Shown piece after piece: positions 1 to 64,000 of a stretch of DNA of 64,000 nucleotides. The position numbers and the translations under genes are program-made. The stretch covers positions 1 to 64,000 of the forward strand of contig JAAYWH010000035.1 of the NCBI GenBank assembly GCA_012516785.1, read 5' to 3'. Numbering within the stretch: position 1 is the first letter of the stretch; each line of letters begins with the position of its first letter. The notes below the pieces were generated by a model. That model saw only the letters and a program-made list of their open reading frames with translations, was not told the origin of the DNA and did no database searches. This DNA is from Methanomicrobiales archaeon (GTDB lineage: Archaea; Halobacteriota; Methanomicrobia; Methanomicrobiales; Methanospirillaceae).

Positions 1-212
1 AACGGGTCATCGTTCCCGAGCATGTCGTATGCCTTCCGGTGCATGGCGCTCGCGATCTGGGGGTGGAGGAGCGGTTCGTGTCGGAGCGAGGCAAGGAGAT
101 CGGCGCATGCCGCGACCACCTCCTCCGAACGGCGATCAGATGCCCCGCAGAGCCGGCATTCGAGCATGACCCGGGAGAGAAGGCAGTCAACACAACGGTC
201 ATCGAACTTCAT
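1..212 (-). CDS. DUF89 family protein, N-terminal part (cut by window edge)
   Basis: The minus strand is open from an ATG at 212-210 to the left edge, giving about 70 residues that begin MKFDDRCVDCLLSRV. This is the typical N-terminus of archaeal DUF89 proteins, with paired cysteines (CVDC, then CRLC). DUF89 proteins are metal-dependent phosphatases thought to hydrolyse damaged sugar-phosphate metabolites; the metal site would lie in the missing part. No clear Shine-Dalgarno precedes the ATG, so the transcript may be leaderless. A plus-strand frame over the same bases is a GC-driven shadow. Confidence 0.75.
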   Translation of the reverse strand, partial: MKFDDRCVDCLLSRVMLECRLCGASDRRSEEVVAACADLLASLRHEPLLHPQIASAMHRKAYDMLGNDDP

Positions 213-247
213 GGAGGGGAAACACCACGCATTTGAAAATACAGAAA

Positions 248-321
248 TGGGGCCACTGCGATTTGAACGCAGGTCAGAAGACCCCCAGTCTCCTAGGATG
301 GCCAGGCTACCCTATGGCCCC
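248..321 (-). tRNA. tRNA-Pro (anticodon GGG)
   Basis: Read on the minus strand this folds as a full cloverleaf. The acceptor GGGGCCA pairs with TGGCCCC, the anticodon stem GGAGA pairs with TCTTC (one G-U), the loop is CTGGGGG, and the T arm is CTGCG/TTCAAAT/CGCAG. The discriminator base is A and CCA is not encoded. No intron is seen in the anticodon loop. A TATA-like sequence (TATAAAG on the minus strand, 361-367) lies upstream. Confidence 0.93.
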
Positions 322-479
322 GCTCTTATGGTATTGGCAAGGATCGCTTATGTAATTTCTCTTTATACCCCGGGGAAGGCATGGCCGAGGTTCCCGGGCG
401 TGAGAAAAGCCCCATCCCGGCATGGCAGGGAACAGGATCAGAGCGGGATATGAGGGGAGAGGCCTGCAGGAGGGTTTTA

Positions 480-600
480 CAAAAAGAGATCCCTGGCACA
501 GAAGCCTCGAAGAGTGAGATCCCTGCAGATACCATGCTGAAGGTAAGATCCGAAGGATTGAGATCCCAAGGATAGAGATCCTAAAGAGTGAGATCTCACC
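480..600. repeat. Degenerate gagatcc motif array ending in a perfect palindrome
   Basis: The motif (a/g)agatcc recurs about six times over 120 bases (near 486, 517, 545, 560, 575 and 592), often followed by a short A-rich spacer. The last copy is the perfect 12-base palindrome GTGAGATCTCAC (588-599). A closely related sequence, gtgagatctac, lies at 1129-1139, just upstream of the DUF7123 gene, which suggests protein-binding sites. The rest of the gap between the tRNA promoter and 650 holds no convincing gene. Confidence 0.55.
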
Positions 601-649
601 AATGATGAATTTAAACTAAAACGAAGACTCCAAAACGGGTGGGAGAGAA

Positions 650-838
650 TCAGAGTTTCTGGACGATGACCCTGACCTTGTCCCCTGCCTTGAGACCATG
701 GCCTTTCGGCACATCGATGTTGAACCAGAGGCACCCGGGATTGTTCTGGGTATTGTCCTGGGACATCAGGCAGTCTTTCTGCTCATTGATATGGGCCACG
801 AATTCGATGACCGTCTCAATCTCGGCAATCGGTTCCAT
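650..838 (-). CDS. Small conserved-looking protein, 62 aa, unknown
   Basis: The protein starts MEPIAEIETVIEFVAHINE and ends with a basic strand rich in Val (LKAGDKVRVIVQKL), which looks like a small beta-barrel or TRAM/OB-like fold, although I do not recognise a named family. It has no signal peptide or membrane segment. It lies 21 bases downstream of the DUF7123 winged-helix gene on the same strand, so the two are probably co-transcribed. Both sit between the gagatcc array and the related palindrome half upstream. The start is the only ATG that fits; its Shine-Dalgarno is weak. Confidence 0.6.
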   Translation of the reverse strand: MEPIAEIETVIEFVAHINEQKDCLMSQDNTQNNPGCLWFNIDVPKGHGLKAGDKVRVIVQKL

Positions 839-859
839 AAAAAGGAGTGATCCTGAAAC

Positions 860-1108
860 TCAGATCCCTTTGGATGTTACCATCCAGGTCGTGCTGTTCG
901 AATAGCTCCACTTGATGATCGCAAGCTCCTGGCATATCTCTGAGAGGATAGCCATGTTGGTGCCGACCTCCTTTGCCGAGAGCCCGAGCTCCTTTGCGAT
1001 ATACTTGGACTTGAAGTAGTGTTTGCCTCTTGAGAGACCCCCCAGCAGATAGTGGACGATCCTGTGCTGGGTTTCATTGTATTTTTCTCGGATTGTTCCC
1101 GATGTCAT
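860..1108 (-). CDS. DUF7123 family winged-helix protein
   Basis: An 82-residue protein whose middle part (YFKSKYIAKELGLSAKEVG, about residues 34-53) is the helix-turn-helix of the DUF7123 family, best known from haloarchaea. The C-terminus (IKWSYSNSTTWMVTSKGI) forms the expected wing. It is probably a DNA-binding regulator; its targets are unknown. The start is supported by an excellent ribosome binding site, GAGGTGA, 8 bases before the ATG. A gtgagatctac sequence at 1129-1139 lies between promoter and start, so autoregulation is possible (inference). Confidence 0.82.
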   Translation of the reverse strand: MTSGTIREKYNETQHRIVHYLLGGLSRGKHYFKSKYIAKELGLSAKEVGTNMAILSEICQELAIIKWSYSNSTTWMVTSKGI

Positions 1109-1139
1109 ATGTGAGTCACCTCAGCAATGTGAGATCTAC

Positions 1140-1205
1140 TTGTCATGATAACGTATATATACTTTTTTATCTCGCATGACAACAGCAAAGCATTTAAATA
1201 CGTCC
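1140..1205 (-). promoter_or_regulatory. Probable promoter of the DUF7123 operon
   Basis: AT-rich DNA in an otherwise GC-rich gap contains two TATA-like boxes on the minus strand: GTATATATACG (near 1149-1159) and GTATTTAAATG (near 1192-1202). The first is about 40 bases upstream of the ATG, the second about 90. The palindrome half gtgagatctac (1129-1139) is just downstream of the first box, where a repressor could block initiation. Confidence 0.5.
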
Positions 1206-1614
1206 TTTCTTTGATTCGTCAATTTAACTGCGAAATTATTCGCACTAACCAAAAGGGTAATGCAAGGCCCCTGAAAGCAGATATCCGGACCCCTGCTTGC
1301 CGGGATCCACTCCCCCTTTCTGCAGGACCGGCAGGGGGGGGGGACAAGGGAAGGAAAAGGTCCGGGTGTTCCTCAGCTCGAAAGGAGGTACACCCCTTGC
1401 CTGACGCTCCAGGGGGGTTCCGCTTTCAGCTCACCCCCGCCGCTGTGGCGTCCCCACCAATGCGACAGGAGGTTCATCTGAAGCGGAGATCTTATTCCGG
1501 GGTCTGGAAGGGAAAGAGAGGGACCAGGACCAGGGACTGTACAAAATGGCGTTCCTTGCAAGACTAACGATGTCAGAAAGAGGGTGAATCGCCGAAGAAT
1601 GGAAACGGGAGGGA
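1206..1614. other. Intergenic gap with a dispersed GC-rich repeat
   Basis: About 400 bases between the DUF7123 promoter and the end of the DHH gene. There is a run of nine or so G near 1333-1342 and a GC-rich block at 1432-1465 that matches 14905-14938 (opposite strand) at 29 of 34 positions. The plus-strand frame through this gap (from 1145) resembles no protein family I know and is treated as chance. Confidence 0.5.
1432..1465 (+). repeat. Dispersed intergenic repeat, family 1, copy 1
   Basis: This 34-base segment aligns without gaps to the reverse complement of 14905-14938 with 29 identities, including an exact 17-base core (ACCCCCGCCGCTGTGGC) and a shared ATGCGA end. Both copies lie in non-coding gaps 13 kb apart. 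Function is unknown; it may be a REP-like element or a structured RNA part. Confidence 0.6.
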
Positions 1615-3456
1615 TCAGAGCCCGGCAGGGACCCGCGAGATCTTCTCGATCAGCCCCTCCAGCACGCTCTCACGCATCCCTTCCACGAACTTGATGCTCC
1701 CGACCACGAGGTGCCCTCCCCCGCTGATCCCTCCGCCGGGAATCTCGTCCCGGAGCTCGCGGACCATCTTCGGGATATTCATCATCACGCCTTTGGAGCG
1801 GAGGACGGCAAAGTCGGGCCCGAAACCGATGGTGACCACCGGCGACCCGGCATACTGCTTGCAGAGCCGGTCATGCACCTCGCCCGAGGTCTTTCCCGGA
1901 GGCGGGAAGGTGAACTTGTGGGCATGGATCTCGACATCGATCTGGAAGAGCTCGGCCCCGTTTGCCAGCGTCTGGTGCCGGACATGGGGCATGCAGGCAT
2001 TCATCTGGTCCTCGATCAGGGCATTGGCACCCTCCACGAGGAGCGGGATCATCTTCTTGTGGCGATCCGTTGCTCCCGAGAGGTTCAGGATGTCCTTGAT
2101 CAGTTCACGGCCATCGTTGAAACGGAGCCAGAACTGCTCGTAGTCCAGGGAGAGTGCGATATCCTTGCAGTCCTGCTCGGTATAGGCGCCCTGGACGAGC
2201 TCGTGGTAGCGTTTCCGCTCGGGTGCCTCGCTCCGGTCGCCGGCCCCGGCGATGGCAGGGAGGTGCCGGATGTGCTGCTCTACCGAGGGATTGATCAGCC
2301 GTGCGACCTCGGTCCCGAGCATCCCTGCCGTGATCCCGTAATCCCCGCCGACATGGTACGGGTTGACATGCCCGACGAGGTACTGGTCGACGATCTCGTC
2401 CGGGTGGTGATGGTCCACCACGACGATGGGGATCTCGTAGATCTGGGCCATCTTCAGCGACGGGAGATCCTCCTCGGTCGAGCCGTTGTCGGTCAGGAGG
2501 ACGAGCGGGAGCTTCTGCCCGAACCTGGCATGATCCTTCAGGGCGAAATCGAGGTCCCGGGTGATGTCCTCGATCTCGTAGAAGGGGGCTTTCGAGGGGG
2601 ATCGTTTGAAGAGGTAGTAATCGGCGTCGAAGTCACCGCCTGACTCCCGGATCAGGGAGGTGACTGCCTGCTCGATCGCGACCGCCGAACAGATCCCGTC
2701 TGCATCGGCGTGGTGCCGGACGATGATCGGCTGGGAGGAGAAGACTGCCTTCCTGATCACCTTGGCCACCTTTCTCATGGCAGGGCGGAGCTGCTCGAGG
2801 ACATCGCTTTTGATCAGCAGCGGGATGTCGGGCGGTTCTGACCGCTGGTCGAGGGCCTGTGCGATCCGTTCACGGACGGTCTCCCCCTCATCACCGGTGA
2901 GGATTGTAAGCGACCGAGCCTCGATCTGGAGTTGGTTGTTCCGGAGCATCACCTCGCCGGTGATCCTGACCACGTCCTCCAGTTCGGCTTCCGGGTATGC
3001 CCGGACCCCGGCCTCGACGAATGCAGCGGCATTCTCGGTCCCTGACTCGTCCACGATGGTGAAGATGGTCGGCCCGCTCGTCTGCTTGATCTGGGCGATC
3101 TCGCCCTCGATGCTGACGATCCTCCCCACCTTGTTGCCGAGCTCGGCGAGCCGGACCGCGGTGGACTTCTTCTCCACCATCTCGACGGTGTACACCGGGT
3201 AGGTTACCTCCTCGAGATCGATGTTGCCGTTGCTCCGGATATTCTTCACGCGCACGAGGATCGTCTCGCGCTCCTTGTGCTGGGTCTTGATATTACTTTT
3301 ATGGCAGAGCCCCTTCACCCGGTCATTCAGCTGGACAAAGGTGCCAAAAGTTGCGAACCCCTGGACACGCCCGATATAGACCTTCCCTTCTTCAACATCA
3401 TTCAGGTCACAGCCAGGGCCCATGCGATATACGGTTACGTCATCTGGATCTTGCAT
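1615..3456 (-). CDS. DHH-family phosphoesterase/nuclease with S1 and OB domains
   Basis: A 613-residue soluble protein. Domain order: an S1-like RNA-binding domain (about 24-60, GKVYIGRVQGFATFGTFVQL), an OB-fold (about 105-190), then a RecJ-type DHH core with RHHADADGICSA, an Asp in LLTDNGS and the VVVDHHHPDE motif, and a C-terminal DHHA1-like part with GGGISGGGH. These are the metal ligands of DHH phosphoesterases; archaeal relatives act as single-strand exonucleases or oligonucleotide hydrolases. The ATG at 3456 is preferred because GGTGA lies 4 bases before it and the S1 domain follows; an in-frame start at 3513 would add 19 unlike residues. Exact substrate is not predictable. Confidence 0.88.
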   Translation of the reverse strand: MQDPDDVTVYRMGPGCDLNDVEEGKVYIGRVQGFATFGTFVQLNDRVKGLCHKSNIKTQHKERETILVRVKNIRSNGNIDLEEVTYPVYTVEMVEKKSTAVRLAELGNKVGRIVSIEGEIAQIKQTSGPTIFTIVDESGTENAAAFVEAGVRAYPEAELEDVVRITGEVMLRNNQLQIEARSLTILTGDEGETVRERIAQALDQRSEPPDIPLLIKSDVLEQLRPAMRKVAKVIRKAVFSSQPIIVRHHADADGICSAVAIEQAVTSLIRESGGDFDADYYLFKRSPSKAPFYEIEDITRDLDFALKDHARFGQKLPLVLLTDNGSTEEDLPSLKMAQIYEIPIVVVDHHHPDEIVDQYLVGHVNPYHVGGDYGITAGMLGTEVARLINPSVEQHIRHLPAIAGAGDRSEAPERKRYHELVQGAYTEQDCKDIALSLDYEQFWLRFNDGRELIKDILNLSGATDRHKKMIPLLVEGANALIEDQMNACMPHVRHQTLANGAELFQIDVEIHAHKFTFPPPGKTSGEVHDRLCKQYAGSPVVTIGFGPDFAVLRSKGVMMNIPKMVRELRDEIPGGGISGGGHLVVGSIKFVEGMRESVLEGLIEKISRVPAGL

Positions 3457-3623
3457 ACTTTCACCGGCATTGATACGATTGGTGCACGTTGTGGTACTCC
3501 AGTAATTAACCATGCGCCGGTCGTTCTTATCATTCTATGGAAACGGTTGTTCATATCATTCATGGAATCATCGATCCTTACCGATCGATGGAAAGGTTAC
3601 TTGGCCGAACGCCTTCCTGATCG

Positions 3624-4568
3624 TCACTCATCTTCACGGAAAGGCAGTTCGAGCAGTTCAAGGTCGGAGGGGGCGATCACGGTCCCCCCGAAGACCCGGG
3701 TAGCGTCCCTGACATGCCCCGCCGTCGTAGTGTACCGGGAGCTGATATGGACCAGGGCCAGGATCCGGGCGCCGAGCACCCGGGCAGCCTCCCCTGCCTC
3801 TCCCGCGGTGGCATGGTAGACATCGTCAGCCCGGTCCCGGCACTCGTCATCATAGGTCGCATCATGGATCAGGAGGTCAGGGGCGGTGATCAGCTCCGCG
3901 ATCCGGTGGGGCACCGGCCGGGTATCCCCGGTGTAGACGATGCTCCGCCCGGGACGGGGGGGACCCATCACATCGGCGGGGCTGACAGGGAGGTTCCGGC
4001 CATCCTTCTCGATGCAGACCGTCTCCCCACGCTGGATCCTGCCGAAGAGAGGGCCGGGGGGGACCCCGAGTTCGATCGCCCGCTCCCGGTTGAACCGCCC
4101 CGGCCGGGGGTCCTCTGCGAGGATGTACCCGAGGCTCTCCATCCCGTGATCAGTGGCAAATGCCCTGACCGAGTAGCCGTTGAACCGGATCGCGGAGCCG
4201 GGTGCCAGCTGGACCGGGGAGAGGGTGAATTTGAGGCTGAACCGGGAGAGAGCCCGGATCGCGGAGACCGCCTCGTGCACCCATGCCGGGCCGTAGATCG
4301 GGAGCGGGTCGGCCCTCCCCATGAAGGAGAGGGTCTGGACGAGCCCCGCGATCCCGAGGAAGTGATCGGCATGCCAGTGGGTCACGAAGATGGCATCCAC
4401 CAAAAACCCGGTGCGGGACCGCATCATCTGCTGCTGGGCTCCCTCCCCGCAATCGAAGAGGAGGGTGTCTGACCCCCTTCTGACCATGATGCAGGGGGGG
4501 TTCCGGTACGGAGTCGGCAGCGCCCCGGCCGTCCCGAGGAAGTAGACCTGGAGGGTCTCCCCGCTCAT
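3624..4568 (-). CDS. rnz: Ribonuclease Z
   Basis: A 314-residue metallo-beta-lactamase fold protein that cleaves the 3-prime trailer of tRNA precursors. It starts MSGETLQVYFLGTAGALPTP and carries the family motif THWHADHFLG (about residue 63), a later GDTRP with a metal-binding Asp, and HISSRY with the last His. This fits an encoded tRNA set without CCA, such as the two tRNAs in the window. The start overlaps the upstream stop as ATGA (4565-4568), so it is translationally coupled to the TIM-barrel gene. A longer frame to 4664 is rejected because it overlaps the neighbour without added homology. Confidence 0.93.
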   Translation of the reverse strand: MSGETLQVYFLGTAGALPTPYRNPPCIMVRRGSDTLLFDCGEGAQQQMMRSRTGFLVDAIFVTHWHADHFLGIAGLVQTLSFMGRADPLPIYGPAWVHEAVSAIRALSRFSLKFTLSPVQLAPGSAIRFNGYSVRAFATDHGMESLGYILAEDPRPGRFNRERAIELGVPPGPLFGRIQRGETVCIEKDGRNLPVSPADVMGPPRPGRSIVYTGDTRPVPHRIAELITAPDLLIHDATYDDECRDRADDVYHATAGEAGEAARVLGARILALVHISSRYTTTAGHVRDATRVFGGTVIAPSDLELLELPFREDE

Positions 4569-5338
4569 GCCTGCCAGCCCCTCACGGTCGAGAGGCTGGT
4601 CTTTCCCTCCTCCAGGGACCGTCCTTCGACCACCACGATCCCGGAATAGTCCCGGGCGATGCATCTCCCGACCAGATCCCAGTCGATCGTCCCGGCGCCG
4701 AGCTGAAGGTGCTCATCGTGGACGCCATGGTTGTCATGGACATGGAGGTGCGAGGCCTGGGAGAGGTACGGGAGGAACTCCCGCACCTTTCCTACCGTGT
4801 TGGCATGGCCGATGTCGATGGTCATCCCGATCCCCTCGATCCCGTCCACCATACCGGCGAGCTCCTCGGGCATCCTGCAGAGGAACTCCCGGATCCCGAT
4901 CATGTTCTCGAGGCATGCCACCACCGAGTGATCGGATGCGACTCTGCCAATCTCGATGAGCGCCTCCTTCTGCTGCTGCCAGGTGCGATCGGGCATGATC
5001 TTCCCGACCGGGGAGACGTACCCGGGATGGATGGTGACCCGGTCGGTCCACTCGGCTGCCTGCCGGACGCAGGTGCAGACCTGGCGAATGGATTCCCGCC
5101 AGATCGGGTAGTTGAGGGTGGCAAGGTTCAGGTCGGCATAGGGGGCATGCACGCTGATCCCGAGCGTGAGCGAGCCGATGACATCATCGATCTTCGCGAC
5201 GTTTTCGGGGTTGTCGAGCCGGTAGGATCCATCGGCCACGATCTCCCAGCCCTCGTATCCGGTCGTTGCGATGCCCTCTACCCACCCGATGTCATCCCAT
5301 ACTTTGGATGATGATGAGAAATAGGGGGCTATACACAT
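4565..5338 (-). CDS. Sugar phosphate isomerase/epimerase-like TIM barrel protein
   Basis: A 257-residue protein of the AP-endonuclease family 2/xylose-isomerase-like TIM barrel class. Visible metal-site type motifs are HAPYADLN, TIHPGY, CLENMIG, TIDIGHAN and LHVHDNHG, in the usual order. Members act on sugar phosphates or DNA; the exact substrate cannot be told. The start MCIAPYFSSSS is chosen because a longer frame (to 5452) would run deep into the upstream gene. It overlaps that gene by 10 bases and rnz by 4, making a tight operon. Confidence 0.85.
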   Translation of the reverse strand: MCIAPYFSSSSKVWDDIGWVEGIATTGYEGWEIVADGSYRLDNPENVAKIDDVIGSLTLGISVHAPYADLNLATLNYPIWRESIRQVCTCVRQAAEWTDRVTIHPGYVSPVGKIMPDRTWQQQKEALIEIGRVASDHSVVACLENMIGIREFLCRMPEELAGMVDGIEGIGMTIDIGHANTVGKVREFLPYLSQASHLHVHDNHGVHDEHLQLGAGTIDWDLVGRCIARDYSGIVVVEGRSLEEGKTSLSTVRGWQA

Positions 5339-5883
5339 GGCTCCTCCCCGAACTCCAGGAGGAGATCCCTGACCTTCTCTTCGAACTCCTCCATGCTGCC
5401 GTCGTTCATGATCAGGATGTCGGCAAGGGCGAGGGCACGGCCAAGGCCCCACGAGATCTCGCGGGAGTCGCGGGCGATCAGGTCCTCTGCATCCTGCACA
5501 TCGTCGTTTCGCATCCTCGCACTCAAGCGGGAGAGCCGGGTGGCAAACGGGGCGTCCACCCCGACCAGGAAGAACTCCGGGAAGTGCTCACGGAAGAGCC
5601 GGACCTCGGCATCGCCCCTGATCCCGTCCACGAGCACCATGTCCGAATCCTGTGCTTCGATGGCCGGCAGAGACCGTTCCGCGATGGCAGCCATCCCCCC
5701 CTCCTTCCGGAGGGCATTTGCCACGCTCCCCATGTTCCTGTCCGTCTCGGGCAGCCCGGCAGCGCGCACCGCCTCCCGGATCACGTCCCCCATCACGACC
5801 ACCGGGATCCCCATCCCGGCAGCGATCCGCGAGAACTCCCCCTTACCGCTGGCAGGCAATCCCACGACTCCGATCACCCTCAT
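5329..5883 (-). CDS. UPF0200 family P-loop nucleotide kinase-like protein
   Basis: A 184-residue protein with an N-terminal Walker A motif (GVVGLPASGKGE, residues 5-16), an adenylate-kinase-like NMP region (VVVMGDVIREA) and a DGIRG motif. This matches the archaeal UPF0200 family, related to dephospho-CoA and adenylate kinases. No substrate is established for the family as far as I know. The ATG at 5883 is 41 bases inside the end of the upstream activase gene, implying coupled translation. Confidence 0.87.
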   Translation of the reverse strand: MRVIGVVGLPASGKGEFSRIAAGMGIPVVVMGDVIREAVRAAGLPETDRNMGSVANALRKEGGMAAIAERSLPAIEAQDSDMVLVDGIRGDAEVRLFREHFPEFFLVGVDAPFATRLSRLSARMRNDDVQDAEDLIARDSREISWGLGRALALADILIMNDGSMEEFEEKVRDLLLEFGEEPCV

Positions 5884-6670
5884 AGATCACCTCCCCCGTG
5901 TCTGCGGTCCGTATCGTGATGGTCCTCCCGATCTTTGAGATCCTCCCCCCGATCTTTGCGAGTTCGTCAAACGAGAGGGGAGGGCGCTCACCCTTCACCT
6001 CCGACTCGGAACGGTAGGGTTTCCCGTTCTCCTGCCGGGAGAGTTCCCACTCCTTCCAGAACCGCTTCCGGATCCCCTGGTTCAGGACGATCGGGACGCG
6101 GGGGAGGGTATCTGCGATGGAGAGGACCTCCTTCTCATTCTCCCAGAAGAGGGTGAGCACGATCTCAAACTCCGGGAGCCTTCCTTCCCGCCATGCCTGC
6201 TCGCAGATCGCCACCGATCGCTCTGCCTGCCGGGAATAGTCCTCCACGGTCGCACCGGCATAGCCCTCCACCCGGCGGCTGTACCCCTCCCACCGGGTCT
6301 TATAGTCAAGCGCGATCCGGTCCACCAGCCGTTCGTCGATCAGCCGGGAGAGGACGTCCGGGAAATAGCCGTTGGTCTGGATCCCGACAAGGAGCCCCCG
6401 CTCCTTTGCCGCCCGGGCAAGTGCAAGCAATGCATCGCCCTGCAGTGTCGGCTCGCCGCCCGAGAAGACCACACCAGAAACGAGGGCGAGAGAGTCCTCG
6501 ATCTTCCGGATGATCTCGCCAGAATCCACCCCGCTTTCACCGGTCTGGATGGTGGCGTTGTGGCAGTAGGAGCAGCGGAGCGGGCACCCCCTGAGAAACA
6601 CCGTGCAGACCGACCGGCCGGGCCAGTCCTTGGTGCTCAGGTACACAAAACCCCCGTAGTTGACGTTCAA
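5843..6670 (-). CDS. nrdG: Anaerobic ribonucleotide reductase activating protein-like radical SAM enzyme
   Basis: A 275-residue radical SAM protein. The cluster motif CPLRCSYC (CxxxCxxC) is near residue 30 after FLRG, followed by a GGEPTLQ motif. The N-terminus (VNYGGFVYLST) is that of archaeal NrdG-type activases, which generate the glycyl radical on NrdD. I place the start at TTG 6670-6668, directly after the strong Shine-Dalgarno GGTGATC; no ATG fits, and the 83 upstream residues in the same frame are unlike the family. NrdD itself is not in the window, so a different glycyl-radical partner is possible. Confidence 0.8.
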   Translation of the reverse strand: MNVNYGGFVYLSTKDWPGRSVCTVFLRGCPLRCSYCHNATIQTGESGVDSGEIIRKIEDSLALVSGVVFSGGEPTLQGDALLALARAAKERGLLVGIQTNGYFPDVLSRLIDERLVDRIALDYKTRWEGYSRRVEGYAGATVEDYSRQAERSVAICEQAWREGRLPEFEIVLTLFWENEKEVLSIADTLPRVPIVLNQGIRKRFWKEWELSRQENGKPYRSESEVKGERPPLSFDELAKIGGRISKIGRTITIRTADTGEVIYEGDRSRGIACQR

Positions 6671-6984
6671 CCGGATCACCGTCTCTATAATGAATGCGCA
6701 GGGCGTTTTATTCAAACTATGGAAGGGTACGGGCGATCCGGCCGGTGATGAAGCCTGGCCAGGCATGGTTCCGCGCCAGGGACCGGCCGGTGCGGGATAC
6801 CCACAGGAGGAAGTCCCTCCCATGCGGTGACCGGGTACGGCAACGGCTGGACGGGAAGCGCTTGGATGGTAAAATAAAGTGTTGTAAACGCAAATCAACT
6901 TTACTTGTGGAGAAGACAAGCAAGATTTAGTCCGTATTTGTTAAAAGGAGACTTTATGAGGTCTTTTTCACAAACGACTTAGGT
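6671..6984. other. Intergenic region between nrdG and thiC
   Basis: A 314-base divergent gap. It holds a GC-rich inverted-repeat-like stretch (ggccggtgatg ... ggaccggccggtg, about 6737-6792) and AT-rich promoter-like DNA before thiC (ggtaaaataaagtg near 6867). I looked for the TPP riboswitch core (CTGAGA plus the conserved 3-prime half) because thiC follows, and did not see it. Confidence 0.45.
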
Positions 6985-8262
6985 ATGAGTCTCGTAGATG
7001 ATGCCAGGTCCGGGATCGTTACCGAAGAGATGCGGACCGTGGCCCGGCAGGAGGGTGTGACCGAGGACTTTATCAGGAGGGGGGTTGCCGGCGGGCATAT
7101 CACCATTCCCGTCTCCCCCTACCGTGACGTGAAGATCTGCGGTATCGGTGAAGGGCTGCGGACGAAGGTGAACGCCTCGATCGGCACCTCGACCGATATT
7201 GTCGATATCGCGATGGAGGTAAAGAAGGCAAAGGCAGCCGAGCGGGCCGGTGCCGATACCCTGATGGAGCTCTCCACCGGGGGCGACTTTGTCGAGATAC
7301 GCAAGCAGGTGATCGCCAACACCACCCTCTCGGTGGGGAGCGTCCCGCTCTACCAGGCCTTCATCGAGGCTGCCATCAAAGACGGTGCCGTGGTCCACAT
7401 GAAGGAGGATGACCTCTTCCGGATCACCGCCGAGCAGGCGAAGCTTGGGACCAACTTCATGGCCATCCATACCGGGATCAACTGGGAGACCGTCAAACGG
7501 CTCCGGAACCAGGGGAGGCACGGGGGGCTCGTCTCGCGGGGCGGTGCGTTCATGACGGCCTGGATGATCCACAACGAGAAGGAGAACCCGCTCTACTCTG
7601 AGTTCGACTACCTGGTCGAGATCATGAAGGAGCACGAGGTGACCCTCTCGATGGGCAACGGGATGCGTGCCGGTGCGGTACACGATGCGACCGACCGGGC
7701 GGCGATCCAGGAGCTCCTGATCAACGCCGAGCTCGCCGACAAGGCTCATGCGGAGGGGGTCCAGGTGATCGTTGAGGGTCCCGGGCATATCCCGCTTGAC
7801 GAGATCGAGGCGAACGTGATCCTGCAAAAGAGGGTCTCGAACCGGAAGCCCTTCTACATGCTCGGGCCGCTTGTCACCGACATCGCACCGGGATACGACG
7901 ACCGGGTTGCCGCGATCGGGGCTGCCATGTCCTCCTCCTATGGTGCTGACTTCATCTGTTACGTCACCCCTGCCGAGCACCTTGCCCTCCCCACTCCCGA
8001 TGAGGTGTACGAGGGCGTGATGAGCTCCCGCATCGCTGCCCATGTTGGCGACATGATCAAGCTGAAGAAGACACGCGAGGCCGATCTCGAGATGGGGCAT
8101 GCCCGCCGGGACCTGGACTGGGAGCGGCAGTTCCAGGTGGCGATGAACCCGGAGCGGGCGAGAGCCATCCGGGCCGAGCGGATGCCGGCCGACACGGACG
8201 GATGCACGATGTGCGGGGACTACTGTGCCCTGAAGATCGTAAACCGGCACTTCTCCTTCTGA
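6985..8262 (+). CDS. thiC: Phosphomethylpyrimidine synthase (archaeal short ThiC)
   Basis: A 425-residue radical SAM enzyme that converts aminoimidazole ribotide to HMP phosphate for thiamine. The whole length matches ThiC (GTSTDIVDIAMEV, GTNFMAIHTGI, MSLGNGMRAGA-like SMGNGMR, VEGPGHIPLDEI, GPLVTDIAPGYD). The cluster motif near the C-terminus is CTMCGDYC, that is CX2CX3C, typical of the archaeal ThiC form and one residue shorter than the bacterial CX2CX4C. A 429-residue antisense frame over it is a shadow. It stands alone, with a T-run after the stop. Confidence 0.95.
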   Translation: MSLVDDARSGIVTEEMRTVARQEGVTEDFIRRGVAGGHITIPVSPYRDVKICGIGEGLRTKVNASIGTSTDIVDIAMEVKKAKAAERAGADTLMELSTGGDFVEIRKQVIANTTLSVGSVPLYQAFIEAAIKDGAVVHMKEDDLFRITAEQAKLGTNFMAIHTGINWETVKRLRNQGRHGGLVSRGGAFMTAWMIHNEKENPLYSEFDYLVEIMKEHEVTLSMGNGMRAGAVHDATDRAAIQELLINAELADKAHAEGVQVIVEGPGHIPLDEIEANVILQKRVSNRKPFYMLGPLVTDIAPGYDDRVAAIGAAMSSSYGADFICYVTPAEHLALPTPDEVYEGVMSSRIAAHVGDMIKLKKTREADLEMGHARRDLDWERQFQVAMNPERARAIRAERMPADTDGCTMCGDYCALKIVNRHFSF

Positions 8263-8270
8263 TCCCAATC

Positions 8271-8280
8271 CTCTTTTTTG
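8271..8280 (+). terminator. T-run terminator after thiC
   Basis: The sequence ctcttttttg follows the thiC stop by 9 bases. The same T-run motif follows glmM and the DUF475 gene, which fits archaeal intrinsic termination on oligo-T. Confidence 0.5.
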
Positions 8281-9229
8281 AAAGCAAGGTAATTCTATCG
8301 CCGGAATATTCCCTCATCTGACGAGTGGGAAGAGAAATGGCCAGTCGCCATGAGTCTGGTGCTCTCTCCAAGAATGGCACTGTTCCTCATTCAACCACAG
8401 CTGGATGAGTGAAGTTCCCGGCTCTCCTGGTGAACCGCTCCTCTCTTTTGGAGAACCCCGATTATCTGATCATGATACCGGTATTATCTGATCATGATAC
8501 CGGTATTATCTGATCATTTTTTATGGGACCGGGAGTTCACCTCGACAGCATGGTACAAGGGAACGTATGGGCAAAGGAGATCGTCTGGTTGGAAGAGCCG
8601 CTCAAGTACACGTACCTCCGTGAGCTTGCGTATCTGACGCGTGATCCACGAAGATTCCCCGTCAAAACATTGTACAGGCGGAAGAGGGTACGGGTCATCG
8701 GATACGAGGTGGCAGAGAGGAAGAAGGGTATCGGGCATACTCTCTGCTGCCGCCGGTACTGGTGCCTTAAACCGCATGACCGGGACCTGGATCCGCATGG
8801 GGTCTACCAGGAGTGTTGTCCACCAGAAGCGGTACACCCTTCTTCAATTCTGCTGAATGACTGCAGTATCCCCTTCGAGCTATCGTTGCACTGCATGGAC
8901 GATGAAAGACGGCCCAGAACGTCGCGGGGACATCGGCTTCGTGCTAAGGCAAATTACCCCGGTGACCTGCATGAACCGGATCTACCGTGAGGGGGCGGTC
9001 CGTCCCCATACCGCCACCTGCAATGCACGCCGCCGTCCCCGAAAAGTACCTAGGCGGCGGGTCTTCGATTCATTGTGTATCCAATGAATACTCGCTGCAG
9101 TGTTCTTCGAAAAAAGAGCGGGGAGCCCCTTTTTTTTACGCCCCCCTGCACTCCCAGGCACCCGGAATGCCGGCACGGGGGCTCCAATCCACATCCTTAT
9201 CTGATCACTTTCACCATGGTACTACACGA
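8281..9229. other. Largely non-coding region with tandem repeats and a GC-rich hairpin
   Basis: About 950 bases with no gene I can defend. Frames on both strands (8523-8990 plus and 8514-8837 minus) overlap one another, lack ribosome binding sites and match nothing I know; at most one could be real. The stretch contains the 22-base tandem repeat at 8461-8516 and a GC-rich hairpin (CGCCGCC at 9028-9034 pairing with GGCGGCG at 9053-9059) shortly before the cyclo-ligase gene. Confidence 0.45.
8461..8516 (+). repeat. 22-base tandem repeat, 2.5 copies
   Basis: Two perfect copies of a 22-base unit (8461-8482 and 8483-8504) are followed by a 12-base partial copy (8505-8516). The unit starts ATTATCTGATCATG and ends ATACCGGT; it contains the palindromes TGATCA and ACCGGT. 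The low-GC unit stands out from its surroundings. It could be an operator array, or a replication-slippage product. Confidence 0.85.
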
Positions 9230-9787
9230 ATGAGCAAGCAGGCGTTGCGGGAGCAGGCAAAGGCGATCCGGTGCCGCCTCACCCCTGATGAGGTCGCGAG
9301 CCTTTCGGAGCGGATCGAGCATCACCTGAGGCGCGTGATCAACGGAGAGAGCCCGGTGCTCGTGTACGTCTCGAAAACCAGCGAGGTGGATACCCGGGGG
9401 CTGATCGACCGGCTGCTTGCCAACGGGACCGCGGTGGTCGTACCCATCATCGAACGCGAGTCCCGGACGCTCCGCCTCTCCTACCTCCGCGATCCTGCCG
9501 TCCTCGTGGAGAGCACCTTTTCTGTGCCCGAGCCGATCGGGAGTGAGATCCCTGCCCGGGCTGAAGAGATCGCGGTCGTGGTCGTTCCCATGATCGCCTT
9601 CGACCGGAGGGGGCACCGGCTCGGGTACGGTGCCGGATACTACGACCGGTTCCTCTCCTGCCACCCCCACTTCAAAAAGATCGGGATCGCCTTCTCCTGC
9701 CTGGAGGTGCCCGAGATCCCTGGGGATGAAAATGACGTTGCGATGGACCTTATTGTGACAGAAGAGGGCATTATTGAGCCCCGATAA
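9230..9787 (+). CDS. 5-formyltetrahydrofolate cyclo-ligase family protein
   Basis: A 185-residue protein starting MSKQALREQAKAIRCRL. The signature DRRGHRLGYGAGYYDRFL near residue 124 is the substrate and ATP loop of 5-FTHF cyclo-ligase (MTHFS). The family makes 5,10-methenyl-THF from 5-formyl-THF with ATP; in methanogens it may act on folate or on tetrahydromethanopterin-type substrates, which is inference. The ATG at 9230 is preferred over an upstream in-frame start at 8987 because the family N-terminus begins there. It lies 79 bases before cdc48. Confidence 0.88.
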   Translation: MSKQALREQAKAIRCRLTPDEVASLSERIEHHLRRVINGESPVLVYVSKTSEVDTRGLIDRLLANGTAVVVPIIERESRTLRLSYLRDPAVLVESTFSVPEPIGSEIPARAEEIAVVVVPMIAFDRRGHRLGYGAGYYDRFLSCHPHFKKIGIAFSCLEVPEIPGDENDVAMDLIVTEEGIIEPR

Positions 9788-9803
9788 GATTCCCGTGCTA
9801 CAG

Positions 9804-9819
9804 AAATATTTATATTTTA
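9804..9819 (+). promoter_or_regulatory. TATA box of the cdc48 operon
   Basis: AAATATTTATATTTTA is a strong AT-rich box in GC-rich surroundings, about 50 bases before the cdc48 ATG at 9867. A start site near 9840-9845 would leave a short leader carrying GGTTGATT before the ATG. Confidence 0.65.
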
Positions 9820-9866
9820 ATAGGCACTAACTTTTAGTAAACTCTGTAGTTTTGGGTTGATTCGAA

Positions 9867-12254
9867 ATGGCAGACAAAGATTCATTTGAAGTCGTTGTGA
9901 AGGAAGCGGCTAGGGACGATGCCGGCCGTGGCATCGCCCGGCTCTCCATCGAGGTGATGCGTGCCCTCTCCCTGGTCTCGGGTGACGTGATCGAGATCGC
10001 GGGGAAGAAGAGGGCGACCGCGATCGTCTGGCCAGGGTTTGCCCAGGACACCGGCCAGAACATCCTCCGGATCGACGGGACCGTCCGTGCCAATGCCGGC
10101 ACCGGGGTGGACGAGCGGGTGCGGATCCGGAAGGTCGAGGTAGGGGTGGCAAAGAAGGTGGTGGTCCAGCCGACCCAGCCGATCCGCCTGGTCGGGGGCG
10201 AACAGTACCTCGCCCGGGTCCTCAGGGGCCGTCCGGTCATGGAGGGGCAGACGGTCAGGGTGGAGGTGATAGGAAACCCGATCACGCTCGTGATCGCCAA
10301 GGTCACCCCGAAAGGCATTGCGGTGGTCACCGAGGAGACCGCGATCGAGCTGAAGGAGACCCCGTACACGGGCGAGGAGGGGAAGAAGAAGGAGGTCTCG
10401 GATGTCCATTACGAGGATATCGGGGGCCTCTCCCGCGAGCTCGAGATGGTCAGGGAGATGATCGAGCTCCCGCTCCGGCATCCCGAGCTCTTCGAACGGC
10501 TCGGGATCGAGCCCCCGAAGGGCGTGCTCCTCTACGGCCCGCCGGGTACCGGCAAGACCCTGATCGCAAAGGCGGTGGCAAACGAGGTGGACGCCCACTT
10601 TGTCACCCTCTCGGGCCCCGAGATCATGAGCAAGTATTACGGGGAGAGCGAGGGGAAGCTCCGGGAGGTCTTCGAGGATGCCCAGGAGAACGCCCCGGCG
10701 ATCATCTTCATCGACGAAATCGACTCGATCGCCCCCAAGCGGGAGGATACCAAGGGCGAGGTGGAGCGCCGGGTCGTCGCCCAGCTCCTCTCCCTGATGG
10801 ACGGCCTGAAAGGGAGGGGGCAGGTGGTGGTGATCGGTGCCACGAACATCCCCGACTCCCTCGACCCGGCACTGCGGCGGGGCGGGCGGTTTGATCGCGA
10901 GATCGAGATCGGGATCCCGGACAAGAAAGGGAGGCTCGAGATCTTCCAGGTCCACTCCCGCGGGGTGCCTCTTGCCGATGACGTGAAGATCGAGGACTAC
11001 GCCGATTCCACACACGGGTTTGTGGGGGCGGATATCGCCCTCCTTGTGAAAGAGGCCGCGATGCATGCGTTGCGAAAGGTCCTCCCGAAGATCGACCTCG
11101 ACCAGGAGATCCCGGCCGAGCTCCTGGAGGACCTGAAGGTGACCGGGACCGACTTCGACGAGGCACGCAAACATGTCGAGCCATCGGCGATGCGCGAGGT
11201 GCTCGTGGAGGTGCCGGACGTGACCTGGGAGGACGTCGGCGGGCTTGACGACGTGAAGCAGGAACTGAAGGAGGCGGTCGAGTGGCCGCTCCGGTTCCCC
11301 ATGGTCTTTGAGAAGCTCCAGACCAAGCCGCCCAAGGGGATCCTCCTCTTCGGTCCCCCGGGGACCGGAAAGACCCTGCTCGCAAAGGCCGTGGCAAACG
11401 AGAGCGAATGCAACTTCATCTCGGTGAAGGGGCCCGAGCTCCTCTCCAAGTGGGTCGGCGAGTCCGAGAAGGGGGTCCGCGAGATCTTCCGGAAGGCCCG
11501 GCAGGCAGCCCCCTCCATCATCTTCTTCGACGAGGTGGATGCACTGGTCCCGAAGCGGGGGACCTACATGGGGTCCTCGCACGTGACCGAGAGCGTGGTC
11601 AGCCAGATCCTGACCGAGCTCGACGGGCTTGAGGAGCTGAAGAACGTCACGGTGATCGGGGCCACGAACCGGCCGGACATGCTCGACCCCGCCCTGATGC
11701 GGCCGGGCCGGATGGAGCGGCACATCTATGTCCCACCCCCTGATGCCGGGAGCCGGAAGAAGATCTTCGAGGTGTACCTGAAGGATGCGGGGGCGTTGCT
11801 CACCGAGGATGTCAGGATCGATGATCTTATTGCAGAGACCGAGCACTATGTGGGTGCGGACATCGAGGCCCTCGTCCGCGAGGCGAAGCTTGCGGCGATG
11901 CGTGAGTTCATCACCACGATGGCAGGAAAGAGCCCCGAGGAGCTGTCCGATGCGGCCGGAAACATCCGCCTCACCAAGAAGCACTTCACCGAGGCTGCCC
12001 AGAAGGTGAAGGCCTCGCTTGACGCCGAGGCACTCGAGGCTGCCGAGCGGCAGGCCTGGGAGATGCTCTATTCGGGTGATCAGAAAGAGATCCTCGATGC
12101 TGCCATGGGGGCGGTCCGGATGGCGGAGCTCCGGAAGGAGCACGGGGATGAGACCACAACGCTCCGTGCCCTGGTCTTTGCCCGGAGCAAGGACTGGAAC
12201 GAGATCAGGAAGAGAACGCACGAGCTCTCCGGGAAAACAAAGGTAACGGCGTAA
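9867..12254 (+). CDS. cdc48: Cdc48/p97-type AAA+ ATPase (archaeal VAT)
   Basis: A 795-residue unfoldase with the standard plan: an N domain (about 1-190), D1 with Walker A GPPGTGKT near residue 224 and Walker [11 protein letters not shown], and D2 with a second GPPGTGKT near residue 496, Walker [11 protein letters not shown] and arginine-finger region RPGRME. Hexamers thread substrates for the proteasome. The C-terminus lacks an obvious HbYX motif (it ends KTKVTA). The following Hsp20-like gene starts 5 bases after the stop, so the two form a protein-quality operon. A 779-residue antisense frame is a shadow of this GC-rich gene. Confidence 0.97.
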
Positions 12255-12259
12255 CTACG

Positions 12260-12679
12260 ATGAACGGGATACCCTTCGACGAGAAGAAACTCGAGGAACT
12301 GGTCCGGCAGATCATGGAGCAGTCCGGGGATGGCCGGCCGCTCATCATCGGGATGAAGATCGTCATCGGGGGGCCGCCTGGCGGGACCCCCCTCCTCTCG
12401 AGAGGGGATACCACCGAGCCGGAGATCGAGCTGCACCGGATCGGGGACCGGGTCGTGCTCACCACGGAGCTGCCCGGCATCACGCCAGAACAAGTCCAGG
12501 TCCTCTTCCGGGAGGACCGGGTCTTTATCTGGGCCAAGGACCCTGACCGCCAGTACCGTGCCAGCCGGGAAGTGCCGCCGGCGATAAAGGGGAGTGCAGC
12601 GATCACCTTCCGGCACGGGGTGCTCGAGATCTCCTACCTCCCGCGGGAAGCCGGTTCAGAAGAAGAGTCCGCCAAGTAA
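12260..12679 (+). CDS. Hsp20/alpha-crystallin-like small heat shock protein
   Basis: A 139-residue protein. Residues about 54-132 form an alpha-crystallin-like beta-sandwich: RVVLTTELPGITPEQVQVLFREDRVFIWAKD, then a GSAAITFRHGVLEISYLP strand matching the family's conserved G-x-L motif. The N-terminal 50 residues are unlike classical Hsp20. It lies 5 bases behind cdc48, which suggests a holdase feeding the unfoldase. Confidence 0.78.
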   Translation: MNGIPFDEKKLEELVRQIMEQSGDGRPLIIGMKIVIGGPPGGTPLLSRGDTTEPEIELHRIGDRVVLTTELPGITPEQVQVLFREDRVFIWAKDPDRQYRASREVPPAIKGSAAITFRHGVLEISYLPREAGSEEESAK

Positions 12680-12769
12680 TCCCTCTATCGCGGGCCTGAT
12701 CCCCCCGGGATCAGAAGAACCACCATATCTTTTATCCTGGTGGAGCAACTGTAATAGTGAGTGGTTTTG

Positions 12770-13870
12770 ATGTCAAAAAAGACGACGATATCGGTGATAA
12801 AAGCAGACATTGGATCCTTTCCGGGTCACTCACGGACCCATCCCCTGATCCTCGAGAAGGCAGCAAAGATGCTGAAGGAGGAGGAGGGGAAGCTCCTGAT
12901 CGACTCCTTTGTCACGCACTGCGGGGACGATACCGAGCTGATCATGACCCATACCAGGGGGGAGGACGACGAGAAGATCCATGCCCTTGCCTGGAAGGTC
13001 TTCATGGAATGCACCAAAATGGCCCGGGAGATGAAACTCTATGGTGCCGGCCAGGACATGCTCTCCGACTCGTTCTCCGGCAACGTGAAAGGGATGGGGC
13101 CTGGCGTCGCGGAGATGGAGTTTGAGGAACGCGGTTCCGATCCAGTCCTCGTGTTCATGGCCGACAAGACCGAGCCGGGGGCCTGGAACTTCTTCCTCTA
13201 CAAGATGTTTGCCGACCCGTTCAATACTCCCGGCCTTGTCATCGACCCGAACATGCATGGCGGGTTCATCTTCGAAGTCCATGACGTCATGGAGAAACGC
13301 CGGATCCAGTTCCGCACCCCGGAAGAGACCTACAGCCTGCTCGCCTACATTGGGGCACCCTCCCGGTACGTGATAAAGTACGTCTGGCGAAAAGATGGCC
13401 TGATCGGTGCCTCCACGAGCACGCAGCGGCTCAGCCTGATCGCCGGAAAATACGTCGGAAAAGACGATCCTGTTATGATCGTCCGCGGACAGAACGGCCT
13501 GCCTGCCGTTGGAGAGATCATCGAGCCGTTTGCAACCCCCCTTATCGTGGCCGGCTGGATGCGGGGCTCCCACCACGGGCCGTTCATGCCGGTGGGGCTC
13601 CCGGATGCCAACTGCACCCGGTTTGACGGCCCTCCCCGGGTCCTCTGCCTCGGGTTCCAGATCTGCAACGGAAAGCTGATCGGCCCGGCCGACATGTTCG
13701 ATGACCCGGCCTTCGACCGTGTCCGTGACAAGTGCAACGCCCTTGCCGATATCCTCCGAGCCCACGGCCCGTTCGAGCCACACCGGCTCTCCCTGGACGA
13801 GATGGAATACACGACCCTGCCGGCAGTCGAGAAGCAGCTCAAGGACCGCTGGGAACCGATCCCTGAATAA
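12770..13870 (+). CDS. fbp: Fructose-1,6-bisphosphate aldolase/phosphatase
   Basis: A 366-residue bifunctional enzyme of archaeal gluconeogenesis, which condenses triose phosphates and then dephosphorylates the product. The start TTISVIKADIGSFPGHSRTHP carries the family's metal-binding Asp and His, followed by VTHCGDDTEL, GNVKGMGPG and the Mg-binding ADKTEPGAWN. The ATG at 12770 is preferred; a GTG three codons upstream is possible. Transcribed alone; the next gene starts 121 bases on. Confidence 0.96.
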   Translation: MSKKTTISVIKADIGSFPGHSRTHPLILEKAAKMLKEEEGKLLIDSFVTHCGDDTELIMTHTRGEDDEKIHALAWKVFMECTKMAREMKLYGAGQDMLSDSFSGNVKGMGPGVAEMEFEERGSDPVLVFMADKTEPGAWNFFLYKMFADPFNTPGLVIDPNMHGGFIFEVHDVMEKRRIQFRTPEETYSLLAYIGAPSRYVIKYVWRKDGLIGASTSTQRLSLIAGKYVGKDDPVMIVRGQNGLPAVGEIIEPFATPLIVAGWMRGSHHGPFMPVGLPDANCTRFDGPPRVLCLGFQICNGKLIGPADMFDDPAFDRVRDKCNALADILRAHGPFEPHRLSLDEMEYTTLPAVEKQLKDRWEPIPE

Positions 13871-13991
13871 GTATCACCCTTTTTCCCGGTATTTACGGGA
13901 TCGCTTTTTTCCACCGGATGCAGGAACGCTCCGCTCCTCCCTGTACCATGTGGGGAACCTTTAATATCCTCACATCCCCATAGAATGGCAG

Positions 13992-14228
13992 ATGGTTAAC
14001 GGGATTGTGCTGCCAATAAAGAAGGTCTTCTCTCTCGTGGATACGAAGATCCTTGTCGAGATTAAGGACGACAACCGGAAGCTGCAGGGACGGCTGGTCG
14101 CGGTGGATGAGTACCTGAACATCCACATGGACGAGACGACCGAGCTCGTCGATGGACAGCGGGGCAGGAACCTGGGGACGGTCGTGATCCGCGGGAACAA
14201 CATCCTCTCTATCTCTCCGATCTCCTGA
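13992..14228 (+). CDS. Lsm/Sm-like RNA-binding protein
   Basis: A 78-residue protein with both Sm motifs: Sm1 (VEIKDDNRKLQGRLVAVDEYLNIHMD) and Sm2 (GTVVIRGNNILSISP). Archaeal Lsm proteins form heptameric rings that bind U-rich RNA. The next gene starts 6 bases after the stop and is probably co-transcribed. Confidence 0.92.
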   Translation: MVNGIVLPIKKVFSLVDTKILVEIKDDNRKLQGRLVAVDEYLNIHMDETTELVDGQRGRNLGTVVIRGNNILSISPIS

Positions 14229-14234
14229 AGGACC

Positions 14235-14576
14235 ATGACCCAGTCCGATGATGACGCCCTGAAGGTGATCCAGTCCAAGGCAGAGGGGGTCCTCCAGAGT
14301 GACCTCTGGAAGATCCTCGATGTCGACAGTCGGAAATGTTCGAGGATCGTCAAAAAGCTCCTCGATTCCGGCATGATCGAGCGGATCGAGTTTCGGAAAG
14401 ACGGGATCAAGACCTTCGTCCTGAAGGCAAAGAGGCGCCCGGTCGACCCGAACCAGTTGCTTGCTGGCGAGGAACTGATCCCCTGCATCGGCTGCGATAT
14501 GGAGTGTGTGGTGATCGAGTGCCCGCGGCTCCTTGACTGGATGTACCAGCTTGCCATCTGTGGTGTCGGCGAGTAA
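14235..14576 (+). CDS. Winged-helix regulator with C-terminal cysteine motif
   Basis: A 113-residue protein. Residues about 10-65 form a MarR/Lrp-type winged helix (EGVLQSDLWKILDVDSRKCSRIVKKLLDSGMIERI). The C-terminal third has CIGCDMECVVIEC (CX2CX3CX5C), able to hold zinc or an iron-sulfur cluster, so it may sense redox state or metal. It follows the Lsm gene by 6 bases. Its regulon cannot be read from the sequence. Confidence 0.82.
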   Translation: MTQSDDDALKVIQSKAEGVLQSDLWKILDVDSRKCSRIVKKLLDSGMIERIEFRKDGIKTFVLKAKRRPVDPNQLLAGEELIPCIGCDMECVVIECPRLLDWMYQLAICGVGE

Positions 14577-15030
14577 CCGGGCCTTTTTCTCAGGATCCTT
14601 TTTCTCAGGATTTATGTTCCGATAGTCTCTTTTTCATCCCACTCTCCTGGCTGTCCGTTATTACCAGGAAGAATTCTCCATCCTTATAGGCGAAACCCTA
14701 CGGGAAACGTGATACCTTCCCTATACGCTCCTTTGTCCATCACAAAAGAAAGAATCAAGTACCCGATCCTCCTTTTTCCGGAATCTATCATAGTCAGAAA
14801 AAAAGAGAAGTATCCATGATACCCCTGTATAAACCAGATGCAAAATCTTCTTTTTTCCGGAATCGAGCACCGATGAATAAGGAGGAGTGCGAAGGATCCC
14901 CCGCTCGCATCGCGGGGGAGGCCACAGCGGCGGGGGTAAGCCGGAGGCGTAATCCCCGGGATCGTCCGTATTTACGGTCCCGTCAATAAAAAGTTCAGCA
15001 TTAAAAAAGATCAGATCCCCCCTTCACCCC
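14577..15030. other. Intergenic region with direct repeats and a dispersed GC-rich repeat
   Basis: A 454-base convergent gap. It holds a direct repeat of TTTTTCTCAGGAT (near 14584 and 14599), two copies of TTTTTCCGGAATC (near 14775 and 14851), a strong hairpin (CCCCGC/GCGGGG, about 14899-14917) and repeat family 1 copy 2. No ORF is convincing. Confidence 0.45.
14905..14938 (-). repeat. Dispersed intergenic repeat, family 1, copy 2
   Basis: The reverse complement of this segment matches 1432-1465 at 29 of 34 positions with an exact 17-base core. It overlaps a hairpin and is followed on the plus strand by ggaggcgtaatccccggg. Confidence 0.6.
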
Positions 15031-15645
15031 TCACCAGCCACGGGTATAGTGGTCATGGCAGGGGATGCAGACGATCTTCCCGTCTTTCACCCGTGCCCGG
15101 GATTCGGAGACCGATTCCCCGCAGGAGGCACAGGTGACCGACCGGAAGATCCGGGCATGCTCCGGCACCGGAGCGGCCACCTCCCGGGTGGTGAACATCT
15201 CTTCGGCAGGGTAGGAGAGGAGGTCCCGGATGTAGCGTTCGCTCAGCAGGGAATACTCCTGCTGCTCCCCGGTTGTCGCGGCTCCTGCCATCACCTTCCT
15301 CCTCAGGTCCGCAAGCCGCGGGTCCGCCTTCTTCTCAAAGAAGTCCGGCTTCTCTGCGACCCGGATGGCCTTTCCGGTCCGCCGGTTGATGAAGGTCCAG
15401 GCCCGCTTCCCGTAGTCCCGGAAGATCAGGTTTCCCTTCCCCATCGTCGTGCCGGCAACAAACTGGATGGCATCGATCCCGCAGGCATCATTCTCGACGA
15501 TCGCCACGAGCTCCTCGTCGACCGGCCGTTCCACGGAGAGCGCCTGCAGCGCTGCACAGGCTGCCCGGTACCCAATCGCAAGTCCCGGGCAGGCATGCCC
15601 GTGAAAAGCAACGACCTCCTCGAAGGGGGCTATGTTCCGTTCCAT
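15031..15645 (-). CDS. FmdE family protein with C-terminal zinc motif
   Basis: A 204-residue protein starting MERNIAPFEEVVAFHGHACPGLAIGYRA; FHGHxCPGL is the defining FmdE motif with Cys/His metal ligands. The C-terminus has CASCGESV ... CIPCHDHY, two CxxC pairs for zinc. FmdE proteins associate with or resemble a part of molybdenum formylmethanofuran dehydrogenase, but no fmd operon is nearby, so the role is open. The ATG at 15645 is used; a longer frame to 15789 has no family similarity. Confidence 0.88.
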   Translation of the reverse strand: MERNIAPFEEVVAFHGHACPGLAIGYRAACAALQALSVERPVDEELVAIVENDACGIDAIQFVAGTTMGKGNLIFRDYGKRAWTFINRRTGKAIRVAEKPDFFEKKADPRLADLRRKVMAGAATTGEQQEYSLLSERYIRDLLSYPAEEMFTTREVAAPVPEHARIFRSVTCASCGESVSESRARVKDGKIVCIPCHDHYTRGW

Positions 15646-15863
15646 ACCCAGCTCATGGGACCCGATTCCCCAAAAAATGGTGGATGGGTGCAGGCCGGAC
15701 GATCGAGAAGCATCCGGACTACAGCAGACCCGGCTCCCAAAAAAATAGGGGAGGGGGGGCAGGGGATGAACACGTGACTGCCTGGACACAGGGCCTGGCA
15801 GGCAGAAGTCATCGCTCTGTTGCTTTAGAAAAAAGGAGTTCTCGCAGAAGAGAGAAAAAAAGA

Positions 15864-16478
15864 TCAGATACCGGCGATCTGTCTCGGTGACATCTCCATC
15901 ACTACGTCATAGAAGGCGATGAAGAACAGGGCCGCGATGGCGATGATGATGATCGCAATCACGAGGATGGCAAGGATGACGGCAAGAGCAGCCTTTCCGG
16001 TTGTCATCTCGTGGAGCTCCCGGATCCCGAGGATCTCAAGGATGATGGTCCAGATCCCGAAAATGAACCCGATGAAGGGGATCCATCCGAGGAGCATCGC
16101 AGGGGTGGAGCCGAACGTCACCGATTTGAGCGTCTGGAGATACCCCTTTCTGCCGCCGAGGAGATAGACGAACAGGTGGAGCCATGCGGCGATGATGAAC
16201 GCGAAGATGAACTGGACGATGATCATCACGATTGCAAAGACGACCAGCCCGAACCCCGCCACGGCAGGGAAGGGGAGACCGAACTGCTCGGAGAGGCTTG
16301 CGAAGGTTGCCCATACCGCACTTACCATGGCGATACCGACGATCGCGGAGAGGATGGCGTTGATCACGAGCAGGACCAGGTAATATTTGAGGGATTCCCC
16401 GAGATCCGTCTCCCTCACCGACCGGAACGTCTCCACGGGGGAGAGGAGGAACCCTTTCATCAGACCGAAATAATCCAT
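15864..16478 (-). CDS. Yip1 domain membrane protein
   Basis: A 204-residue protein with about five hydrophobic helices (YYLVLLVINAILSAIVGIAM onward). The start MDYFGLMKGFLLSPVETF matches Yip1-family prokaryotic proteins (DUF-type, FLLSPVETF motif). The ATG at 16478 lies about 30 bases downstream of a clear TATA box, suggesting a nearly leaderless transcript; ATGs at 16502 and 16556 would fall at or upstream of the expected start site. Confidence 0.8.
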   Translation of the reverse strand: MDYFGLMKGFLLSPVETFRSVRETDLGESLKYYLVLLVINAILSAIVGIAMVSAVWATFASLSEQFGLPFPAVAGFGLVVFAIVMIIVQFIFAFIIAAWLHLFVYLLGGRKGYLQTLKSVTFGSTPAMLLGWIPFIGFIFGIWTIILEILGIRELHEMTTGKAALAVILAILVIAIIIIAIAALFFIAFYDVVMEMSPRQIAGI

Positions 16479-16507
16479 ATGTATCGGGAAAACTCTCACC
16501 ATGATGC

Positions 16508-16518
16508 GATTTAAATCT
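16508..16518 (-). promoter_or_regulatory. TATA box of the Yip1-like gene
   Basis: GATTTAAATC on the minus strand, about 30 bases upstream of the ATG at 16478. This supports the shorter start chosen for the gene. Confidence 0.5.
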
Positions 16519-16672
16519 TTTGAAATACTGGATATTTCCCGGTTTTTTCCCTTCAATTGCCCGGATTACCGTTCGGGTCCCTGCCAACCACTCCTGCGGC
16601 ACAGAGGGGGAGTGTCCTGATCCCGTGCCCTTTTTGGCTCATCGTCCCCCATATCACTGCAGGTGCAGCTGG

Positions 16673-17851
16673 ATGGAGTATCGTTTCGCACGGCGGATGG
16701 GATGCCTCCCCCCGTCATTTCTGGGGGAACTGTTCCGCGTCTCGTCACAGCCCGGGATCATCTCGTTTGCCGGGGGGCTCCCCTCCTCCGGGCTCATTGA
16801 CGCCGAAGGGCTCTCCCTGGCGACCAGCCAGGTGATCGAAGAGGAGGGAAGGATGCCCTTCCAGTACAGCACGACCGACGGGTACCTGCCACTCAGGGAG
16901 TATATCGCCGACCGGTACCGGCGCCGCCTCGGGATCCCCGCAGAGGCTGACGAGATCCAGATCGTGAACGGGTCCCAGCAGTGCCTCGATCTGGTGGCAA
17001 AGATCCTCCTCGACCCGGGCGACCATCTCGGGATGGAGCGGCCCGGGTATCTCGGTGCGATCGAGGCATTCTCCCTGTACGAGCCGGTCATCCACGCGGT
17101 ACCGCTGAATGATGACGGCCCGGACCTAGAGCGGTTTGCAGATCTGGTACACCAGCATCCCCTCAGGTTCTTCTACGGGATCCCAAACTCCCAGAACCCG
17201 TCGGGCAGGACCTACTCCGAGTCCTCCCGGAAGGCGGTCGGAGAGATACTCGAAGGAACAGGAACCCTTTTCTACGAGGACGATGCGTTCGGGGAGCTCT
17301 TCTTCGACGGCAGACCCCGCCTCCCCGTCAAGCGGTTCCTCCCGGAGCAGGGGATTATGTCGGGCTCGTTCTCAAAGATCGTGGCCCCGGGTATGCGGAC
17401 GGGCTGGATCTTCGCCACGCGGCCGGTACTCGAAGAGTTCAACATCGCAAAGCAGGCCGCCGATCTCCACTCCAACTTCTTTTGCCAGGTGGTCCTCCAC
17501 CGCTACCTGACCACCACCGACCTCGATTCCCATGTCAAGGCCGTCTCCCGGGTCTACGGTGAACGGTGCCGGCTGATGTGCGAGCTCCTCGATGACCTGA
17601 TGCCCCCGGGGATGACCCACACCACCCCCGAGGGCGGGATGTTCCTCCTCTGCACCCTTCCGCCGGGCATCTCCTCGATGGAGGTCTTTTCGGAGGGGGT
17701 TAAAGAAGGGGTGGCGGTGCTTCCCGGGGTCCCCTTCTACGTGGACGGGGGAGGGGAGGACACGATCCGGCTGAACTTCTCCAACGCAGGGGAGGATGCC
17801 ATCCACGAGGGGATCGCGAGGCTTGCCCGGGTCATGAAGCGGCTGGAGTGA
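16673..17851 (+). CDS. PLP-dependent class I/II aminotransferase (2-aminoadipate transaminase-like)
   Basis: A 392-residue fold-type I enzyme. It has ISFAGGLPSSG near the N-terminus, the substrate-side IPNSQNPSG motif, the YEDDAFGELFF Asp/Tyr region and the PLP lysine in GSFSKIVAPGMRTGW. This pattern is the MocR/2-aminoadipate transaminase-like group used for Lys, Leu or aromatic amino acids. The ATG at 16673 has AGGTG upstream; the first 51 residues of the open frame before it are not family-like. Confidence 0.9.
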   Translation: MEYRFARRMGCLPPSFLGELFRVSSQPGIISFAGGLPSSGLIDAEGLSLATSQVIEEEGRMPFQYSTTDGYLPLREYIADRYRRRLGIPAEADEIQIVNGSQQCLDLVAKILLDPGDHLGMERPGYLGAIEAFSLYEPVIHAVPLNDDGPDLERFADLVHQHPLRFFYGIPNSQNPSGRTYSESSRKAVGEILEGTGTLFYEDDAFGELFFDGRPRLPVKRFLPEQGIMSGSFSKIVAPGMRTGWIFATRPVLEEFNIAKQAADLHSNFFCQVVLHRYLTTTDLDSHVKAVSRVYGERCRLMCELLDDLMPPGMTHTTPEGGMFLLCTLPPGISSMEVFSEGVKEGVAVLPGVPFYVDGGGEDTIRLNFSNAGEDAIHEGIARLARVMKRLE

Positions 17852-18221
17852 GGCACCATGATTGCGATCGGGAGCCCTCCATTCTTCTCCGGACAGGACA
17901 TGGTGTCTCCTTTCTGTTGATGGGTGAATCCATCACCGGGATAGTATCTACAAAACTGAGCAGGTGAACCACCGCCGGGGCGCCCTTCGGGGGGGGGCGG
18001 CGTGTATCGCAGGGGGGGAGACAAACCCAAATGATATATCCCCCGTTCATCAAGGTGACCACCACCGATCGCGAAGAACCGGGCGGTGGTTCTCTGCCTC
18101 CTGGCACTGCTGACCAGCATCGCTCCCCGGTGACATCCCGGAGTCCCCTCCTCCATACCGGAGTTCGCATCCGCATCAGAACGTCATTCCTGATGCCGTT
18201 TCCCCCGGTTCGATCCTGATG
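17852..18221. other. Intergenic region with repeat family 2
   Basis: About 370 bases without a defensible gene. It includes a very GC-rich hairpin-forming block (17965-18018) similar to 21563-21612 and a polyG run of nine (17989-17997). Confidence 0.45.
17973..18018 (+). repeat. Dispersed intergenic repeat, family 2, copy 1
   Basis: This block shares the exact 13-mer GGCGTGTATCGCA (17999-18011) with 21587-21599, and the 20 or so bases before it also align (gccggggcgcccttcg against gccgggacgcacttgg). It can form a stem with GCCGGGGCGCCC and the G run. Both copies are downstream of plus-strand genes. Confidence 0.6.
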
Positions 18222-18232
18222 ATTATTTATAC
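18222..18232 (+). promoter_or_regulatory. TATA box of the PEGA-domain gene
   Basis: ATTATTTATAC lies 38 bases before the ATG at 18271; the ribosome binding site GGTGAT follows 4 bases before the ATG. Confidence 0.6.
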
Positions 18233-18270
18233 GAGAAAGACACCCATTCCCATTATTACATGGTGATGGT

Positions 18271-19623
18271 ATGACGATCCGTTCTCAAATCAGCATGGGC
18301 AGCCTGGTCCTCCTGATCCTTGGCTGCAGCCTCTTCTGCATCGCGGCGATGGCTGACGAGGCAGCGGTTGGCGGGGACACCGGGTATTTCGAGATCACCT
18401 CCGAGCCTTCCGGCGGGGCAGTGACCTTTGACGGCTCCTACAAGGGAACAACCCCGGTCACGTTCCCGGTGTACGTGACAGGGAGTCCGACGCACACGAT
18501 CAAGGTGACGAAGGCCGGGTACAATGACTGGGAGCAGACCTACCAGGGGAACCCTGCCTCGGGGCAGACGATCACGGTCAATGCTCAGCTGGTCTACATC
18601 CCGGTGACCCAGGTGACGACCCCGATCGGCGGGGGGAAGGGGTATTACTCCATCAACTCGGTCCCGTCGGGCGGGAATGTGTACTTCGACAACCAGTACA
18701 AAGGGAATTCCCCGGTGACGGTCGAGGTCTCCAGCACGGGGACCCCCGGGCACAAGGTCAGCATCTCCCTCTCGGGATACGACACCTGGACGACGAGCCT
18801 TGCCGGCAATCCTGCCGAGGGGCAGACCATCCCCGTGACCGCCTACCTGACCCCGGTCCAGAACTACGGGAGCATCGTGGTGTACTCGAACCCGAGCGGT
18901 GCGACCGCGGTCGTTGACGGAGGGGCGTCACAGATCACCCCAGCCACGTTCAGCAACCTGTACTCGGGATCCCACACGGTCTACGTGAGCAAATCGGGAT
19001 ACAGCAGTGTGTCGCGGACGGTCACGGTGTCCGCGGGGAGCACCACCCAGGTCTCCGTCACCCTGAGCCAGATCGCCCAGGATACCGGGAGCATCTACAT
19101 GGTCACCACCCCGCAGGGGGCCAACGCCTATGTTGACGGGACCTACTACGGGATCACCCCCGCCCTCGCGACCGGTCTTTCGGCAGGGAACCACGAGGTG
19201 AAGCTCGCGCTTGCCGGCTTCAAGGAGTGGGTCGGGACCGTGAACGTTGTCAGCGGATCGACCACGACCGTGACCCAGACCCTTCATACTGGCACCGTGA
19301 CCCCGACCCCCACCCAGGCCACCGGGACTGGTACTGTTGCGGTCTCCTCCTCCCCGCCCGGTGCCCAGGTCTACATTGATAACGCTTACGAGGGGATCAC
19401 CCCTGTCACCATCCCCGCGATCCCGGCCGGCAGCCATACCATCCTGATCCGGGAGGCAGGCTATGCCGACTGGCAGATCTCCGAAGAGGTGAAGCCCGGG
19501 CAGACCACCCAGGTCTCTGCCACTCTCTCTGCCCTCACCACCCCGACTGAAGGCGGGATCCCCGCAGTCCTGGTCGTAGTCGGGATCCTGGCAGCATTGG
19601 CATTCGTGGCACGGAGAAAGTAA
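18271..19623 (+). CDS. Secreted PEGA-repeat surface protein
   Basis: A 450-residue protein. Residues 1-26 are a signal peptide (LVLLILGCSLFCIAAMA), followed by five PEGA domains of about 70 residues each, recognisable by recurring P-G-A/G-x-V-x-x-D ... G-x-TP and HTxxVxxxGY patterns. A Thr/Pro linker then leads to a C-terminal helix (IPAVLVVVGILAALAFVARRK) that anchors it in the membrane. PEGA domains are surface beta-sandwich modules common in methanogens. Ligand unknown. Confidence 0.9.
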   Translation: MTIRSQISMGSLVLLILGCSLFCIAAMADEAAVGGDTGYFEITSEPSGGAVTFDGSYKGTTPVTFPVYVTGSPTHTIKVTKAGYNDWEQTYQGNPASGQTITVNAQLVYIPVTQVTTPIGGGKGYYSINSVPSGGNVYFDNQYKGNSPVTVEVSSTGTPGHKVSISLSGYDTWTTSLAGNPAEGQTIPVTAYLTPVQNYGSIVVYSNPSGATAVVDGGASQITPATFSNLYSGSHTVYVSKSGYSSVSRTVTVSAGSTTQVSVTLSQIAQDTGSIYMVTTPQGANAYVDGTYYGITPALATGLSAGNHEVKLALAGFKEWVGTVNVVSGSTTTVTQTLHTGTVTPTPTQATGTGTVAVSSSPPGAQVYIDNAYEGITPVTIPAIPAGSHTILIREAGYADWQISEEVKPGQTTQVSATLSALTTPTEGGIPAVLVVVGILAALAFVARRK

Positions 19624-19624
19624 C

Positions 19625-19657
19625 TCTCTTTTTTTTGTTACCTGATGTCAGGTTTTC
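19625..19657 (+). terminator. T-run and stem-loop after the PEGA gene
   Basis: A T-run (ctctcttttttttg) directly after the stop is followed by the palindromic ACCTGATGTCAGGT and a second T-rich tract. Confidence 0.5.
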
Positions 19658-20066
19658 TTTCACACAGGTATTCAATCCCGCCGCGGGTGATCCCTTACAG
19701 GGACTGTCGGATTCCCTGTCGATTTCTGATCTCCTGACGCAGAGAATTCTGACGAGAATATGCCTCGGTCCCCTGAAATGGAGCGAGAAGAGATTTCTGG
19801 ATCGTGTTCATGATCCGGGATGAGGCCGGAGATCTGAGGGGGAGATGCAGACCGAAAACTCACTCGCCCGGTATCCTGCACACTTCAAGAGCACGTGGGG
19901 CAATAATCGGATGGCAGGAATTCCTCCGGGGACCAGTTGCCATATGATAGCCCGGGATGGCAGATCCGAAACAGGCCAGAATGCTCATCCCTCCCGCTCA
20001 CAGGGGGTGGAAGGCTGGGGACAGGGAGAGGGAAGGGGAGCCCTCCCCGCTTAATAGAAGAGGGTT
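19658..20066. other. Intergenic region, nothing recognised
   Basis: About 400 bases between the PEGA gene terminator and the MNT gene, which point towards each other. Short frames on both strands overlap each other and match nothing known. Confidence 0.4.
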
Positions 20067-20429
20067 TCATGCCCGGGAAGCAAGCACGATTCCTTTTGAC
20101 AGGGCTTGTTGTGCCAAAGGAGTAGCGAGCTCCCCCTGGGTATAAGGGAACACATCGATTCCGATCCCGATCCCTGAGAAGAATTCAAGATATGCATCGA
20201 TGCGTTCCTTCATCGTACGGTCATCATCCTCAAGGACGATGAGGAGATCAGCATCGCTCCCTGGAACCGCACGTCCCTCGGCAAGAGACCCGAAGAGCAC
20301 AACCTTCTGTATCCGTGTATCCCGAAGGAGTTCTTCTGCTCTCTCCCGCAGCCTCGTAAGAACAAGGTCAGTGTCCAGCCAGAAGACCTTCACAGAATTG
20401 AAGGATTCTTCCCGCACTGCTGATCGCAT
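20067..20429 (-). CDS. MNT-type nucleotidyltransferase (antitoxin of HEPN/MNT pair)
   Basis: A minimal nucleotidyltransferase of about 120 residues with the signature FGSLAEGRAVPGSDADLLIVLE, which contains the catalytic GSxxxG and DxD. In HEPN/MNT modules this enzyme usually neutralises the HEPN toxin, in studied cases by AMPylation. The start is uncertain: ATG 20429 is used; GTG 20393 or ATG 20438 are possible. It overlaps the HEPN gene by about 60 bases. Confidence 0.82.
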   Translation of the reverse strand: MRSAVREESFNSVKVFWLDTDLVLTRLRERAEELLRDTRIQKVVLFGSLAEGRAVPGSDADLLIVLEDDDRTMKERIDAYLEFFSGIGIGIDVFPYTQGELATPLAQQALSKGIVLASRA

Positions 20430-20763
20430 CACCTGCATCCTCCCTATCGACATAGTCCCCGGGTTTTCCCTGGGGGAATCCATCCGGGTACCGTGCCTGG
20501 ATATACCATCGGTCAAGGTTCCGGGCCTGTTTCAGGAGCGCTGTGGGAACCCGGCAATCGGCAGGAAGCCCTTGCAGGAGATCTGCAACCGAATGGCCCC
20601 ATGCAACACCTCCCTTTTTCTGGTACACTGCCTTGATTGCCTTCTCCGCAGCCTGTTGTGCGATGAAACATGCCCATTCCGGAAAACCGGAGGTTGCAGC
20701 GTATTCTGCCATCTGGAGGTCTCGTGTTGCCTGCTCCATCCAGTCAGTGCTCCGTTCCGGCAT
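20368..20763 (-). CDS. HEPN domain protein (toxin of HEPN/MNT pair)
   Basis: A 131-residue all-helical protein. It starts MPERSTDWMEQATRDLQMAEYAA and contains the typical EWACFIAQQAAEKAIKAVY helix and a YIQARYPDG motif with the conserved Tyr-Pro. HEPN domains are often RNases or nucleic-acid-binding. It is upstream of and overlaps the MNT gene. A TATA-like box (ttcatatattc on the minus strand, 20784-20794) lies 20-30 bases before the start. Confidence 0.87.
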   Translation of the reverse strand: MPERSTDWMEQATRDLQMAEYAATSGFPEWACFIAQQAAEKAIKAVYQKKGGVAWGHSVADLLQGLPADCRVPTALLKQARNLDRWYIQARYPDGFPQGKPGDYVDREDAGDAISSAGRILQFCEGLLAGH

Positions 20764-20949
20764 CTCGTAAGGGATTGACGGGCGAATATATGAATCTGGC
20801 GCAAAGATGACTGAATTGATATGGTTTCCTTGTATGCTTACACGAAGGTAAGGGACCTATATGATTAGGTAATCTGCCAGATTGATCCTACAAAAACACG
20901 GGATACTGGAGCATCAACAGGGAGAGCCTCCTGTCACTCTCTTCTCCCA

Positions 20950-21270
20950 GTGCTCATCCACGATACCTTGATACCCTTAAACGAGCCTGACCCTTTGCAC
21001 ATGGCCTGTGGAAAGAGGGGAGAGGCTGGACGCTGGCTTCGCCAGAATGAAGGTAACCTGGCTTCAGCACCGGTCTCAACTCGAGGTGCAAAGTATGACT
21101 GGGCTTGCATCCAGGCCCAGCAGGCAGCTGAAAAAGCGGTCAAATCCCTCCTGCATGCAGCAGGGCACTGGAAGATACTCACCAATTCGCTATACGAGCT
21201 GCTCCAGGAGTCTCCGACCTGGCCGGTTTCACGACTGGAAAAGGTATATCTCGATTCACGCCAGAAATGA
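20950..21270 (+). pseudogene. Truncated second HEPN domain gene
   Basis: The frame carries a HEPN-like sequence (GRWLRQNEGNLASA, then YDWACIQAQQAAEKAVKSLLHAAGH and SLYELLQESP), closely parallel to the intact HEPN gene 200 bases away. It breaks off at LEKVYLDSRQK, just where the family continues with DRxYIPxRYP. The neighbouring frame continues with YISIHARNE, so a frameshift is likely, and the last 30-40 residues are missing. The likely original start is ATG 21001. No MNT partner follows. Confidence 0.65.
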
Positions 21271-21274
21271 ACGT

Positions 21275-21472
21275 ATGCGGGGGAACTTGAAGGAGAACCT
21301 GTCATTGCTGCTATTTCTCTTCGTCGCAGCAGTCGTGCTCTGGTTCATCCTCTCCCGGATGCGGTTCCTCGTCTTCATCCCCGTCTCGCTGGGCGGGTTT
21401 ATCCTGTTTGTGATCGTCGTGATTGTTGTTCTGTACCTTGTGCTGGAATACCTGCTCGAACGGTCTTGGTAA
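21275..21472 (+). CDS. Small two-helix membrane protein, 65 aa
   Basis: The frame starting MRGNLKENLSLLLFLFVAAVV has two hydrophobic helices (about 9-27 and 31-58) separated by SRMRF. It begins 5 bases after the stop of the HEPN relic. I know no named family. The strongly hydrophobic pattern supports a real gene, but the ribosome binding site is weak. Confidence 0.5.
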   Translation: MRGNLKENLSLLLFLFVAAVVLWFILSRMRFLVFIPVSLGGFILFVIVVIVVLYLVLEYLLERSW

Positions 21473-21562
21473 CAGCCCTGCTGAAAGGTGCCTCCTCGCT
21501 GGATCGCGGGGGAGAATACCATCGGGGTTTTTTTCCGGATTACCCATTTTTCAATGGACCGC

Positions 21563-21635
21563 TGCCGGGACGCACTTGGCGGTGGAGGCGTGTATCGCAT
21601 GCGGGGGTGCGGAGGCGAAAAATCCCCCCAAAATC
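21563..21635 (+). repeat. Dispersed intergenic repeat, family 2, copy 2
   Basis: Matches copy 1 (17973-18018) through GGCGTGTATCGCA (21587-21599) and an aligned GC-rich lead-in. A downstream gcggaggcg recalls the flank of family 1 copy 2, so the two families may be parts of one larger element. Confidence 0.55.
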
Positions 21636-21771
21636 ATTCCGGTTCATCGATCGTACCCACAGCGGAATAGGTACCGCTATCCTGAAAAGCGATGCAGGAA
21701 CAGCTTCCCTTAAAAGACTTCTTGAACCCTGTTATCGAAACGGGATGAGGGGGAATGCCAGGGAACGACGA

Positions 21772-22005
21772 TTATTTCTGGAGGGATAACACATCCTCCA
21801 CCATCTCGTTCATGAACCGGCAGGCATCGGAAACCCCCTGGTTGTAAAACTCGGGGGCCAGGTGTTCGGTGACAAAGTCCAGCAGCAGGATCGCTTTCAG
21901 GTCACCGATCTCTTCCCCCTGTGCCTCAGAATAATACTGCTGTATTGCAGCGAGCATCTCCTCCCTCTTCTCCTTGGGCACGATGATTGCAGGTTGTTTT
22001 TTCAT
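21772..22005 (-). CDS. DUF2164 family protein
   Basis: A 77-residue protein starting MKKQPAIIVPKEKREEMLAAIQ and containing GDLKAILLLDFVTEHLAPEFYNQGV. This pattern (DFxxxxLGPxxYNxGV-like) is DUF2164, a small family of unknown function in bacteria and archaea. The ATG at 22005 with an upstream purine-rich site is preferred over 22032. Confidence 0.85.
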   Translation of the reverse strand: MKKQPAIIVPKEKREEMLAAIQQYYSEAQGEEIGDLKAILLLDFVTEHLAPEFYNQGVSDACRFMNEMVEDVLSLQK

Positions 22006-22359
22006 CCGGTCCGGATCCCTTCCTTTCAACAATGAACGGGAAGGATCATAACATAATCGGTCCAGTCCAGCGAGAGATCATTCCATGAGGGAGCCGTCAC
22101 TGCAGGTGTGGCTACGTAGAAAGGATCGTGAGGAAGAACAAACAGCATTAACCCCAGACGAACCAGCAGAAGAACAATGGCCGCTGCCCTCCCGAAGGTG
22201 GAAACTTAAGGATCAGACTGCAGCCACTTATAATCTCCCTTCTCAAATATTTATATTCATCTGTCTGATTACTCTTCTTCGCAAAAAATAAATTAAGTCC
22301 TTAATACAGACCAGAGCTGACGCATTCTATCTTGCGTTGCCAACCCGAAGGTGGAAATA
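22006..22359. other. AT-rich promoter region before the secreted protein gene
   Basis: About 350 bases. The right half is AT-rich, with a TATA-like box CAAATATTTATATTC (22244-22258) and a second AT tract (22285-22300). A 68-residue plus-strand frame (22085-22291) lacks homology and a ribosome binding site, and is not called. Confidence 0.45.
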
Positions 22360-23244
22360 ATGAAGCAGGTGGCGTTTGGATTAGTGGTAACTCTTATTCT
22401 GGTGTCAGTTATTGGCATTGGAGCCGTAAGCGGAGTGAGTTATACCAGTAAAGAAATTGTACTGACATTTGATGACCTCGAAGGGGGAGATGCCGATACG
22501 CCCCTCCCTGTCGGGTATGAAGGACTGAGCTGGGACCCGGAGTGGTTCTATTGGGACGCAGAGGAGGACCCCTATACCCCACACTCACCCGATACCCGTA
22601 TCTCTTCACTCAACTACGGGGGATGGATCGATTTCTCACCCCTGCCACAGGATGTTGAATTTTCAGGTGCCTGGATATCGGGATACAATCTGACCAAGAT
22701 ATACTTCCAAGGCTACCACGAGGGGACTTTAGTCGGCACTTCTGCAACACTTACCCCCTCAGAGACCCCCACGTTCCTTGATGCCCAGTTTGGAGGGCCG
22801 GTGGACAAGGTCGTTGTGGTAGGCAGTGCCTGGAACTTTTTCTGCATCGATGATATCACGTACAAGGAGCAGGTGATGATTGTCGATGAGGACATCAAGC
22901 CCGGCGAAGAGCCGAATACCTTCAGCCGTGTTTCGAGGGACCCGCTCATTGTTGCCATAGTCGGCGAGGAAGGTCTTGACACCTCGACTATCATCCCAGG
23001 ATCAATCAGGATAGAGGGGATTGCTCCAATGACCTGTCTGCTTGAAGATGTCTGTTCACTTTCAGGGGTGGCAGGCAAGGACGGTTGTTGTGACATGGTG
23101 ATGAAATTTGACAGCAGAACTATCGCAAGGATCAGTGAGATCAAGCGTGCTGCGAAGGGATCAACGATACCTCTCACCGTCACTGGAAAACTCGCAGATG
23201 GAACACGATTTGAAGGCACCGACTACGTGGTAATCATCCGATAA
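22360..23244 (+). CDS. Secreted protein with beta-sandwich domain, unknown
   Basis: A 294-residue protein. Residues 1-25 are a signal peptide (VAFGLVVTLILVSVIGIGAV). Residues about 30-170 resemble a PEP-CTERM-type/lectin-like beta-sandwich that begins LTFDDLEGG and ends CIDDITYKE. The C-terminal half starts VDEDIKPGEEPNTFSRVSRD, a pattern seen in secreted repeat proteins next to calcium-binding domains. The start ATG follows AAGGTGG. Its GC content is lower than that of its neighbours, compatible with recent transfer. Confidence 0.72.
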   Translation: MKQVAFGLVVTLILVSVIGIGAVSGVSYTSKEIVLTFDDLEGGDADTPLPVGYEGLSWDPEWFYWDAEEDPYTPHSPDTRISSLNYGGWIDFSPLPQDVEFSGAWISGYNLTKIYFQGYHEGTLVGTSATLTPSETPTFLDAQFGGPVDKVVVVGSAWNFFCIDDITYKEQVMIVDEDIKPGEEPNTFSRVSRDPLIVAIVGEEGLDTSTIIPGSIRIEGIAPMTCLLEDVCSLSGVAGKDGCCDMVMKFDSRTIARISEIKRAAKGSTIPLTVTGKLADGTRFEGTDYVVIIR

Positions 23245-23342
23245 CGATACATCAACGGTGGCTACCTCATACCAATATACCCTTATTTTCGTGTGGAATC
23301 CAGAACAAAACGGTTCTCACTTTTTTCTGACACCAGAATTCA

Positions 23343-23414
23343 GGTATCCTGATTGCGGAAAGCGGACGCGGGAGGATCTAGGTCCAAAGAAGGGGTTGTC
23401 GGTATCCTGATTGC
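23343..23414 (+). repeat. 14-base direct repeat with 58-base spacing
   Basis: GGTATCCTGATTGC occurs at 23343-23356 and again at 23401-23414 in the gap between the secreted protein gene and tRNA-Gln. It has no obvious function. Confidence 0.6.
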
Positions 23415-23530
23415 CGTGGGGACCGCAAAGGGGAGGGGGTACATTCAGTCCTTACCTTTTCAACCCAATAGCATCGGCAACGAGTATTAAAAAACCATGA
23501 AGTGTTCGCTCATCATACCGGACCGAGTGA

Positions 23531-23603
23531 TACCCCCGACCAGATTCGAACTGGTGTCGCCGGATCCAAAGTCCTGCATGATTGACCGCTACACTACGGG
23601 GGT
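23531..23603 (-). tRNA. tRNA-Gln (anticodon TTG)
   Basis: The acceptor ACCCCCG pairs with CGGGGGT (A1-U72 as usual for archaeal tRNA-Gln). The anticodon loop is CTTTGGA, and the T arm is ACCAG/TTCGAAT/CTGGT. The anticodon stem CAGGA/TCCGG has one A-G mismatch at its second pair, and the D stem is weak. CCA is not encoded. Confidence 0.9.
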
Positions 23604-23775
23604 GCCTGACGCCTTCCTGGAACAGAAGAGGTCACTATAGATACACCATAAAAATGGATAAGGATACCCTTCATATAAGGCCATCCCGCAATATCTTTTT
23701 CCAAAGGGGAGCCCCCTTTGCGAGGGGAAGGGCAGTGCTTTTATCCGCCCTGAAGCGGGGTGTGATGCGGATGAT

Positions 23776-23928
23776 CTATCCCTTCCGGACGATCTTCATG
23801 ATATCATCGGATAATTCCTGAATCTCCATAGTCCGCTCATCCAGGTATTCCCGGATAGCCCTGATGTTTGATTCGATCAATGCAAGCTTGTCCTCAATGA
23901 GTTTGATATCATCCTTTTCCAGCGGCAT
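23776..23928 (-). CDS. Small coiled-coil protein, 50 aa
   Basis: A short frame starting MPLEKDDIKLIEDKLALIE and ending MKIVRKG, rich in charged residues with Ile/Leu at heptad spacing over most of its length, so one long amphipathic helix is expected. A good Shine-Dalgarno (AGGGAGG, 23941-23947 on the minus strand) and a TATA box (CGTGTATAAGG, 23988-23998) lie upstream at natural distances. I do not recognise a family. It stands alone and looks like a true small gene. Confidence 0.72.
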   Translation of the reverse strand: MPLEKDDIKLIEDKLALIESNIRAIREYLDERTMEIQELSDDIMKIVRKG

Positions 23929-24260
23929 GGGTATTTCTTACCTCCCTGATCATTCCCGGGTTTCCATGTTCTGTTGGTCTTGAAATCCTTATACACGTAA
24001 CGGCATTCGGTGCTTCCCGGTCATGAGAACCGAACGATTGTCCCGTTCACGAGATGGTTCAGAAGGTCAACGTCCTCATGGGGCAGAGGACGATGCTCGG
24101 TTCATATTCTGGTGTTATGATCGATCCTTGGAAGGAAGTTGCTCTTCGATCGTACCAGTGCGGCGGGAGAGTACGGCGGAGCGAAGGGGAATCGTCCCCT
24201 GTGTATCACCACAGGCAGAGTATAAGTGAACACTGCCGCATATCTATATAGGAACGCATC
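23929..24260. other. Divergent promoter region before rmlA
   Basis: Carries the TATA box of the 50-aa gene on the minus strand and, on the plus strand, AGTATAAGTG (about 24217-24226) and ATCTATATAGG (24241-24251) before rmlA. No gene is supported in it. Confidence 0.45.
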
Positions 24261-25136
24261 ATGAAAGGGATCATTCTTGCCGGGGGCTTTGGTACACGAC
24301 TCTATCCGGTAACCAAATCAATCTCCAAACACCTTCTGCCCGTCTATGACAAACCGCTCATCTATTACCCCCTGTCCGTGCTCATGCTTGCAGGCATCCG
24401 GGAGATACTGATCATCTCAACCCCGAGGGATATCCCCCATTACAAAGAACTCCTCGGGGATGGAACACAGCTTGGCCTGACCTTTTCCTATGCAATCCAG
24501 GAGAGGCCGGGGGGACTGGCAGAAGCCTTCATTGTCGGAGAACAGTTCATCGGCAATGATTCGGTAGCCCTGGTGCTGGGGGATAATATCTTCTATGGCC
24601 AGCATTTCTCCGATTATCTGAAACGGGCAGGAGACCTCAAAAAAGGTGCAATTATTTTCGGATACTACGTGAAAGATCCGAAGGCGTACGGCGTTGTGGA
24701 ACTGGACGCAGAATGCAACCCGATCTCCATTGTTGAGAAACCGCAACACCCAGTCTCCAACTATGCAGTGCCCGGCCTCTATTTCTATGATAATGACGTG
24801 ATCAGCATCGCAAAACAGCTGAGCCCCTCCGGTCGCGGTGAACTTGAGATCACCGACATCAATAGGGAGTATCTGAATCGGGGAACGCTCGAGGTCCTCC
24901 TCTTCGGGCGAGGGATGGCCTGGCTTGATGCAGGAACGCATGATTCCCTGCTGGATGCCGCAAATTTCATCGAAGCGATCCAGAAACGGCAGGGACTCTA
25001 CGTGGCCTGCATCGAAGAGATTGCCTTCACGATGGGGTATATCGACGCTCACCAGCTGCTTGGATTGTCACAGTCGCTGAAAAATACCGAGTACGGAGCA
25101 TACCTGGAACAGATCGCATCCGGGAGCGACTCCTGA
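24261..25136 (+). CDS. rmlA: Glucose-1-phosphate thymidylyltransferase
   Basis: A 291-residue nucleotidyltransferase that makes dTDP-glucose. It opens with [32 protein letters not shown] (nucleotide loop GGxGTRL and PxxDKP), then [10 protein letters not shown] with the metal Asp, EKPQHP and [11 protein letters not shown], all as in RmlA. It is followed after 14 bases by rmlC. rmlB and rmlD, needed to complete dTDP-L-rhamnose, are not in the window. The transcript is probably leaderless. Confidence 0.95.
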
Positions 25137-25150
25137 AGAGGGGCGATCTC

Positions 25151-25735
25151 ATGAAGAAATTTGAGAGCATCGGGACACCGCTTGAGGGGGTCGTGATCCT
25201 ACAGCCCCACATTTTTTCAGATGACAGGGGATTCTTCCTCGAGTCATACAATGCAGAAGAGTTCACCCATCTCGGCATTCCAGAAGCGTTCGTCCAGGAT
25301 AACCACTCATGCTCAAGGAAAGGGGTCATACGCGGCCTCCATTATCAGAGCAGGTATCCCCAGGGCAAACTGGTCCGGGTATTGCGTGGGTCGATACATG
25401 ATGTCATCGTTGACATCCGGAACGGTTCACCAACGTATGGAATGAACTATGAGGTTGTCCTTTCCGGGGATACCTACAAGATGGCGTACATCCCCCCGGG
25501 ATTTGCCCACGGGTTCCTCGCCCTGGAAGACCGGACCGAAGTCCATTACAAAACAACCGATTTCTATCACCCTGAATATGATGCCGGAATACGGTGGAAC
25601 GATCCCACGCTTGGAATTCAATGGCCATTGGTTGAAAACGGCATCGAACATCCTCTGGTTTCACCAAAGGATGCCCTCTTGCCCTTCTTCAGTGAAATCG
25701 TAAGCCCGTTTCAGTACTCCCCTGTCGAGCACTAG
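25151..25735 (+). CDS. rmlC: dTDP-4-dehydrorhamnose 3,5-epimerase
   Basis: A 194-residue cupin enzyme with family motifs FSDDRGFFLESYN, QDNHSCSRKGVIRGLHYQ (catalytic His in RGLHYQ), DVIVDIRNGSPTYG and PPGFAHGFLALED. It acts after RmlB in dTDP-L-rhamnose synthesis and sits directly behind rmlA. The product would feed surface polysaccharide or glycoprotein sugars. Confidence 0.95.
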   Translation: MKKFESIGTPLEGVVILQPHIFSDDRGFFLESYNAEEFTHLGIPEAFVQDNHSCSRKGVIRGLHYQSRYPQGKLVRVLRGSIHDVIVDIRNGSPTYGMNYEVVLSGDTYKMAYIPPGFAHGFLALEDRTEVHYKTTDFYHPEYDAGIRWNDPTLGIQWPLVENGIEHPLVSPKDALLPFFSEIVSPFQYSPVEH

Positions 25736-26035
25736 CAAAGGACAGGGTTCCTCTCTGTTTGACAAGGGATAATCCCTGGAGAGGAGATCAGTGGATCCTC
25801 ATCAGCAGGTGTCCTCTCCCCTTTTTCATGAAGAGCATGCATCCGGCCGGAGTATGCCACAGATACTATTTTTTCGGGGACGGTGACCTGCTGAAGAAAA
25901 AAGGTAGTTCTTATGTTCACCAATGGATCAGGTTCCTGCTGTTACCACGATGCTCCGCTCATTCCATCATTTATCGCAAGAATCGTCTCCCGGTCGAACA
26001 TGATAGGGAATTCATGAGAGAGGGGGTCATCCGGT
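25736..26035. other. Convergent gap between rmlC and manC
   Basis: 300 bases; I see no gene, RNA or clear terminator beyond short T-rich tracts. Confidence 0.4.
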
Positions 26036-27394
26036 TCAGGATTCATGCCGCTGGTAATCGTCCTGGAGCCGGACAATATCATCCTCGCCGATATATTCCC
26101 CGATCTGCACCTCTATGATCTCGAGAGGGACAAGCCCGGGATTTTCCAGCCGGTGCACCGCACCGATGGGAACGAACGTGCTCTCTCCTTTCCGGAGGAG
26201 GCGCTCCTGTCCGTCGATATGGACCTTTGCGGTCCCGTGGACCACGACCCAGTGCTCACTCCGGTGATGGTGCATCTGGAGGGAGAGTCTCCGCCCTTGA
26301 GGTACCGTGATCCGTTTGATCCGATACGAGGGTCCGTCCTCAAGCCGGGTATAGGAGCCCCATGGGCGGTACTCGGTCAGGTGGCTGTCAGCCCTGGGAT
26401 CCCCTTTCTGCCGCAGGAGGGCAACCGCCTCTTTCGCCTCGTGTGCCCGCTGCCGTGGGGCGATGAGGGTGACATCCCCGGAATCGATGATCGCGGTGTC
26501 ATGGACGCCGATCGTAATCACGAGGTGATCCCCGATCACGAGGTTTCCGGTGGAATCAAGGCCGATATACTCGCCCCGGACCGCATTCTCCTCGCCGTTC
26601 TTCTGAAGGACCGAGTAAAAGGCATCGAACGAACCGAGATCGTTCCACCCGGTCTCAAGGGGCACCACGGCGGCACGGGAGGTCTTCTCCATCAGTCCGT
26701 AGTCAATTGAGACGGAGGGGACCTCACGGTATGCTTCCTCCAGGGGTCTCGTGAAAGCCCGGGCGATATCGGGGGCGTGAACACCACATTCCTCGAAGAA
26801 GAGCCGGGTTGAGAAGAGGAACATGCCGCTGTTCCACAGGTAGCCGTCCTGCAGGTATCGTTCGGCGGTGACCCGGTCGGGCTTCTCAGTAAAGGAGGAG
26901 ACGGAATACGCCCCCCCGATTGCTGGCCCCGGCCTGATATATCCATACCCGGTATGGGGCTCGGTCCCCTTCACCCCGAAGAGGACCAGCCACCTGTCGG
27001 CAAGCTCCTCGGCTTTCCGCAGGGCGTCAGCATACACCGGCCCTGCATGCACCATGTGATCGGAGGGGAGGACCGCGACCTTCGCTGGTCCGGACGACTG
27101 CTCAATCTCGCGGAGCCCGTAATAGACCGCAGGAAGGGTATTCTTTCCTTCCGGTTCAGAGAGAATCCGGCAACCGCATCCGATCATCCCAGCCTGGTCC
27201 CGTGCGATGAACTCCTGGTCGGGATTGGTGACAACAACGATCTCCTCCGGGGAGGAGAAGATCAGGGCTCGCCGGAGGGTGAGCTGGTAAAGGGAGTGGC
27301 CGTCAAAGATCGGGAGGAACTGCTTGGGAAAGTGCCCCCGGCTGAGGGGAAACAGCCGTGTGCCGCTTCCGCCGGCAAGGATCAGGGTATGTAT
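26036..27394 (-). CDS. manC: Mannose-1-phosphate guanylyltransferase/mannose-6-phosphate isomerase
   Basis: A 452-residue bifunctional type II enzyme supplying GDP-mannose. The N-terminal GT-A domain has LILAGGSGTRLFPLSRGHFPKQFL, and there are VLPSDH and FTEKP motifs. The C-terminal cupin (about 345-450) has YRPWGSYTRLEDG, QMHHHRSEHWVVVHG and a VPIGAVHRLENPG motif. No ATG, GTG or TTG lies between the strong Shine-Dalgarno GGAGGAGGA and the conserved N-terminus; ATA at 27394-27392 is ideally spaced. The only in-frame canonical start upstream is TTG 27457, which overlaps the TATA region. Confidence 0.9.
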   Translation of the reverse strand: MHTLILAGGSGTRLFPLSRGHFPKQFLPIFDGHSLYQLTLRRALIFSSPEEIVVVTNPDQEFIARDQAGMIGCGCRILSEPEGKNTLPAVYYGLREIEQSSGPAKVAVLPSDHMVHAGPVYADALRKAEELADRWLVLFGVKGTEPHTGYGYIRPGPAIGGAYSVSSFTEKPDRVTAERYLQDGYLWNSGMFLFSTRLFFEECGVHAPDIARAFTRPLEEAYREVPSVSIDYGLMEKTSRAAVVPLETGWNDLGSFDAFYSVLQKNGEENAVRGEYIGLDSTGNLVIGDHLVITIGVHDTAIIDSGDVTLIAPRQRAHEAKEAVALLRQKGDPRADSHLTEYRPWGSYTRLEDGPSYRIKRITVPQGRRLSLQMHHHRSEHWVVVHGTAKVHIDGQERLLRKGESTFVPIGAVHRLENPGLVPLEIIEVQIGEYIGEDDIVRLQDDYQRHES

Positions 27395-27435
27395 GATGTA
27401 TCCTCCTCCATGATAGTGGAGAATATGGCATCTCC

Positions 27436-27450
27436 CCCCATATATCGGTT
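27436..27450 (-). promoter_or_regulatory. TATA-like box upstream of manC
   Basis: CCGATATATGG on the minus strand, about 45 bases before the ATA proposed as start. Initiation about 25 bases downstream would include the GGAGGAGGA site but exclude the TTG at 27457. Confidence 0.45.
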
Positions 27451-27626
27451 TTTTCAACAGGGGGGTTTTCAGCGGAACAAACCTATGGGCGTCGTTCTAT
27501 TCAGCACTGCCGCTCCCCCCTCAGGGGAGCCCGGCAGACAGGTCGGCACGAACAAGGGCCTTGACGGTTCCGGTAACCTTCGGATGTCACCGGTCATCGC
27601 GAGGAATTTTAAAAGACCGGCACTAT

Positions 27627-27877
27627 TTACCGGTAGACTGCTCTCCTAGGACCAATGCGTAAAATAAGAACAGAATCAGGGTATCGTGCATTTATCACCC
27701 GATACTCACCGCTACGATAGCGGAACCTTCCTTTGAACTCTCCAGAGAGGGGCTCCCCGCAATCGGGAGAGAACCGATGGTCTCCTCAATCTCCCTGACA
27801 CTTCGCTCTGCAATGGGGGGATCAAGATGGCTGAGATCACGAAGGACCGATGATTTATATTCAATGGGAGATGCCAA
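27627..27877 (-). pseudogene. RelE/ParE-type toxin, frameshifted
   Basis: The frame from ATG 27877 reads SPIEYKSSVLRDLSHLD ... EETIGSLPIAGSPS, the N-terminal half of a RelE-like toxin, then loses homology and stops at 27695. In the next frame the DNA reads PLSGEFKGRFRYRSGEYRV and ARYPDSVLILRIGPRRAVYR to a stop at 27629-27627, the expected C-terminal half. A single missing base near 27751-27756 (GGGAGCCCC where GGGAAGCCCC is expected) restores an 83-residue toxin. The gene overlaps the antitoxin by 17 bases. Confidence 0.8.
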
Positions 27878-28085
27878 GACGCTTCCTCATTTCATCGGCT
27901 GAAATGATCAGATCATCTTTGTCCCTGAGTCGCTCCAGAGCGATCAGGTAATCCGCGTATTCCTGGAGGGAGAGCTCGGCTGCCTTCCGGATAATGTAGC
28001 TCTTATTCCGGTCAACCTCTTGTGCATGCTGTTCCAGCGCCGCATCCCGATCATCCGGGATACGGATCGTAATGACCCTTGTCAT
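27861..28085 (-). CDS. Ribbon-helix-helix antitoxin
   Basis: A 74-residue protein with the CopG-like ribbon RVITIRIPDD at its N-terminus, followed by the YIIRKAAELSLQEYADYLIALERL helix, as in RelB-like antitoxins paired with RelE-type toxins. It should bind its own promoter and the toxin. Its frame is intact, unlike the toxin. It overlaps the toxin start by 17 bases. Confidence 0.87.
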   Translation of the reverse strand: MTRVITIRIPDDRDAALEQHAQEVDRNKSYIIRKAAELSLQEYADYLIALERLRDKDDLIISADEMRKRLGISH

Positions 28086-28107
28086 CCGTTGTCAGGTATT
28101 AATTATA

Positions 28108-28128
28108 TTGTATTTTATTGTAATACAA
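28108..28128. promoter_or_regulatory. Inverted repeat, likely operator of the toxin-antitoxin pair
   Basis: TTGTATT (28108-28114) and AATACAA (28122-28128) form 7-base arms in very AT-rich DNA 23 bases upstream of the antitoxin ATG, overlapping the expected TATA box. RHH antitoxins usually bind such palindromes. Confidence 0.55.
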
Positions 28129-28276
28129 CACTTCCCGGCACAAACTCCTTCCCGACCAAGGAATGAGGAATCAATCGTACCGTTCTCCTGATCCCACCTT
28201 CCAGGATTGAGAGAAGAATACTCTTCACCATGGCATCCGGCCCATCCTGGAACCAGCCAGAACGGTACTCGTCCGA

Positions 28277-28618
28277 TCAGATGAAGATGAGATTGGCGAT
28301 GATGAGCACGAGCATCATCACGCCCATCCCGACCGCGGCCGTGGAGCAGAGAAGGTTGCCGCCATGCCAGAAATTATCCTCCCGCTCCCTCCTGTTGAAC
28401 CAGACCGTGGCGGCGATGAGCCCGGCGATCACGATGATTTTCGTCACCCCGACAACGGTGATAAAGGTCAGGGGATACGTCATGAACCGGGCAAAAAGGG
28501 CGTTTGCCTCGGTGAAGCCGGGGAGGAAGAGGACCCCGTATGATGAGATGGCAAAGTCTGCCGCCATCAGGAAGATGAATGCCGCAAGCATGATCTTCTG
28601 GTAGCGGGTGAGTATCAT
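28277..28618 (-). CDS. DUF5658-like membrane protein
   Basis: A 113-residue protein with four hydrophobic helices (about 8-28, 45-68, 85-100 and 96-112). The pattern DFAISSYGVLFLPGFTEANALFARFMTYPL, with a conserved E-N in the first loop, fits small membrane families such as DUF5658 in methanogens. Function unknown; stands alone. Confidence 0.72.
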   Translation of the reverse strand: MILTRYQKIMLAAFIFLMAADFAISSYGVLFLPGFTEANALFARFMTYPLTFITVVGVTKIIVIAGLIAATVWFNRREREDNFWHGGNLLCSTAAVGMGVMMLVLIIANLIFI

Positions 28619-28829
28619 ACATTACCATCGAATCCCTCATTTAATGAGTTTCTGATAGGGGCAAACTGACGACGTGAAAAGGACATGCATACCTGGTGGG
28701 AGAATCCCCGGGCCCCTGGGTGACACCACGGGGGTTAGTCCGATGACCCATGGGGTTCCCCATGTGCTCCCCCCCACACGGTGATTCAACCTGGGCCCCC
28801 TTTTTTCCCGTGACCCTTCCACAATTCAT

Positions 28830-30056
28830 ATGATGCCAGACTCCCGATCCCTACCCATGGTCTCCATCGCATCGATCAGGGAGGCAGATGCCCTGCTTTC
28901 AGGGAAGATCATCCGGACTCCTCTGGTCTACTCCCCCACATTTTCAGAGAGGACAGGTGCCGGCGTGTATCTCAAACTCGAGACGATGCAGAAGGCAGGA
29001 TCCTTCAAGGTCAGGGGTGCTGCAAACCGGATCTTGTCCCTGAGGGATTCGATCGGTCCCGGGGGTGTCATAGCGGCTTCTGCAGGAAACCATGCCCAGG
29101 GAGTTGCCGTAGCTGCTGGCATAGCCGGAATCCCGGCAACCATTGTTATGCCGGTATGGGTCTCACCAGGAAAGCAGGAAGCGGCGGCAGGATATGGTGC
29201 CAGGATACTTCTCAAGGGCAACACACTCGAAGAGAGCCTTGCCTGTGCACAGGATCTCGCAGAAACCAGTGCGATGACGTTCATCCACCCCTTCGATGAT
29301 GAGGCTGTTATCGCAGGGCAGGGGACGATCGGTCTGGAGATCCTCGAGGATCTCCCGGATGTGGAGACGGTTGTAGTCCCTGTCGGAGGAGGAGGGCTGA
29401 TTGCAGGCATAGCCACCGCAGTGAAGTCTGAACTCCCTGACGTGAGGGTGACAGGGGTGCAGGTCTCGGCATGCCCCTCGGCAGTCGCCGCACGAAAAGC
29501 CGGGGGACCGGTGACCGTGGTGTCCCATCCAACGATCGCTGATGGGATACGGGTGACGCGGACCGGGGAGGTAACCTGGCCGGCAATCCGCGACCTTGTC
29601 GATGAAGTCGTGGTGGTCGATGACAATCAGGTCATCGCTGCCATCACGGTACTGCTCGAACGAAAGAAGGTCCTCGCTGAAGGAGCGGGGGCAGCCCCCC
29701 TTGCAGCACTTCTCTCCGGGGGTATCACCCTCCATCCCGGAGAACAGGTGGTTGCCGTCATATCGGGGGGAAACCTTGACTCGTTTCTCCTCGAGCGGGT
29801 CATCCGGAAAGGGCTCTTTGATGCCGGCAAGCTGCTCCGGTGCACGATCGATATCGAGGAAGAGGTGAAAGCCCTCCCCGCACTCCTCTCCCTTATCGCC
29901 AACGAGGGGGCCATCATCTCCCGGATCGAGCAGGAGCGGGGATCTCCCGATCTTCCTCTCTCCCTGAACCGGGTGACTTTGGAAATGGAGTTACGGGGTC
30001 CCGAACACGGGGATCGGGTGCTCCACGTGCTCAGAGACCATGGGTACCGGGTTTGA
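28830..30056 (+). CDS. ilvA: Threonine ammonia-lyase
   Basis: A 408-residue PLP enzyme that deaminates threonine to 2-oxobutyrate. The PLP lysine is in KAGSFKVRGAANR, followed by AASAGNHAQGVA and the glycine loop PVGGGGLIAG. The C-terminal 75 residues form an ACT-like regulatory domain (IDIEEEVKALPALLSLIANEGAIISRIEQER), as in the catabolic/archaeal short form. The start at 28830 is uncertain; ATG 28857 (MVSIASIREAD) is also plausible. It stands alone. Confidence 0.92.
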   Translation: MMPDSRSLPMVSIASIREADALLSGKIIRTPLVYSPTFSERTGAGVYLKLETMQKAGSFKVRGAANRILSLRDSIGPGGVIAASAGNHAQGVAVAAGIAGIPATIVMPVWVSPGKQEAAAGYGARILLKGNTLEESLACAQDLAETSAMTFIHPFDDEAVIAGQGTIGLEILEDLPDVETVVVPVGGGGLIAGIATAVKSELPDVRVTGVQVSACPSAVAARKAGGPVTVVSHPTIADGIRVTRTGEVTWPAIRDLVDEVVVVDDNQVIAAITVLLERKKVLAEGAGAAPLAALLSGGITLHPGEQVVAVISGGNLDSFLLERVIRKGLFDAGKLLRCTIDIEEEVKALPALLSLIANEGAIISRIEQERGSPDLPLSLNRVTLEMELRGPEHGDRVLHVLRDHGYRV

Positions 30057-30154
30057 GTGTGCACAACCGGAGCGTTCACAGGGAACTGTTGAAGGGATGT
30101 GCTATTGTAACGAACGAGGATGATCAGGAAAGCATCCGATACGGGCACCATGGT

Positions 30155-30424
30155 TCATGGTCGGTTCGCTGCTGATGGCAGGTATTCCCGCGATTCTTTC
30201 TCCCAGGGGATGAACTGGCGAGGCATCGACCCGTACTCCTTTTTTGCCCAGGAGACCGGGATAGCAGAGAGATAGGGGGCTACCGAACTCTGGCCAGGGT
30301 GCTCATAATGGAGGAAGAACCGGCCGTTCCTGGTCCGGTAGAGGTGCTTTGCCCCGTCCTTTGATGAGGCTACCAGGGTTGCTGTTGCCGTATTGTACTT
30401 CAGGCCATTGATCACCTGCTCCAT
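30155..30424 (-). CDS. Small soluble protein, 89 aa, unknown
   Basis: It starts MEQVINGLKYNTATATLVAS and has LYRTRNGRFFLHYE and MPRQFIPWEKE, a pattern of short phage- or plasmid-like hypothetical proteins (YDTATAT ... LYRTKNGxFFL). An ideal Shine-Dalgarno (GAGGAGATCC) precedes the ATG. Its function is unknown; such genes often sit near mobile or stress loci. Confidence 0.75.
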   Translation of the reverse strand: MEQVINGLKYNTATATLVASSKDGAKHLYRTRNGRFFLHYEHPGQSSVAPYLSAIPVSWAKKEYGSMPRQFIPWEKESREYLPSAANRP

Positions 30425-30756
30425 GGGATCTCCTCAATGATGAGTGAAACAACAGGAGATCCCATAATAGTTTGCGGCAGCAGCAACAGGGAAGAGGACA
30501 AGGACTAGGGGAACCATCTTTCATGGGCCGGATATCATGATGGACACCCTTGCTCTCCCTCATGCAATGCGTGCTGCAGTCACCGAAATTGCGCCCGGCT
30601 ATGGTTCATTGCCCCTTCTTATGGTGATCCCGATTCAGGGGTCCCACATAAAACAGCGATGAAGGAAAAAAATTACAGGATTCGGCCTGAGTCCACACTC
30701 ACCTCATGGAGTACATGCGAGGGCCATGTGCAGAAAAAGAAGTGTACATTCCGGGA

Positions 30757-31284
30757 TCACTGTGCGATCGAGAGCATGTACTCGGTCCCCGCAGGGGCGA
30801 TGGGTACTTCGAAGACGAGTCTCCCGCGACGGGTCTCATTGATCGGGATGGTGGCCTCCCGGAACCCATTCACGAGGCTGAACGATGCATCGTGATAGCG
30901 ATACTGCGTCCGGGAGGAATCCATGAGCGTGACAGACTCAGGGCGGTAGAGATACCCCTCAGGATACCCCACATTCCTGAGCGAGAAGTCCACCACCACG
31001 TACTCGTTGCCAGCACCAGGGTGCAGGAGAGGACTGCTGGAGTTCCATCCCGAAATACTGTACAGGCTGATGACCAGCCGTGAGGTCGCAAGAGTAGGTA
31101 CCGTCTCCTTTTTTTCCCCCACAATAAAATCGGGCGCGGGGTGGGTGGTGGAGGTGCCAGGGGCGGTTGATGGTGAAGGGGGGAGTGAGGCAGAAGGGGC
31201 CGAATCTTCCGAAGTGCAACCAGAGAAGAGGATCATCGCTCCAGCAAGACACAGGAGCAAGGGAACGATCAGCAGTCTCCGCAT
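30757..31284 (-). CDS. Membrane lipoprotein, DUF4352-like
   Basis: A 175-residue protein starting MRRLLIVPLLLCLAGAMILFSGC; FSGC is a lipobox, so the N-terminal Cys is probably lipidated. After a Ser/Pro linker, residues about 50-175 form a beta-sandwich of the DUF4352/telokin-like kind (NEYVVVDFSLRNVGYPEGYLY ... GRLVFEVPIAPAGTEYMLSI). The ATG at 31284 is used; the longer frame to 31473 adds non-coding-like sequence. Confidence 0.8.
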   Translation of the reverse strand: MRRLLIVPLLLCLAGAMILFSGCTSEDSAPSASLPPSPSTAPGTSTTHPAPDFIVGEKKETVPTLATSRLVISLYSISGWNSSSPLLHPGAGNEYVVVDFSLRNVGYPEGYLYRPESVTLMDSSRTQYRYHDASFSLVNGFREATIPINETRRGRLVFEVPIAPAGTEYMLSIAQ

Positions 31285-31892
31285 GATGACGAGGTCAGTA
31301 TCCAACAATAAATACCTCACTGCCGGACAGCGGGGGGTTCCCAAGAGCGGTCCCCCTGCAGTATCCGCCTGACGAATTCCTGCCCCGGAGCAGTGATGGC
31401 CGCCAGATTCAAAGAGCAATTCACGGTTATTTTGAAATAATAACGTTAATAAGGTGATTTTGAAACGGGCCATCCCATTCAGACCTGGTTATCTGAGCAA
31501 GTGGATAAGAACGCATAGGAATGCGATCGGAATATGCAAACTGCTGCACTGAGGAAAAAAAGATTCATCTTTGTGTATAGCATTATGCGGTTTATTTGTC
31601 AGAAGAGCCCGACGGGAAAGAGAATGTAAGCGAGCGATTACCGGGAATATTTTTCAAATTCCGGCAGGATGGTGAGAGATAAAGACTGATCAGGTCTCCC
31701 CACGAATTCAGGGAGAACCAGGGGGGTACGACTGGTTCTTGGAGAGGTACTGTACTACCAGATGTACTGCCAGGTGGGGGATAGCTCTCTGATGGTCCAT
31801 TCTTATGAGCATGCTAAGAGAGAAGGGGTACGATAAGATCGGGATTGCATTCCCAAGAGCATTCTCACCAGGATGGTGAACGAGGAGCCTCC
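31285..31892. other. Intergenic region, nothing recognised
   Basis: About 600 bases between the lipoprotein gene start and the XerA stop. It has AT-rich patches (31420-31460 and 31650) and no reading frame with homology or a ribosome binding site. Confidence 0.4.
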
Positions 31893-32849
31893 TTACGCAG
31901 GTCCTTCCCCCGGCTCCTCCTCTTTTTTCGCCGGTTTCGGGGCAGGATGCTCTGAGAGCGGGAAGAACTCCTGGTAGACCTTCCGCCGCTCATCGAGGTC
32001 AGTGTGGAGGTAGATCTCGGTCGTCTTGATCGAGGTATGCCCGAGGTTCTCCTGGACCACCCGGAGGTTCTTTGACCGGCGGTAGAGCTCGCTTGCGTAG
32101 CTGTGCCGGATCTTGTGGGGGGTGATCCCCTGCGGGGCATACTTTTTAAAGATGTGCTGGACCGAACGGGGGGAGATATGGTGCCCCATCTGCCCCAAAA
32201 AGAGCGGCCCCTCGATCCGGTTGCCGATGAACCGGGAGATCTCCTCCAGGGTCTCGTGGTCGATGAAGACGATCCGGATCTTGCCCCCCTTCCCCCGGAC
32301 CTTGATCATCTCGTCCTCGAAATCGATATCCTCGATGTTGATCCCGCAGAGCTCCGAGACCCGGACCCCGGTGGCATAGATCGTCCTGACGATCAGCCGG
32401 TCCCGGTCATCCTCGATGGAGGCGATCAGCCGGAGCACCTGGCTGTGCTTCAGGTACCGGAGCTCCTGGTCCTTGATCTTCGGCCGCTCGATCGCGACCA
32501 TCGGGTTTGCCGTGATCACCCCCTGGGAGTAGAGGAACCGGTAGAACGAGCTGAGCGTCGAGATGATCCGGTGGGTGGTCTTCGCCTTGTACGGTTTCCG
32601 GGTATTGATGAACGTGAAATAGTCCGTGATGAGGACCGGCTTCACCTCAACGGTCGTGTCCAGCCGGGCCTTTGAGAAGTCCTCCCAGAAGAGCTCGATC
32701 TTCTCGGGATTGTTCCTCCGCAGCCAGACATAGGAGGCGAAATGGCGGACCACCTGCTCGTAGCTCTGGATGGTCCGGGGGGAATAATTGCGCATCCGGA
32801 GGTAGTGACGGTAACTCACCAGCCATTCGGAAAAATAACCCCCATCCAT
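31893..32849 (-). CDS. xerA: Tyrosine recombinase XerA
   Basis: A 318-residue recombinase. Residues about 5-105 are the SAM-like core-binding domain (YRHYLRMRNYSPRTIQSYEQVVRHF). The catalytic domain has R in ATGVRVSELC, K in GKGGKIR, HKIRHSYA (HxxR), LGHTS (second H) and the nucleophile Tyr in TTEIYLHTD. Archaeal XerA resolves chromosome dimers at dif; integrases are the alternative, but the gene has no element features. The C-terminus has a charged tail (KEEEPGEGPA). A TATA-like box (CTTTAATTATC) is near 32871-32881 on the minus strand. Confidence 0.9.
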   Translation of the reverse strand: MDGGYFSEWLVSYRHYLRMRNYSPRTIQSYEQVVRHFASYVWLRRNNPEKIELFWEDFSKARLDTTVEVKPVLITDYFTFINTRKPYKAKTTHRIISTLSSFYRFLYSQGVITANPMVAIERPKIKDQELRYLKHSQVLRLIASIEDDRDRLIVRTIYATGVRVSELCGINIEDIDFEDEMIKVRGKGGKIRIVFIDHETLEEISRFIGNRIEGPLFLGQMGHHISPRSVQHIFKKYAPQGITPHKIRHSYASELYRRSKNLRVVQENLGHTSIKTTEIYLHTDLDERRKVYQEFFPLSEHPAPKPAKKEEEPGEGPA

Positions 32850-34530
32850 GCTCTATTCTTTATAACGACTGATAATTAAAGTTTTGCGCAGAATACACAT
32901 TTGCCGCAATGAATCCCCGATTCCAGGAAAAATCAGCAGGCATTCCAGGATCCCTGATTTCAGGCTCATCAGGCAGGAGACAGTTCTCCCCAGCACGAAT
33001 TATCAGGGCACGATCCTCCCCTGCATGCTCAGGGAACCGCCATTATGGGGTGGGACCTGAAACGATATCCGTTATCCCCCCTCCATGAAGAGGGAGTAGC
33101 CATTCGCGGAATCGGACCCATGTTCATCGTCGAAGAATCTCAGAAAGCCCCATAGATTCGTTCTGTTGGCAGATCGAGACCCCCCGCAATAGGCTGGAGG
33201 GTCAAAATGAAAAGAACGCCTGTCTAGGAAAGGAGGAGAATGTATCCCAGGAGACCCCAGGACGTGAGCAGGATTACGTTCCCAGTATACTCTTCCTGTT
33301 CCTGCTCATCATTCTGACAGTATCGCAGGGCAGGTTCTATTCAAGGGAGCGCTGGGCTGACCAGGTTCCACTCGTTTTCAGAACAAGGGGGATGCCCTCT
33401 GGACCCGCAAGAACCAGTGGCAGTGGCAAGGGCATACCCCAAAGCCCCCTTCCAATGTAGAGAAGATCACCTCTCCCTCAGCACGTGGGACCAGGTTCCC
33501 GTGATCAACTCCCGAAAAAGTTCAGAACGCCACATGGTATCCCCTGGTGCTGCAGGCTTATCTGACCCGATCTTCTGTATCAATACCTCCACGTCATCCG
33601 TCTTTTCGACCGGTGAGGATCGAAGAGGACAGGGTTGAACCCTGGCATGAAAGCTTCACGCTAAGCCGTGGTTCAACACACGCTTCCTTTTCCCGGATTG
33701 ATACCGACCGGTGATGGAATGAAAAGCCGAAGCATGACGATTTGCGACCTGCTCTGATAAACAGGGGATTGTCCGATTCGATGACGAATGATGTGGTATT
33801 CCCTCCACGAAATCGATCCCCGAGCATTCTTCTCCACAAGCCTGAACACCACTACTGAGTGAATCACTCCCTCTGATGATTACCATGGAACCGGCCTGAA
33901 GTCGGAGTCACGGATGAAAAGAGATCCTGCTATCCCGGGAGGCACTTCAAAGGAGATCCCTCTGGCCCACCCTTTGCGATCGATAGGGTGCTCTTTCATG
34001 GTATCCCCTTCGTCCGCCTGCAGGGTCAGGAATCATACCAGGAGAAAAAATCCGCATGCGGAAGCATGATTCCGTGTTCTCTCATACATGCGGGCACCCC
34101 TCTCGTTCCATCTTCAGTGTTTTTTGCGGCAGGCCCATTCACCTGATGAGGCCGAAGACAAACGGGAAACGATCACAGGGATTTGGGATCATGGTACACA
34201 CGGATGTACCGATCCGCCCGTTCTGGAGGGCAATACTGCCCCGGCTGCTCCGGGATCCGTTCAAACCGGGAAAGAGAGCAGCGCAATCAGGCTGCTGCTT
34301 ATCCATCGGAACCTGTTGGAGGATGAATCACCAGGATCCTGCAGGATGGTAAAAAAGAATCTATTCAGCCCCATATTCTGAAAATAATTCAAAATCTTCG
34401 TTTGAATCACTCACCAGGCCAGTTGCGCGTTCCACAAAATAAACCATATGATGCTATATCCTAAAGGGGTGCCCGAGCACGCCAATCCCGCATCCTATAA
34501 TAAATCCTGTGCGCCTAACGTACTGATCAG
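32850..34530. other. Long region without recognisable genes
   Basis: About 1.68 kb between xerA and the DUF5806 gene. Frames of 60-100 residues occur on both strands but overlap each other and match nothing. Visible structure: an inverted repeat GTTGAACC (33634-33641)/GGTTCAAC (33670-33677), the perfect palindrome TCCGCATGCGGA (34051-34062), a Shine-Dalgarno-like AAAGGAGGAGAATG at 33229 with only a 25-codon frame, and an AT-rich promoter zone at 34380-34500. It may be decayed DNA or carry an untranslated RNA. Confidence 0.45.
34440..34460 (+). promoter_or_regulatory. Motif taaacc..atgatgctata, copy 1
   Basis: TAAACCatATGATGCTATA lies 70-90 bases upstream of the DUF5806 ATG. The same sequence with two changes (TAAACCgcATGATGCTATA) is at 37208-37226 upstream of the acylphosphatase gene. 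A shared regulator site or promoter element is likely. Confidence 0.5.
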
Positions 34531-35064
34531 ATGGTGCAGCAGTTCGGTCAGGACGATGTCAACAAGTACAGGAAATTCAGGAAGGTGGATGGCGCCACCT
34601 ACCGGAAAGTAAACCAGTTCCTGCGGAAGCGGACCTACATCACTGCTCGCGAGTGGGCGATCGCCCGCCTCTGCACCGATTTCCGGACACGGAACGGGGC
34701 AGAGATGACCTTCATCGGACTGCACCTGCCGGAACTCGTCCCGTTCATGCAGGAGACCTATTCGCCCCAGGCGGTCAACCAGGCCCGGAACTCCTTCAAG
34801 AAGAAAGTGACCAAGTCCGGGGCCACCTTCTTTTACGGCGCCATGTGCGGATTCTTCACCTCAGAAGAGCTCGATGACCTCCTCTTTGAGGCAAGCGAAG
34901 TGGCACGGTTCCTCCTTGAAGTGGAGCGCTCATCGCTGGATATCGATGAAGAGATCGACATCGAGGACCGGATCTCCGATATTATGAGAAGTGTGGGAGA
35001 GTCCGCTGCTGCCCTGATCCGCACCCGGGCAGAAGATGAGGAAAAAAAGGAGGGCGAATCCTGA
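34531..35064 (+). CDS. DUF5806 family protein
   Basis: A 177-residue soluble protein with the family core KYRKFRKVDGATYRKVNQFL ... ITAREWAIARLCTDFRT and AGATFFYGAMCGFFTSEELDDLLFEASEVARFLLEVE, which I know from haloarchaea and methanogens. Function is unknown; the N-terminus looks helical and basic, with a winged-helix-like part. Its stop overlaps the mobB start (TGATG), so translation is coupled. Confidence 0.83.
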   Translation: MVQQFGQDDVNKYRKFRKVDGATYRKVNQFLRKRTYITAREWAIARLCTDFRTRNGAEMTFIGLHLPELVPFMQETYSPQAVNQARNSFKKKVTKSGATFFYGAMCGFFTSEELDDLLFEASEVARFLLEVERSSLDIDEEIDIEDRISDIMRSVGESAAALIRTRAEDEEKKEGES

Positions 35065-35771
35065 TGAAAGTAATTCACATTGCCGGCTTTTCCAATACCG
35101 GGAAGACCACGTTTATCAGGGAACTGCTGCCGGAACTTGAAAACTTGGGGCCGACCGGCGTGGTAAAACATATCGGCCACCACGGACTCTCCCTTCCCGA
35201 GGGGAAAGACACCACCCTCTTCCACGAAGCGGGAGCAGTGGCATCGGCGGGTATCGATGCGCAGAAATCCGTCCTGATCCTGAAGGAGACTGACCTCGAA
35301 CGAATCCTTGAACTCCTCTGCGATGCAGGCGTGCAGTACGCCGTCGTCGAGGGGTTCAAGGAAAAACCCTACCCGAAAGTCGTGATCGGGGACGTTCCCG
35401 GGGCAACGCATGTCATTCTCACCAATCCGTCCGTGGAGGAAGTGCTCTCACATCTCGGGGAATTCCCGGACATGGTCACGCGGGAAGGTTTTTTCAGGGA
35501 GATCGAAGCCGGCTGTGATCCCGGCAGGGCAATACAGGTCTCGGCCATCCCTACGACCATCCCGGGAGACCAGATCACCCGCCTTGAGAGGGAGTCAGGG
35601 ACCCTGGTCAGAGATCTGCATGAGGTTTCCATCCGGTTCGCGTCGACAACGACCCCCGGAGCCCGGACGCTCCTGGTCGGGATCTGCGCCCCTGATGCAC
35701 GGACCGCAATTGAAGCAGCAACGAGGATCAACAGCCTCATGCTCTCTCCCCTGCCAGGATATAAGGAGTGA
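35064..35771 (+). CDS. mobB: Molybdopterin-guanine dinucleotide biosynthesis protein MobB, C-terminal MoaE-like tail
   Basis: A 235-residue protein. Walker A GFSNTGKTT lies at residues 8-16, and GVVKHIGHHG, the Walker-B-like EGFKE and a conserved PKVVI follow as in MobB, the GTP-binding helper of MobA. The last 50 residues (VSIRFA ... TLLVGICAPDARTAIEAATRINSL ... YKE) resemble the end of MoaE, though weakly. Methanogens use molybdopterin or tungstopterin dinucleotide in formylmethanofuran and formate dehydrogenases. It follows DUF5806 and precedes glmM by 4 bases. Confidence 0.87.
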   Translation: MKVIHIAGFSNTGKTTFIRELLPELENLGPTGVVKHIGHHGLSLPEGKDTTLFHEAGAVASAGIDAQKSVLILKETDLERILELLCDAGVQYAVVEGFKEKPYPKVVIGDVPGATHVILTNPSVEEVLSHLGEFPDMVTREGFFREIEAGCDPGRAIQVSAIPTTIPGDQITRLERESGTLVRDLHEVSIRFASTTTPGARTLLVGICAPDARTAIEAATRINSLMLSPLPGYKE

Positions 35772-35775
35772 TCCG

Positions 35776-37122
35776 ATGACAGGAAAACGACTTTTTGGTA
35801 CAAACGGCGTCAGGGGGATAACAGGGGCTGACATGACCCCCACCCTTGCCCTCTCCATCGGTCTTGCACTCGGGTCGATGCGGATCGGGTCCATCGCGGT
35901 CGGACGGGATACCCGGACCTCCGGGCCTGCCCTCTGCAGTGCAGTCAAGGCAGGGCTCCTTGCGACAGGGTGTGATGTGACCGACTGCGGGATACTTCCC
36001 ACGCCGGCATTGCAGTATCTGGTGAAGGAGCATTTCGACGCCGGCGCCATGATCACCGCATCGCATAACCCCCCCGAATACAACGGGGTGAAGGTGATCG
36101 AGCCGGACGGAACCGAGATGGGAGATGAGGAGACCATCAGGCTCGAGGCAAAGATCCTTGATGAGCGCGTCCCCCTCTCCCCCTGGAACGCCACCGGACG
36201 CGAAGTACATGCCTCCCATCTCGTCAGGGAATACACCGATGCTGTCGTAAAAAAATTCCCTGCAGGGATCGGGGACGGGATCACGGTTGCCGTAGACCCC
36301 GGGTGCGGCGCCGCCTGCGCAACCACACCCGAGATCCTCACCCGCCTTGGATGCCGAGTGGTGACCCTCAACAGCCAGATGGATGGCACCTTCCCGGGCC
36401 GACTCCCTGAACCATCTCCTGAAGGACTCCGTCCGCTCGGGAACCTGGTCCGCTCAACGGGAGCGGCGCTCGGGATCGCCCATGACGGGGATGCCGACCG
36501 GGCGGTCTTTCTCGATGAGAACGGAGAATTTATCGAAGAGAACCAGGAGTTCGGCCTTATTGCCAACCAGGTCTGCCGGGACCGGAAAGGCACCGTCGTG
36601 ATGCCGGTCTCCACCTCGCGCCTGGTAGAGGAGATCGCCCGCCGCAACGGCTGCGATGTCCAGTACACCCCGGTAGGAAGCATCTATGTTGCCCGGGCAA
36701 TGCGTGCCCTCGAAGCAGCCCACAAACCTGTAGCCTTCGGGGGCGAAGGGAATGGCGGGCTCATCTATCCCGATCACCAGTACTGCCGGGACGGGGGCAT
36801 GACCGCGGCAATGATGATCGCGATCCTGGCAAGAGAACAAAGCACTGTCTCTGACCTTGTGGCGGCCCTTCCCACCTTCCACCTCATCAAGGAGAAGATC
36901 AGGGGGGCGGACCCTTCGGCCATGATCAGGAACCTCTGTACTGCATTTGCCGGGGACCACCTCGACCGGACTGATGGAATCCGGATCAACCGAAAAGAGA
37001 GCTGGGCCCTGATCCGCCCTTCAGGGACCGAACCCCTGGTGCGGGTGATCGTAGAATCTCCTGATCAGAAGATCGCTCAGGCATTCTTTGATGAGATCAT
37101 GAAGAAGATAGACCCCTCATAA
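35776..37122 (+). CDS. glmM: Phosphoglucosamine mutase
   Basis: A 448-residue alpha-D-phosphohexomutase. It starts KRLFGTNGVRGITG; the phosphoserine is Ser96 in TASHNP, the metal loop is DGDADR near residue 237, the sugar loop is GGEGNGG and the phosphate loop is RPSGTEPLVRV. The TNGVRG start and GEGNGG favour a GlmM/phosphohexomutase for GlcN-1-P. The ATG at 35776 has AAGGAGTGA before it; the frame open from 35410 is only a shadow of mobB. Confidence 0.92.
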   Translation: MTGKRLFGTNGVRGITGADMTPTLALSIGLALGSMRIGSIAVGRDTRTSGPALCSAVKAGLLATGCDVTDCGILPTPALQYLVKEHFDAGAMITASHNPPEYNGVKVIEPDGTEMGDEETIRLEAKILDERVPLSPWNATGREVHASHLVREYTDAVVKKFPAGIGDGITVAVDPGCGAACATTPEILTRLGCRVVTLNSQMDGTFPGRLPEPSPEGLRPLGNLVRSTGAALGIAHDGDADRAVFLDENGEFIEENQEFGLIANQVCRDRKGTVVMPVSTSRLVEEIARRNGCDVQYTPVGSIYVARAMRALEAAHKPVAFGGEGNGGLIYPDHQYCRDGGMTAAMMIAILAREQSTVSDLVAALPTFHLIKEKIRGADPSAMIRNLCTAFAGDHLDRTDGIRINRKESWALIRPSGTEPLVRVIVESPDQKIAQAFFDEIMKKIDPS

Positions 37123-37138
37123 AAAAATTCCAATCCTA

Positions 37139-37150
37139 TCTCTTTTTTGA
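37139..37150 (+). terminator. T-run terminator after glmM
   Basis: The sequence atctcttttttg follows the glmM stop by about 18 bases and matches the T-run motif found after thiC and the DUF475 gene. Confidence 0.45.
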
Positions 37151-37206
37151 ATTCCGGCGCCTTTTCACCCGATTTTTCCCTGGAGGAATGAGCTTCCCTG
37201 TCGTTA

Positions 37207-37227
37207 GTTAAACCGCATGATGCTATA
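37207..37227 (+). promoter_or_regulatory. Motif taaacc..atgatgctata, copy 2
   Basis: TAAACCgcATGATGCTATA, matching 34440-34460, about 130 bases upstream of the acylphosphatase ATG and near the likely promoter. Confidence 0.5.
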
Positions 37228-37359
37228 CGATAAACCGGGAGTGAGGGAAAGACTAATACCCCTGTCAGGCAACAGAGTCACCAGGAGAGTGGAGTGGAAG
37301 ACCACAGAGAGGAGTGGGGAACAGCTCCTCATAGAGGGGCGTTGGCTGAACAGGGGAGC

Positions 37360-37635
37360 ATGGTAAAGACCATCGAGATCCGGATATCCGGGAAAGTCCA
37401 GCGGGTCGGGATGAGAAACTGCATCCGAACCCTTGCAGGAAGGCTCAATATCAGGGGAGAGGTGATGAACCTGCCTGATGGAACGGTCTATGCACTGGCA
37501 ACCGGTGACCCCATCGTCCTTGAAAAGTTTGTCTCGATGATCTACAGCTGCCCGCGGGCAGTCATCAGGGATCTCGATATCCGCGACCACATCCTCCTCA
37601 CCTTCCCTGATTTCCAGGTCAAGAGGATCGAATAA
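37360..37635 (+). CDS. Acylphosphatase-like protein
   Basis: A 91-residue protein with KVQRVGMRNCI, the phosphate loop with its catalytic Arg, and GEVMNLPDGTV with the Asn that holds the nucleophilic water. It would hydrolyse acyl phosphates. The canonical VQGVGFR is altered (R for G, M for F), so substrate range may differ. ATG 37360 follows GGGGAG. It ends 7 bases from the convergent end of cas1, with no room for a terminator between them. Confidence 0.82.
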   Translation: MVKTIEIRISGKVQRVGMRNCIRTLAGRLNIRGEVMNLPDGTVYALATGDPIVLEKFVSMIYSCPRAVIRDLDIRDHILLTFPDFQVKRIE

Positions 37636-37642
37636 CCCCTTT

Positions 37643-38572
37643 TCAGGTCTTCACAATATAAAAGTCGGCCCCATTCACCAGTGCTTCCCGCAGCACCAGC
37701 ACCTGCTCGTCCAGGACCTCCTGGCAGATGGAGGTATGAAACATCCTGCTTATCCGGGTAAGGAGGGTATCAGACAGGATGCAGCGTTCCGGGCTGCATT
37801 CATACTCCCCGGGATCAATTCCCTGCCGGACCAGCCCGAGGAGCGGACGGTCGATCATCGCTGTTTTGAACGGTTCGATGAGGTCGTATACAAGACCCCT
37901 GCTCCCCTTGTGGAGGAAGCCAAGATCCGCATCCAGGCCGGCCCCGATGGCAGAGACACAGGCATTGCCAAAGAGCATCCCGTATCCCACCGAGAGGCAG
38001 CAGTTGACCGCGTCCGGATATGGCCGTGGCATCCTCCGCCGGAACTTCAGGTCGGGGGGTACCGCCCGGGCATAGATCTCGTAATACATATCGGTCACGA
38101 GCCGATGGACACGCCTGATCTCATCGACCCGGACCAGGTATTCCATCTCCGAGAGGCTCTGGTGGATAACGGGCATCTCCCCTTCGTACAGGATACGCTC
38201 GGCGCTCTCCTCCTGGAGATGCTCGATCTCCTGTATCCGGTTTATCAGCGCTGCCCTCGCAATCTTCAATGCATATGAATGGGAAGGGGCGGCCTCCTGG
38301 GCTTTCCGCATCCGCTCATCAGCATGATCCCCGAACGGCCGGAGCGTACCGAGCGGTTCGCCATCAGCCTCGAAGAATGAGATCGACTTCCCGGATCGGA
38401 GCATCCCGTTCACGACCGAGGTATGGAGGAAATGGCCCCCCATCACCATCAGGTGATCGATCTGGTCCAGGGGAACCTGCTCAAGATGCCCGTTCCTGGT
38501 GATGACGAGCGACGCTTTTGTCGCTTTCAGGTGGGCACCAAACCCAGTCACAATATGCCATGGATACCGCAC
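37643..38572 (-). CDS. cas1: Stand-alone Cas1 family protein
   Basis: A 309-residue Cas1 homologue. The N-terminal beta part (1-80) leads to the helical catalytic part with Glu165 (MYYEIYARA), His221 (GLDADLGFLHKGSRG), Asp230 and Glu233 (VYDLIEPFK): all four metal ligands are present. A full CRISPR integrase would pair with Cas2; no cas2, other cas gene, repeat array or casposon polymerase is seen within 25 kb. The GTG start has AAGGAG 6 bases upstream. It may be a solo Cas1 with a host role or a mobile integrase remnant. Confidence 0.92.
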   Translation of the reverse strand: MRYPWHIVTGFGAHLKATKASLVITRNGHLEQVPLDQIDHLMVMGGHFLHTSVVNGMLRSGKSISFFEADGEPLGTLRPFGDHADERMRKAQEAAPSHSYALKIARAALINRIQEIEHLQEESAERILYEGEMPVIHQSLSEMEYLVRVDEIRRVHRLVTDMYYEIYARAVPPDLKFRRRMPRPYPDAVNCCLSVGYGMLFGNACVSAIGAGLDADLGFLHKGSRGLVYDLIEPFKTAMIDRPLLGLVRQGIDPGEYECSPERCILSDTLLTRISRMFHTSICQEVLDEQVLVLREALVNGADFYIVKT

Positions 38573-38908
38573 GAAGAACTCCTTTCCAAAAAACGGCCTG
38601 GACCCTTTGCTCGCAGGAATGAATATGGGCAGCCCTCTACATCAATTCATCGTTTTCCGGTTCAATCCCCGATACTCCGGGGAAAAACCTCTTTTTTTCA
38701 GAAGGAGGATTCCCTGTTTCCAGCACCAGTTTTCCTCTCGATCCGGGAGGATACCAAAGCAGGCACATTGGAATAATCCCACCATGACAGCCCCTGACAT
38801 AGTTTTTTGACCGAATGCGACCGATATATGCATGTTTGACAGGTCAGCCGGGCCGGGTCCGCCAAAAAACCAACCGGCTGCCGGTATACCCGATGAAAGG
38901 AGGATGTG
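38573..38908. other. Divergent gap between cas1 and the first paaK gene
   Basis: About 336 bases, AT-richer than the genes. It has a TATA-like GCGACCGATATATGC (38817-38831) and an inverted-repeat-like stretch (cagccgggccgggtc ... aaccggctgccgg, 38846-38884) just before the paaK Shine-Dalgarno. No gene is seen. Confidence 0.45.
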
Positions 38909-40198
38909 ATGTTCTGGAACGAGAAGACAGAGACGCTGAAGAAAAAAGACCTTGAAACGATCCAGTTGAAACGGCTGAAAAAGACCATTGCACAGGTCCA
39001 GAATGTCGCCTTTTACCGGAATGCCTTCAGGCAGGCCGGGATCATTCCGGGGAGTATCAGGACACTTGATGATGTCCGCCGCGTCCCCTTTACCAGGAAG
39101 CAGGATCTCCGTGACGGGTATCCCTTCGGATTCTTTGCAGTCCCGCTCTCGAAGGTGGTCCGTATTCACACCACCTCCGGCACGACCGGGAAACCGACCG
39201 TGGTGGGATACACCAGGAAGGACCTTGATACCTGGGCCGAGCTGATCGCCCGGAACCTCACCATGGTGGGATTAAAGGAGGGGGACATCTTCCAGAACAT
39301 GGTCAATTACGGGATGTTCACCGGAGGGCTGGGATTTCACTACGGTGCAGAGAAGATCGGGCTTACCGTGATTCCCAGTGCGACGGGCAATACCAGGCGC
39401 CAGATCGAGATGATCCAGGACTTCGGGGTGACGGCAATCCATTGCACCCCGAGCTACGCGATGCACCTTGCCGAGATCGCCGAGGAGATGCAGGCCGATC
39501 TCCCGACCCTGAAGACCGGTCTCTTCGGGGCAGAACCCTGGTCCGACTCCATGCGGAAGGAGCTGGAGAAGAAACTGGGGGTCACCGCCTATGACTCCTA
39601 CGGCATCTCGGAGCTCTTCGGCCCGGGCGTTGCCTTCGAATGCGAGGAGCGGAACGGGCTGCATATCTGGCACGATTGTTACCTCGTTGAGATCATCGAC
39701 CCGGCCACCGGCGAGGTGGTGGGGGATGGCGAGCGGGGAGAACTCGTCGTCACCCCCCTGGCAAAGGAGGCGATGCCGCTCCTGCGGTACCGGACCGGGG
39801 ACATCACCATGAAACTCGAGGATGGATGCCTCTGCGGGAGATCCCAGAAGATCGGGCGGATCACCGGACGGAGTGACGATATGCTGGTGATCAGGGGTAT
39901 CAATGTATTTCCCTCCCAGATCGAGCATGTCCTCCTGAAAATACCCGAGGTGGGGAATCAGTTTATGGTCTATGTCGACCGAATCAATCACCTTGATGAA
40001 ATGACCATCGATGTCGAGATCAACCGATCCTTCTTCTCCGGGGAACTCCAGGACCTTGCCCGGATCCAGAAGAAAGTGGTAAAAGAGCTCCGCGATGCCC
40101 TTGAGTTGCGCACCACCGTCAGGCTGGTCGAGCCGGGAACCCTCCCGCGGTTCGAAGGGAAAGCAAAGCGGGTGATCGACAGGAGAGGAGCATCATGA
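38909..40198 (+). CDS. paaK: Phenylacetate--CoA ligase family enzyme, copy 1
   Basis: A 429-residue adenylating enzyme. The ATP loop is THTTSGTTGKPTVV-like (HTTSGTTGKPT), followed by GAEPWSDSMRKEL, YDSYGISELFGPG and RYRTGDIT, with the C-terminal VRGINVFPSQIE and RFEGKAKR lysine region. In methanogens such pairs activate aryl acids (phenylacetate, indoleacetate) for reductive amino acid synthesis with indolepyruvate oxidoreductase. AAAGGAGG precedes the ATG at 38909. Stop overlaps the next start. Confidence 0.92.
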   Translation: MFWNEKTETLKKKDLETIQLKRLKKTIAQVQNVAFYRNAFRQAGIIPGSIRTLDDVRRVPFTRKQDLRDGYPFGFFAVPLSKVVRIHTTSGTTGKPTVVGYTRKDLDTWAELIARNLTMVGLKEGDIFQNMVNYGMFTGGLGFHYGAEKIGLTVIPSATGNTRRQIEMIQDFGVTAIHCTPSYAMHLAEIAEEMQADLPTLKTGLFGAEPWSDSMRKELEKKLGVTAYDSYGISELFGPGVAFECEERNGLHIWHDCYLVEIIDPATGEVVGDGERGELVVTPLAKEAMPLLRYRTGDITMKLEDGCLCGRSQKIGRITGRSDDMLVIRGINVFPSQIEHVLLKIPEVGNQFMVYVDRINHLDEMTIDVEINRSFFSGELQDLARIQKKVVKELRDALELRTTVRLVEPGTLPRFEGKAKRVIDRRGAS

Positions 40199-41496
40199 TG
40201 TTCTGGGATCCGAGAGTAGAAGAGATGCCGAAGGAGGAGTTGCAGAAGCTCCAGTACAAACTCTTAAAGACCCTGGTATACCGTCTCTATAGTTTCTCCC
40301 CCTTCTACCATGACAGGATGAAGGAGACAGGCGTTCATCCCGACGACATCCAGACACTGGCTGATATCAGGAAGCTCCCGTTCATGTACAAACGAGACCT
40401 GCGTGACAACTACCCGGACAAGATCTTTGTCGCGGGCCAGGAAGATCTGGTCCGGTACCATGTCTCTTCGGGGACTACCGGGAAGCCCACCGTCGTGGGA
40501 TACACCAGGAATGACCTTGATAACTGGACCACCTCCCTTGCCCGGGGCCTTGTCTCGTGCGGGCTGGGGCGGGGTGATGTCCTCCAGGTCAGCTACGGGT
40601 ACGGCCTTTTCACCGGGGGCCTCGGGCTGCACTACGGGGCAGAGCGGGTTGGTGCAACCGTGCTCCCCACGAGCGTCGGGAACACAGAACGCCAGATCGA
40701 ACTGATGCAGGATCTCCACACCACTGCTATCGCCTGCACCCCCTCCTACCTCCTTCACATGGGGGAGGTTGCAGAGAAGATGGGGGTGAGCATCAGGGAC
40801 GATACCGATCTCCGCATGGGGATCCTCGGTGCAGAACCCTGGTCAGATGCCATGAAGGCACGGATCGAGGACTGGCTCGGGATAAAAGCCTACGATATCT
40901 ATGGGACGAGCGAGCTCTACGGGCCGATGTTCTGCGAATGTGCAGAGCAGAACGGCTTCCATGTCTGGGGAGACCTCGCTTATGTCGAGATCCTTGACCC
41001 GGTGACAGGAGAGTCCCTCGGCCCGGGTGAGAAAGGCGAACTGGTGGTCACGATGCTCCAGAAGGAGGCGCTCCCGATGATCCGATACCGTATCGGGGAC
41101 ATCACCTCGTACGAAGACGGAGTCTGCGCCTGCGGGAGAACCCATCCGCGGGTGATGCGTATCTCAGGCCGAGTGGATGACATGCTGATCATCAGGGGGA
41201 TCAACGTCTTCCCCTCGCAGATCGAGTATGCCCTTATGACCATCCCGGAGGTCGGCCAGCATTTCCAGATCGTGGTGGATCGCAAGGGGGCGCTCGATGA
41301 CATGCTGGTCCGGGTCGAGGTAGCCAGGGAGTCATTCTCGGACAAGATCACCGACCTGATGGCAATTCGGAAGAATGTCGAGCACAAGCTCAGGAACACC
41401 CTGAATGTTGCCGTGAACGTGGAACTGGTCGAACCGGGATCGCTTCCCCGGTTCGAAGGCAAGGCTAAACGGGTGATAGACAGGAGGCAGTTATAA
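40195..41496 (+). CDS. paaK: Phenylacetate--CoA ligase family enzyme, copy 2
   Basis: A 433-residue paralogue of the preceding gene, clearly similar along its full length (SSGTTGKPTVVGYTRNDLDN, GAEPWSDAMKARIED, YGTSELYGP, RYRIGDIT, RFEGKAKRVIDRR). Tandem ligases may have different aryl acid preferences. It starts in an ATGATG overlapping the stop of copy 1; ATG 40198 is equally possible. It is translationally coupled to the ACT-domain gene by TAATG. Confidence 0.92.
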   Translation: MMFWDPRVEEMPKEELQKLQYKLLKTLVYRLYSFSPFYHDRMKETGVHPDDIQTLADIRKLPFMYKRDLRDNYPDKIFVAGQEDLVRYHVSSGTTGKPTVVGYTRNDLDNWTTSLARGLVSCGLGRGDVLQVSYGYGLFTGGLGLHYGAERVGATVLPTSVGNTERQIELMQDLHTTAIACTPSYLLHMGEVAEKMGVSIRDDTDLRMGILGAEPWSDAMKARIEDWLGIKAYDIYGTSELYGPMFCECAEQNGFHVWGDLAYVEILDPVTGESLGPGEKGELVVTMLQKEALPMIRYRIGDITSYEDGVCACGRTHPRVMRISGRVDDMLIIRGINVFPSQIEYALMTIPEVGQHFQIVVDRKGALDDMLVRVEVARESFSDKITDLMAIRKNVEHKLRNTLNVAVNVELVEPGSLPRFEGKAKRVIDRRQL

Positions 41497-41930
41497 TGGA
41501 AACAGACCGGTATGTGATCAAACAGATCTCGATATTTTCGGAGAACAGACCCGGCCGGCTCGCAGCAATAGCAAAAGCTCTCACCGAGGAGAATATCAAC
41601 ATCCTTGCATTCTCCATCGCAGAGGCGGACGGGTTCGGTGTTGTCAGGGCGCTTGTCGACAAACCAAAACTGGCCTATGATAAGCTGACAGGCCTTGGAT
41701 TCAATGTCGCATTCACCGATGTGATTGCGGTAAAGATGCGGGAATCCCCCGGAGGACTGTACGAGATTGCAAAGATGCTTGCCAACGTACAGATCAACAT
41801 CGAATACTCGTATGCCTACACCGGGAAAGAGGGGGGAGTCCTGATCCTCCGGGTCGATGATGCTGATCAGGCAGTACGGCTCATCACCTCGCTTGGCGCA
41901 ACACTCCTCGAGAGCAGGGTCTTTCAGTAA
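41496..41930 (+). CDS. Tandem ACT domain protein
   Basis: A 144-residue protein with two ACT modules (about 6-70 and 76-143): QISIFSENRPGRLAAIAKALTEENINILAFSIAEADGFGVVR and VKMRESPGGLYEIAKMLANVQINIEYSYAYTG. ACT domains bind amino acids, so it probably senses an aromatic amino acid and tunes the two ligases. It starts in TAATG with paaK copy 2 and has AGGAGG upstream. Confidence 0.9.
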   Translation: METDRYVIKQISIFSENRPGRLAAIAKALTEENINILAFSIAEADGFGVVRALVDKPKLAYDKLTGLGFNVAFTDVIAVKMRESPGGLYEIAKMLANVQINIEYSYAYTGKEGGVLILRVDDADQAVRLITSLGATLLESRVFQ

Positions 41931-41933
41931 CCC

Positions 41934-43220
41934 CTATTTCTTCTCCCATTTTACCAGGTCGGAGACCCGGGAGAGCGTACTTCCCCTCCTGATCTCCTCC
42001 CTGACCCGCTCCTCAGTCTTCTGGACTTCCCTCGCACGCCTGGCAACTTCGTACGCACGCTCTTTTGGGATAACAACAACCCCGCTCTCATCGCCGACAA
42101 TCCAGTCGCCCGGCCGGACGGTCTGCCCACCGCACCTGACCTCACAGTTGATCTCGCCGAACCCTTTCGGCTCCCCGGCATTCGGGACCACTGCCCGTGC
42201 AAAAACCGGCAGTGACATCTTCCTGATATCATCGATGTCCCTGACCGCCCCATCGATGACCACGCCTTCGATCCCCTGGGTCTCTGCACTCATGGTCGCC
42301 AGTTCTCCCCATGCCGCGATATCGGTACTCCCCTCGTTGTTGATCACGAGGACATCCCCTTCGTGTGCATGATCGATAGCCTCCACCGGTTTTGACCAGT
42401 CACCGGCAAACGACTGGGCGGTGACTGCGGTGCCGACCATCTTTTTTTTTCCGGCAAGATAGATGATCCCGGCCATCGCCCCTTTCCGGTGCATCGCATC
42501 CGAGATATTCGGGGCTGAAACCCCGGAGAGGAGATTCCTGGTCTCCTCCATCACCGAGATCTTTTTGGCATATCCGCTGGCAGGGGCATCCAGCGCTTCC
42601 CGGACCTTTCGTGCCGAATCCTGCACATCCGCAGAACGTGTGATCGCACCCCCGACAATCACGATATCGGCACCCCGTGCCGATGCCTGCGGTGCTGTGT
42701 GTGCATCGAGGCCGCCCGCAACCGCAATCTCTATCCCTACCGCTCCGCGGATCGTTTCGAGCAGCTCAAGGGAACTCTTCCCGATCATCTGCTGGTCGAT
42801 CCCCACGTGGGCATTGAGGATATGCACGCCGAGAGCCTCAAGTTCACGGGAACGTGCCACCGGGTCGCTCACATTGATCAGGTCGGCCATCAGCCGGACT
42901 CCGAAGACCGAGGCGGTCCTGACCGCTTCTGCGATCACCGCATCATCGGCATCACCAAGGATACAGACCACCGAAGCCCCGGCTTTTGCTGCCATCTCCA
43001 CCTCAAGCGCCCCGGTATCGGCTACTTTCATGTCGGCTACAATAACCTGGCCGGGAAATGCAGACCGCAATCGCCTGACCGACTCCATCCCTTCGCTCTT
43101 GATGAGCGGGGTCCCCGCCTCGATCCAGTCAGCACCACCCCTGACTGCCTCCCGGGCTATCGGCAGAGCCCTCGAGAGGTCAAGGAGATCCAGGGCAACC
43201 TGCAGTACAGGCCTCTTCAT
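41934..43220 (-). CDS. Fused 3-hexulose-6-phosphate synthase/RraA-like protein
   Basis: A 428-residue fusion. Residues 1-210 are Hps ([65 protein letters not shown]), which reversibly joins formaldehyde and ribulose-5-phosphate and supplies ribose phosphate in archaea. Residues about 225-420 are RraA/HMG-aldolase-like ([39 protein letters not shown]). The ATG at 43220 is the family start; the longer frame to 43334 is not used. Convergent with the ACT gene, 3 bases apart. Confidence 0.92.
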
Positions 43221-43394
43221 GATCACTGAGGTGAGGAGAGAGGGCATAATAGTTTGCCGGGTACCCGTCTGTGTTCCCCGGTCTTGCCGCGCTTCCATGA
43301 TAACACAATAAAAAAAGGTCCGGATTCCTCCCACTTTCCTGCTCCATCCGGGAATCTTTTATGGGAATCATCACTAACACTCTGACGTACAGCA

Positions 43395-44318
43395 ATGGAA
43401 ATCCTGTCGATCATCCTAACCATCGCAGGGCTCTGCCTCTTTGAGACCATCAGCAGCATCGACAATGCCATCATCAATGCTGAGGTCCTCTCCACCATGG
43501 CCGCATGGGCGCGTCGATGGTTTCTGACGTGGGGGCTCTTTTTTGCGGTCTTCGTCATCAGGGGGCTCCTCCCCTGGCTGATCATCTGGATGACGACCCC
43601 CTCGCTCGGGCCGATCGGGGCACTGACGGCAACATTTTCAAATGATCCTGCCGTGATTGCCGCCATCGAAGAGTCGGCCCCCATACTCCTGATGGGGGGT
43701 GGCATCTTCCTGGTGTTTCTCTTCCTCCACTGGATATTCCTGGAAGAGAAGCACTACGGCCTCCGGGGGGAGTGCTATATCGCCTCGAAGGGGGTCTGGT
43801 TTTTTGCCGTCGTCTCGATGCTGCTTGCCCTCATCGTCTGGTTTGCGCTTGCCATCAATCCGCTCATGGCATTTGCGGCCGTCATGGGCTCCACCGCATT
43901 CTTTATCGTGCACGGGTTCCGGCAGAATGCCGAGGAACAGGAACGGAAGATGCTCGGGGGCACGATGTCGGACTGGAGCAAGATCTTTTACCTGGAGGTG
44001 ATCGATGCCACCTTCTCGATCGATGGTGTTCTCGGTGCCTTCGCCTTCACGCTCTCCGTGCCCCTCATCATCATCGGGAGCGGCCTTGGTGCTATTGTTG
44101 TCCGGCAGATAACCATCAGCAATGTCGACAGAATCAAACGGTATCTCTTCCTCAAGAACGGGGCCATGTACTCGATCCTCGTGCTGGGGAGCATCATGGT
44201 CCTCGATGCGTTCGGGTTCCACATCCCGACATGGCTCTCTCCCATTGCCACCTTCGTCATCGTGGGATTTTTCTATGTAAAATCGGTCAGGAACATGCCG
44301 CCTGCTGAAACGGCATAA
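43395..44318 (+). CDS. DUF475/TerC-like integral membrane protein
   Basis: A 307-residue protein with about nine hydrophobic helices. It has the TerC-superfamily signature ETISSIDNAIINAEVL near the N-terminus and its inverted repeat EVIDATFSIDGVLGAFAFT later, both with buried acidic residues suited to metal ions. DUF475 members are thought to act in metal export or tellurite resistance. A TATA-like tcttttatggg lies about 45 bases upstream. Confidence 0.9.
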   Translation: MEILSIILTIAGLCLFETISSIDNAIINAEVLSTMAAWARRWFLTWGLFFAVFVIRGLLPWLIIWMTTPSLGPIGALTATFSNDPAVIAAIEESAPILLMGGGIFLVFLFLHWIFLEEKHYGLRGECYIASKGVWFFAVVSMLLALIVWFALAINPLMAFAAVMGSTAFFIVHGFRQNAEEQERKMLGGTMSDWSKIFYLEVIDATFSIDGVLGAFAFTLSVPLIIIGSGLGAIVVRQITISNVDRIKRYLFLKNGAMYSILVLGSIMVLDAFGFHIPTWLSPIATFVIVGFFYVKSVRNMPPAETA

Positions 44319-44340
44319 GGCCTTATTTTCGCTATCCCCT

Positions 44341-44350
44341 CTCTTTTTTG
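44341..44350 (+). terminator. T-run terminator after the DUF475 gene
   Basis: ctcttttttg, 23 bases after the stop; same motif as behind thiC and glmM. Confidence 0.45.
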
Positions 44351-44366
44351 CTCTGTTCAAGGGTGG

Positions 44367-44416
44367 CCCGGCGTTCCATTCCCGGCGTTCCATTCCCGGC
44401 GTTCCATTCCCGGCGT
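44367..44416 (+). repeat. 14-base tandem repeat, 3.6 copies
   Basis: Three perfect copies of CCCGGCGTTCCATT (44367-44380, 44381-44394, 44395-44408) and a partial fourth. It lies in the gap between the DUF475 and rhodanese genes. Confidence 0.88.
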
Positions 44417-44572
44417 GCGGAGGGAGAAGGACGTATTGCCCAGAGCCGGCACCCAAAAGCGTACGTCCCGACCGCCAACTGAACAAGGGTTGGTTTCAGG
44501 GCGGGATGGTGGTTGCTCCAGGCTGAAGGGAACCATTCAATTCACCTCCAATACCGGTTTCACTGGTCGATA

Positions 44573-44917
44573 TCAGTCGTTCTGCACCGGGAGCCGCTGT
44601 GACACCCAGTTCTCATAACCACCCCGAATATTCACCACATCGGGAAAGCCACACTGGTGCATCAGCTCCATCGTCTTTTGACCCCGTATCCCCCGTCTGC
44701 AGTAGACCAGGTACCTGATCGTCCGATCCTTCTGCTCAATGCACTGCCTGAAATCAGAGCGATAAAAGTCAAGGTGCTCGGCCCCGATCAAATGCCCGCC
44801 TCGGAACTCGTCAGCGGTCCTGACATCGAGGATGCGGCAGGGACGCTCCATATCCCTGGAGAGAAGGTCAGAACATTCCCGCGGGGAGAGTTCCCGACAC
44901 CCATCCTTGTCTGGCAT
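44573..44917 (-). CDS. Rhodanese-like sulfurtransferase
   Basis: A 114-residue single rhodanese domain with LDVRTADEFRGGHLIGAEHLDF and the active-site loop YCRRGIRG, in which Cys carries the persulfide, ending GGYENWVS. It may move sulfur for cofactor or thiouridine synthesis. It stands alone, about 100 bases from the nitroreductase gene. Confidence 0.92.
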   Translation of the reverse strand: MPDKDGCRELSPRECSDLLSRDMERPCRILDVRTADEFRGGHLIGAEHLDFYRSDFRQCIEQKDRTIRYLVYCRRGIRGQKTMELMHQCGFPDVVNIRGGYENWVSQRLPVQND

Positions 44918-45015
44918 AATTCTTCCCTAGCACCCTGGCAAAGCCCAGAAACGGGAGATCACCGTCTCATACACCCTGTGGCTTGAGACGGAAAGCGTCT
45001 GAATCCCCCGCATGG

Positions 45016-45522
45016 TCAGTCTTCTTTGTACTGATCAAAGAAGACGATCTCATCCTGTTCCTTCTTCTTCTGGAGCGCGATGTCTGCCGGATAACCGGCG
45101 GGCAGGAGCGAGACAAGGGTGTAGTGATCAGGAACCCCCAGCAGTCTCCGCACCGGCTCTGCGTACTCCTTCTTGTCACCGGCAACCCAGCAGGACCCCA
45201 CCCCATAGGACTGGAGGGCGATGATCAGGTTCTCGGTGGCTGCACAGCAGTCCTCAAGGTAATACTTGGCCTTCCGTTCACCAAATACGGCAAAACAGAC
45301 CGGGGCATCGGTAATGAACCTCCCGTGATCGGTCAGACCGGCGACCTTCTCAAGCATGTCCCTCTCCCGGATGACCCCAATCAGCCAGGGCTGGAGATTC
45401 ATCGCAGTCGGGGCGAAGCGTGCACATTCGATGGCATCCCTGATGATCGTGTCCTCGACCGGAACGGGTTTGTAACTCCGGACACTGTGCCGGCATTTGA
45501 TGATGGTGGTTCCGACATTCAT
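45016..45522 (-). CDS. Nitroreductase family protein
   Basis: A 168-residue flavoprotein starting with the family motif RHSVRSYKPVPVED, with FAPTAMNLQPW (FMN contact) and GVGSCWVAG near residue 120. It could reduce nitro or quinone compounds, or act in flavin chemistry; the substrate is not predictable. Confidence 0.9.
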   Translation of the reverse strand: MNVGTTIIKCRHSVRSYKPVPVEDTIIRDAIECARFAPTAMNLQPWLIGVIRERDMLEKVAGLTDHGRFITDAPVCFAVFGERKAKYYLEDCCAATENLIIALQSYGVGSCWVAGDKKEYAEPVRRLLGVPDHYTLVSLLPAGYPADIALQKKKEQDEIVFFDQYKED

Positions 45523-45796
45523 GAGTATCCCCTTGCAGTCAAGGGAAAAAATGGTTTTGGCCTGCTGATTCCCGCCAGGGACGGATTGATGAACCGAAGT
45601 CGTTCCGATGCTCTACGGGGAAAAAGATCGTTCATAGTTCAATAGATGGCACTCTTACGGTCGGACTGAGTAAAACCACTGGAGAGATCATTTTCCCGGA
45701 ACGAGGGAATTGAGGGGAAAGGTATCGCCGTCAGTCCGCGCTGCTGGAGGGTCGGAAGTTCCCTGACCTTCTCCCAGGAAAGGGGGAGGTGTGGGC
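45523..45796. other. Short intergenic region, nothing recognised
   Basis: 274 bases between the nitroreductase start and the stop of the DUF3821 gene. Apart from an AT-rich tract near 45620-45660 I see no feature. Confidence 0.35.
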
Positions 45797-46759
45797 CTAC
45801 CTCTGGTGCCTGACCATCACCAGGAGGCAGGCGACAAAAAAGGCGGAGAGGGTGAGCATGGCACCAAAGCCCGGGGTGGTCGTGGGGGGGACCGTGGTCG
45901 GAATAACCGTGCCGGGCGTTGTTGCAGGAGATTCCGTACCAACAGTGGCAGGGGTGAGCGTAGTCACCATCGTAGCAGGAATGGTAGGGGGTGGGGTTGT
46001 GGTGGTCGTGGCCGGGTTTGTGGTGGGTGTTGGGGTGATGAGCGGATTGGTGCTCTGGAGAAGGAACTGCACTGGCACGGTCACCGTCTTTCCCTCCTGC
46101 TTGTAATTGAGATTCATATCATTCCCGGTGCTCTCCGCCCATACCGTGTAGGTGCCACTCTCAAAGCCGCCCGTCAGCCATACCCCCCCTGTATCGAATG
46201 GCGAGGCAGATATCAGGATATCCTCGAGCTGATACCCTGTCACCGAGGAATACTCAACCCCCCCTGGACCCCGGATGCGGATGGTGATCGGAGCACCCGG
46301 GGAACCAGGCCGTCTGGCAATCTCGTAGACATTGGTGTCGATCCGGAACCCCACCACGTCCCCCTTCGGGATCCAGGTGACATCGCCCGTAATCGCGAAA
46401 TCGGCGCTCTCATCCATCACCCGGATCCCGATCAGCGGGTCCTGGACATAGAACGCAAGGGTGTTTGCCGGGGACAGAAACCAGGGGCCGGTCCTGCCAC
46501 CAAAAAGAGCCGGGGAGAGGTAGAAGTCGGAGGGATCATCTACCGTCATCGTTGCCACGGGAACAGTGGCAGGGCTCCCGCCCGGCCCGAAATACACGAT
46601 CTGCGAACCGGCAGCGGCACCGGTCGCGGAGATATCAAGCCCCTGCTCTCCGAGGAAGACCGTTCCGGCAACCGGCACGGTGTTTTCTGCTGCGAGGACA
46701 GGGGAGAGCGCAAGGAGTGCAGAAAGGATGATCAGGGCATACCAGGACGAAATGCTCAT
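45797..46759 (-). CDS. DUF3821 surface protein with PGF-like C-terminal anchor
   Basis: A 320-residue protein. Signal peptide at 1-23 (ALIILSALLALSPVLA); DUF3821-type domain at about 30-235 (TVFLGEQGLDISATGA, TWIPKGDVVGFRIDTN), a domain I know mainly from Methanomicrobiales; a Thr/Pro-rich stalk (about 240-290), likely O-glycosylated; then TTPGFGAMLTLSAFFVACLLVMVRHQR, a PGF-CTERM-like archaeosortase sorting tail. It probably belongs to the cell envelope. This gene is a good lineage marker. Confidence 0.87.
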   Translation of the reverse strand: MSISSWYALIILSALLALSPVLAAENTVPVAGTVFLGEQGLDISATGAAAGSQIVYFGPGGSPATVPVATMTVDDPSDFYLSPALFGGRTGPWFLSPANTLAFYVQDPLIGIRVMDESADFAITGDVTWIPKGDVVGFRIDTNVYEIARRPGSPGAPITIRIRGPGGVEYSSVTGYQLEDILISASPFDTGGVWLTGGFESGTYTVWAESTGNDMNLNYKQEGKTVTVPVQFLLQSTNPLITPTPTTNPATTTTTPPPTIPATMVTTLTPATVGTESPATTPGTVIPTTVPPTTTPGFGAMLTLSAFFVACLLVMVRHQR

Positions 46760-46804
46760 ATGCCACTCATCGCGGGGACACTAAAAATAGTTTCTGGGAG
46801 GCGA

Positions 46805-48001
46805 TCAGAAGATCGCCTGGATGGCGGCCCACATGTTCGCAATCCCCTGGGTCATCACCACCCCGACATCGATCCCGAGGATCGGGAAGATGAAGACAAA
46901 GTAGAGGATCGTCCCGAGCGTGCTCCCGATATTTGCCATGGCGGCAACAACGACCACCCGGAAGAGCGGGATCTCCATCATCTCGCCGATCGACTCAGCC
47001 CGCGAGATACGGCCCAGATCGCCTGGTCCGGGTTTCCGGATCTTTGCCTCGACGATCGCGGAGAACCAGCCGGCTGCGATCAGCGGGTTTAATGCCGTGA
47101 ACCAGGAGACCGCAAATCCGGTCAGGGCTGAAAGAGGATGCCCTTTCGCAAGGAGGGTGAAGACGGCCGTAAGGACCCCGTGGATCAGCACCCAGTAGAG
47201 GAGTGCAGTGATCAGGACATCGGTTCCCACGCCTGAGAAGAGGATAGCTACCAGGAGAAAGACGAAAAGGAAGGTGACGATCCCCCCGAAGATCAGCCCC
47301 CACGGCCTGGACTTCACCTCACCCGTAAGGCTTTCGATGGCGGGCAGCGTTTCAGGGGACGCAAGATACCGGTTTATCCCCTCCTTGTGGCCCGCCCCAA
47401 TCACCACGAGAATGCGTTCATGGGAGAGAGAGAGCCTCCTGATCTGGTGGGCAAGATAGGCATCCCGCTCATCGATCAGGGCCCGGGCGCCATTCGGTGA
47501 GAAATTCCGGAACTCTTCCATCGCGACGGCAATCACGTCCTGTTTCTTCAGCTCCTCCACATCGATCTCCTGCTCATCGATACTGGCAACGGATGCAACG
47601 AGGGCATAGAGCATCTTGATCTTCTCAAAAAACGAGAGTGAATGCCAGAACCTCCGGAGAGTTATCCGGATATCCCGGTCGATCAGGGCGATGCTGATGC
47701 GCCGGGCTTCGGCCTCTTCCACGGCGGCCTTCATCTCTGCCCCCGGCTCTACGCCAACATCAAGCCCGATCTTCCGCTGCAGGTAGGCAAGGATCCACTG
47801 GACAAGGAGCTGGGTGAACGTCTTTGCCTCAAGCACCGATTCGACCGAAGCTTCCTGGACCTGTTTTTTCAGGGCGGCATACCGGGTGGCATCCAGTTCC
47901 ACGGCCACCACATCAGGAGAAAACTCAGCGATTGCCTCCTGCACCTCGCGAACACTCTCCTTCGAGACATGGGCCGTTCCGATGATCCGTATCTCAGCCA
48001 T
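46805..48001 (-). CDS. TraB/PrgY family membrane protein
   Basis: A 398-residue protein. The N-terminal part has IRIIGTAHVSKESV (GTAH motif) and VAVELDATRYAAL, and a later ERILVVIGAGHKEGI: the TraB/TIKI-like fold, possibly a metallo-hydrolase. The C-terminal 170 residues carry four or five membrane helices (FLFVFLLVAILF, AVFTLLAKGH ...). Archaeal members are of unknown function. Its ATG overlaps the YkgJ stop (TGATG). Confidence 0.9.
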   Translation of the reverse strand: MAEIRIIGTAHVSKESVREVQEAIAEFSPDVVAVELDATRYAALKKQVQEASVESVLEAKTFTQLLVQWILAYLQRKIGLDVGVEPGAEMKAAVEEAEARRISIALIDRDIRITLRRFWHSLSFFEKIKMLYALVASVASIDEQEIDVEELKKQDVIAVAMEEFRNFSPNGARALIDERDAYLAHQIRRLSLSHERILVVIGAGHKEGINRYLASPETLPAIESLTGEVKSRPWGLIFGGIVTFLFVFLLVAILFSGVGTDVLITALLYWVLIHGVLTAVFTLLAKGHPLSALTGFAVSWFTALNPLIAAGWFSAIVEAKIRKPGPGDLGRISRAESIGEMMEIPLFRVVVVAAMANIGSTLGTILYFVFIFPILGIDVGVVMTQGIANMWAAIQAIF

Positions 48002-48534
48002 CAGAGCCTCCTCATCCCGGTTCCATCGATCAGCACATCAGCCCCTGCAGGGATGTGGTGCGTTGAGAGCAGGGTGCGAACCCGGTCCTCCTCTTGTTCT
48101 TCGGCACGCTTCCGTGCAAGCAGAAGCCCGGCGATTTCCCAGGCTTCACCTTCTGACAGGGGGCCCCCGATTCCCCTGCACTGAAAGACCATAAGTTCCT
48201 CTCCGGAAAGCATGAACGGGTAGGTCCTGCAGATCCATGGCCGTGACGCATACACCTGGCATCTGTTTCCGTCAAGGAAGATGCACACCCCTTCCCTCCG
48301 CCGGATACATCGTTCGAACCTGATACTCCCCCCTCCCGGCATCGCCACCGCCTCAGGGTACGGTTCCGAGAATTCCTCTCCCTCCCGGCCAGTGGCAGTG
48401 CACAGTTCCGCACGCTCCGGAGGATACAGCATCACCAGGTTGGAATCCGTATTGGTTTCCCTGCAACATTCTCCGCATCGGGTACAGGAGAACCCGATCC
48501 TCCTGATCTCTGCTGCCAGTTCTTCTTGTCTCAT
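48001..48534 (-). CDS. YkgJ-family cysteine cluster protein
   Basis: A 177-residue protein with FSCTRCGECCRETN (CxxCxxCC) at about residue 15, then CIRRREGVCIFLDGNRCQVY and RPWICRTYP, the cysteine set of YkgJ proteins (zinc or iron-sulfur). Function unknown. ATG 48534 lies 7 bases after the guaAA stop and its own stop overlaps traB, so three genes are co-transcribed. Confidence 0.88.
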   Translation of the reverse strand: MRQEELAAEIRRIGFSCTRCGECCRETNTDSNLVMLYPPERAELCTATGREGEEFSEPYPEAVAMPGGGSIRFERCIRRREGVCIFLDGNRCQVYASRPWICRTYPFMLSGEELMVFQCRGIGGPLSEGEAWEIAGLLLARKRAEEQEEDRVRTLLSTHHIPAGADVLIDGTGMRRL

Positions 48535-48541
48535 CTGCTTT

Positions 48542-49099
48542 TCACTGTCCCCTGGTAATCCGGTCAAAATTCTCGTAGACGTACCTGCCGTTCTCGGTAT
48601 GACTGACTTCAGGATGCCACTGAAGGCCGTAGATATGGCGATCCGGCAATGCAATCGCTTCATTGCCACAGATCGGTGAGCCGGCAAGCCTGACTGCTCC
48701 GGCGGGAAGACCGCTGACCTCATCGGCATGGGAGGCCCATACCCGTATCCTTGACGGGTACCCGACCAGGATTTCGTCATGCTCGACAATCTCCACCTCG
48801 ACAGGACCGTACCCGCCCAGCCTGCCCTTGGTGACCGTACCCCCGAATTCCCGTGCGATGACATGGAGCCCCAGACATATTCCGAGCACCGGGAGATCAA
48901 GATGGAGGTATCGTGCCGAGTTCCCCGAGCGGGAGATGTCAGGTCCTCCTCCGAGTATCAGGCCGCGGCACCCTGCGGCAACATCCTCAGGGGGCATGCT
49001 GTTTGAGATCATCCTTGCATCGACAGAACGATCCCTGAGCATCCGCAGGATCAGGTGGTTGAATTGCCCGAAATTATTGACCACATATATCGGGAGCAT
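48542..49099 (-). CDS. guaAA: GMP synthase glutamine amidotransferase subunit
   Basis: A 185-residue class I glutamine amidotransferase that supplies ammonia to the separate archaeal GuaAB. Oxyanion region ILGGGPD, nucleophile Cys in LGICLGLH, and the His-Glu pair in QWHPEV are present. ATG 49099. First gene of the guaAA-ykgJ-traB operon. Confidence 0.94.
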   Translation of the reverse strand: MLPIYVVNNFGQFNHLILRMLRDRSVDARMISNSMPPEDVAAGCRGLILGGGPDISRSGNSARYLHLDLPVLGICLGLHVIAREFGGTVTKGRLGGYGPVEVEIVEHDEILVGYPSRIRVWASHADEVSGLPAGAVRLAGSPICGNEAIALPDRHIYGLQWHPEVSHTENGRYVYENFDRITRGQ

Positions 49100-49215
49100 C
49101 CCTGATCACTTCTCTCTGATGGCTGATAATCCCTTTTTTATCGGAGCCTTCCGGAAATCCCCTCCCGGCCGGCCTGGCTATTCCCGTCACCAAACGATGT
49201 ACCACACCCCTGTTC

Positions 49216-50226
49216 CTACGCATACCCGTGGACCGTGTGAAGGATCTTTTTCCTGATCGCGTCAGGAGAATGGCCCATCAGCCAGGCAAGGAACATGGCG
49301 CCTCCGGCACCCATCCCTTCCTTCACCTCCCCGATGCAGTACCGTGCAAGCCCCGAATGTCCCAGTTCACCGAAGCCGGGATCGACGTAATACACGGGTG
49401 TCCCTATCATTCCTGCCATTTCAGCAAAGTTGGCCGAGGAGTCATCCCTCACATAACAGGTGGTTGCGATCCCGGGTATCGGGAGATTCATCCCTTTGAG
49501 GACCGCTGCAACAGAGAGCATCTGGGTTCCCCCGCCGAGGATGATGCTCCCGCTATACGTGGCTGCGATCCCGGCGGCAATGGCGATCATCGGATCCCCG
49601 CAGCAACGGACGATATCAAGGGGGGTGCGGTAGAGGCCTTCCTGTATTCTTCTGTTCACGATGCTCCAGACCTCCTCCTTCATCCGGACAGGATTCCTGG
49701 CATAGCTGCTGCTCACCAGGGCATCATACCCGAGCCCCCGCAGAACACAGAGCGACGTGGTGGTCCCTCCGGGAACACATTCGCCGAGCACCAGAAGATC
49801 CGAAACACTCCCAAGGAAGGTCCCGATCGACCTCCCTTTCCTGAACAATGCACAGGCATCAGGGACCGCATCGCCGAACCGGGGGTCTTCGCCCGGTATG
49901 CCATAGGTGTCGAGGCATGGTACGGTCGGGGTATGGACAAGCCCTCCGTTGATGAAAAGGGGCGAGAGTCCGCAGAGTTCCATAACTGCCCTCGTGATGG
50001 ATGCAGGCGTGGGGCAGCCCGTCGGGGTATCGGGGCGCACCGGCATGCTGGTGATCTTCCCGCAGGTGATCAGCTCCGCGTCGAGGATGGGGGTGAGGAG
50101 CGTCTTTTCAGGGCTTGGACCGGCACCCGAGATGCCTGGCACTACAGAGAGCATCGTATTGGCAAGAATACTGGAAAAAAGGGGGTTCTTTGCCCTGATC
50201 TCCGGGCTGCCTGTCACAAATGCCAT
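49216..50226 (-). CDS. cobT: Archaeal CobT-type nicotinate-nucleotide phosphoribosyltransferase
   Basis: A 336-residue protein of the archaeal CobT/UPF0284 family, with SPEKTLLTPILDAELI, TPTGCPTPASITRA, FLGSVSDLLVLGECVPGGTTTS and GGGTQMLS. It activates the lower-ligand base as its alpha-ribotide in cobamide synthesis. It is divergent from cobZ-cobS; the 67-base gap must hold both promoters. Confidence 0.9.
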   Translation of the reverse strand: MAFVTGSPEIRAKNPLFSSILANTMLSVVPGISGAGPSPEKTLLTPILDAELITCGKITSMPVRPDTPTGCPTPASITRAVMELCGLSPLFINGGLVHTPTVPCLDTYGIPGEDPRFGDAVPDACALFRKGRSIGTFLGSVSDLLVLGECVPGGTTTSLCVLRGLGYDALVSSSYARNPVRMKEEVWSIVNRRIQEGLYRTPLDIVRCCGDPMIAIAAGIAATYSGSIILGGGTQMLSVAAVLKGMNLPIPGIATTCYVRDDSSANFAEMAGMIGTPVYYVDPGFGELGHSGLARYCIGEVKEGMGAGGAMFLAWLMGHSPDAIRKKILHTVHGYA

Positions 50227-50293
50227 GAGTACTCGATCTTACAGCTCTCACCTTCCCGGACATCAAGCTATCCTAACGGCAACCTAATAGCGG

Positions 50294-50749
50294 ATGCAGG
50301 AACACATAGCAGATATGTTCGGGATTGAGGAACGGCTGGAGGAGAAAGGGATCTCTGTCGATTCCATGGTAACCTCTGCGATGCTGCTCTATGTGCCGCA
50401 CGGGCTTTCGGCAGAAGAGGCAGCGCACAAGGTTCGGGAGAAGATCCTCAAGTATCTTGGCGATCCGAATATCGCATCCCTGCTCCTCGGGGCCATCCTC
50501 CTTGAAGATGAACTCTTTCTCCGGCAGAAAGATTCGGGGATCCAGGAAGACCCGGTATTCCTCCTCTCCGATGAGATCATCGGGATGGCCATCGCCGAAT
50601 GTATCGGCGGGACCTATGCCCGTTTCGAGTTCACACGTTATGACCAGAAGAAACCCGGCATCCTGGCAACACTCGGCCCGTTCCTCGATGACGCGGTCGC
50701 CGGGCTGATAGCCGGTTGTACATCCCGCCTTTACAGCGAATGCTGCTGA
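50294..50749 (+). CDS. cobZ: Alpha-ribazole phosphatase, CobZ type (PgpA-like)
   Basis: A 151-residue protein similar to phosphatidylglycerophosphatase A, the fold of archaeal CobZ, which removes the phosphate from alpha-ribazole phosphate. Motifs: ILLEDELFLRQKDSG, LSDEIIGMAIAECIGG, RYDQKKPGILATLGPFLDDAVAGLIAG. The neighbours cobT and cobS make the cobamide role more likely than a lipid one. Overlaps cobS by 10 bases. Confidence 0.88.
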   Translation: MQEHIADMFGIEERLEEKGISVDSMVTSAMLLYVPHGLSAEEAAHKVREKILKYLGDPNIASLLLGAILLEDELFLRQKDSGIQEDPVFLLSDEIIGMAIAECIGGTYARFEFTRYDQKKPGILATLGPFLDDAVAGLIAGCTSRLYSECC

Positions 50750-51474
50750 ACCGGCTCCGGGCCCTCCTCCAGTTCACGACCATCCTCCCTCTCGGCAGGA
50801 CGGTTGATTTTTCTCTCTTCGCAGACCACACTTACCTCTATCCTCTCTCAGGGTACGTGATCGGGGGTCTTGCCGGGCTCGCAGCATGCTGGATCAGCAT
50901 CCCGGAGATCAGGGCAGCGGTCGCCCTCATCGCAGTGCTTGGTATCACCGGGGCAAACCATTTTGACGGTCTCCTCGATCTTGGTGATGGTCTCATGGCA
51001 CATGGTGGAAAGGAGGGCAGGATCCGGGCGCTCACGGACCGGCAGATCGGCACCGGCGGATTTGCTGCCGGAGGCACGGTTCTGCTCCTTACCTTCGCCG
51101 CCCTCTCTTCCTCACCACAGGTCCTGTGGGCCCTCATTGTCGGGGAAGTCCTGGCAAAATTCTCCATGGCCTTCCTGACCGCATACGGTACCCCGTTCCA
51201 TGACGGCCTCCATGCGCTCCTGCATCGCCAGTCAAAACCCTGGTTCCCGGTTGCCGCCGGGATATGCTGTATCCCACTCGCACTCCTCCCGCTCCCGTAC
51301 CTCCCCCTTTTGGGGGCAGCGATTGCCGCGGTCCTCATCCCCCTTCTCCTCCTCTCCATCTCCCAGCGCCAGTTCGGGGGGGTGAATGGGGACGTCGTCG
51401 GGGCTTCGGGGGAGATTACCCGGGCTGCAACGCTCTGCGCACTGGTCATCATTCCTGCGAGCGCACTTTTTTAG
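50740..51474 (+). CDS. cobS: Adenosylcobinamide-GDP ribazoletransferase
   Basis: A 244-residue polytopic membrane enzyme that joins adenosylcobinamide-GDP and alpha-ribazole. The N-terminus is LRALLQFTTILPLG, and the metal-binding signature is ANHFDGLLDLGDGLMAHGGKEGRI; GGVNGDVVGASGEI near the C-terminus is also typical. ATG 50740 inside cobZ is preferred to TTG 50716. Confidence 0.93.
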   Translation: MLLNRLRALLQFTTILPLGRTVDFSLFADHTYLYPLSGYVIGGLAGLAACWISIPEIRAAVALIAVLGITGANHFDGLLDLGDGLMAHGGKEGRIRALTDRQIGTGGFAAGGTVLLLTFAALSSSPQVLWALIVGEVLAKFSMAFLTAYGTPFHDGLHALLHRQSKPWFPVAAGICCIPLALLPLPYLPLLGAAIAAVLIPLLLLSISQRQFGGVNGDVVGASGEITRAATLCALVIIPASALF

Positions 51475-51500
51475 GGGATGCACCGCGTAATAAATTCCTG

Positions 51501-52412
51501 ATGCTGAAGGATATGGGAGTTCACATGAAGGGCGGTGTCATCACCGAGCTCGACAGCGAATACTGCACGATACGAACGCGAATCCCGGCAGGCGTCGTCT
51601 CCTGTGACCAGCTGAAAGGGATCGCCACAGTGGCCGAGCGGTACGGGGCTGAATCGGTCCATCTGACCACCAGGCAGACCATCGAGATACCGCATATGAA
51701 CCATGCAGACCTCGATGCGATTGCAGGGGATCTCGCACTCAATAAGACCCCCCTCGGCTCCGAGCGTGATGAAGTGGTGAACGTGATCGCATGCCCGGGG
51801 AACGAACGGTGCATCTTTGCCAACATCGACTCGATATCGCTCGCCCGCTCCATCGATGCAAGACTCTTTGGAAGGGAGATGCCGGTAAAGATACGGATCT
51901 CCATATCTGCCTGCCCGAATGCCTGCACGAGCCCGCTCTTAAATGAGATAGGCATTGTCGGGCAGAACCGTCCCATCAGGGTGCCCGGGATGTGCACCGG
52001 ATGCGGGACATGCGTGGAATACTGCAAAGAAGAGGCGATCACAATAAAGCGGGGAGTTTCCGTTCTCGATCCCTCCCGGTGTGTTGAATGCGGCACCTGC
52101 ATCAGGTCCTGCCCGTACGATCTCCTCAAATCATCCGGCGAGCATTACCTGATCACGGTCGGGGGCCGGAGGGGGAGACACCCCAAGATCGGCAGGGAGC
52201 TGATCTCAGTAAAAAGTCCTGAATCGGTACTCCTCGTGGTCGAGAAGGTGGTGGCCTGGGTATACCGGAGAGCATGGAGCGGCAGGCTCCTTTCAGACCA
52301 GATGGATGAGTTGCAGTTCGAATCATTCCGGGATGAGATACGGGCACTGGTCCCCGAGAACGACCGCGCAGAAGAAACCTTCGGGGATTTCAGCGGCGGT
52401 AGCGGGATTTGA
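51501..52412 (+). CDS. Sulfite reductase-like siroheme/ferredoxin protein
   Basis: A 303-residue protein. Residues about 9-170 resemble a nitrite/sulfite reductase half-domain (HLTTRQTIEIPH), with siroheme-cluster ligands CPGNERC and CPNAC. Then two ferredoxin CxxCxxCxxxC sets, CTGCGTCVEYC and CVECGTCIRSC. This corresponds to the small dissimilatory-type Dsr-like proteins of methanogens, whose reaction is not settled. It starts 26 bases after cobS. Its end overlaps the convergent 52390-52692 gene by 23 bases. Confidence 0.88.
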   Translation: MLKDMGVHMKGGVITELDSEYCTIRTRIPAGVVSCDQLKGIATVAERYGAESVHLTTRQTIEIPHMNHADLDAIAGDLALNKTPLGSERDEVVNVIACPGNERCIFANIDSISLARSIDARLFGREMPVKIRISISACPNACTSPLLNEIGIVGQNRPIRVPGMCTGCGTCVEYCKEEAITIKRGVSVLDPSRCVECGTCIRSCPYDLLKSSGEHYLITVGGRRGRHPKIGRELISVKSPESVLLVVEKVVAWVYRRAWSGRLLSDQMDELQFESFRDEIRALVPENDRAEETFGDFSGGSGI

Positions 52413-52692
52413 ACCCCGAATCTGCATCATCATCGCATTCGATGGCCCGTGCATCCTTTACCAGGGTGTTGAACTGCATCGCAGCTGACATCAGGGCTTC
52501 ATCGCTCGAACCACCCGATGAGAAGGATCGCAGTACCGACTCCTGGGGTGACGGGTACAGCCGCTCCCCTATCCGGATCCCCTTGCAATGCACACAGAAC
52601 GCGCAATTCCGGTGAACGGATACCGACCCGTCTGCGCATCCGACAGTTGCGCGGTATTTTTTCTCATCCCATGTGATTTCCAGTGTTTTCAT
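52390..52692 (-). CDS. Small protein with CX2CX2C motif, unknown
   Basis: A 100-residue protein starting MKTLEITWDEKKYRATVGCADGS with a cluster NCAFCVHCKGI (about 29-38) and an acidic, Ser-rich C-terminus. I do not recognise a family. ATG 52692 lies about 30 bases downstream of ATTATTTAAC (minus strand, 52721-52730), which supports a leaderless start. The end overlaps the siroheme gene. Confidence 0.65.
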   Translation of the reverse strand: MKTLEITWDEKKYRATVGCADGSVSVHRNCAFCVHCKGIRIGERLYPSPQESVLRSFSSGGSSDEALMSAAMQFNTLVKDARAIECDDDADSGFKSRYRR

Positions 52693-52866
52693 GCGTGGGC
52701 AGGGGTTATCTTGTCCATATGTTAAATAATGTCGTTTTTTTCCTTTTTTCTGAAAAAACCGACGGATTTCGCTCATCGAAACGATTAATAAGGATACGTT
52801 TCCAATAAATACTACTCGCATAAACAGGCTGTACTTCTGCAGTCTCGTTTTTATCGGAGGATCATT
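52693..52866. promoter_or_regulatory. Divergent promoter region before EF-1 alpha
   Basis: Strongly AT-rich. For the plus strand it has GATTAATAAGG (52783-52793) and CCAATAAATAC (52802-52812), then the Shine-Dalgarno GGAGG (52856-52860) 6 bases before the ATG. For the minus strand ATTATTTAAC (52721-52730) serves the small cysteine protein. Confidence 0.6.
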
Positions 52867-54144
52867 ATGGCTGTTGAAAAGCCCCATCTTAATCTGGCGG
52901 TCATCGGGCACATCGACCATGGAAAGTCAACCACCGTTGGCAGGCTCATGTTCGAGACCGGTGCCGTACCTCCTCACATCATTGAGGGTTACCGCAAAGA
53001 GGCTGAGACCAAGGGTAAGGCAACCTTTGAGTTTGCCTGGGTGATGGATAACCTCAAGGAAGAGCGTGAGAGAGGTATCACGATCGATATCGCGCACAAG
53101 AGGTTTGACACCCCGAAGTTCTATTTCACCGTGGTGGACTGCCCTGGACACAGGGACTTTGTCAAGAACATGATCACCGGTGCCTCTCAGGCAGATGCAG
53201 CGGTTCTTGTCGTGGCAGCCCCTGACGGGGTCATGGAACAGACCAAGGAGCACGTGTTCCTTTCAAGAACGCTTGGCATCAACCAGCTCATCGTTGCTAT
53301 CAACAAGATGGACGCAGCCAAGTATGACCAGAAACGCTTCGAGGAAGTGAAGAAGGATCTCTCTGCCCTCCTCCAGATGGTGGGATACAAGCCGGCAGAG
53401 ACGCTGTTCATCCCCATCAGTTCCCTTCAGGGGGTCAATATCGCCAAGAAGAGCCCGGAGACGCCCTGGTATACCGGCCCGACACTTCTGGAGTCGCTCG
53501 ACACGCTCAAGGAGCCCGAGAAACCGACCGACAAGCCGCTCCGGCTTCCGATCCAGGATGTCTACAGTATCAGCGGTATCGGCACCGTGCCGGTAGGACG
53601 CGTTGAGACCGGCATCATGAAGAAGGGAATGAAAGTATCCTTCATGCCGGCAAACAAAGAGGGTGAGATCAAGTCCATCGAGATGCACCACGAGGAGATC
53701 CCTCAGGCCTTGCCCGGCGATAACGTTGGGTTCAACGTCCGTGGCCTTGCAAAGGGAGACATCCGCCGTGGCGATGTCTGCGGACCTGTCGAGGCCCCGC
53801 CAACTGTCGCTGATGAATTCACCGCACAGATCGTCGTGCTCCAGCACCCCAGTGCAATCACCATCGGATACACCCCTGTGTTTCACTGCCACACCACCCA
53901 GACTGCCTGCACCTTCGTCGAGCTGAAGAAGAAACTCGACCCAAGGACCGGCCAGACCAAGGAAGAGAACCCCACGTTCATCAAGGCAGGAGACGCAGCG
54001 ATTGTGCAGGTCAAACCGACCAAGCCCATGGTCATCGAGAATGTGAAGGAGCTTCCCCAGCTCGGCAGGTTTGCAATCCGGGATATGGGAAGCACCATCG
54101 CTGCCGGAATGTGTATTGCTATCCAGCCCAAGCAGATGAGATAA
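52867..54144 (+). CDS. tuf: Translation elongation factor EF-1 alpha
   Basis: A 425-residue GTPase delivering aminoacyl-tRNA. G1 is GHIDHGKST (residues 14-22), G3 DCPGHRDF, G4 NKMD, followed by beta-barrel domains 2 and 3. Codon use is strongly biased as in highly expressed genes (less GC-rich third positions than neighbours). uS10 follows after 34 bases, the usual archaeal pair. Confidence 0.97.
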
Positions 54145-54178
54145 CTCCGAATCCCACAATATTTATCTGGTGAATATC

Positions 54179-54487
54179 ATGCAGAAGGCCAGGATACGCC
54201 TCACAGGGACCGATTTCAAGAAGGTTGAGATGGTCTGCGACCGGATACGGGAGATCGCAGAGAGGACCGGTGTCAACATCGCCGGACCCATTCCACTCCC
54301 CACCAAACGCCTGGTGGTGCCCATACGGAAAAGCCCCGACGGGGAAGGGACCGCCACCTGGGACCGGTGGCAGATGCGGGTGCACAAACGGCTGATCGAT
54401 ATCGATGCCGATGAACGTGCACTCCGCCAGCTGATGCGTACCCAGGTCCCGAAAGATATCGGCATCGAGATCGTCCTCGAGAGCTGA
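54179..54487 (+). CDS. rpsJ: 30S ribosomal protein uS10 (S10p)
   Basis: A 102-residue protein starting [20 protein letters not shown], with [22 protein letters not shown], matching archaeal S10. ATG 54179 is preferred because GGTGA lies before it; GTG 54170 would lengthen it by three residues. Part of the EF-1 alpha operon. Confidence 0.96.
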
Positions 54488-54496
54488 GGAAGCGGA

Positions 54497-56245
54497 TTGA
54501 CCGCCGGAGTTCGCTCCCGGATCCGGGAATGGTGCTCCTTTCGGAACCTCTTTTTACTGATTTTTCTCCTCGGCATTCTTCTCCGGTTCTTATCCCTCGA
54601 TCTCAAACTCTTCCATCACGATGAGGCGATCCATGCGTGGTTCTCGTACCGCCTGATGACAGAGGGCATTTATGCGTATGAACCGATGTATCACGGACCG
54701 TTCCTGTATTATGTCACTGCGGGAATGTTCACGCTCTTTGGTGACAGCGATCTCGTCGCCCGGATCCTTCCGGCCCTCTTTGGCGTCGCGATCATTCCGC
54801 TCATCTACTGGATCTACCGGATGGGATACCTTGACCAGCGCCAGACCCTGATCGCCGGCCTCTTTATTGCCCTCTCTCCCTGCCTGGTATATTTTTCGAG
54901 GTTCCTCCGCCACGACATATTCCAGCTCTTCTTCACGGTGCTGATACTGGCTGCGCTCATCGCCTACACTGAGCGAGGCCAGCTCCGGTATGCCCTGCTC
55001 GCAGGCTTTGCCATCGGAGGGGGGATGACACTCAAGGAAGATATGCCTATCTTCCTCCTTATCCTGGCCACCTTCGCAATCTACCTCCTGCTGACAAAAA
55101 AGATCAGGCTTCCCGAGACCTGGCTTCGTGACTCGATAGCGCTGGTCGTGGTTGCCCTCGCCGTGATGGTCATCTTCTACTCCTCCTTTGGGGCACATTT
55201 CGAAATTATCGAGACAGGATGGATCGATGCCTACAAGCACTGGGCCTCGATGCATGGGATGTGCCGGATCTGCGGACCATGGTTCTTCTATATCCTGCTC
55301 TTCCTCCTCTACGAGGTCCCGATCATCCTTCTCGCGGTATACGGCAGCGCCCAGTTTGCGATCCGCCACAACCCTCTGCCCAGGATAGCTTTCTCTCTGA
55401 AGAACCATTTTTCAGGCAAAAACGGGCTGATGGGAGCCGAAGAGAACCAGGGGGACATTCCCCAGCCGGCGGTTCCCTGGAATAAGAAAGAGATCTTCTT
55501 CCTCTTTTGCATCTACTGGATGGTCGTGACCCTTGCTGCCTACGCCTATATCGGGGAGAAAGTCCCCTGGCTGATCATCCACCAGCTCTTCCCGATGATC
55601 CTCGTCTCTGTCTACCTGATGACGGAGAAGAAGATGTACATCGCCCTTGCCGGTTGTATCTTCCTGGTCCTCATGACCTGGCATGTTGCCCTGGTCCCTG
55701 CCGATATCAACGAGCCGATCGTCCAGGTCCAGAATTCCGAGGATATGAGGACCGTCATGAAACTGATCGATGTGTCAGATACCGTGGTGATCGCATCAGA
55801 GAACTACTGGCCGCTTCCCTGGTATTACCGGGGGGATAAGTGGGAAAAGATGCGGTTCTATGGAAAACTCGTGGATGCCGGCACCATCTCCAGCGTCAAT
55901 CCTGACCTGGTGATCACCCATGATATGAGCAGTTACCCAGCCCTTGAGGGGTATGACAAGGCGACCTACAAGCTCTCTTACTGGTTCTCCATCTACGACA
56001 ACGAGCACCGTATCCCTGAATATTACCTGAAGAGGGATGGAAAGCTCGGGAGCATCAATATCGACGTCTTCACAAAACCAGGGCTGTATGAAAAGGCTAA
56101 TGTCTCTTTTCCAGCGATCCAGCAAAGCGCTGCGCTGACCACAGAAGAGCCTGCATCCCAATCCAGGCAGCGCTGGGACCAGAAACTCGCAAATATTACC
56201 GTCCGGATGTTTGGCCCGGACAGCTATCAGAAGAGTGAAGGGTGA
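54497..56245 (+). CDS. Agl23-like polytopic glycosyltransferase-type membrane protein (TIGR03663)
   Basis: A 582-residue protein with about 12 membrane helices and a C-terminal soluble part. The first loop LKLFHHDEAIHAWFSYRLMTEG ... YHGPFLYYV carries the acidic HDE motif of GT39/GT-C-type enzymes. The family (TIGR03663) includes the haloarchaeal flippase-associated protein Agl23. It probably acts in protein or lipid glycosylation. The start is a TTG with GAGGAAG upstream, 9 bases after uS10. Confidence 0.85.
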   Translation: MTAGVRSRIREWCSFRNLFLLIFLLGILLRFLSLDLKLFHHDEAIHAWFSYRLMTEGIYAYEPMYHGPFLYYVTAGMFTLFGDSDLVARILPALFGVAIIPLIYWIYRMGYLDQRQTLIAGLFIALSPCLVYFSRFLRHDIFQLFFTVLILAALIAYTERGQLRYALLAGFAIGGGMTLKEDMPIFLLILATFAIYLLLTKKIRLPETWLRDSIALVVVALAVMVIFYSSFGAHFEIIETGWIDAYKHWASMHGMCRICGPWFFYILLFLLYEVPIILLAVYGSAQFAIRHNPLPRIAFSLKNHFSGKNGLMGAEENQGDIPQPAVPWNKKEIFFLFCIYWMVVTLAAYAYIGEKVPWLIIHQLFPMILVSVYLMTEKKMYIALAGCIFLVLMTWHVALVPADINEPIVQVQNSEDMRTVMKLIDVSDTVVIASENYWPLPWYYRGDKWEKMRFYGKLVDAGTISSVNPDLVITHDMSSYPALEGYDKATYKLSYWFSIYDNEHRIPEYYLKRDGKLGSINIDVFTKPGLYEKANVSFPAIQQSAALTTEEPASQSRQRWDQKLANITVRMFGPDSYQKSEG

Positions 56246-56727
56246 AAGGATTCCGTCATCCCACTTCCGAAACAATCCTCCTCCCATAGATGAAAATCTG
56301 ACTTTCCTTTTCTTCCCTCATGATGCGCCAACGTATCGGGATGGTCCCCGTCACACCCGCATTACGAGACCTGGCCACGTGTATGATGATTGATTTTTCC
56401 TTTTTCTCCCCTTAAAGAGCAGCACCGTGTCAGGATGGGACCTGGTCTCTTCAGTAGTGTCATACAGAATTCAGAGGATGAGGATCTGATCTTCTCCGGA
56501 AGGGGGACGGTAGAACCCAGTGATTCCCGGAAAATCACCCGGCGCGAGCAAGCAGAATCAGTCTTTCGCTCTCCTGGGAGGGGAGAGGATGACCTCCCTC
56601 GTTTCCTGTCCCTGGATAATCCTGTTTCTTCTTCCGTGTTGCGATACGCTGGGGGGAAGAAGGAATGCCCCGGTCGATCCAGGGAAAAAAAGAGGAGCGG
56701 AAACGAGAGGATATGGAAGCAGGGATA
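56246..56727. other. Intergenic region, nothing recognised
   Basis: About 480 bases between convergent genes. Several short frames overlap one another. T-rich tracts near 56393-56410 may end transcription of the Agl23-like gene. No RNA structure stands out. Confidence 0.4.
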
Positions 56728-57864
56728 TTATCCCAGTTCATCCCACTTTCGTCTTTTCCGGAAGAGTACGATGGCTACAATCACAATGACTGCAATCACG
56801 ATGATGACAAGAATCGGGATGAGCACGCTGGAGATCGCACCTGATGCCCCCGATAACATCCCTGACAAGGGATTGGAGTCCACCTTCTCTTGAAGAGCGA
56901 GGGCATCGTTCAGCACTTCATCTCCTTTGGCCGCCGCTTCGGCAGCTTTTTCCGCGGCTTCCGCATACTTGCCTCCTGATTGGAGATCTTTGGCATCCGA
57001 GAGTTTATCCGCGGCTATCTCCCATCGCGCAATGATCGGCATGAGCCGGGCATCGGAACCCATGCTCTTGTTGACCTTGAAGTACGTGATCAACTGCTCG
57101 GTCTGTCCAATGGATCCCTCAGCAGTCGAGATGGCATGCTGGGCTTCCATCACCGCCACTGATGAGTCCAGTTCATCGAGCAGCTTCTTGGCTGCCGAGA
57201 GATCGCTTGACTTGCGGACGATGTCGGTAGATTTCTGGGCACTCTGGATATATGCAGCAGCCTGACCGTATTTCGCCTCTGCCGTGGTCAGGTCAATCCC
57301 GCTGCCAGCCAGCTGATCCAGCTTCTGGCGCAGGGTGCTCATCCGTGCTGATTCGGATTGTATGGTATCGCCGATCGCAGCCGGATTCAAGACCATCTTC
57401 TTCTTCACGATTTCGGTGCCAACGAGCGTATTGCTGCTGCTCAGCTCACGCACCCTCATGATGATCTTTTCGGATGAATTCGTGACAACAGGAGCAGTTC
57501 CCGCCACCTTGACCTTCAGCGCTATCTCACGATCCGATGGATACGAAAGCTCCCAGCCGCTCAACTGGATATTCGGGCCGGCGTCAGTCTTTGCAGGAAA
57601 TTCAACTCCATCCTGGATGATGATATAGGTCCATGTCGGATCAGTAAGCTCGGTATCCATCTTCAGGGTATTCTCTTTATCAAAGGTATATCCCCCTGAA
57701 CTGACAAAATTCACGGTGAACGATGCTGATGCCTCGGTCTGGCCTGACACCAGGTCTCCACTTGGTAGTATGGCAATATTTCCTACCGAAACGGCCGCCG
57801 ATGCAATACCGACGAAACTGATGAAAACTATCAGAACTCCCAAAACCTGTAACTGCCTGCTCAT
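56728..57864 (-). CDS. Secreted, membrane-anchored protein with helical domain
   Basis: A 378-residue protein. Signal peptide at 1-22 (VLGVLIVFISFVGIASA), a beta-sandwich at about 25-155 (ASASFTVNFVSSGGYTF ...), a long Ala-rich helical or coiled-coil region (about 165-320), then a strong membrane helix (VLIPILVIIVIAVIVIVAIVLF) with a short basic tail RKRRKWDELG inside the cell. It starts 6 bases after the cetZ stop and is clearly co-transcribed with it. I do not recognise a family. Confidence 0.82.
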   Translation of the reverse strand: MSRQLQVLGVLIVFISFVGIASAAVSVGNIAILPSGDLVSGQTEASASFTVNFVSSGGYTFDKENTLKMDTELTDPTWTYIIIQDGVEFPAKTDAGPNIQLSGWELSYPSDREIALKVKVAGTAPVVTNSSEKIIMRVRELSSSNTLVGTEIVKKKMVLNPAAIGDTIQSESARMSTLRQKLDQLAGSGIDLTTAEAKYGQAAAYIQSAQKSTDIVRKSSDLSAAKKLLDELDSSVAVMEAQHAISTAEGSIGQTEQLITYFKVNKSMGSDARLMPIIARWEIAADKLSDAKDLQSGGKYAEAAEKAAEAAAKGDEVLNDALALQEKVDSNPLSGMLSGASGAISSVLIPILVIIVIAVIVIVAIVLFRKRRKWDELG

Positions 57865-57870
57865 CTCTCA

Positions 57871-59049
57871 TCACTCAAACAATGGTTCAATATCCTCGTC
57901 AATCGTCAGAGGCTTCCGTTCCTCTGCACGCACCGAATCCTCTTTTGTCTCCCTGGCGATCTCGGTCAGCTCGCGGATGCGGGGGGCATTTCCAATCGTT
58001 GAAAGGAGGACCACGGCGGCAACAAAACTGCTCCTTACCGGGTAATCCCCTCCTCTCACTTCGACTCCGGCAATGTTCTCTTCCACCCAGCTCTTCGCTT
58101 TCTCGATCCCCTTCCGATCGAGTTCGTCGGGTGGTCCGGCAACAAGGACAAGGGCACGTTCAGCGGTCGAGAAATCGCAGGGCAGCGTGAGACGGCCAAG
58201 CATGGCCCTCCTCACCAGGGAGATGATCTTTGCAGTCCGGTCCTCCCCGAGGAGCACCTCCTCCGTCGCTTCTCGTTTCTTCAGGGTGCTTGTGATCCCG
58301 CCGATGATCCCGGAGAGAGGGGACTTCGACCGGTCCGTGGTGACACTGGCGATAGCATAACCGACCGTGCTGATGCCACCTCCGCGGAGCGTGTTGATGA
58401 TCTCGCTCGAATCGACCACCATCTCACCGACACCGGCCTTTCCCATCTCCCCTGCCCTGAACAGTACGCCAAATCTCCTTACGATCTCATCATTAAGCCG
58501 GGAGAATGCACTCTTGATGCTCTCTCCCTCGTTTTTCCATGCACTGTTATCAAAAACGAACGTGTTATCGGCTTCCTTGATGAGCGTCGTCAGACTCCGT
58601 GCTGCATTGAATGAGTAGAGTTTCCCTTCTTCAGGGGCAGGGAGGATGCCGAGCACATACACCGGTTCATGATAGATGTTCTTGAGCTGGCGGACAAGGA
58701 CGGGGGTCCCTCCTGATCCTGTCCCCCCACCCAGACCAGCGACGACCATGAAGGCATCAACATCATGGGTTCCCTTCCGATCGATGGCGCTGACAATGCT
58801 GTCGACCTCATCCATGGTGATACGGGCACCTGCCGCATTGTCCGTGCCGACCCCATGTCCCTTGACAACCGTCTGCCCGATGAGAATCCTGTCTTTTAAT
58901 TCGATATGTTTCAGTCCCATCAGGTCTGTCCGGGCGGTATTGACAGCAATTGCCCGGAAGCTGTTACGGCCAAGCTTCCTGTCCTGTTCAAGGAACATGT
59001 CGACAATTTTGCCTCCCGCCTGTCCAAAACCAATGAAAAATATTCTCAT
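57871..59049 (-). CDS. cetZ: CetZ/FtsZ-like tubulin superfamily GTPase
   Basis: A 392-residue protein starting MRIFFIGFGQAGGKIVD (nucleotide loop T1), with the signature GLGGGTGSGGTPV near residue 107 and AVNTARTDL. It lacks the archetypal FtsZ GGGTGTGA form, and its GGGTGSGG fits CetZ-type proteins that control archaeal cell shape. C-terminal tail is short and acidic. A strong TATA box (CTTTATAAAT, 59101-59110 minus) lies 50 bases upstream. Confidence 0.88.
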   Translation of the reverse strand: MRIFFIGFGQAGGKIVDMFLEQDRKLGRNSFRAIAVNTARTDLMGLKHIELKDRILIGQTVVKGHGVGTDNAAGARITMDEVDSIVSAIDRKGTHDVDAFMVVAGLGGGTGSGGTPVLVRQLKNIYHEPVYVLGILPAPEEGKLYSFNAARSLTTLIKEADNTFVFDNSAWKNEGESIKSAFSRLNDEIVRRFGVLFRAGEMGKAGVGEMVVDSSEIINTLRGGGISTVGYAIASVTTDRSKSPLSGIIGGITSTLKKREATEEVLLGEDRTAKIISLVRRAMLGRLTLPCDFSTAERALVLVAGPPDELDRKGIEKAKSWVEENIAGVEVRGGDYPVRSSFVAAVVLLSTIGNAPRIRELTEIARETKEDSVRAEERKPLTIDEDIEPLFE

Positions 59050-59100
59050 GGACCCAAAACACCAGCCGGCCGATTCTTTCGGAATTATCCGAAATGTTCT

Positions 59101-59170
59101 ATTTATAAAGTTACTTTCAGAAGTTCAAAAACTTTCTTATACCAAACCGCCTCCAACGGCCTTTATATGC
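59101..59170. promoter_or_regulatory. Divergent promoters of cetZ and the FAD oxidoreductase
   Basis: The minus-strand box CTTTATAAAT (59101-59110) drives cetZ. On the plus strand CTTTATATGC (59161-59170) lies about 65 bases before the oxidoreductase ATG. Confidence 0.55.
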
Positions 59171-59233
59171 GGCGTATACGTATGCGGAGCCTTTTTTATC
59201 CCGCTTTTCAAACCTATACTGCAGAATCCGACC

Positions 59234-60457
59234 ATGAAGGTATGTATCATTGGGGGAGGGCTTGCCGGACTAGCTGCTGCATTGCGCCTCAAAGAACGGC
59301 ACGAGGTTGATATCTTCGAAAAGAAAGGCCACCTCGGTGGATGCCTTGCCTCTCACCATGTCGATACCTATTGGATAGAACAATTCTACCACCACTGCTT
59401 TTCCGGCGATCGGCACCTGCTTGATCTCTTTTCACAACTGCACATCAGCGACAGGCTGGAATGGCGGAAAGGTACTACCGGCTATTATGCCAACAACACC
59501 ATTTACCCGCTGAATACTCCCCTTGAGATACTCCGGTATCCGCTCCTCTCTCCCATTGACAAACTGAGGCTTGCACTGCTGACGATGCGATCGAAACGGA
59601 CCGATCCTGCCTCGCTTGACGATATCACCGCACCTGAGTATATCATCTCCGAAGTAGGAAAGCGGACGTATGAGTCGTTTTTCCAGCCGCTCCTTACCAG
59701 CAAGTTCGGCCCCATGAGCGAGAAGGTCTCCGCTGCATGGCTGATCGGAAGGATTGCCATCCGCTCCGACCGTGGTCTTTCAGGAGAACGTCTGGGATAC
59801 CTGAAGGGAGGATTCCAGGTCTTCCTGGATGCCCTTGCCGCTGAGGTGGGGCATGACTGTACAATCAGGCTCCATGATCCGGTCATCCACATGGCAAAGA
59901 ACACGGAAGGATGGCGGGTGAACGGCCAGCGGTATGACGCGGTACTCTCAACGGTTCCGCCCCAGGTGCTCACTTCCATCGGCGGCCCCGTGCTCCCTCC
60001 GGTGCCCTACCAAGGGGCAGCATGCCTCACGTTGGGGATGGAGGAGGAGTATACCAAGGGGATCTACTGGCTGAACATGAAAGATCCAGGTTCATTCGGT
60101 GCCGTGATCAGCCATACCAATTTCATCCCTGTTGAGCGGTACGGAGAGCATATCGTGTACCTGGCCTCCTATTTCACAGGAACCCTCCCGGCCCAGGCAG
60201 GCCATCTGATGCGGGAAGAGTTCTGCACCACGTTCTCCATCCCCGCCTCCCAGGTCCACTGGGAGCGGTTCACGGTTGAACCCCTGGCAGGCCCCATCTT
60301 CACCACGGGATATCGGAACCTCATCCCGCACTACCGGGAGAAGGGGCTCTACTTTGCGGGGATGTTCTCGGCATCCAACTACCCGGAGCGGAGCATGGAG
60401 GGATCGGTCGTCGCAGGATATCGTGCCGCCGAAGCGATCTCAGAGGGAGGCACGTGA
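59234..60457 (+). CDS. FAD-dependent NAD(P)-binding amine-oxidase-like oxidoreductase
   Basis: A 407-residue protein with the dinucleotide motif IGGGLAGLAAALRLKERHEVDIFEKKGHLGG at the N-terminus and the C-terminal FAD region GLYFAGMFSASNYPERSMEGSVVAGYRAAE. It belongs to the protoporphyrinogen oxidase/amine oxidase-like group, often found beside glycosyltransferases in lipid-linked sugar loci. Substrate unknown. Its stop overlaps the GT2 start (GTGA). Confidence 0.88.
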   Translation: MKVCIIGGGLAGLAAALRLKERHEVDIFEKKGHLGGCLASHHVDTYWIEQFYHHCFSGDRHLLDLFSQLHISDRLEWRKGTTGYYANNTIYPLNTPLEILRYPLLSPIDKLRLALLTMRSKRTDPASLDDITAPEYIISEVGKRTYESFFQPLLTSKFGPMSEKVSAAWLIGRIAIRSDRGLSGERLGYLKGGFQVFLDALAAEVGHDCTIRLHDPVIHMAKNTEGWRVNGQRYDAVLSTVPPQVLTSIGGPVLPPVPYQGAACLTLGMEEEYTKGIYWLNMKDPGSFGAVISHTNFIPVERYGEHIVYLASYFTGTLPAQAGHLMREEFCTTFSIPASQVHWERFTVEPLAGPIFTTGYRNLIPHYREKGLYFAGMFSASNYPERSMEGSVVAGYRAAEAISEGGT

Positions 60458-61170
60458 CCGGGGTGGAGGTGAGTGCAGTTATTCCCGTCTTCAATGACCG
60501 GGAGGCACTCAAACGAGCGATCCCCCTCTCGATTACCCGCCTCAGTGAGGTGGCGCCATGCTTCGAGCTGATCATCGCAGAGGATGGGAGCACCGATGGG
60601 AGTGCCGACCTCGTCCGATCATGGGAGGAGCAGGATTCGAGAGTCCGCCTCTTCCACAGCGATGAGCGGCTTGGCAGGGGGCGGGCACTGAACAGGGCAT
60701 TTTCCGCAGCAGAAGGAGCGATTGTCTGCTATTACGATGTGGATCTGGCAACGGATATGACGCATCTCGGGACCCTGATCGGTGCCATCAGGAACGGGTA
60801 TGACATCGCCACCGGTTCACGTCTCCTTCCCCAAAGCAGGATTCAGAGGAGCGGAGGGCGTGAGATTGCCAGCAGGGCATATAACCTCCTTGTCAGGACC
60901 GTGCTTGGCAGCAGGCTCCATGATCACCAGTGCGGTTTCAAAGCCTTTTCACGGGAGAAGATACTCTCGATCATCCCCGTTGTCAGAGACATGCACTGGT
61001 TCTGGGATACCGAGGTCCTTGTCAGGGCCGGGAGAAGAGGCTTATCGATCTGTGAATTTCCGGTAACCTGGCAGCAGGGAGGAAAGACAACCGTGAAACG
61101 GCACGATGTATGGGACATGGGGACCGCAATCCTCAGACTGTGGTGGGACCTGCATGTTGAGAAAGATTAG
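60454..61170 (+). CDS. Family 2 glycosyltransferase (dolichyl-phosphate sugar synthase-like)
   Basis: A 238-residue GT-A enzyme without membrane helices. AVIPVFNDREALK, EDGSTDGSADLV, YYDVDLATDM (metal-binding DxD), TGSRL, DHQCGFKAF and FWDTEVLVRA are the marks of polyprenyl-phosphate sugar synthases such as dolichyl-phosphate glucose or mannose synthase. GTG start coupled to the oxidoreductase by GTGA; overlaps the next gene by 17 bases. Confidence 0.92.
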   Translation: MTGVEVSAVIPVFNDREALKRAIPLSITRLSEVAPCFELIIAEDGSTDGSADLVRSWEEQDSRVRLFHSDERLGRGRALNRAFSAAEGAIVCYYDVDLATDMTHLGTLIGAIRNGYDIATGSRLLPQSRIQRSGGREIASRAYNLLVRTVLGSRLHDHQCGFKAFSREKILSIIPVVRDMHWFWDTEVLVRAGRRGLSICEFPVTWQQGGKTTVKRHDVWDMGTAILRLWWDLHVEKD

Positions 61171-62125
61171 CGCCATTGCCGTATCCACCCTGATCGCAGT
61201 GGGAATTATCCTCTTCATGCTCTACCGGGTGAAAGATGACCTTCTTGTCGCGCTCGAACACATTGTCTGGATCTATTGTGCCATGGCAGTGGCCGTCTGT
61301 TCCCTTGCATGGCTGCTCCGTGGAGTCCGGTACAGAATTATCCTTTCCGGCATCGGGATTCGATGCAGCATCCTCTTCTCCACCGGCTGTATCTTCATCT
61401 CACAGACTGCAAACCTGATCGTTCCCGCAAGGCTCGGGGACCTGGTGCGGGTATTCATCCTCAGGCATGAATTCGGATCAACCATTTCGCAGGGGATCTC
61501 CTCCCTCGTGGTGGAACGGGTGTTCGACATCGTCATGGTAGCCCTCCTTGGTGCGGTCTCTCTCCTCTTCGTGTTCAATGTCCCCGGAGAATACCTATGG
61601 CTCATCGTCCTTCCCCTCATCCTTGGGGCCGGTTTTTTTGTCTTCCTCTCGATCAGTGATCGCTTTTCATCCGACAACCGCTACCTCCGGATCCTGCTCA
61701 CGATGCTCGACCAGATCAGGCAGGTATCGCTCTCTGCAAAATCCATCCTGGCCCTCTCCTCCTCATCGGTCGTGATCTGGATCCTGGATGTCCTCGTCTG
61801 CCTCTTTGTGGGAATGATGTTCGGAGTGACCATCCCGTTTGCGGTGGTTACGCTTGCCATCGTTGTCGGCAACCTGGTGAAGGCCATTCCCCTGACTCCC
61901 GGTGGCATCGGGACCTATGAGCTGGCGCTTGTTGCCATCTTTTCCGCTGCCGGGATCGATCCGGCCGTTGCCACCCTGATTGCCGTGATCGATCACCTGC
62001 TCAAGAACCTGGTCACCCTCGGGGGCGGGGTGATATCGATCTACTTCTTTGGCGACTGGGTGATCGACGCAATAAAATCCGCCTTTAAAAAGGAGCTCCC
62101 AGAGGATGATCACCCCGGGGTATGA
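61154..62125 (+). CDS. AglD/YbhN-like flippase-type membrane protein
   Basis: A 323-residue protein with about eight helices of the lysylphosphatidylglycerol synthase transmembrane family (LRGVRYRIIL, TANLIVPARLGDLVRVFILR, SSLVVERVFDIVMVA, IPLTPGGIGTYELAL). Haloarchaeal relatives work in glycan transfer from dolichol. The ATG at 61154 is inside the GT2 gene; the gene overlaps the next one by 20 bases. Confidence 0.88.
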   Translation: MLRKISAIAVSTLIAVGIILFMLYRVKDDLLVALEHIVWIYCAMAVAVCSLAWLLRGVRYRIILSGIGIRCSILFSTGCIFISQTANLIVPARLGDLVRVFILRHEFGSTISQGISSLVVERVFDIVMVALLGAVSLLFVFNVPGEYLWLIVLPLILGAGFFVFLSISDRFSSDNRYLRILLTMLDQIRQVSLSAKSILALSSSSVVIWILDVLVCLFVGMMFGVTIPFAVVTLAIVVGNLVKAIPLTPGGIGTYELALVAIFSAAGIDPAVATLIAVIDHLLKNLVTLGGGVISIYFFGDWVIDAIKSAFKKELPEDDHPGV

Positions 62126-64000
62126 AATCCAGCTCATGATGGTGGCAGGGTGGCTGATCCTGATCGTCCTGCTCCAGCTGGGACTGTGGCCTCTCCTCCG
62201 GCCGGTCCTGAAAGAATTCTCATTCCCGGCGGCATTTCCTGCCTCGCTGCTCCTTTTTACCCTTGTCTCCTGGTACTGCGGCCTCCTGCATCTCCCGGTA
62301 TGGATCGCGGTTCTGCCGTTTGCAGCCCTGCTCATATGGTTCGCCTACAAAGGATGTTACCGTCGTGACACCTTCAGGGGACAGGGGGTATGGGCGTTTG
62401 TGTTTTTCCTCTTCTTCTTCTTCATGCTCGAGCTGCGGTTTATCAATCCGGGCATCTCTTTCGCAGAGAAGTTCATGGACCATGCATTTCTGGCATCGAT
62501 CATGCGAGTGCCGGTCATCCCCCCCCTCGACCCGTGGTTTCTCGGGGGAACCCTCAATGTCTACTACTACCTCGGTTACTGGATGTTTGGCACGCTCGGG
62601 ATCGTCTCGGGCGTCCCGTCCCCTATTGTCTTCAATCTCGCCCTTCCCACGGTGCTTGCCAATGCAGCGGTGGGTATGTATGCCCTGGCACACCTCCTCT
62701 CTGACCGCCTCCGGTGGCTGCCCCTCCTGACGTTCCTCGTGGTCAATCCCTCCTTCATCTGGCAGGTGATCCTCGGGAAAACCTCAGGGGCCGTCCTCTG
62801 GGACAGTACCCGCACGATCCCGGACACCATCCACGAATATCCGGCGTTCTCGTTCGTGTGGGGCGATCTCCATGCCCATGTTGTCTCTCTCTTCAACCAG
62901 GTCTTCCTCCTCTTCCTGTGTGTATATGCCCTCACCCATTGGAAGATGATGACTCCCCGGCACCGCTTTTTGCTCGTGGTACTGTCAGCGCTTTCCCTTG
63001 GTTCCATGCCCCTGATCAATACCTGGGATGTGCTCCTCTATGCCCCGGTCACCGTGCTCTTCGGGCTCCTCATCTGGCATGAGAACAGGGAGAACGTCGG
63101 GGAAGTCGGGTCCGGGACACTCCCGGGTATCGGACTCCTGGAACGGTTTATGGCGCGGGCATACAGTTTCCTTCTCCTCGTCCCGCCCCTCTCCCTCCTC
63201 TGCTACCTCCCCTACTACGTCCAGCTCAAGAGTGGTGGGATACAGGGGATAGGCATCGTCCCTGCCCCGAGCCCTGTCCCCGCCTTCCTCCTTGTCCACG
63301 GGTTATTCCTCATCCTCTTCCTGGTGTACTTGAGAAAGGATATCATCCGGATGCCACTGCTCCTTCTCGTCCCCGTCCCCTTCATTCTGGGGGGGTACGC
63401 TGCAGCAGGAATCGCGGCCCTGCCGCTGGCATACTTCCTTACCAGGAGGATGAGGACCCCCGCTGAAATCCTCGCAATCTGCGGGCTTTCCGTGATCATG
63501 TTCTGTGAATTTTTCTACCTGAAGGATAATATGGGGGACGTATATTACCGGATGAATACGGTCTTCAAATTCTATCTTCCCGCCTGGATCCTGATGGCAT
63601 CCTCCGGGTTTGCACTGCTTGCGGTCATGCTGGGACAGCCGGTGTCCCACCTGAAGATCACCAAGGGCCTGAAACGAGCGGCACTCATCGGCGTCACAGC
63701 CCTGCTTCTTACGGCACCCCTGATCATCCCGTTCGAATACAGCTCCCGCGATGCCACCCTGAATGGACTCGCCTGGCTTGATACGACCCATCCGGGCGAT
63801 GCAGAGGCGATCGCGTTCCTCAGGTCGCTTTCAGGCAGCTACGGGATTGTGGAGGCTGAAGGGGGAGATTACGGGTACTACTCGCGGATATCATCATCGA
63901 CCGGAATTCCTGCCATTATCGGCATGCCATTTCACGAGTACATGTGGCGGGCTGACACGTGGTATGGGGAACGGGTGAATGATATCCGGCTGATCTACGA
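62106..64000 (+). CDS. DUF2298 polytopic membrane protein (cut by window edge)
   Basis: The frame stays open from ATG 62106 to the end, about 631 residues, rich in hydrophobic helices. It contains the family motifs PPLDPWFLGGTLNVYYYLGYWMFG, EYPAFSFVWGDLHAHV and NTWDVLLY, and YYRMNTVFKFYLPAWILM, all of DUF2298/Chlor_Arch_YYY proteins, GT-C-like membrane proteins of surface glycan synthesis. It is the partner often found with Agl23-like genes. The C-terminus is missing. Confidence 0.88.
   Translation, partial: MITPGYEIQLMMVAGWLILIVLLQLGLWPLLRPVLKEFSFPAAFPASLLLFTLVSWYCGLLHLPVWIAVLPFAALLIWFAYKGCYRRDTFRGQGVWAFVFFLFFFFMLELRFINPGISFAEKFMDHAFLASIMRVPVIPPLDPWFLGGTLNVYYYLGYWMFGTLGIVSGVPSPIVFNLALPTVLANAAVGMYALAHLLSDRLRWLPLLTFLVVNPSFIWQVILGKTSGAVLWDSTRTIPDTIHEYPAFSFVWGDLHAHVVSLFNQVFLLFLCVYALTHWKMMTPRHRFLLVVLSALSLGSMPLINTWDVLLYAPVTVLFGLLIWHENRENVGEVGSGTLPGIGLLERFMARAYSFLLLVPPLSLLCYLPYYVQLKSGGIQGIGIVPAPSPVPAFLLVHGLFLILFLVYLRKDIIRMPLLLLVPVPFILGGYAAAGIAALPLAYFLTRRMRTPAEILAICGLSVIMFCEFFYLKDNMGDVYYRMNTVFKFYLPAWILMASSGFALLAVMLGQPVSHLKITKGLKRAALIGVTALLLTAPLIIPFEYSSRDATLNGLAWLDTTHPGDAEAIAFLRSLSGSYGIVEAEGGDYGYYSRISSSTGIPAIIGMPFHEYMWRADTWYGERVNDIRLIY

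Follow-up and report, generated by a model that had tools for sequence, protein, structure and literature searches.

Cas1 has two known jobs, spacer integration and casposon transposition, and its active site is needed for both. Among the stand-alone cas1 genes, Cas1-solo group 1 was described as restricted to the Methanomicrobiales, free of horizontal transfer and without a full catalytic tetrad in any member (Krupovic 2014, citing Makarova 2013; PMC4046053), and the group was set aside as probably inactive (PMC4046053). The casposases, Cas1-solo group 2, were reported to keep the tetrad (PMC4046053). In the part of a Cas4 phylogenomic survey that deals with solo cas1 genes, agreement with the species tree was closer for these genes (correlation 0.53) than for CRISPR cas1 (0.22); the solo genes are pooled there, and group 1 is not singled out (PMC5704561). 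No later functional study of group 1 and no expression or proteome data on it were found in the literature searched, with most subscription papers outside its reach.

The stretch of 64,000 nucleotides analysed here (the window) carries a further member of Cas1-solo group 1, which is neither an orphan gene nor a casposon. As in the published description, it stands alone, belongs to a group found in the Methanomicrobiales only, has an incomplete tetrad and falls into a clade of its own. New beyond that description are the presence of the gene in all 83 genomes of the order that were searched, a conserved locus, a list of invariant residues, an acidic isoelectric point (pI) and one exception to the incomplete tetrad. 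The features of the locus are summarized in Table 1.

Table 1. Features of the cas1 locus in the window.
Feature	Position	Strand	Remarks
DUF5806 gene	34531..35064	+	PF19122, E 1.6e-69; 32/41 loci
MobB-domain gene	35064..35771	+	PF03205, E 4e-20; 24/41 loci
Phosphoglucosamine-mutase-like gene	35770..37122 (start approximate)	+	32/41 loci; annotation inferred from sequence
Acylphosphatase gene	37360..37635	+	PF00708, E 1.2e-13; convergent with cas1, 7-base gap
Cas1-solo group 1 gene	37643..38572	-	309 aa, GTG start; Pfam PF01867, E 5.3e-50; order-specific one-copy clade
E233 codon	37874..37876	-	Former ligand; E34 D19 N3 A2 in the group
D230 codon	37883..37885	-	D in 58/58; no other former ligand position is fully retained
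H221 codon	37910..37912	-	Former metal ligand; kept here, H in just 32/58
E165 codon	38078..38080	-	"Catalytic Glu" of the earlier note; E in 58/58 orthologues; outside the catalytic column
H156 codon	38105..38107	-	True column of the Cas1 catalytic Glu; Glu to His here
Shine-Dalgarno AAGGAG (GGAAAGGAG)	38579..38584	-	Six bases upstream of GTG; from sequence
AMP-dependent ligase gene	38906..40198	+	PF00501/PF14535; divergent from cas1

Family assignment, distribution and selection

The open reading frame, its coordinates, the GTG start and the AAGGAG site given in an earlier note on this DNA were borne out by the sequence, and so was the membership in the Cas1 family. Besides the Pfam match, NCBIfam model TIGR00287 recognised the protein with 132 bits at a cut-off of 71.7, PDB entries of Cas1 and casposases matched it as well, and both motifs named in the earlier note, GFLH and YDLIEPFK, are present. 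With the Cas1 subtype models (I-B, I-C, I-D, I-E, I-F, II, V) it stayed far under every cut-off.

The earlier note had asked for a Cas1 tree with casposases and solo-Cas1 groups. Maximum likelihood, applied to 72 rows including one long row (L087) and with a bootstrap that was incompletely settled, placed group 1 in one clade (99/93, 98% of bootstrap trees) with a stem of 1.07 changes per column. The casposases formed a separate clade (100/100) in the same tree, and the CRISPR Cas1 sequences scattered over it. The analysis supports a stand-alone, vertically inherited, domesticated Cas1 outside CRISPR and separate from casposons. Group 1 shares with the casposases a Cas1 fold outside CRISPR, while casposases differ by a length of about 400 aa, an extra C-terminal part, a pI of 9.2, their location on mobile elements and the retained tetrad. 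CRISPR Cas1 belongs to the same family, with D230, D241, Y163, Q92 and N190 conserved in both; it differs in the E of its GxEG motif, its place beside Cas2 and arrays and its basic character. A casposase-like Cas1 (L122; genome G050, contig 14), 61% identical to the 6opm chain, the M. mazei casposase, was observed in another family of the order; that genome also carries a group 1 gene and has no detected Cas2.

Searching 393 genomes of the phylum, 83 of them from the order, with a group profile, exactly one strong match (320-472 bits) was found in each of the 83, while none of the 310 genomes outside the Methanomicrobiales gave a match above 142 bits. In the search among relatives the gene was present in 45 of 45 high-quality genomes, and the six genomes without it are 62-78% complete. 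For 24 of the 25 closest pairs dN/dS ranged from 0.07 to 0.20, with 0.33 for the remaining pair, and no matched orthologue contained an internal stop. Viral contigs (searched with a single sequence and a profile) and phage and plasmid collections yielded no group member, only distant Cas1. The group 1 gene is an order-wide one-copy core gene under purifying selection, not junk. One copy per genome and a gene order common to six families indicate vertical inheritance.

Genomic setting

The window gene is the sole Cas1 of its own genome, a metagenome-assembled genome (MAG) of 1.96 Mb with a completeness of 89.9%. The absence of cas2 and of CRISPR arrays from the window, claimed in the earlier note, was upheld by a Cas2 search and an array scan. 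Cas2 was also sought elsewhere in the genome, as the note had proposed, and no match was detectable in the 1.96-Mb, 89.9%-complete MAG. Cas6 was not found there either, using a model that is a weak test, since it recovered just 2 of 14 control genomes. As the MAG is 89.9% complete, the missing Cas2 and Cas6 are no proof of absence. Around group members no CRISPR arrays were found in 48 neighbourhoods, mostly covering 5-8 kb on each side, whereas flanking arrays accompany the majority of CRISPR Cas1 loci that were retrieved identically. Two repeat signals near orthologues were rejected as CRISPR arrays and represent tandem repeats. Thus, the window gene is a Cas1 homologue unlinked to arrays and other cas genes, and its locus lacks the Cas2 gene and array of a CRISPR-Cas adaptation module.

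Gene order was surveyed in 41 neighbourhoods from six families, with about 8 kb on each side. Usually cas1 is followed, in the opposite orientation, by the genes for acylphosphatase, in part of the loci a large helical-repeat protein, phosphoglucosamine mutase, the MobB-domain protein and the DUF5806 protein. Of 48 loci, 39 have cas1 and the acylphosphatase gene in convergent orientation, at a gap of usually -39 to +31 bases, and the ends overlap in 24 of the 39; in the window, the Pfam match confirmed acylphosphatase as the convergent neighbour that the earlier note had placed 7 bases away. Such a tight convergent overlap may itself keep the pair together, and the acylphosphatase was therefore not read as a functional partner. 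The upstream gene is divergent in the window and in most family members. Since the ligase gene upstream is transcribed away from it, cas1 shares an operon with no other gene and is served by a promoter region of its own (38573-38905). No mobile-element genes were found in the neighbourhood, inverted repeats do not flank cas1, as the earlier note had stated, and Rfam gave no match in window positions 30000-46000. The housekeeping setting proposed before was supported by comparing the neighbours of orthologues, which revealed one conserved chromosomal site.

Several further genes were observed around this site. In 22 of 41 loci (e.g. L047, 1231-4809 bases after the cas1 start) a conserved gene for a protein of some 1190 aa adjoins that for acylphosphatase, mostly lying between it and the gene for phosphoglucosamine mutase; the protein apparently consists of helical repeats throughout, has no Pfam match above the cut-off and is absent from the genus of the window. 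Window positions 38906-41930 hold two tandem AMP-dependent (phenylacetate-CoA-ligase-like) ligase genes and an ACT-domain-like gene, which are found beside cas1 in many relatives. A Xer-type tyrosine recombinase, probably a chromosomal XerA-like enzyme, is encoded at 31893-32849 on the minus strand; in 9 of the 41 neighbourhoods such a gene lies close to the locus.

The former catalytic site and newly fixed residues

According to the earlier note all four metal ligands (E165, H221, D230, E233) and an intact active site were present. The first of these assignments turned out to be wrong. In an alignment of 68 rows, comprising 53 orthologues and 15 CRISPR Cas1 proteins of the same order, the catalytic Glu of 15/15 CRISPR Cas1 stood opposite H156, and pairwise alignments to the solved Cas1 and casposase structures 4n06, 7cr6 and 6opm set it there as well. 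This column corresponds to E141 in E. coli Cas1. E165 lies nine residues beyond H156 on the same helix, at a position where CRISPR Cas1 carries D, S, A, R, Q, N or E. The tetrad of the window protein reads H-H-D-E, with three of the four ligand positions retained and the Glu replaced.

Conservation was analysed in 58 sequences, the 53 orthologues and five more divergent ones. At position 156, 31 H, 7 F, 6 S, 5 Y, 5 E, 2 A and 2 Q were found, and at position 221 eight other residues besides His. Ranked by entropy, positions 156, 221, 230 and 233 were 184, 188, 15 and 104 of 309 in the group, compared to 3, 9, 10 and 11 for the same columns in CRISPR Cas1. The genus of the window alone shows both H and Y at position 156 and both H and T at position 221, and the tree requires at least 10-12 changes each at positions 156, 221 and 233. 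A complete tetrad was present in 15/15 CRISPR Cas1 of the order versus 1/58 orthologues, leaving 57 incomplete. The lone orthologue with all four residues (L017, genome G026) is a small exception to the published statement that no member has them. The most diverged orthologues (L072 and L107-L111, group f6/g29; 320-381 bits) show the tetrad F-Y-D-E, with no acylphosphatase found adjoining. Judged from the alignments, the group 1 pattern is one of relaxed catalysis and not of an intact site, with the former catalytic columns varying freely. With the intact site, the idea of a domesticated integrase in the catalytic sense lost its support.

A total of 18 residues are invariant in 58/58 orthologues. 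Of these, G12, G45, Q92, Y163, D230 and D241 are common to or frequent in CRISPR Cas1, whereas at least ten (W5, H47, G131, E132, R154, M162, E165, R169, R263 and C264) are unfixed there. Relative to CRISPR Cas1, the conserved face of the former catalytic helix is turned by about 150 degrees, a shift of modest significance (2% and 4% of shuffles). An AlphaFold2 model computed from two sequences only (window and L032) had a pLDDT of 37, too low to be used.

Possible roles of the group 1 protein

A conserved catalytic site was lost while selection kept the protein intact, and the group 1 gene therefore probably serves a non-CRISPR job. We consider it fairly likely, on sequence evidence, that the protein is an exapted Cas1 pseudo-integrase, which is vertically inherited and takes part in a chromosomal process by binding or as a scaffold, without catalysis. 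We cautiously lean to the view that a Cas1 has become a housekeeping protein throughout the order, with no catalytic activity left and a newly conserved surface, and that its cellular function lies outside both immunity and transposition. Distribution, tree and synteny show that a Cas1 entered the chromosome of an ancestor of the Methanomicrobiales, lost its ties to Cas2, to CRISPR arrays and to transposition, and was passed on vertically at one site as a one-copy core gene. From the conservation pattern, selection has ceased to act on metal-dependent integration, since another residue has taken the place of the catalytic Glu and drift affects the His and Glu/Asp ligands. A new set of residues has been fixed instead: in the N-terminal beta domain W5, H40 and H47, on the former catalytic helix R154, M162, E165 and R169, and in addition E132 and R263-C264. 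The Cas1 fold and a basic RRRTxRP loop would be kept, and the protein may act as a binder of nucleic-acid ends or branches or as a protein scaffold. Its setting may be a constitutive DNA-maintenance process, in which partners would be held via the newly fixed surface and DNA would be neither cut nor joined. As to the idea that it replaces the Holliday-junction resolvase Hjc, most of the order gave a weak match or none with the Pfam model for Hjc, which also missed the Methanosarcina acetivorans control.

Alternatively, DNA might still be cut or joined, either via D230 together with E132, H47, E165, D241 and C264 or via what remains of H156/H221/D230/E233. The invariance of D230 and D241 and the new invariant polar residues are in line with such an alternative site, a different catalytic set was named as the less likely option by Krupovic 2014 (PMC4046053), and the His-His-Asp-Asp/Glu set retained by the window protein and 18 others (19/58) could, going by residue type, still bind metal. 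However, 22/58 carry Y, F, S, A or Q at position 156, His 221 is exchanged for other residues even within one genus, and D241 is uninformative here, being equally invariant in CRISPR Cas1. We regard this nuclease or integrase as unlikely.

Charge bears on a different option, a protein-only scaffold or unrelated enzyme without a nucleic-acid role, for example binding a ligand or metal via W5, H14, H40 and H47. Group 1 has a median pI of 6.3, whereas CRISPR Cas1 reaches 8.9 within the order (Mann-Whitney p 9e-6) and 9.3 outside it, and the casposases are similarly high. Net charge is -5 versus +5.5 to +11 in CRISPR Cas1 and casposases, and the C-terminal part has -3.1 versus +2.7. The drop in pI argues against a general affinity for DNA and could mean that the protein interacts with other proteins only; the nearly invariant histidines of the N-terminal domain fit as well. 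Nevertheless, the loop before P184 (RRRTxRP) has become more basic, not less (R179 in 56/58, R178 in 49/58, R183 in 46/58), and the locus is without a partner gene, so that we judge a protein-only role to be rather improbable.

A non-catalytic Cas1 subunit modulating spacer acquisition by the Cas1-Cas2 of the same cell would be compatible with the presence of Cas2 in 26/45 high-quality genomes of the order and of CRISPR Cas1 of other types in many, but such an accessory is very unlikely given that the gene is present in all 45, including all 19 without detectable Cas2, that the window's genome has neither Cas2 nor a second Cas1, and that linkage to arrays is missing. A fully active stand-alone integrase or a casposase remnant is scarcely credible: the Cas1 fold, the three retained ligand positions of the window member and a union with casposases that, though unsupported, was not rejected (AU p 0.15) face, for most of the group, a replaced catalytic Glu and unconstrained catalytic columns, and, for the window gene, a fixed chromosomal site with no intact tetrad, PolB gene, terminal inverted repeats, target-site duplication or sign of mobility, in contrast to casposases with their own clade and reportedly retained tetrad (PMC4046053).

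Family models label the group 1 protein "CRISPR-associated endonuclease Cas1", and the gene can for this reason be miscounted as CRISPR evidence in genomes that have no CRISPR. Core status, selection and fixed residues demonstrate that a group set aside as inactive is not junk, and they provide residues and a locus that can be tested. If the exapted pseudo-integrase is true, a Cas1 whose site has decayed but which persists in all sampled genomes of a major order of methanogens would represent a third, chromosomal use of Cas1.
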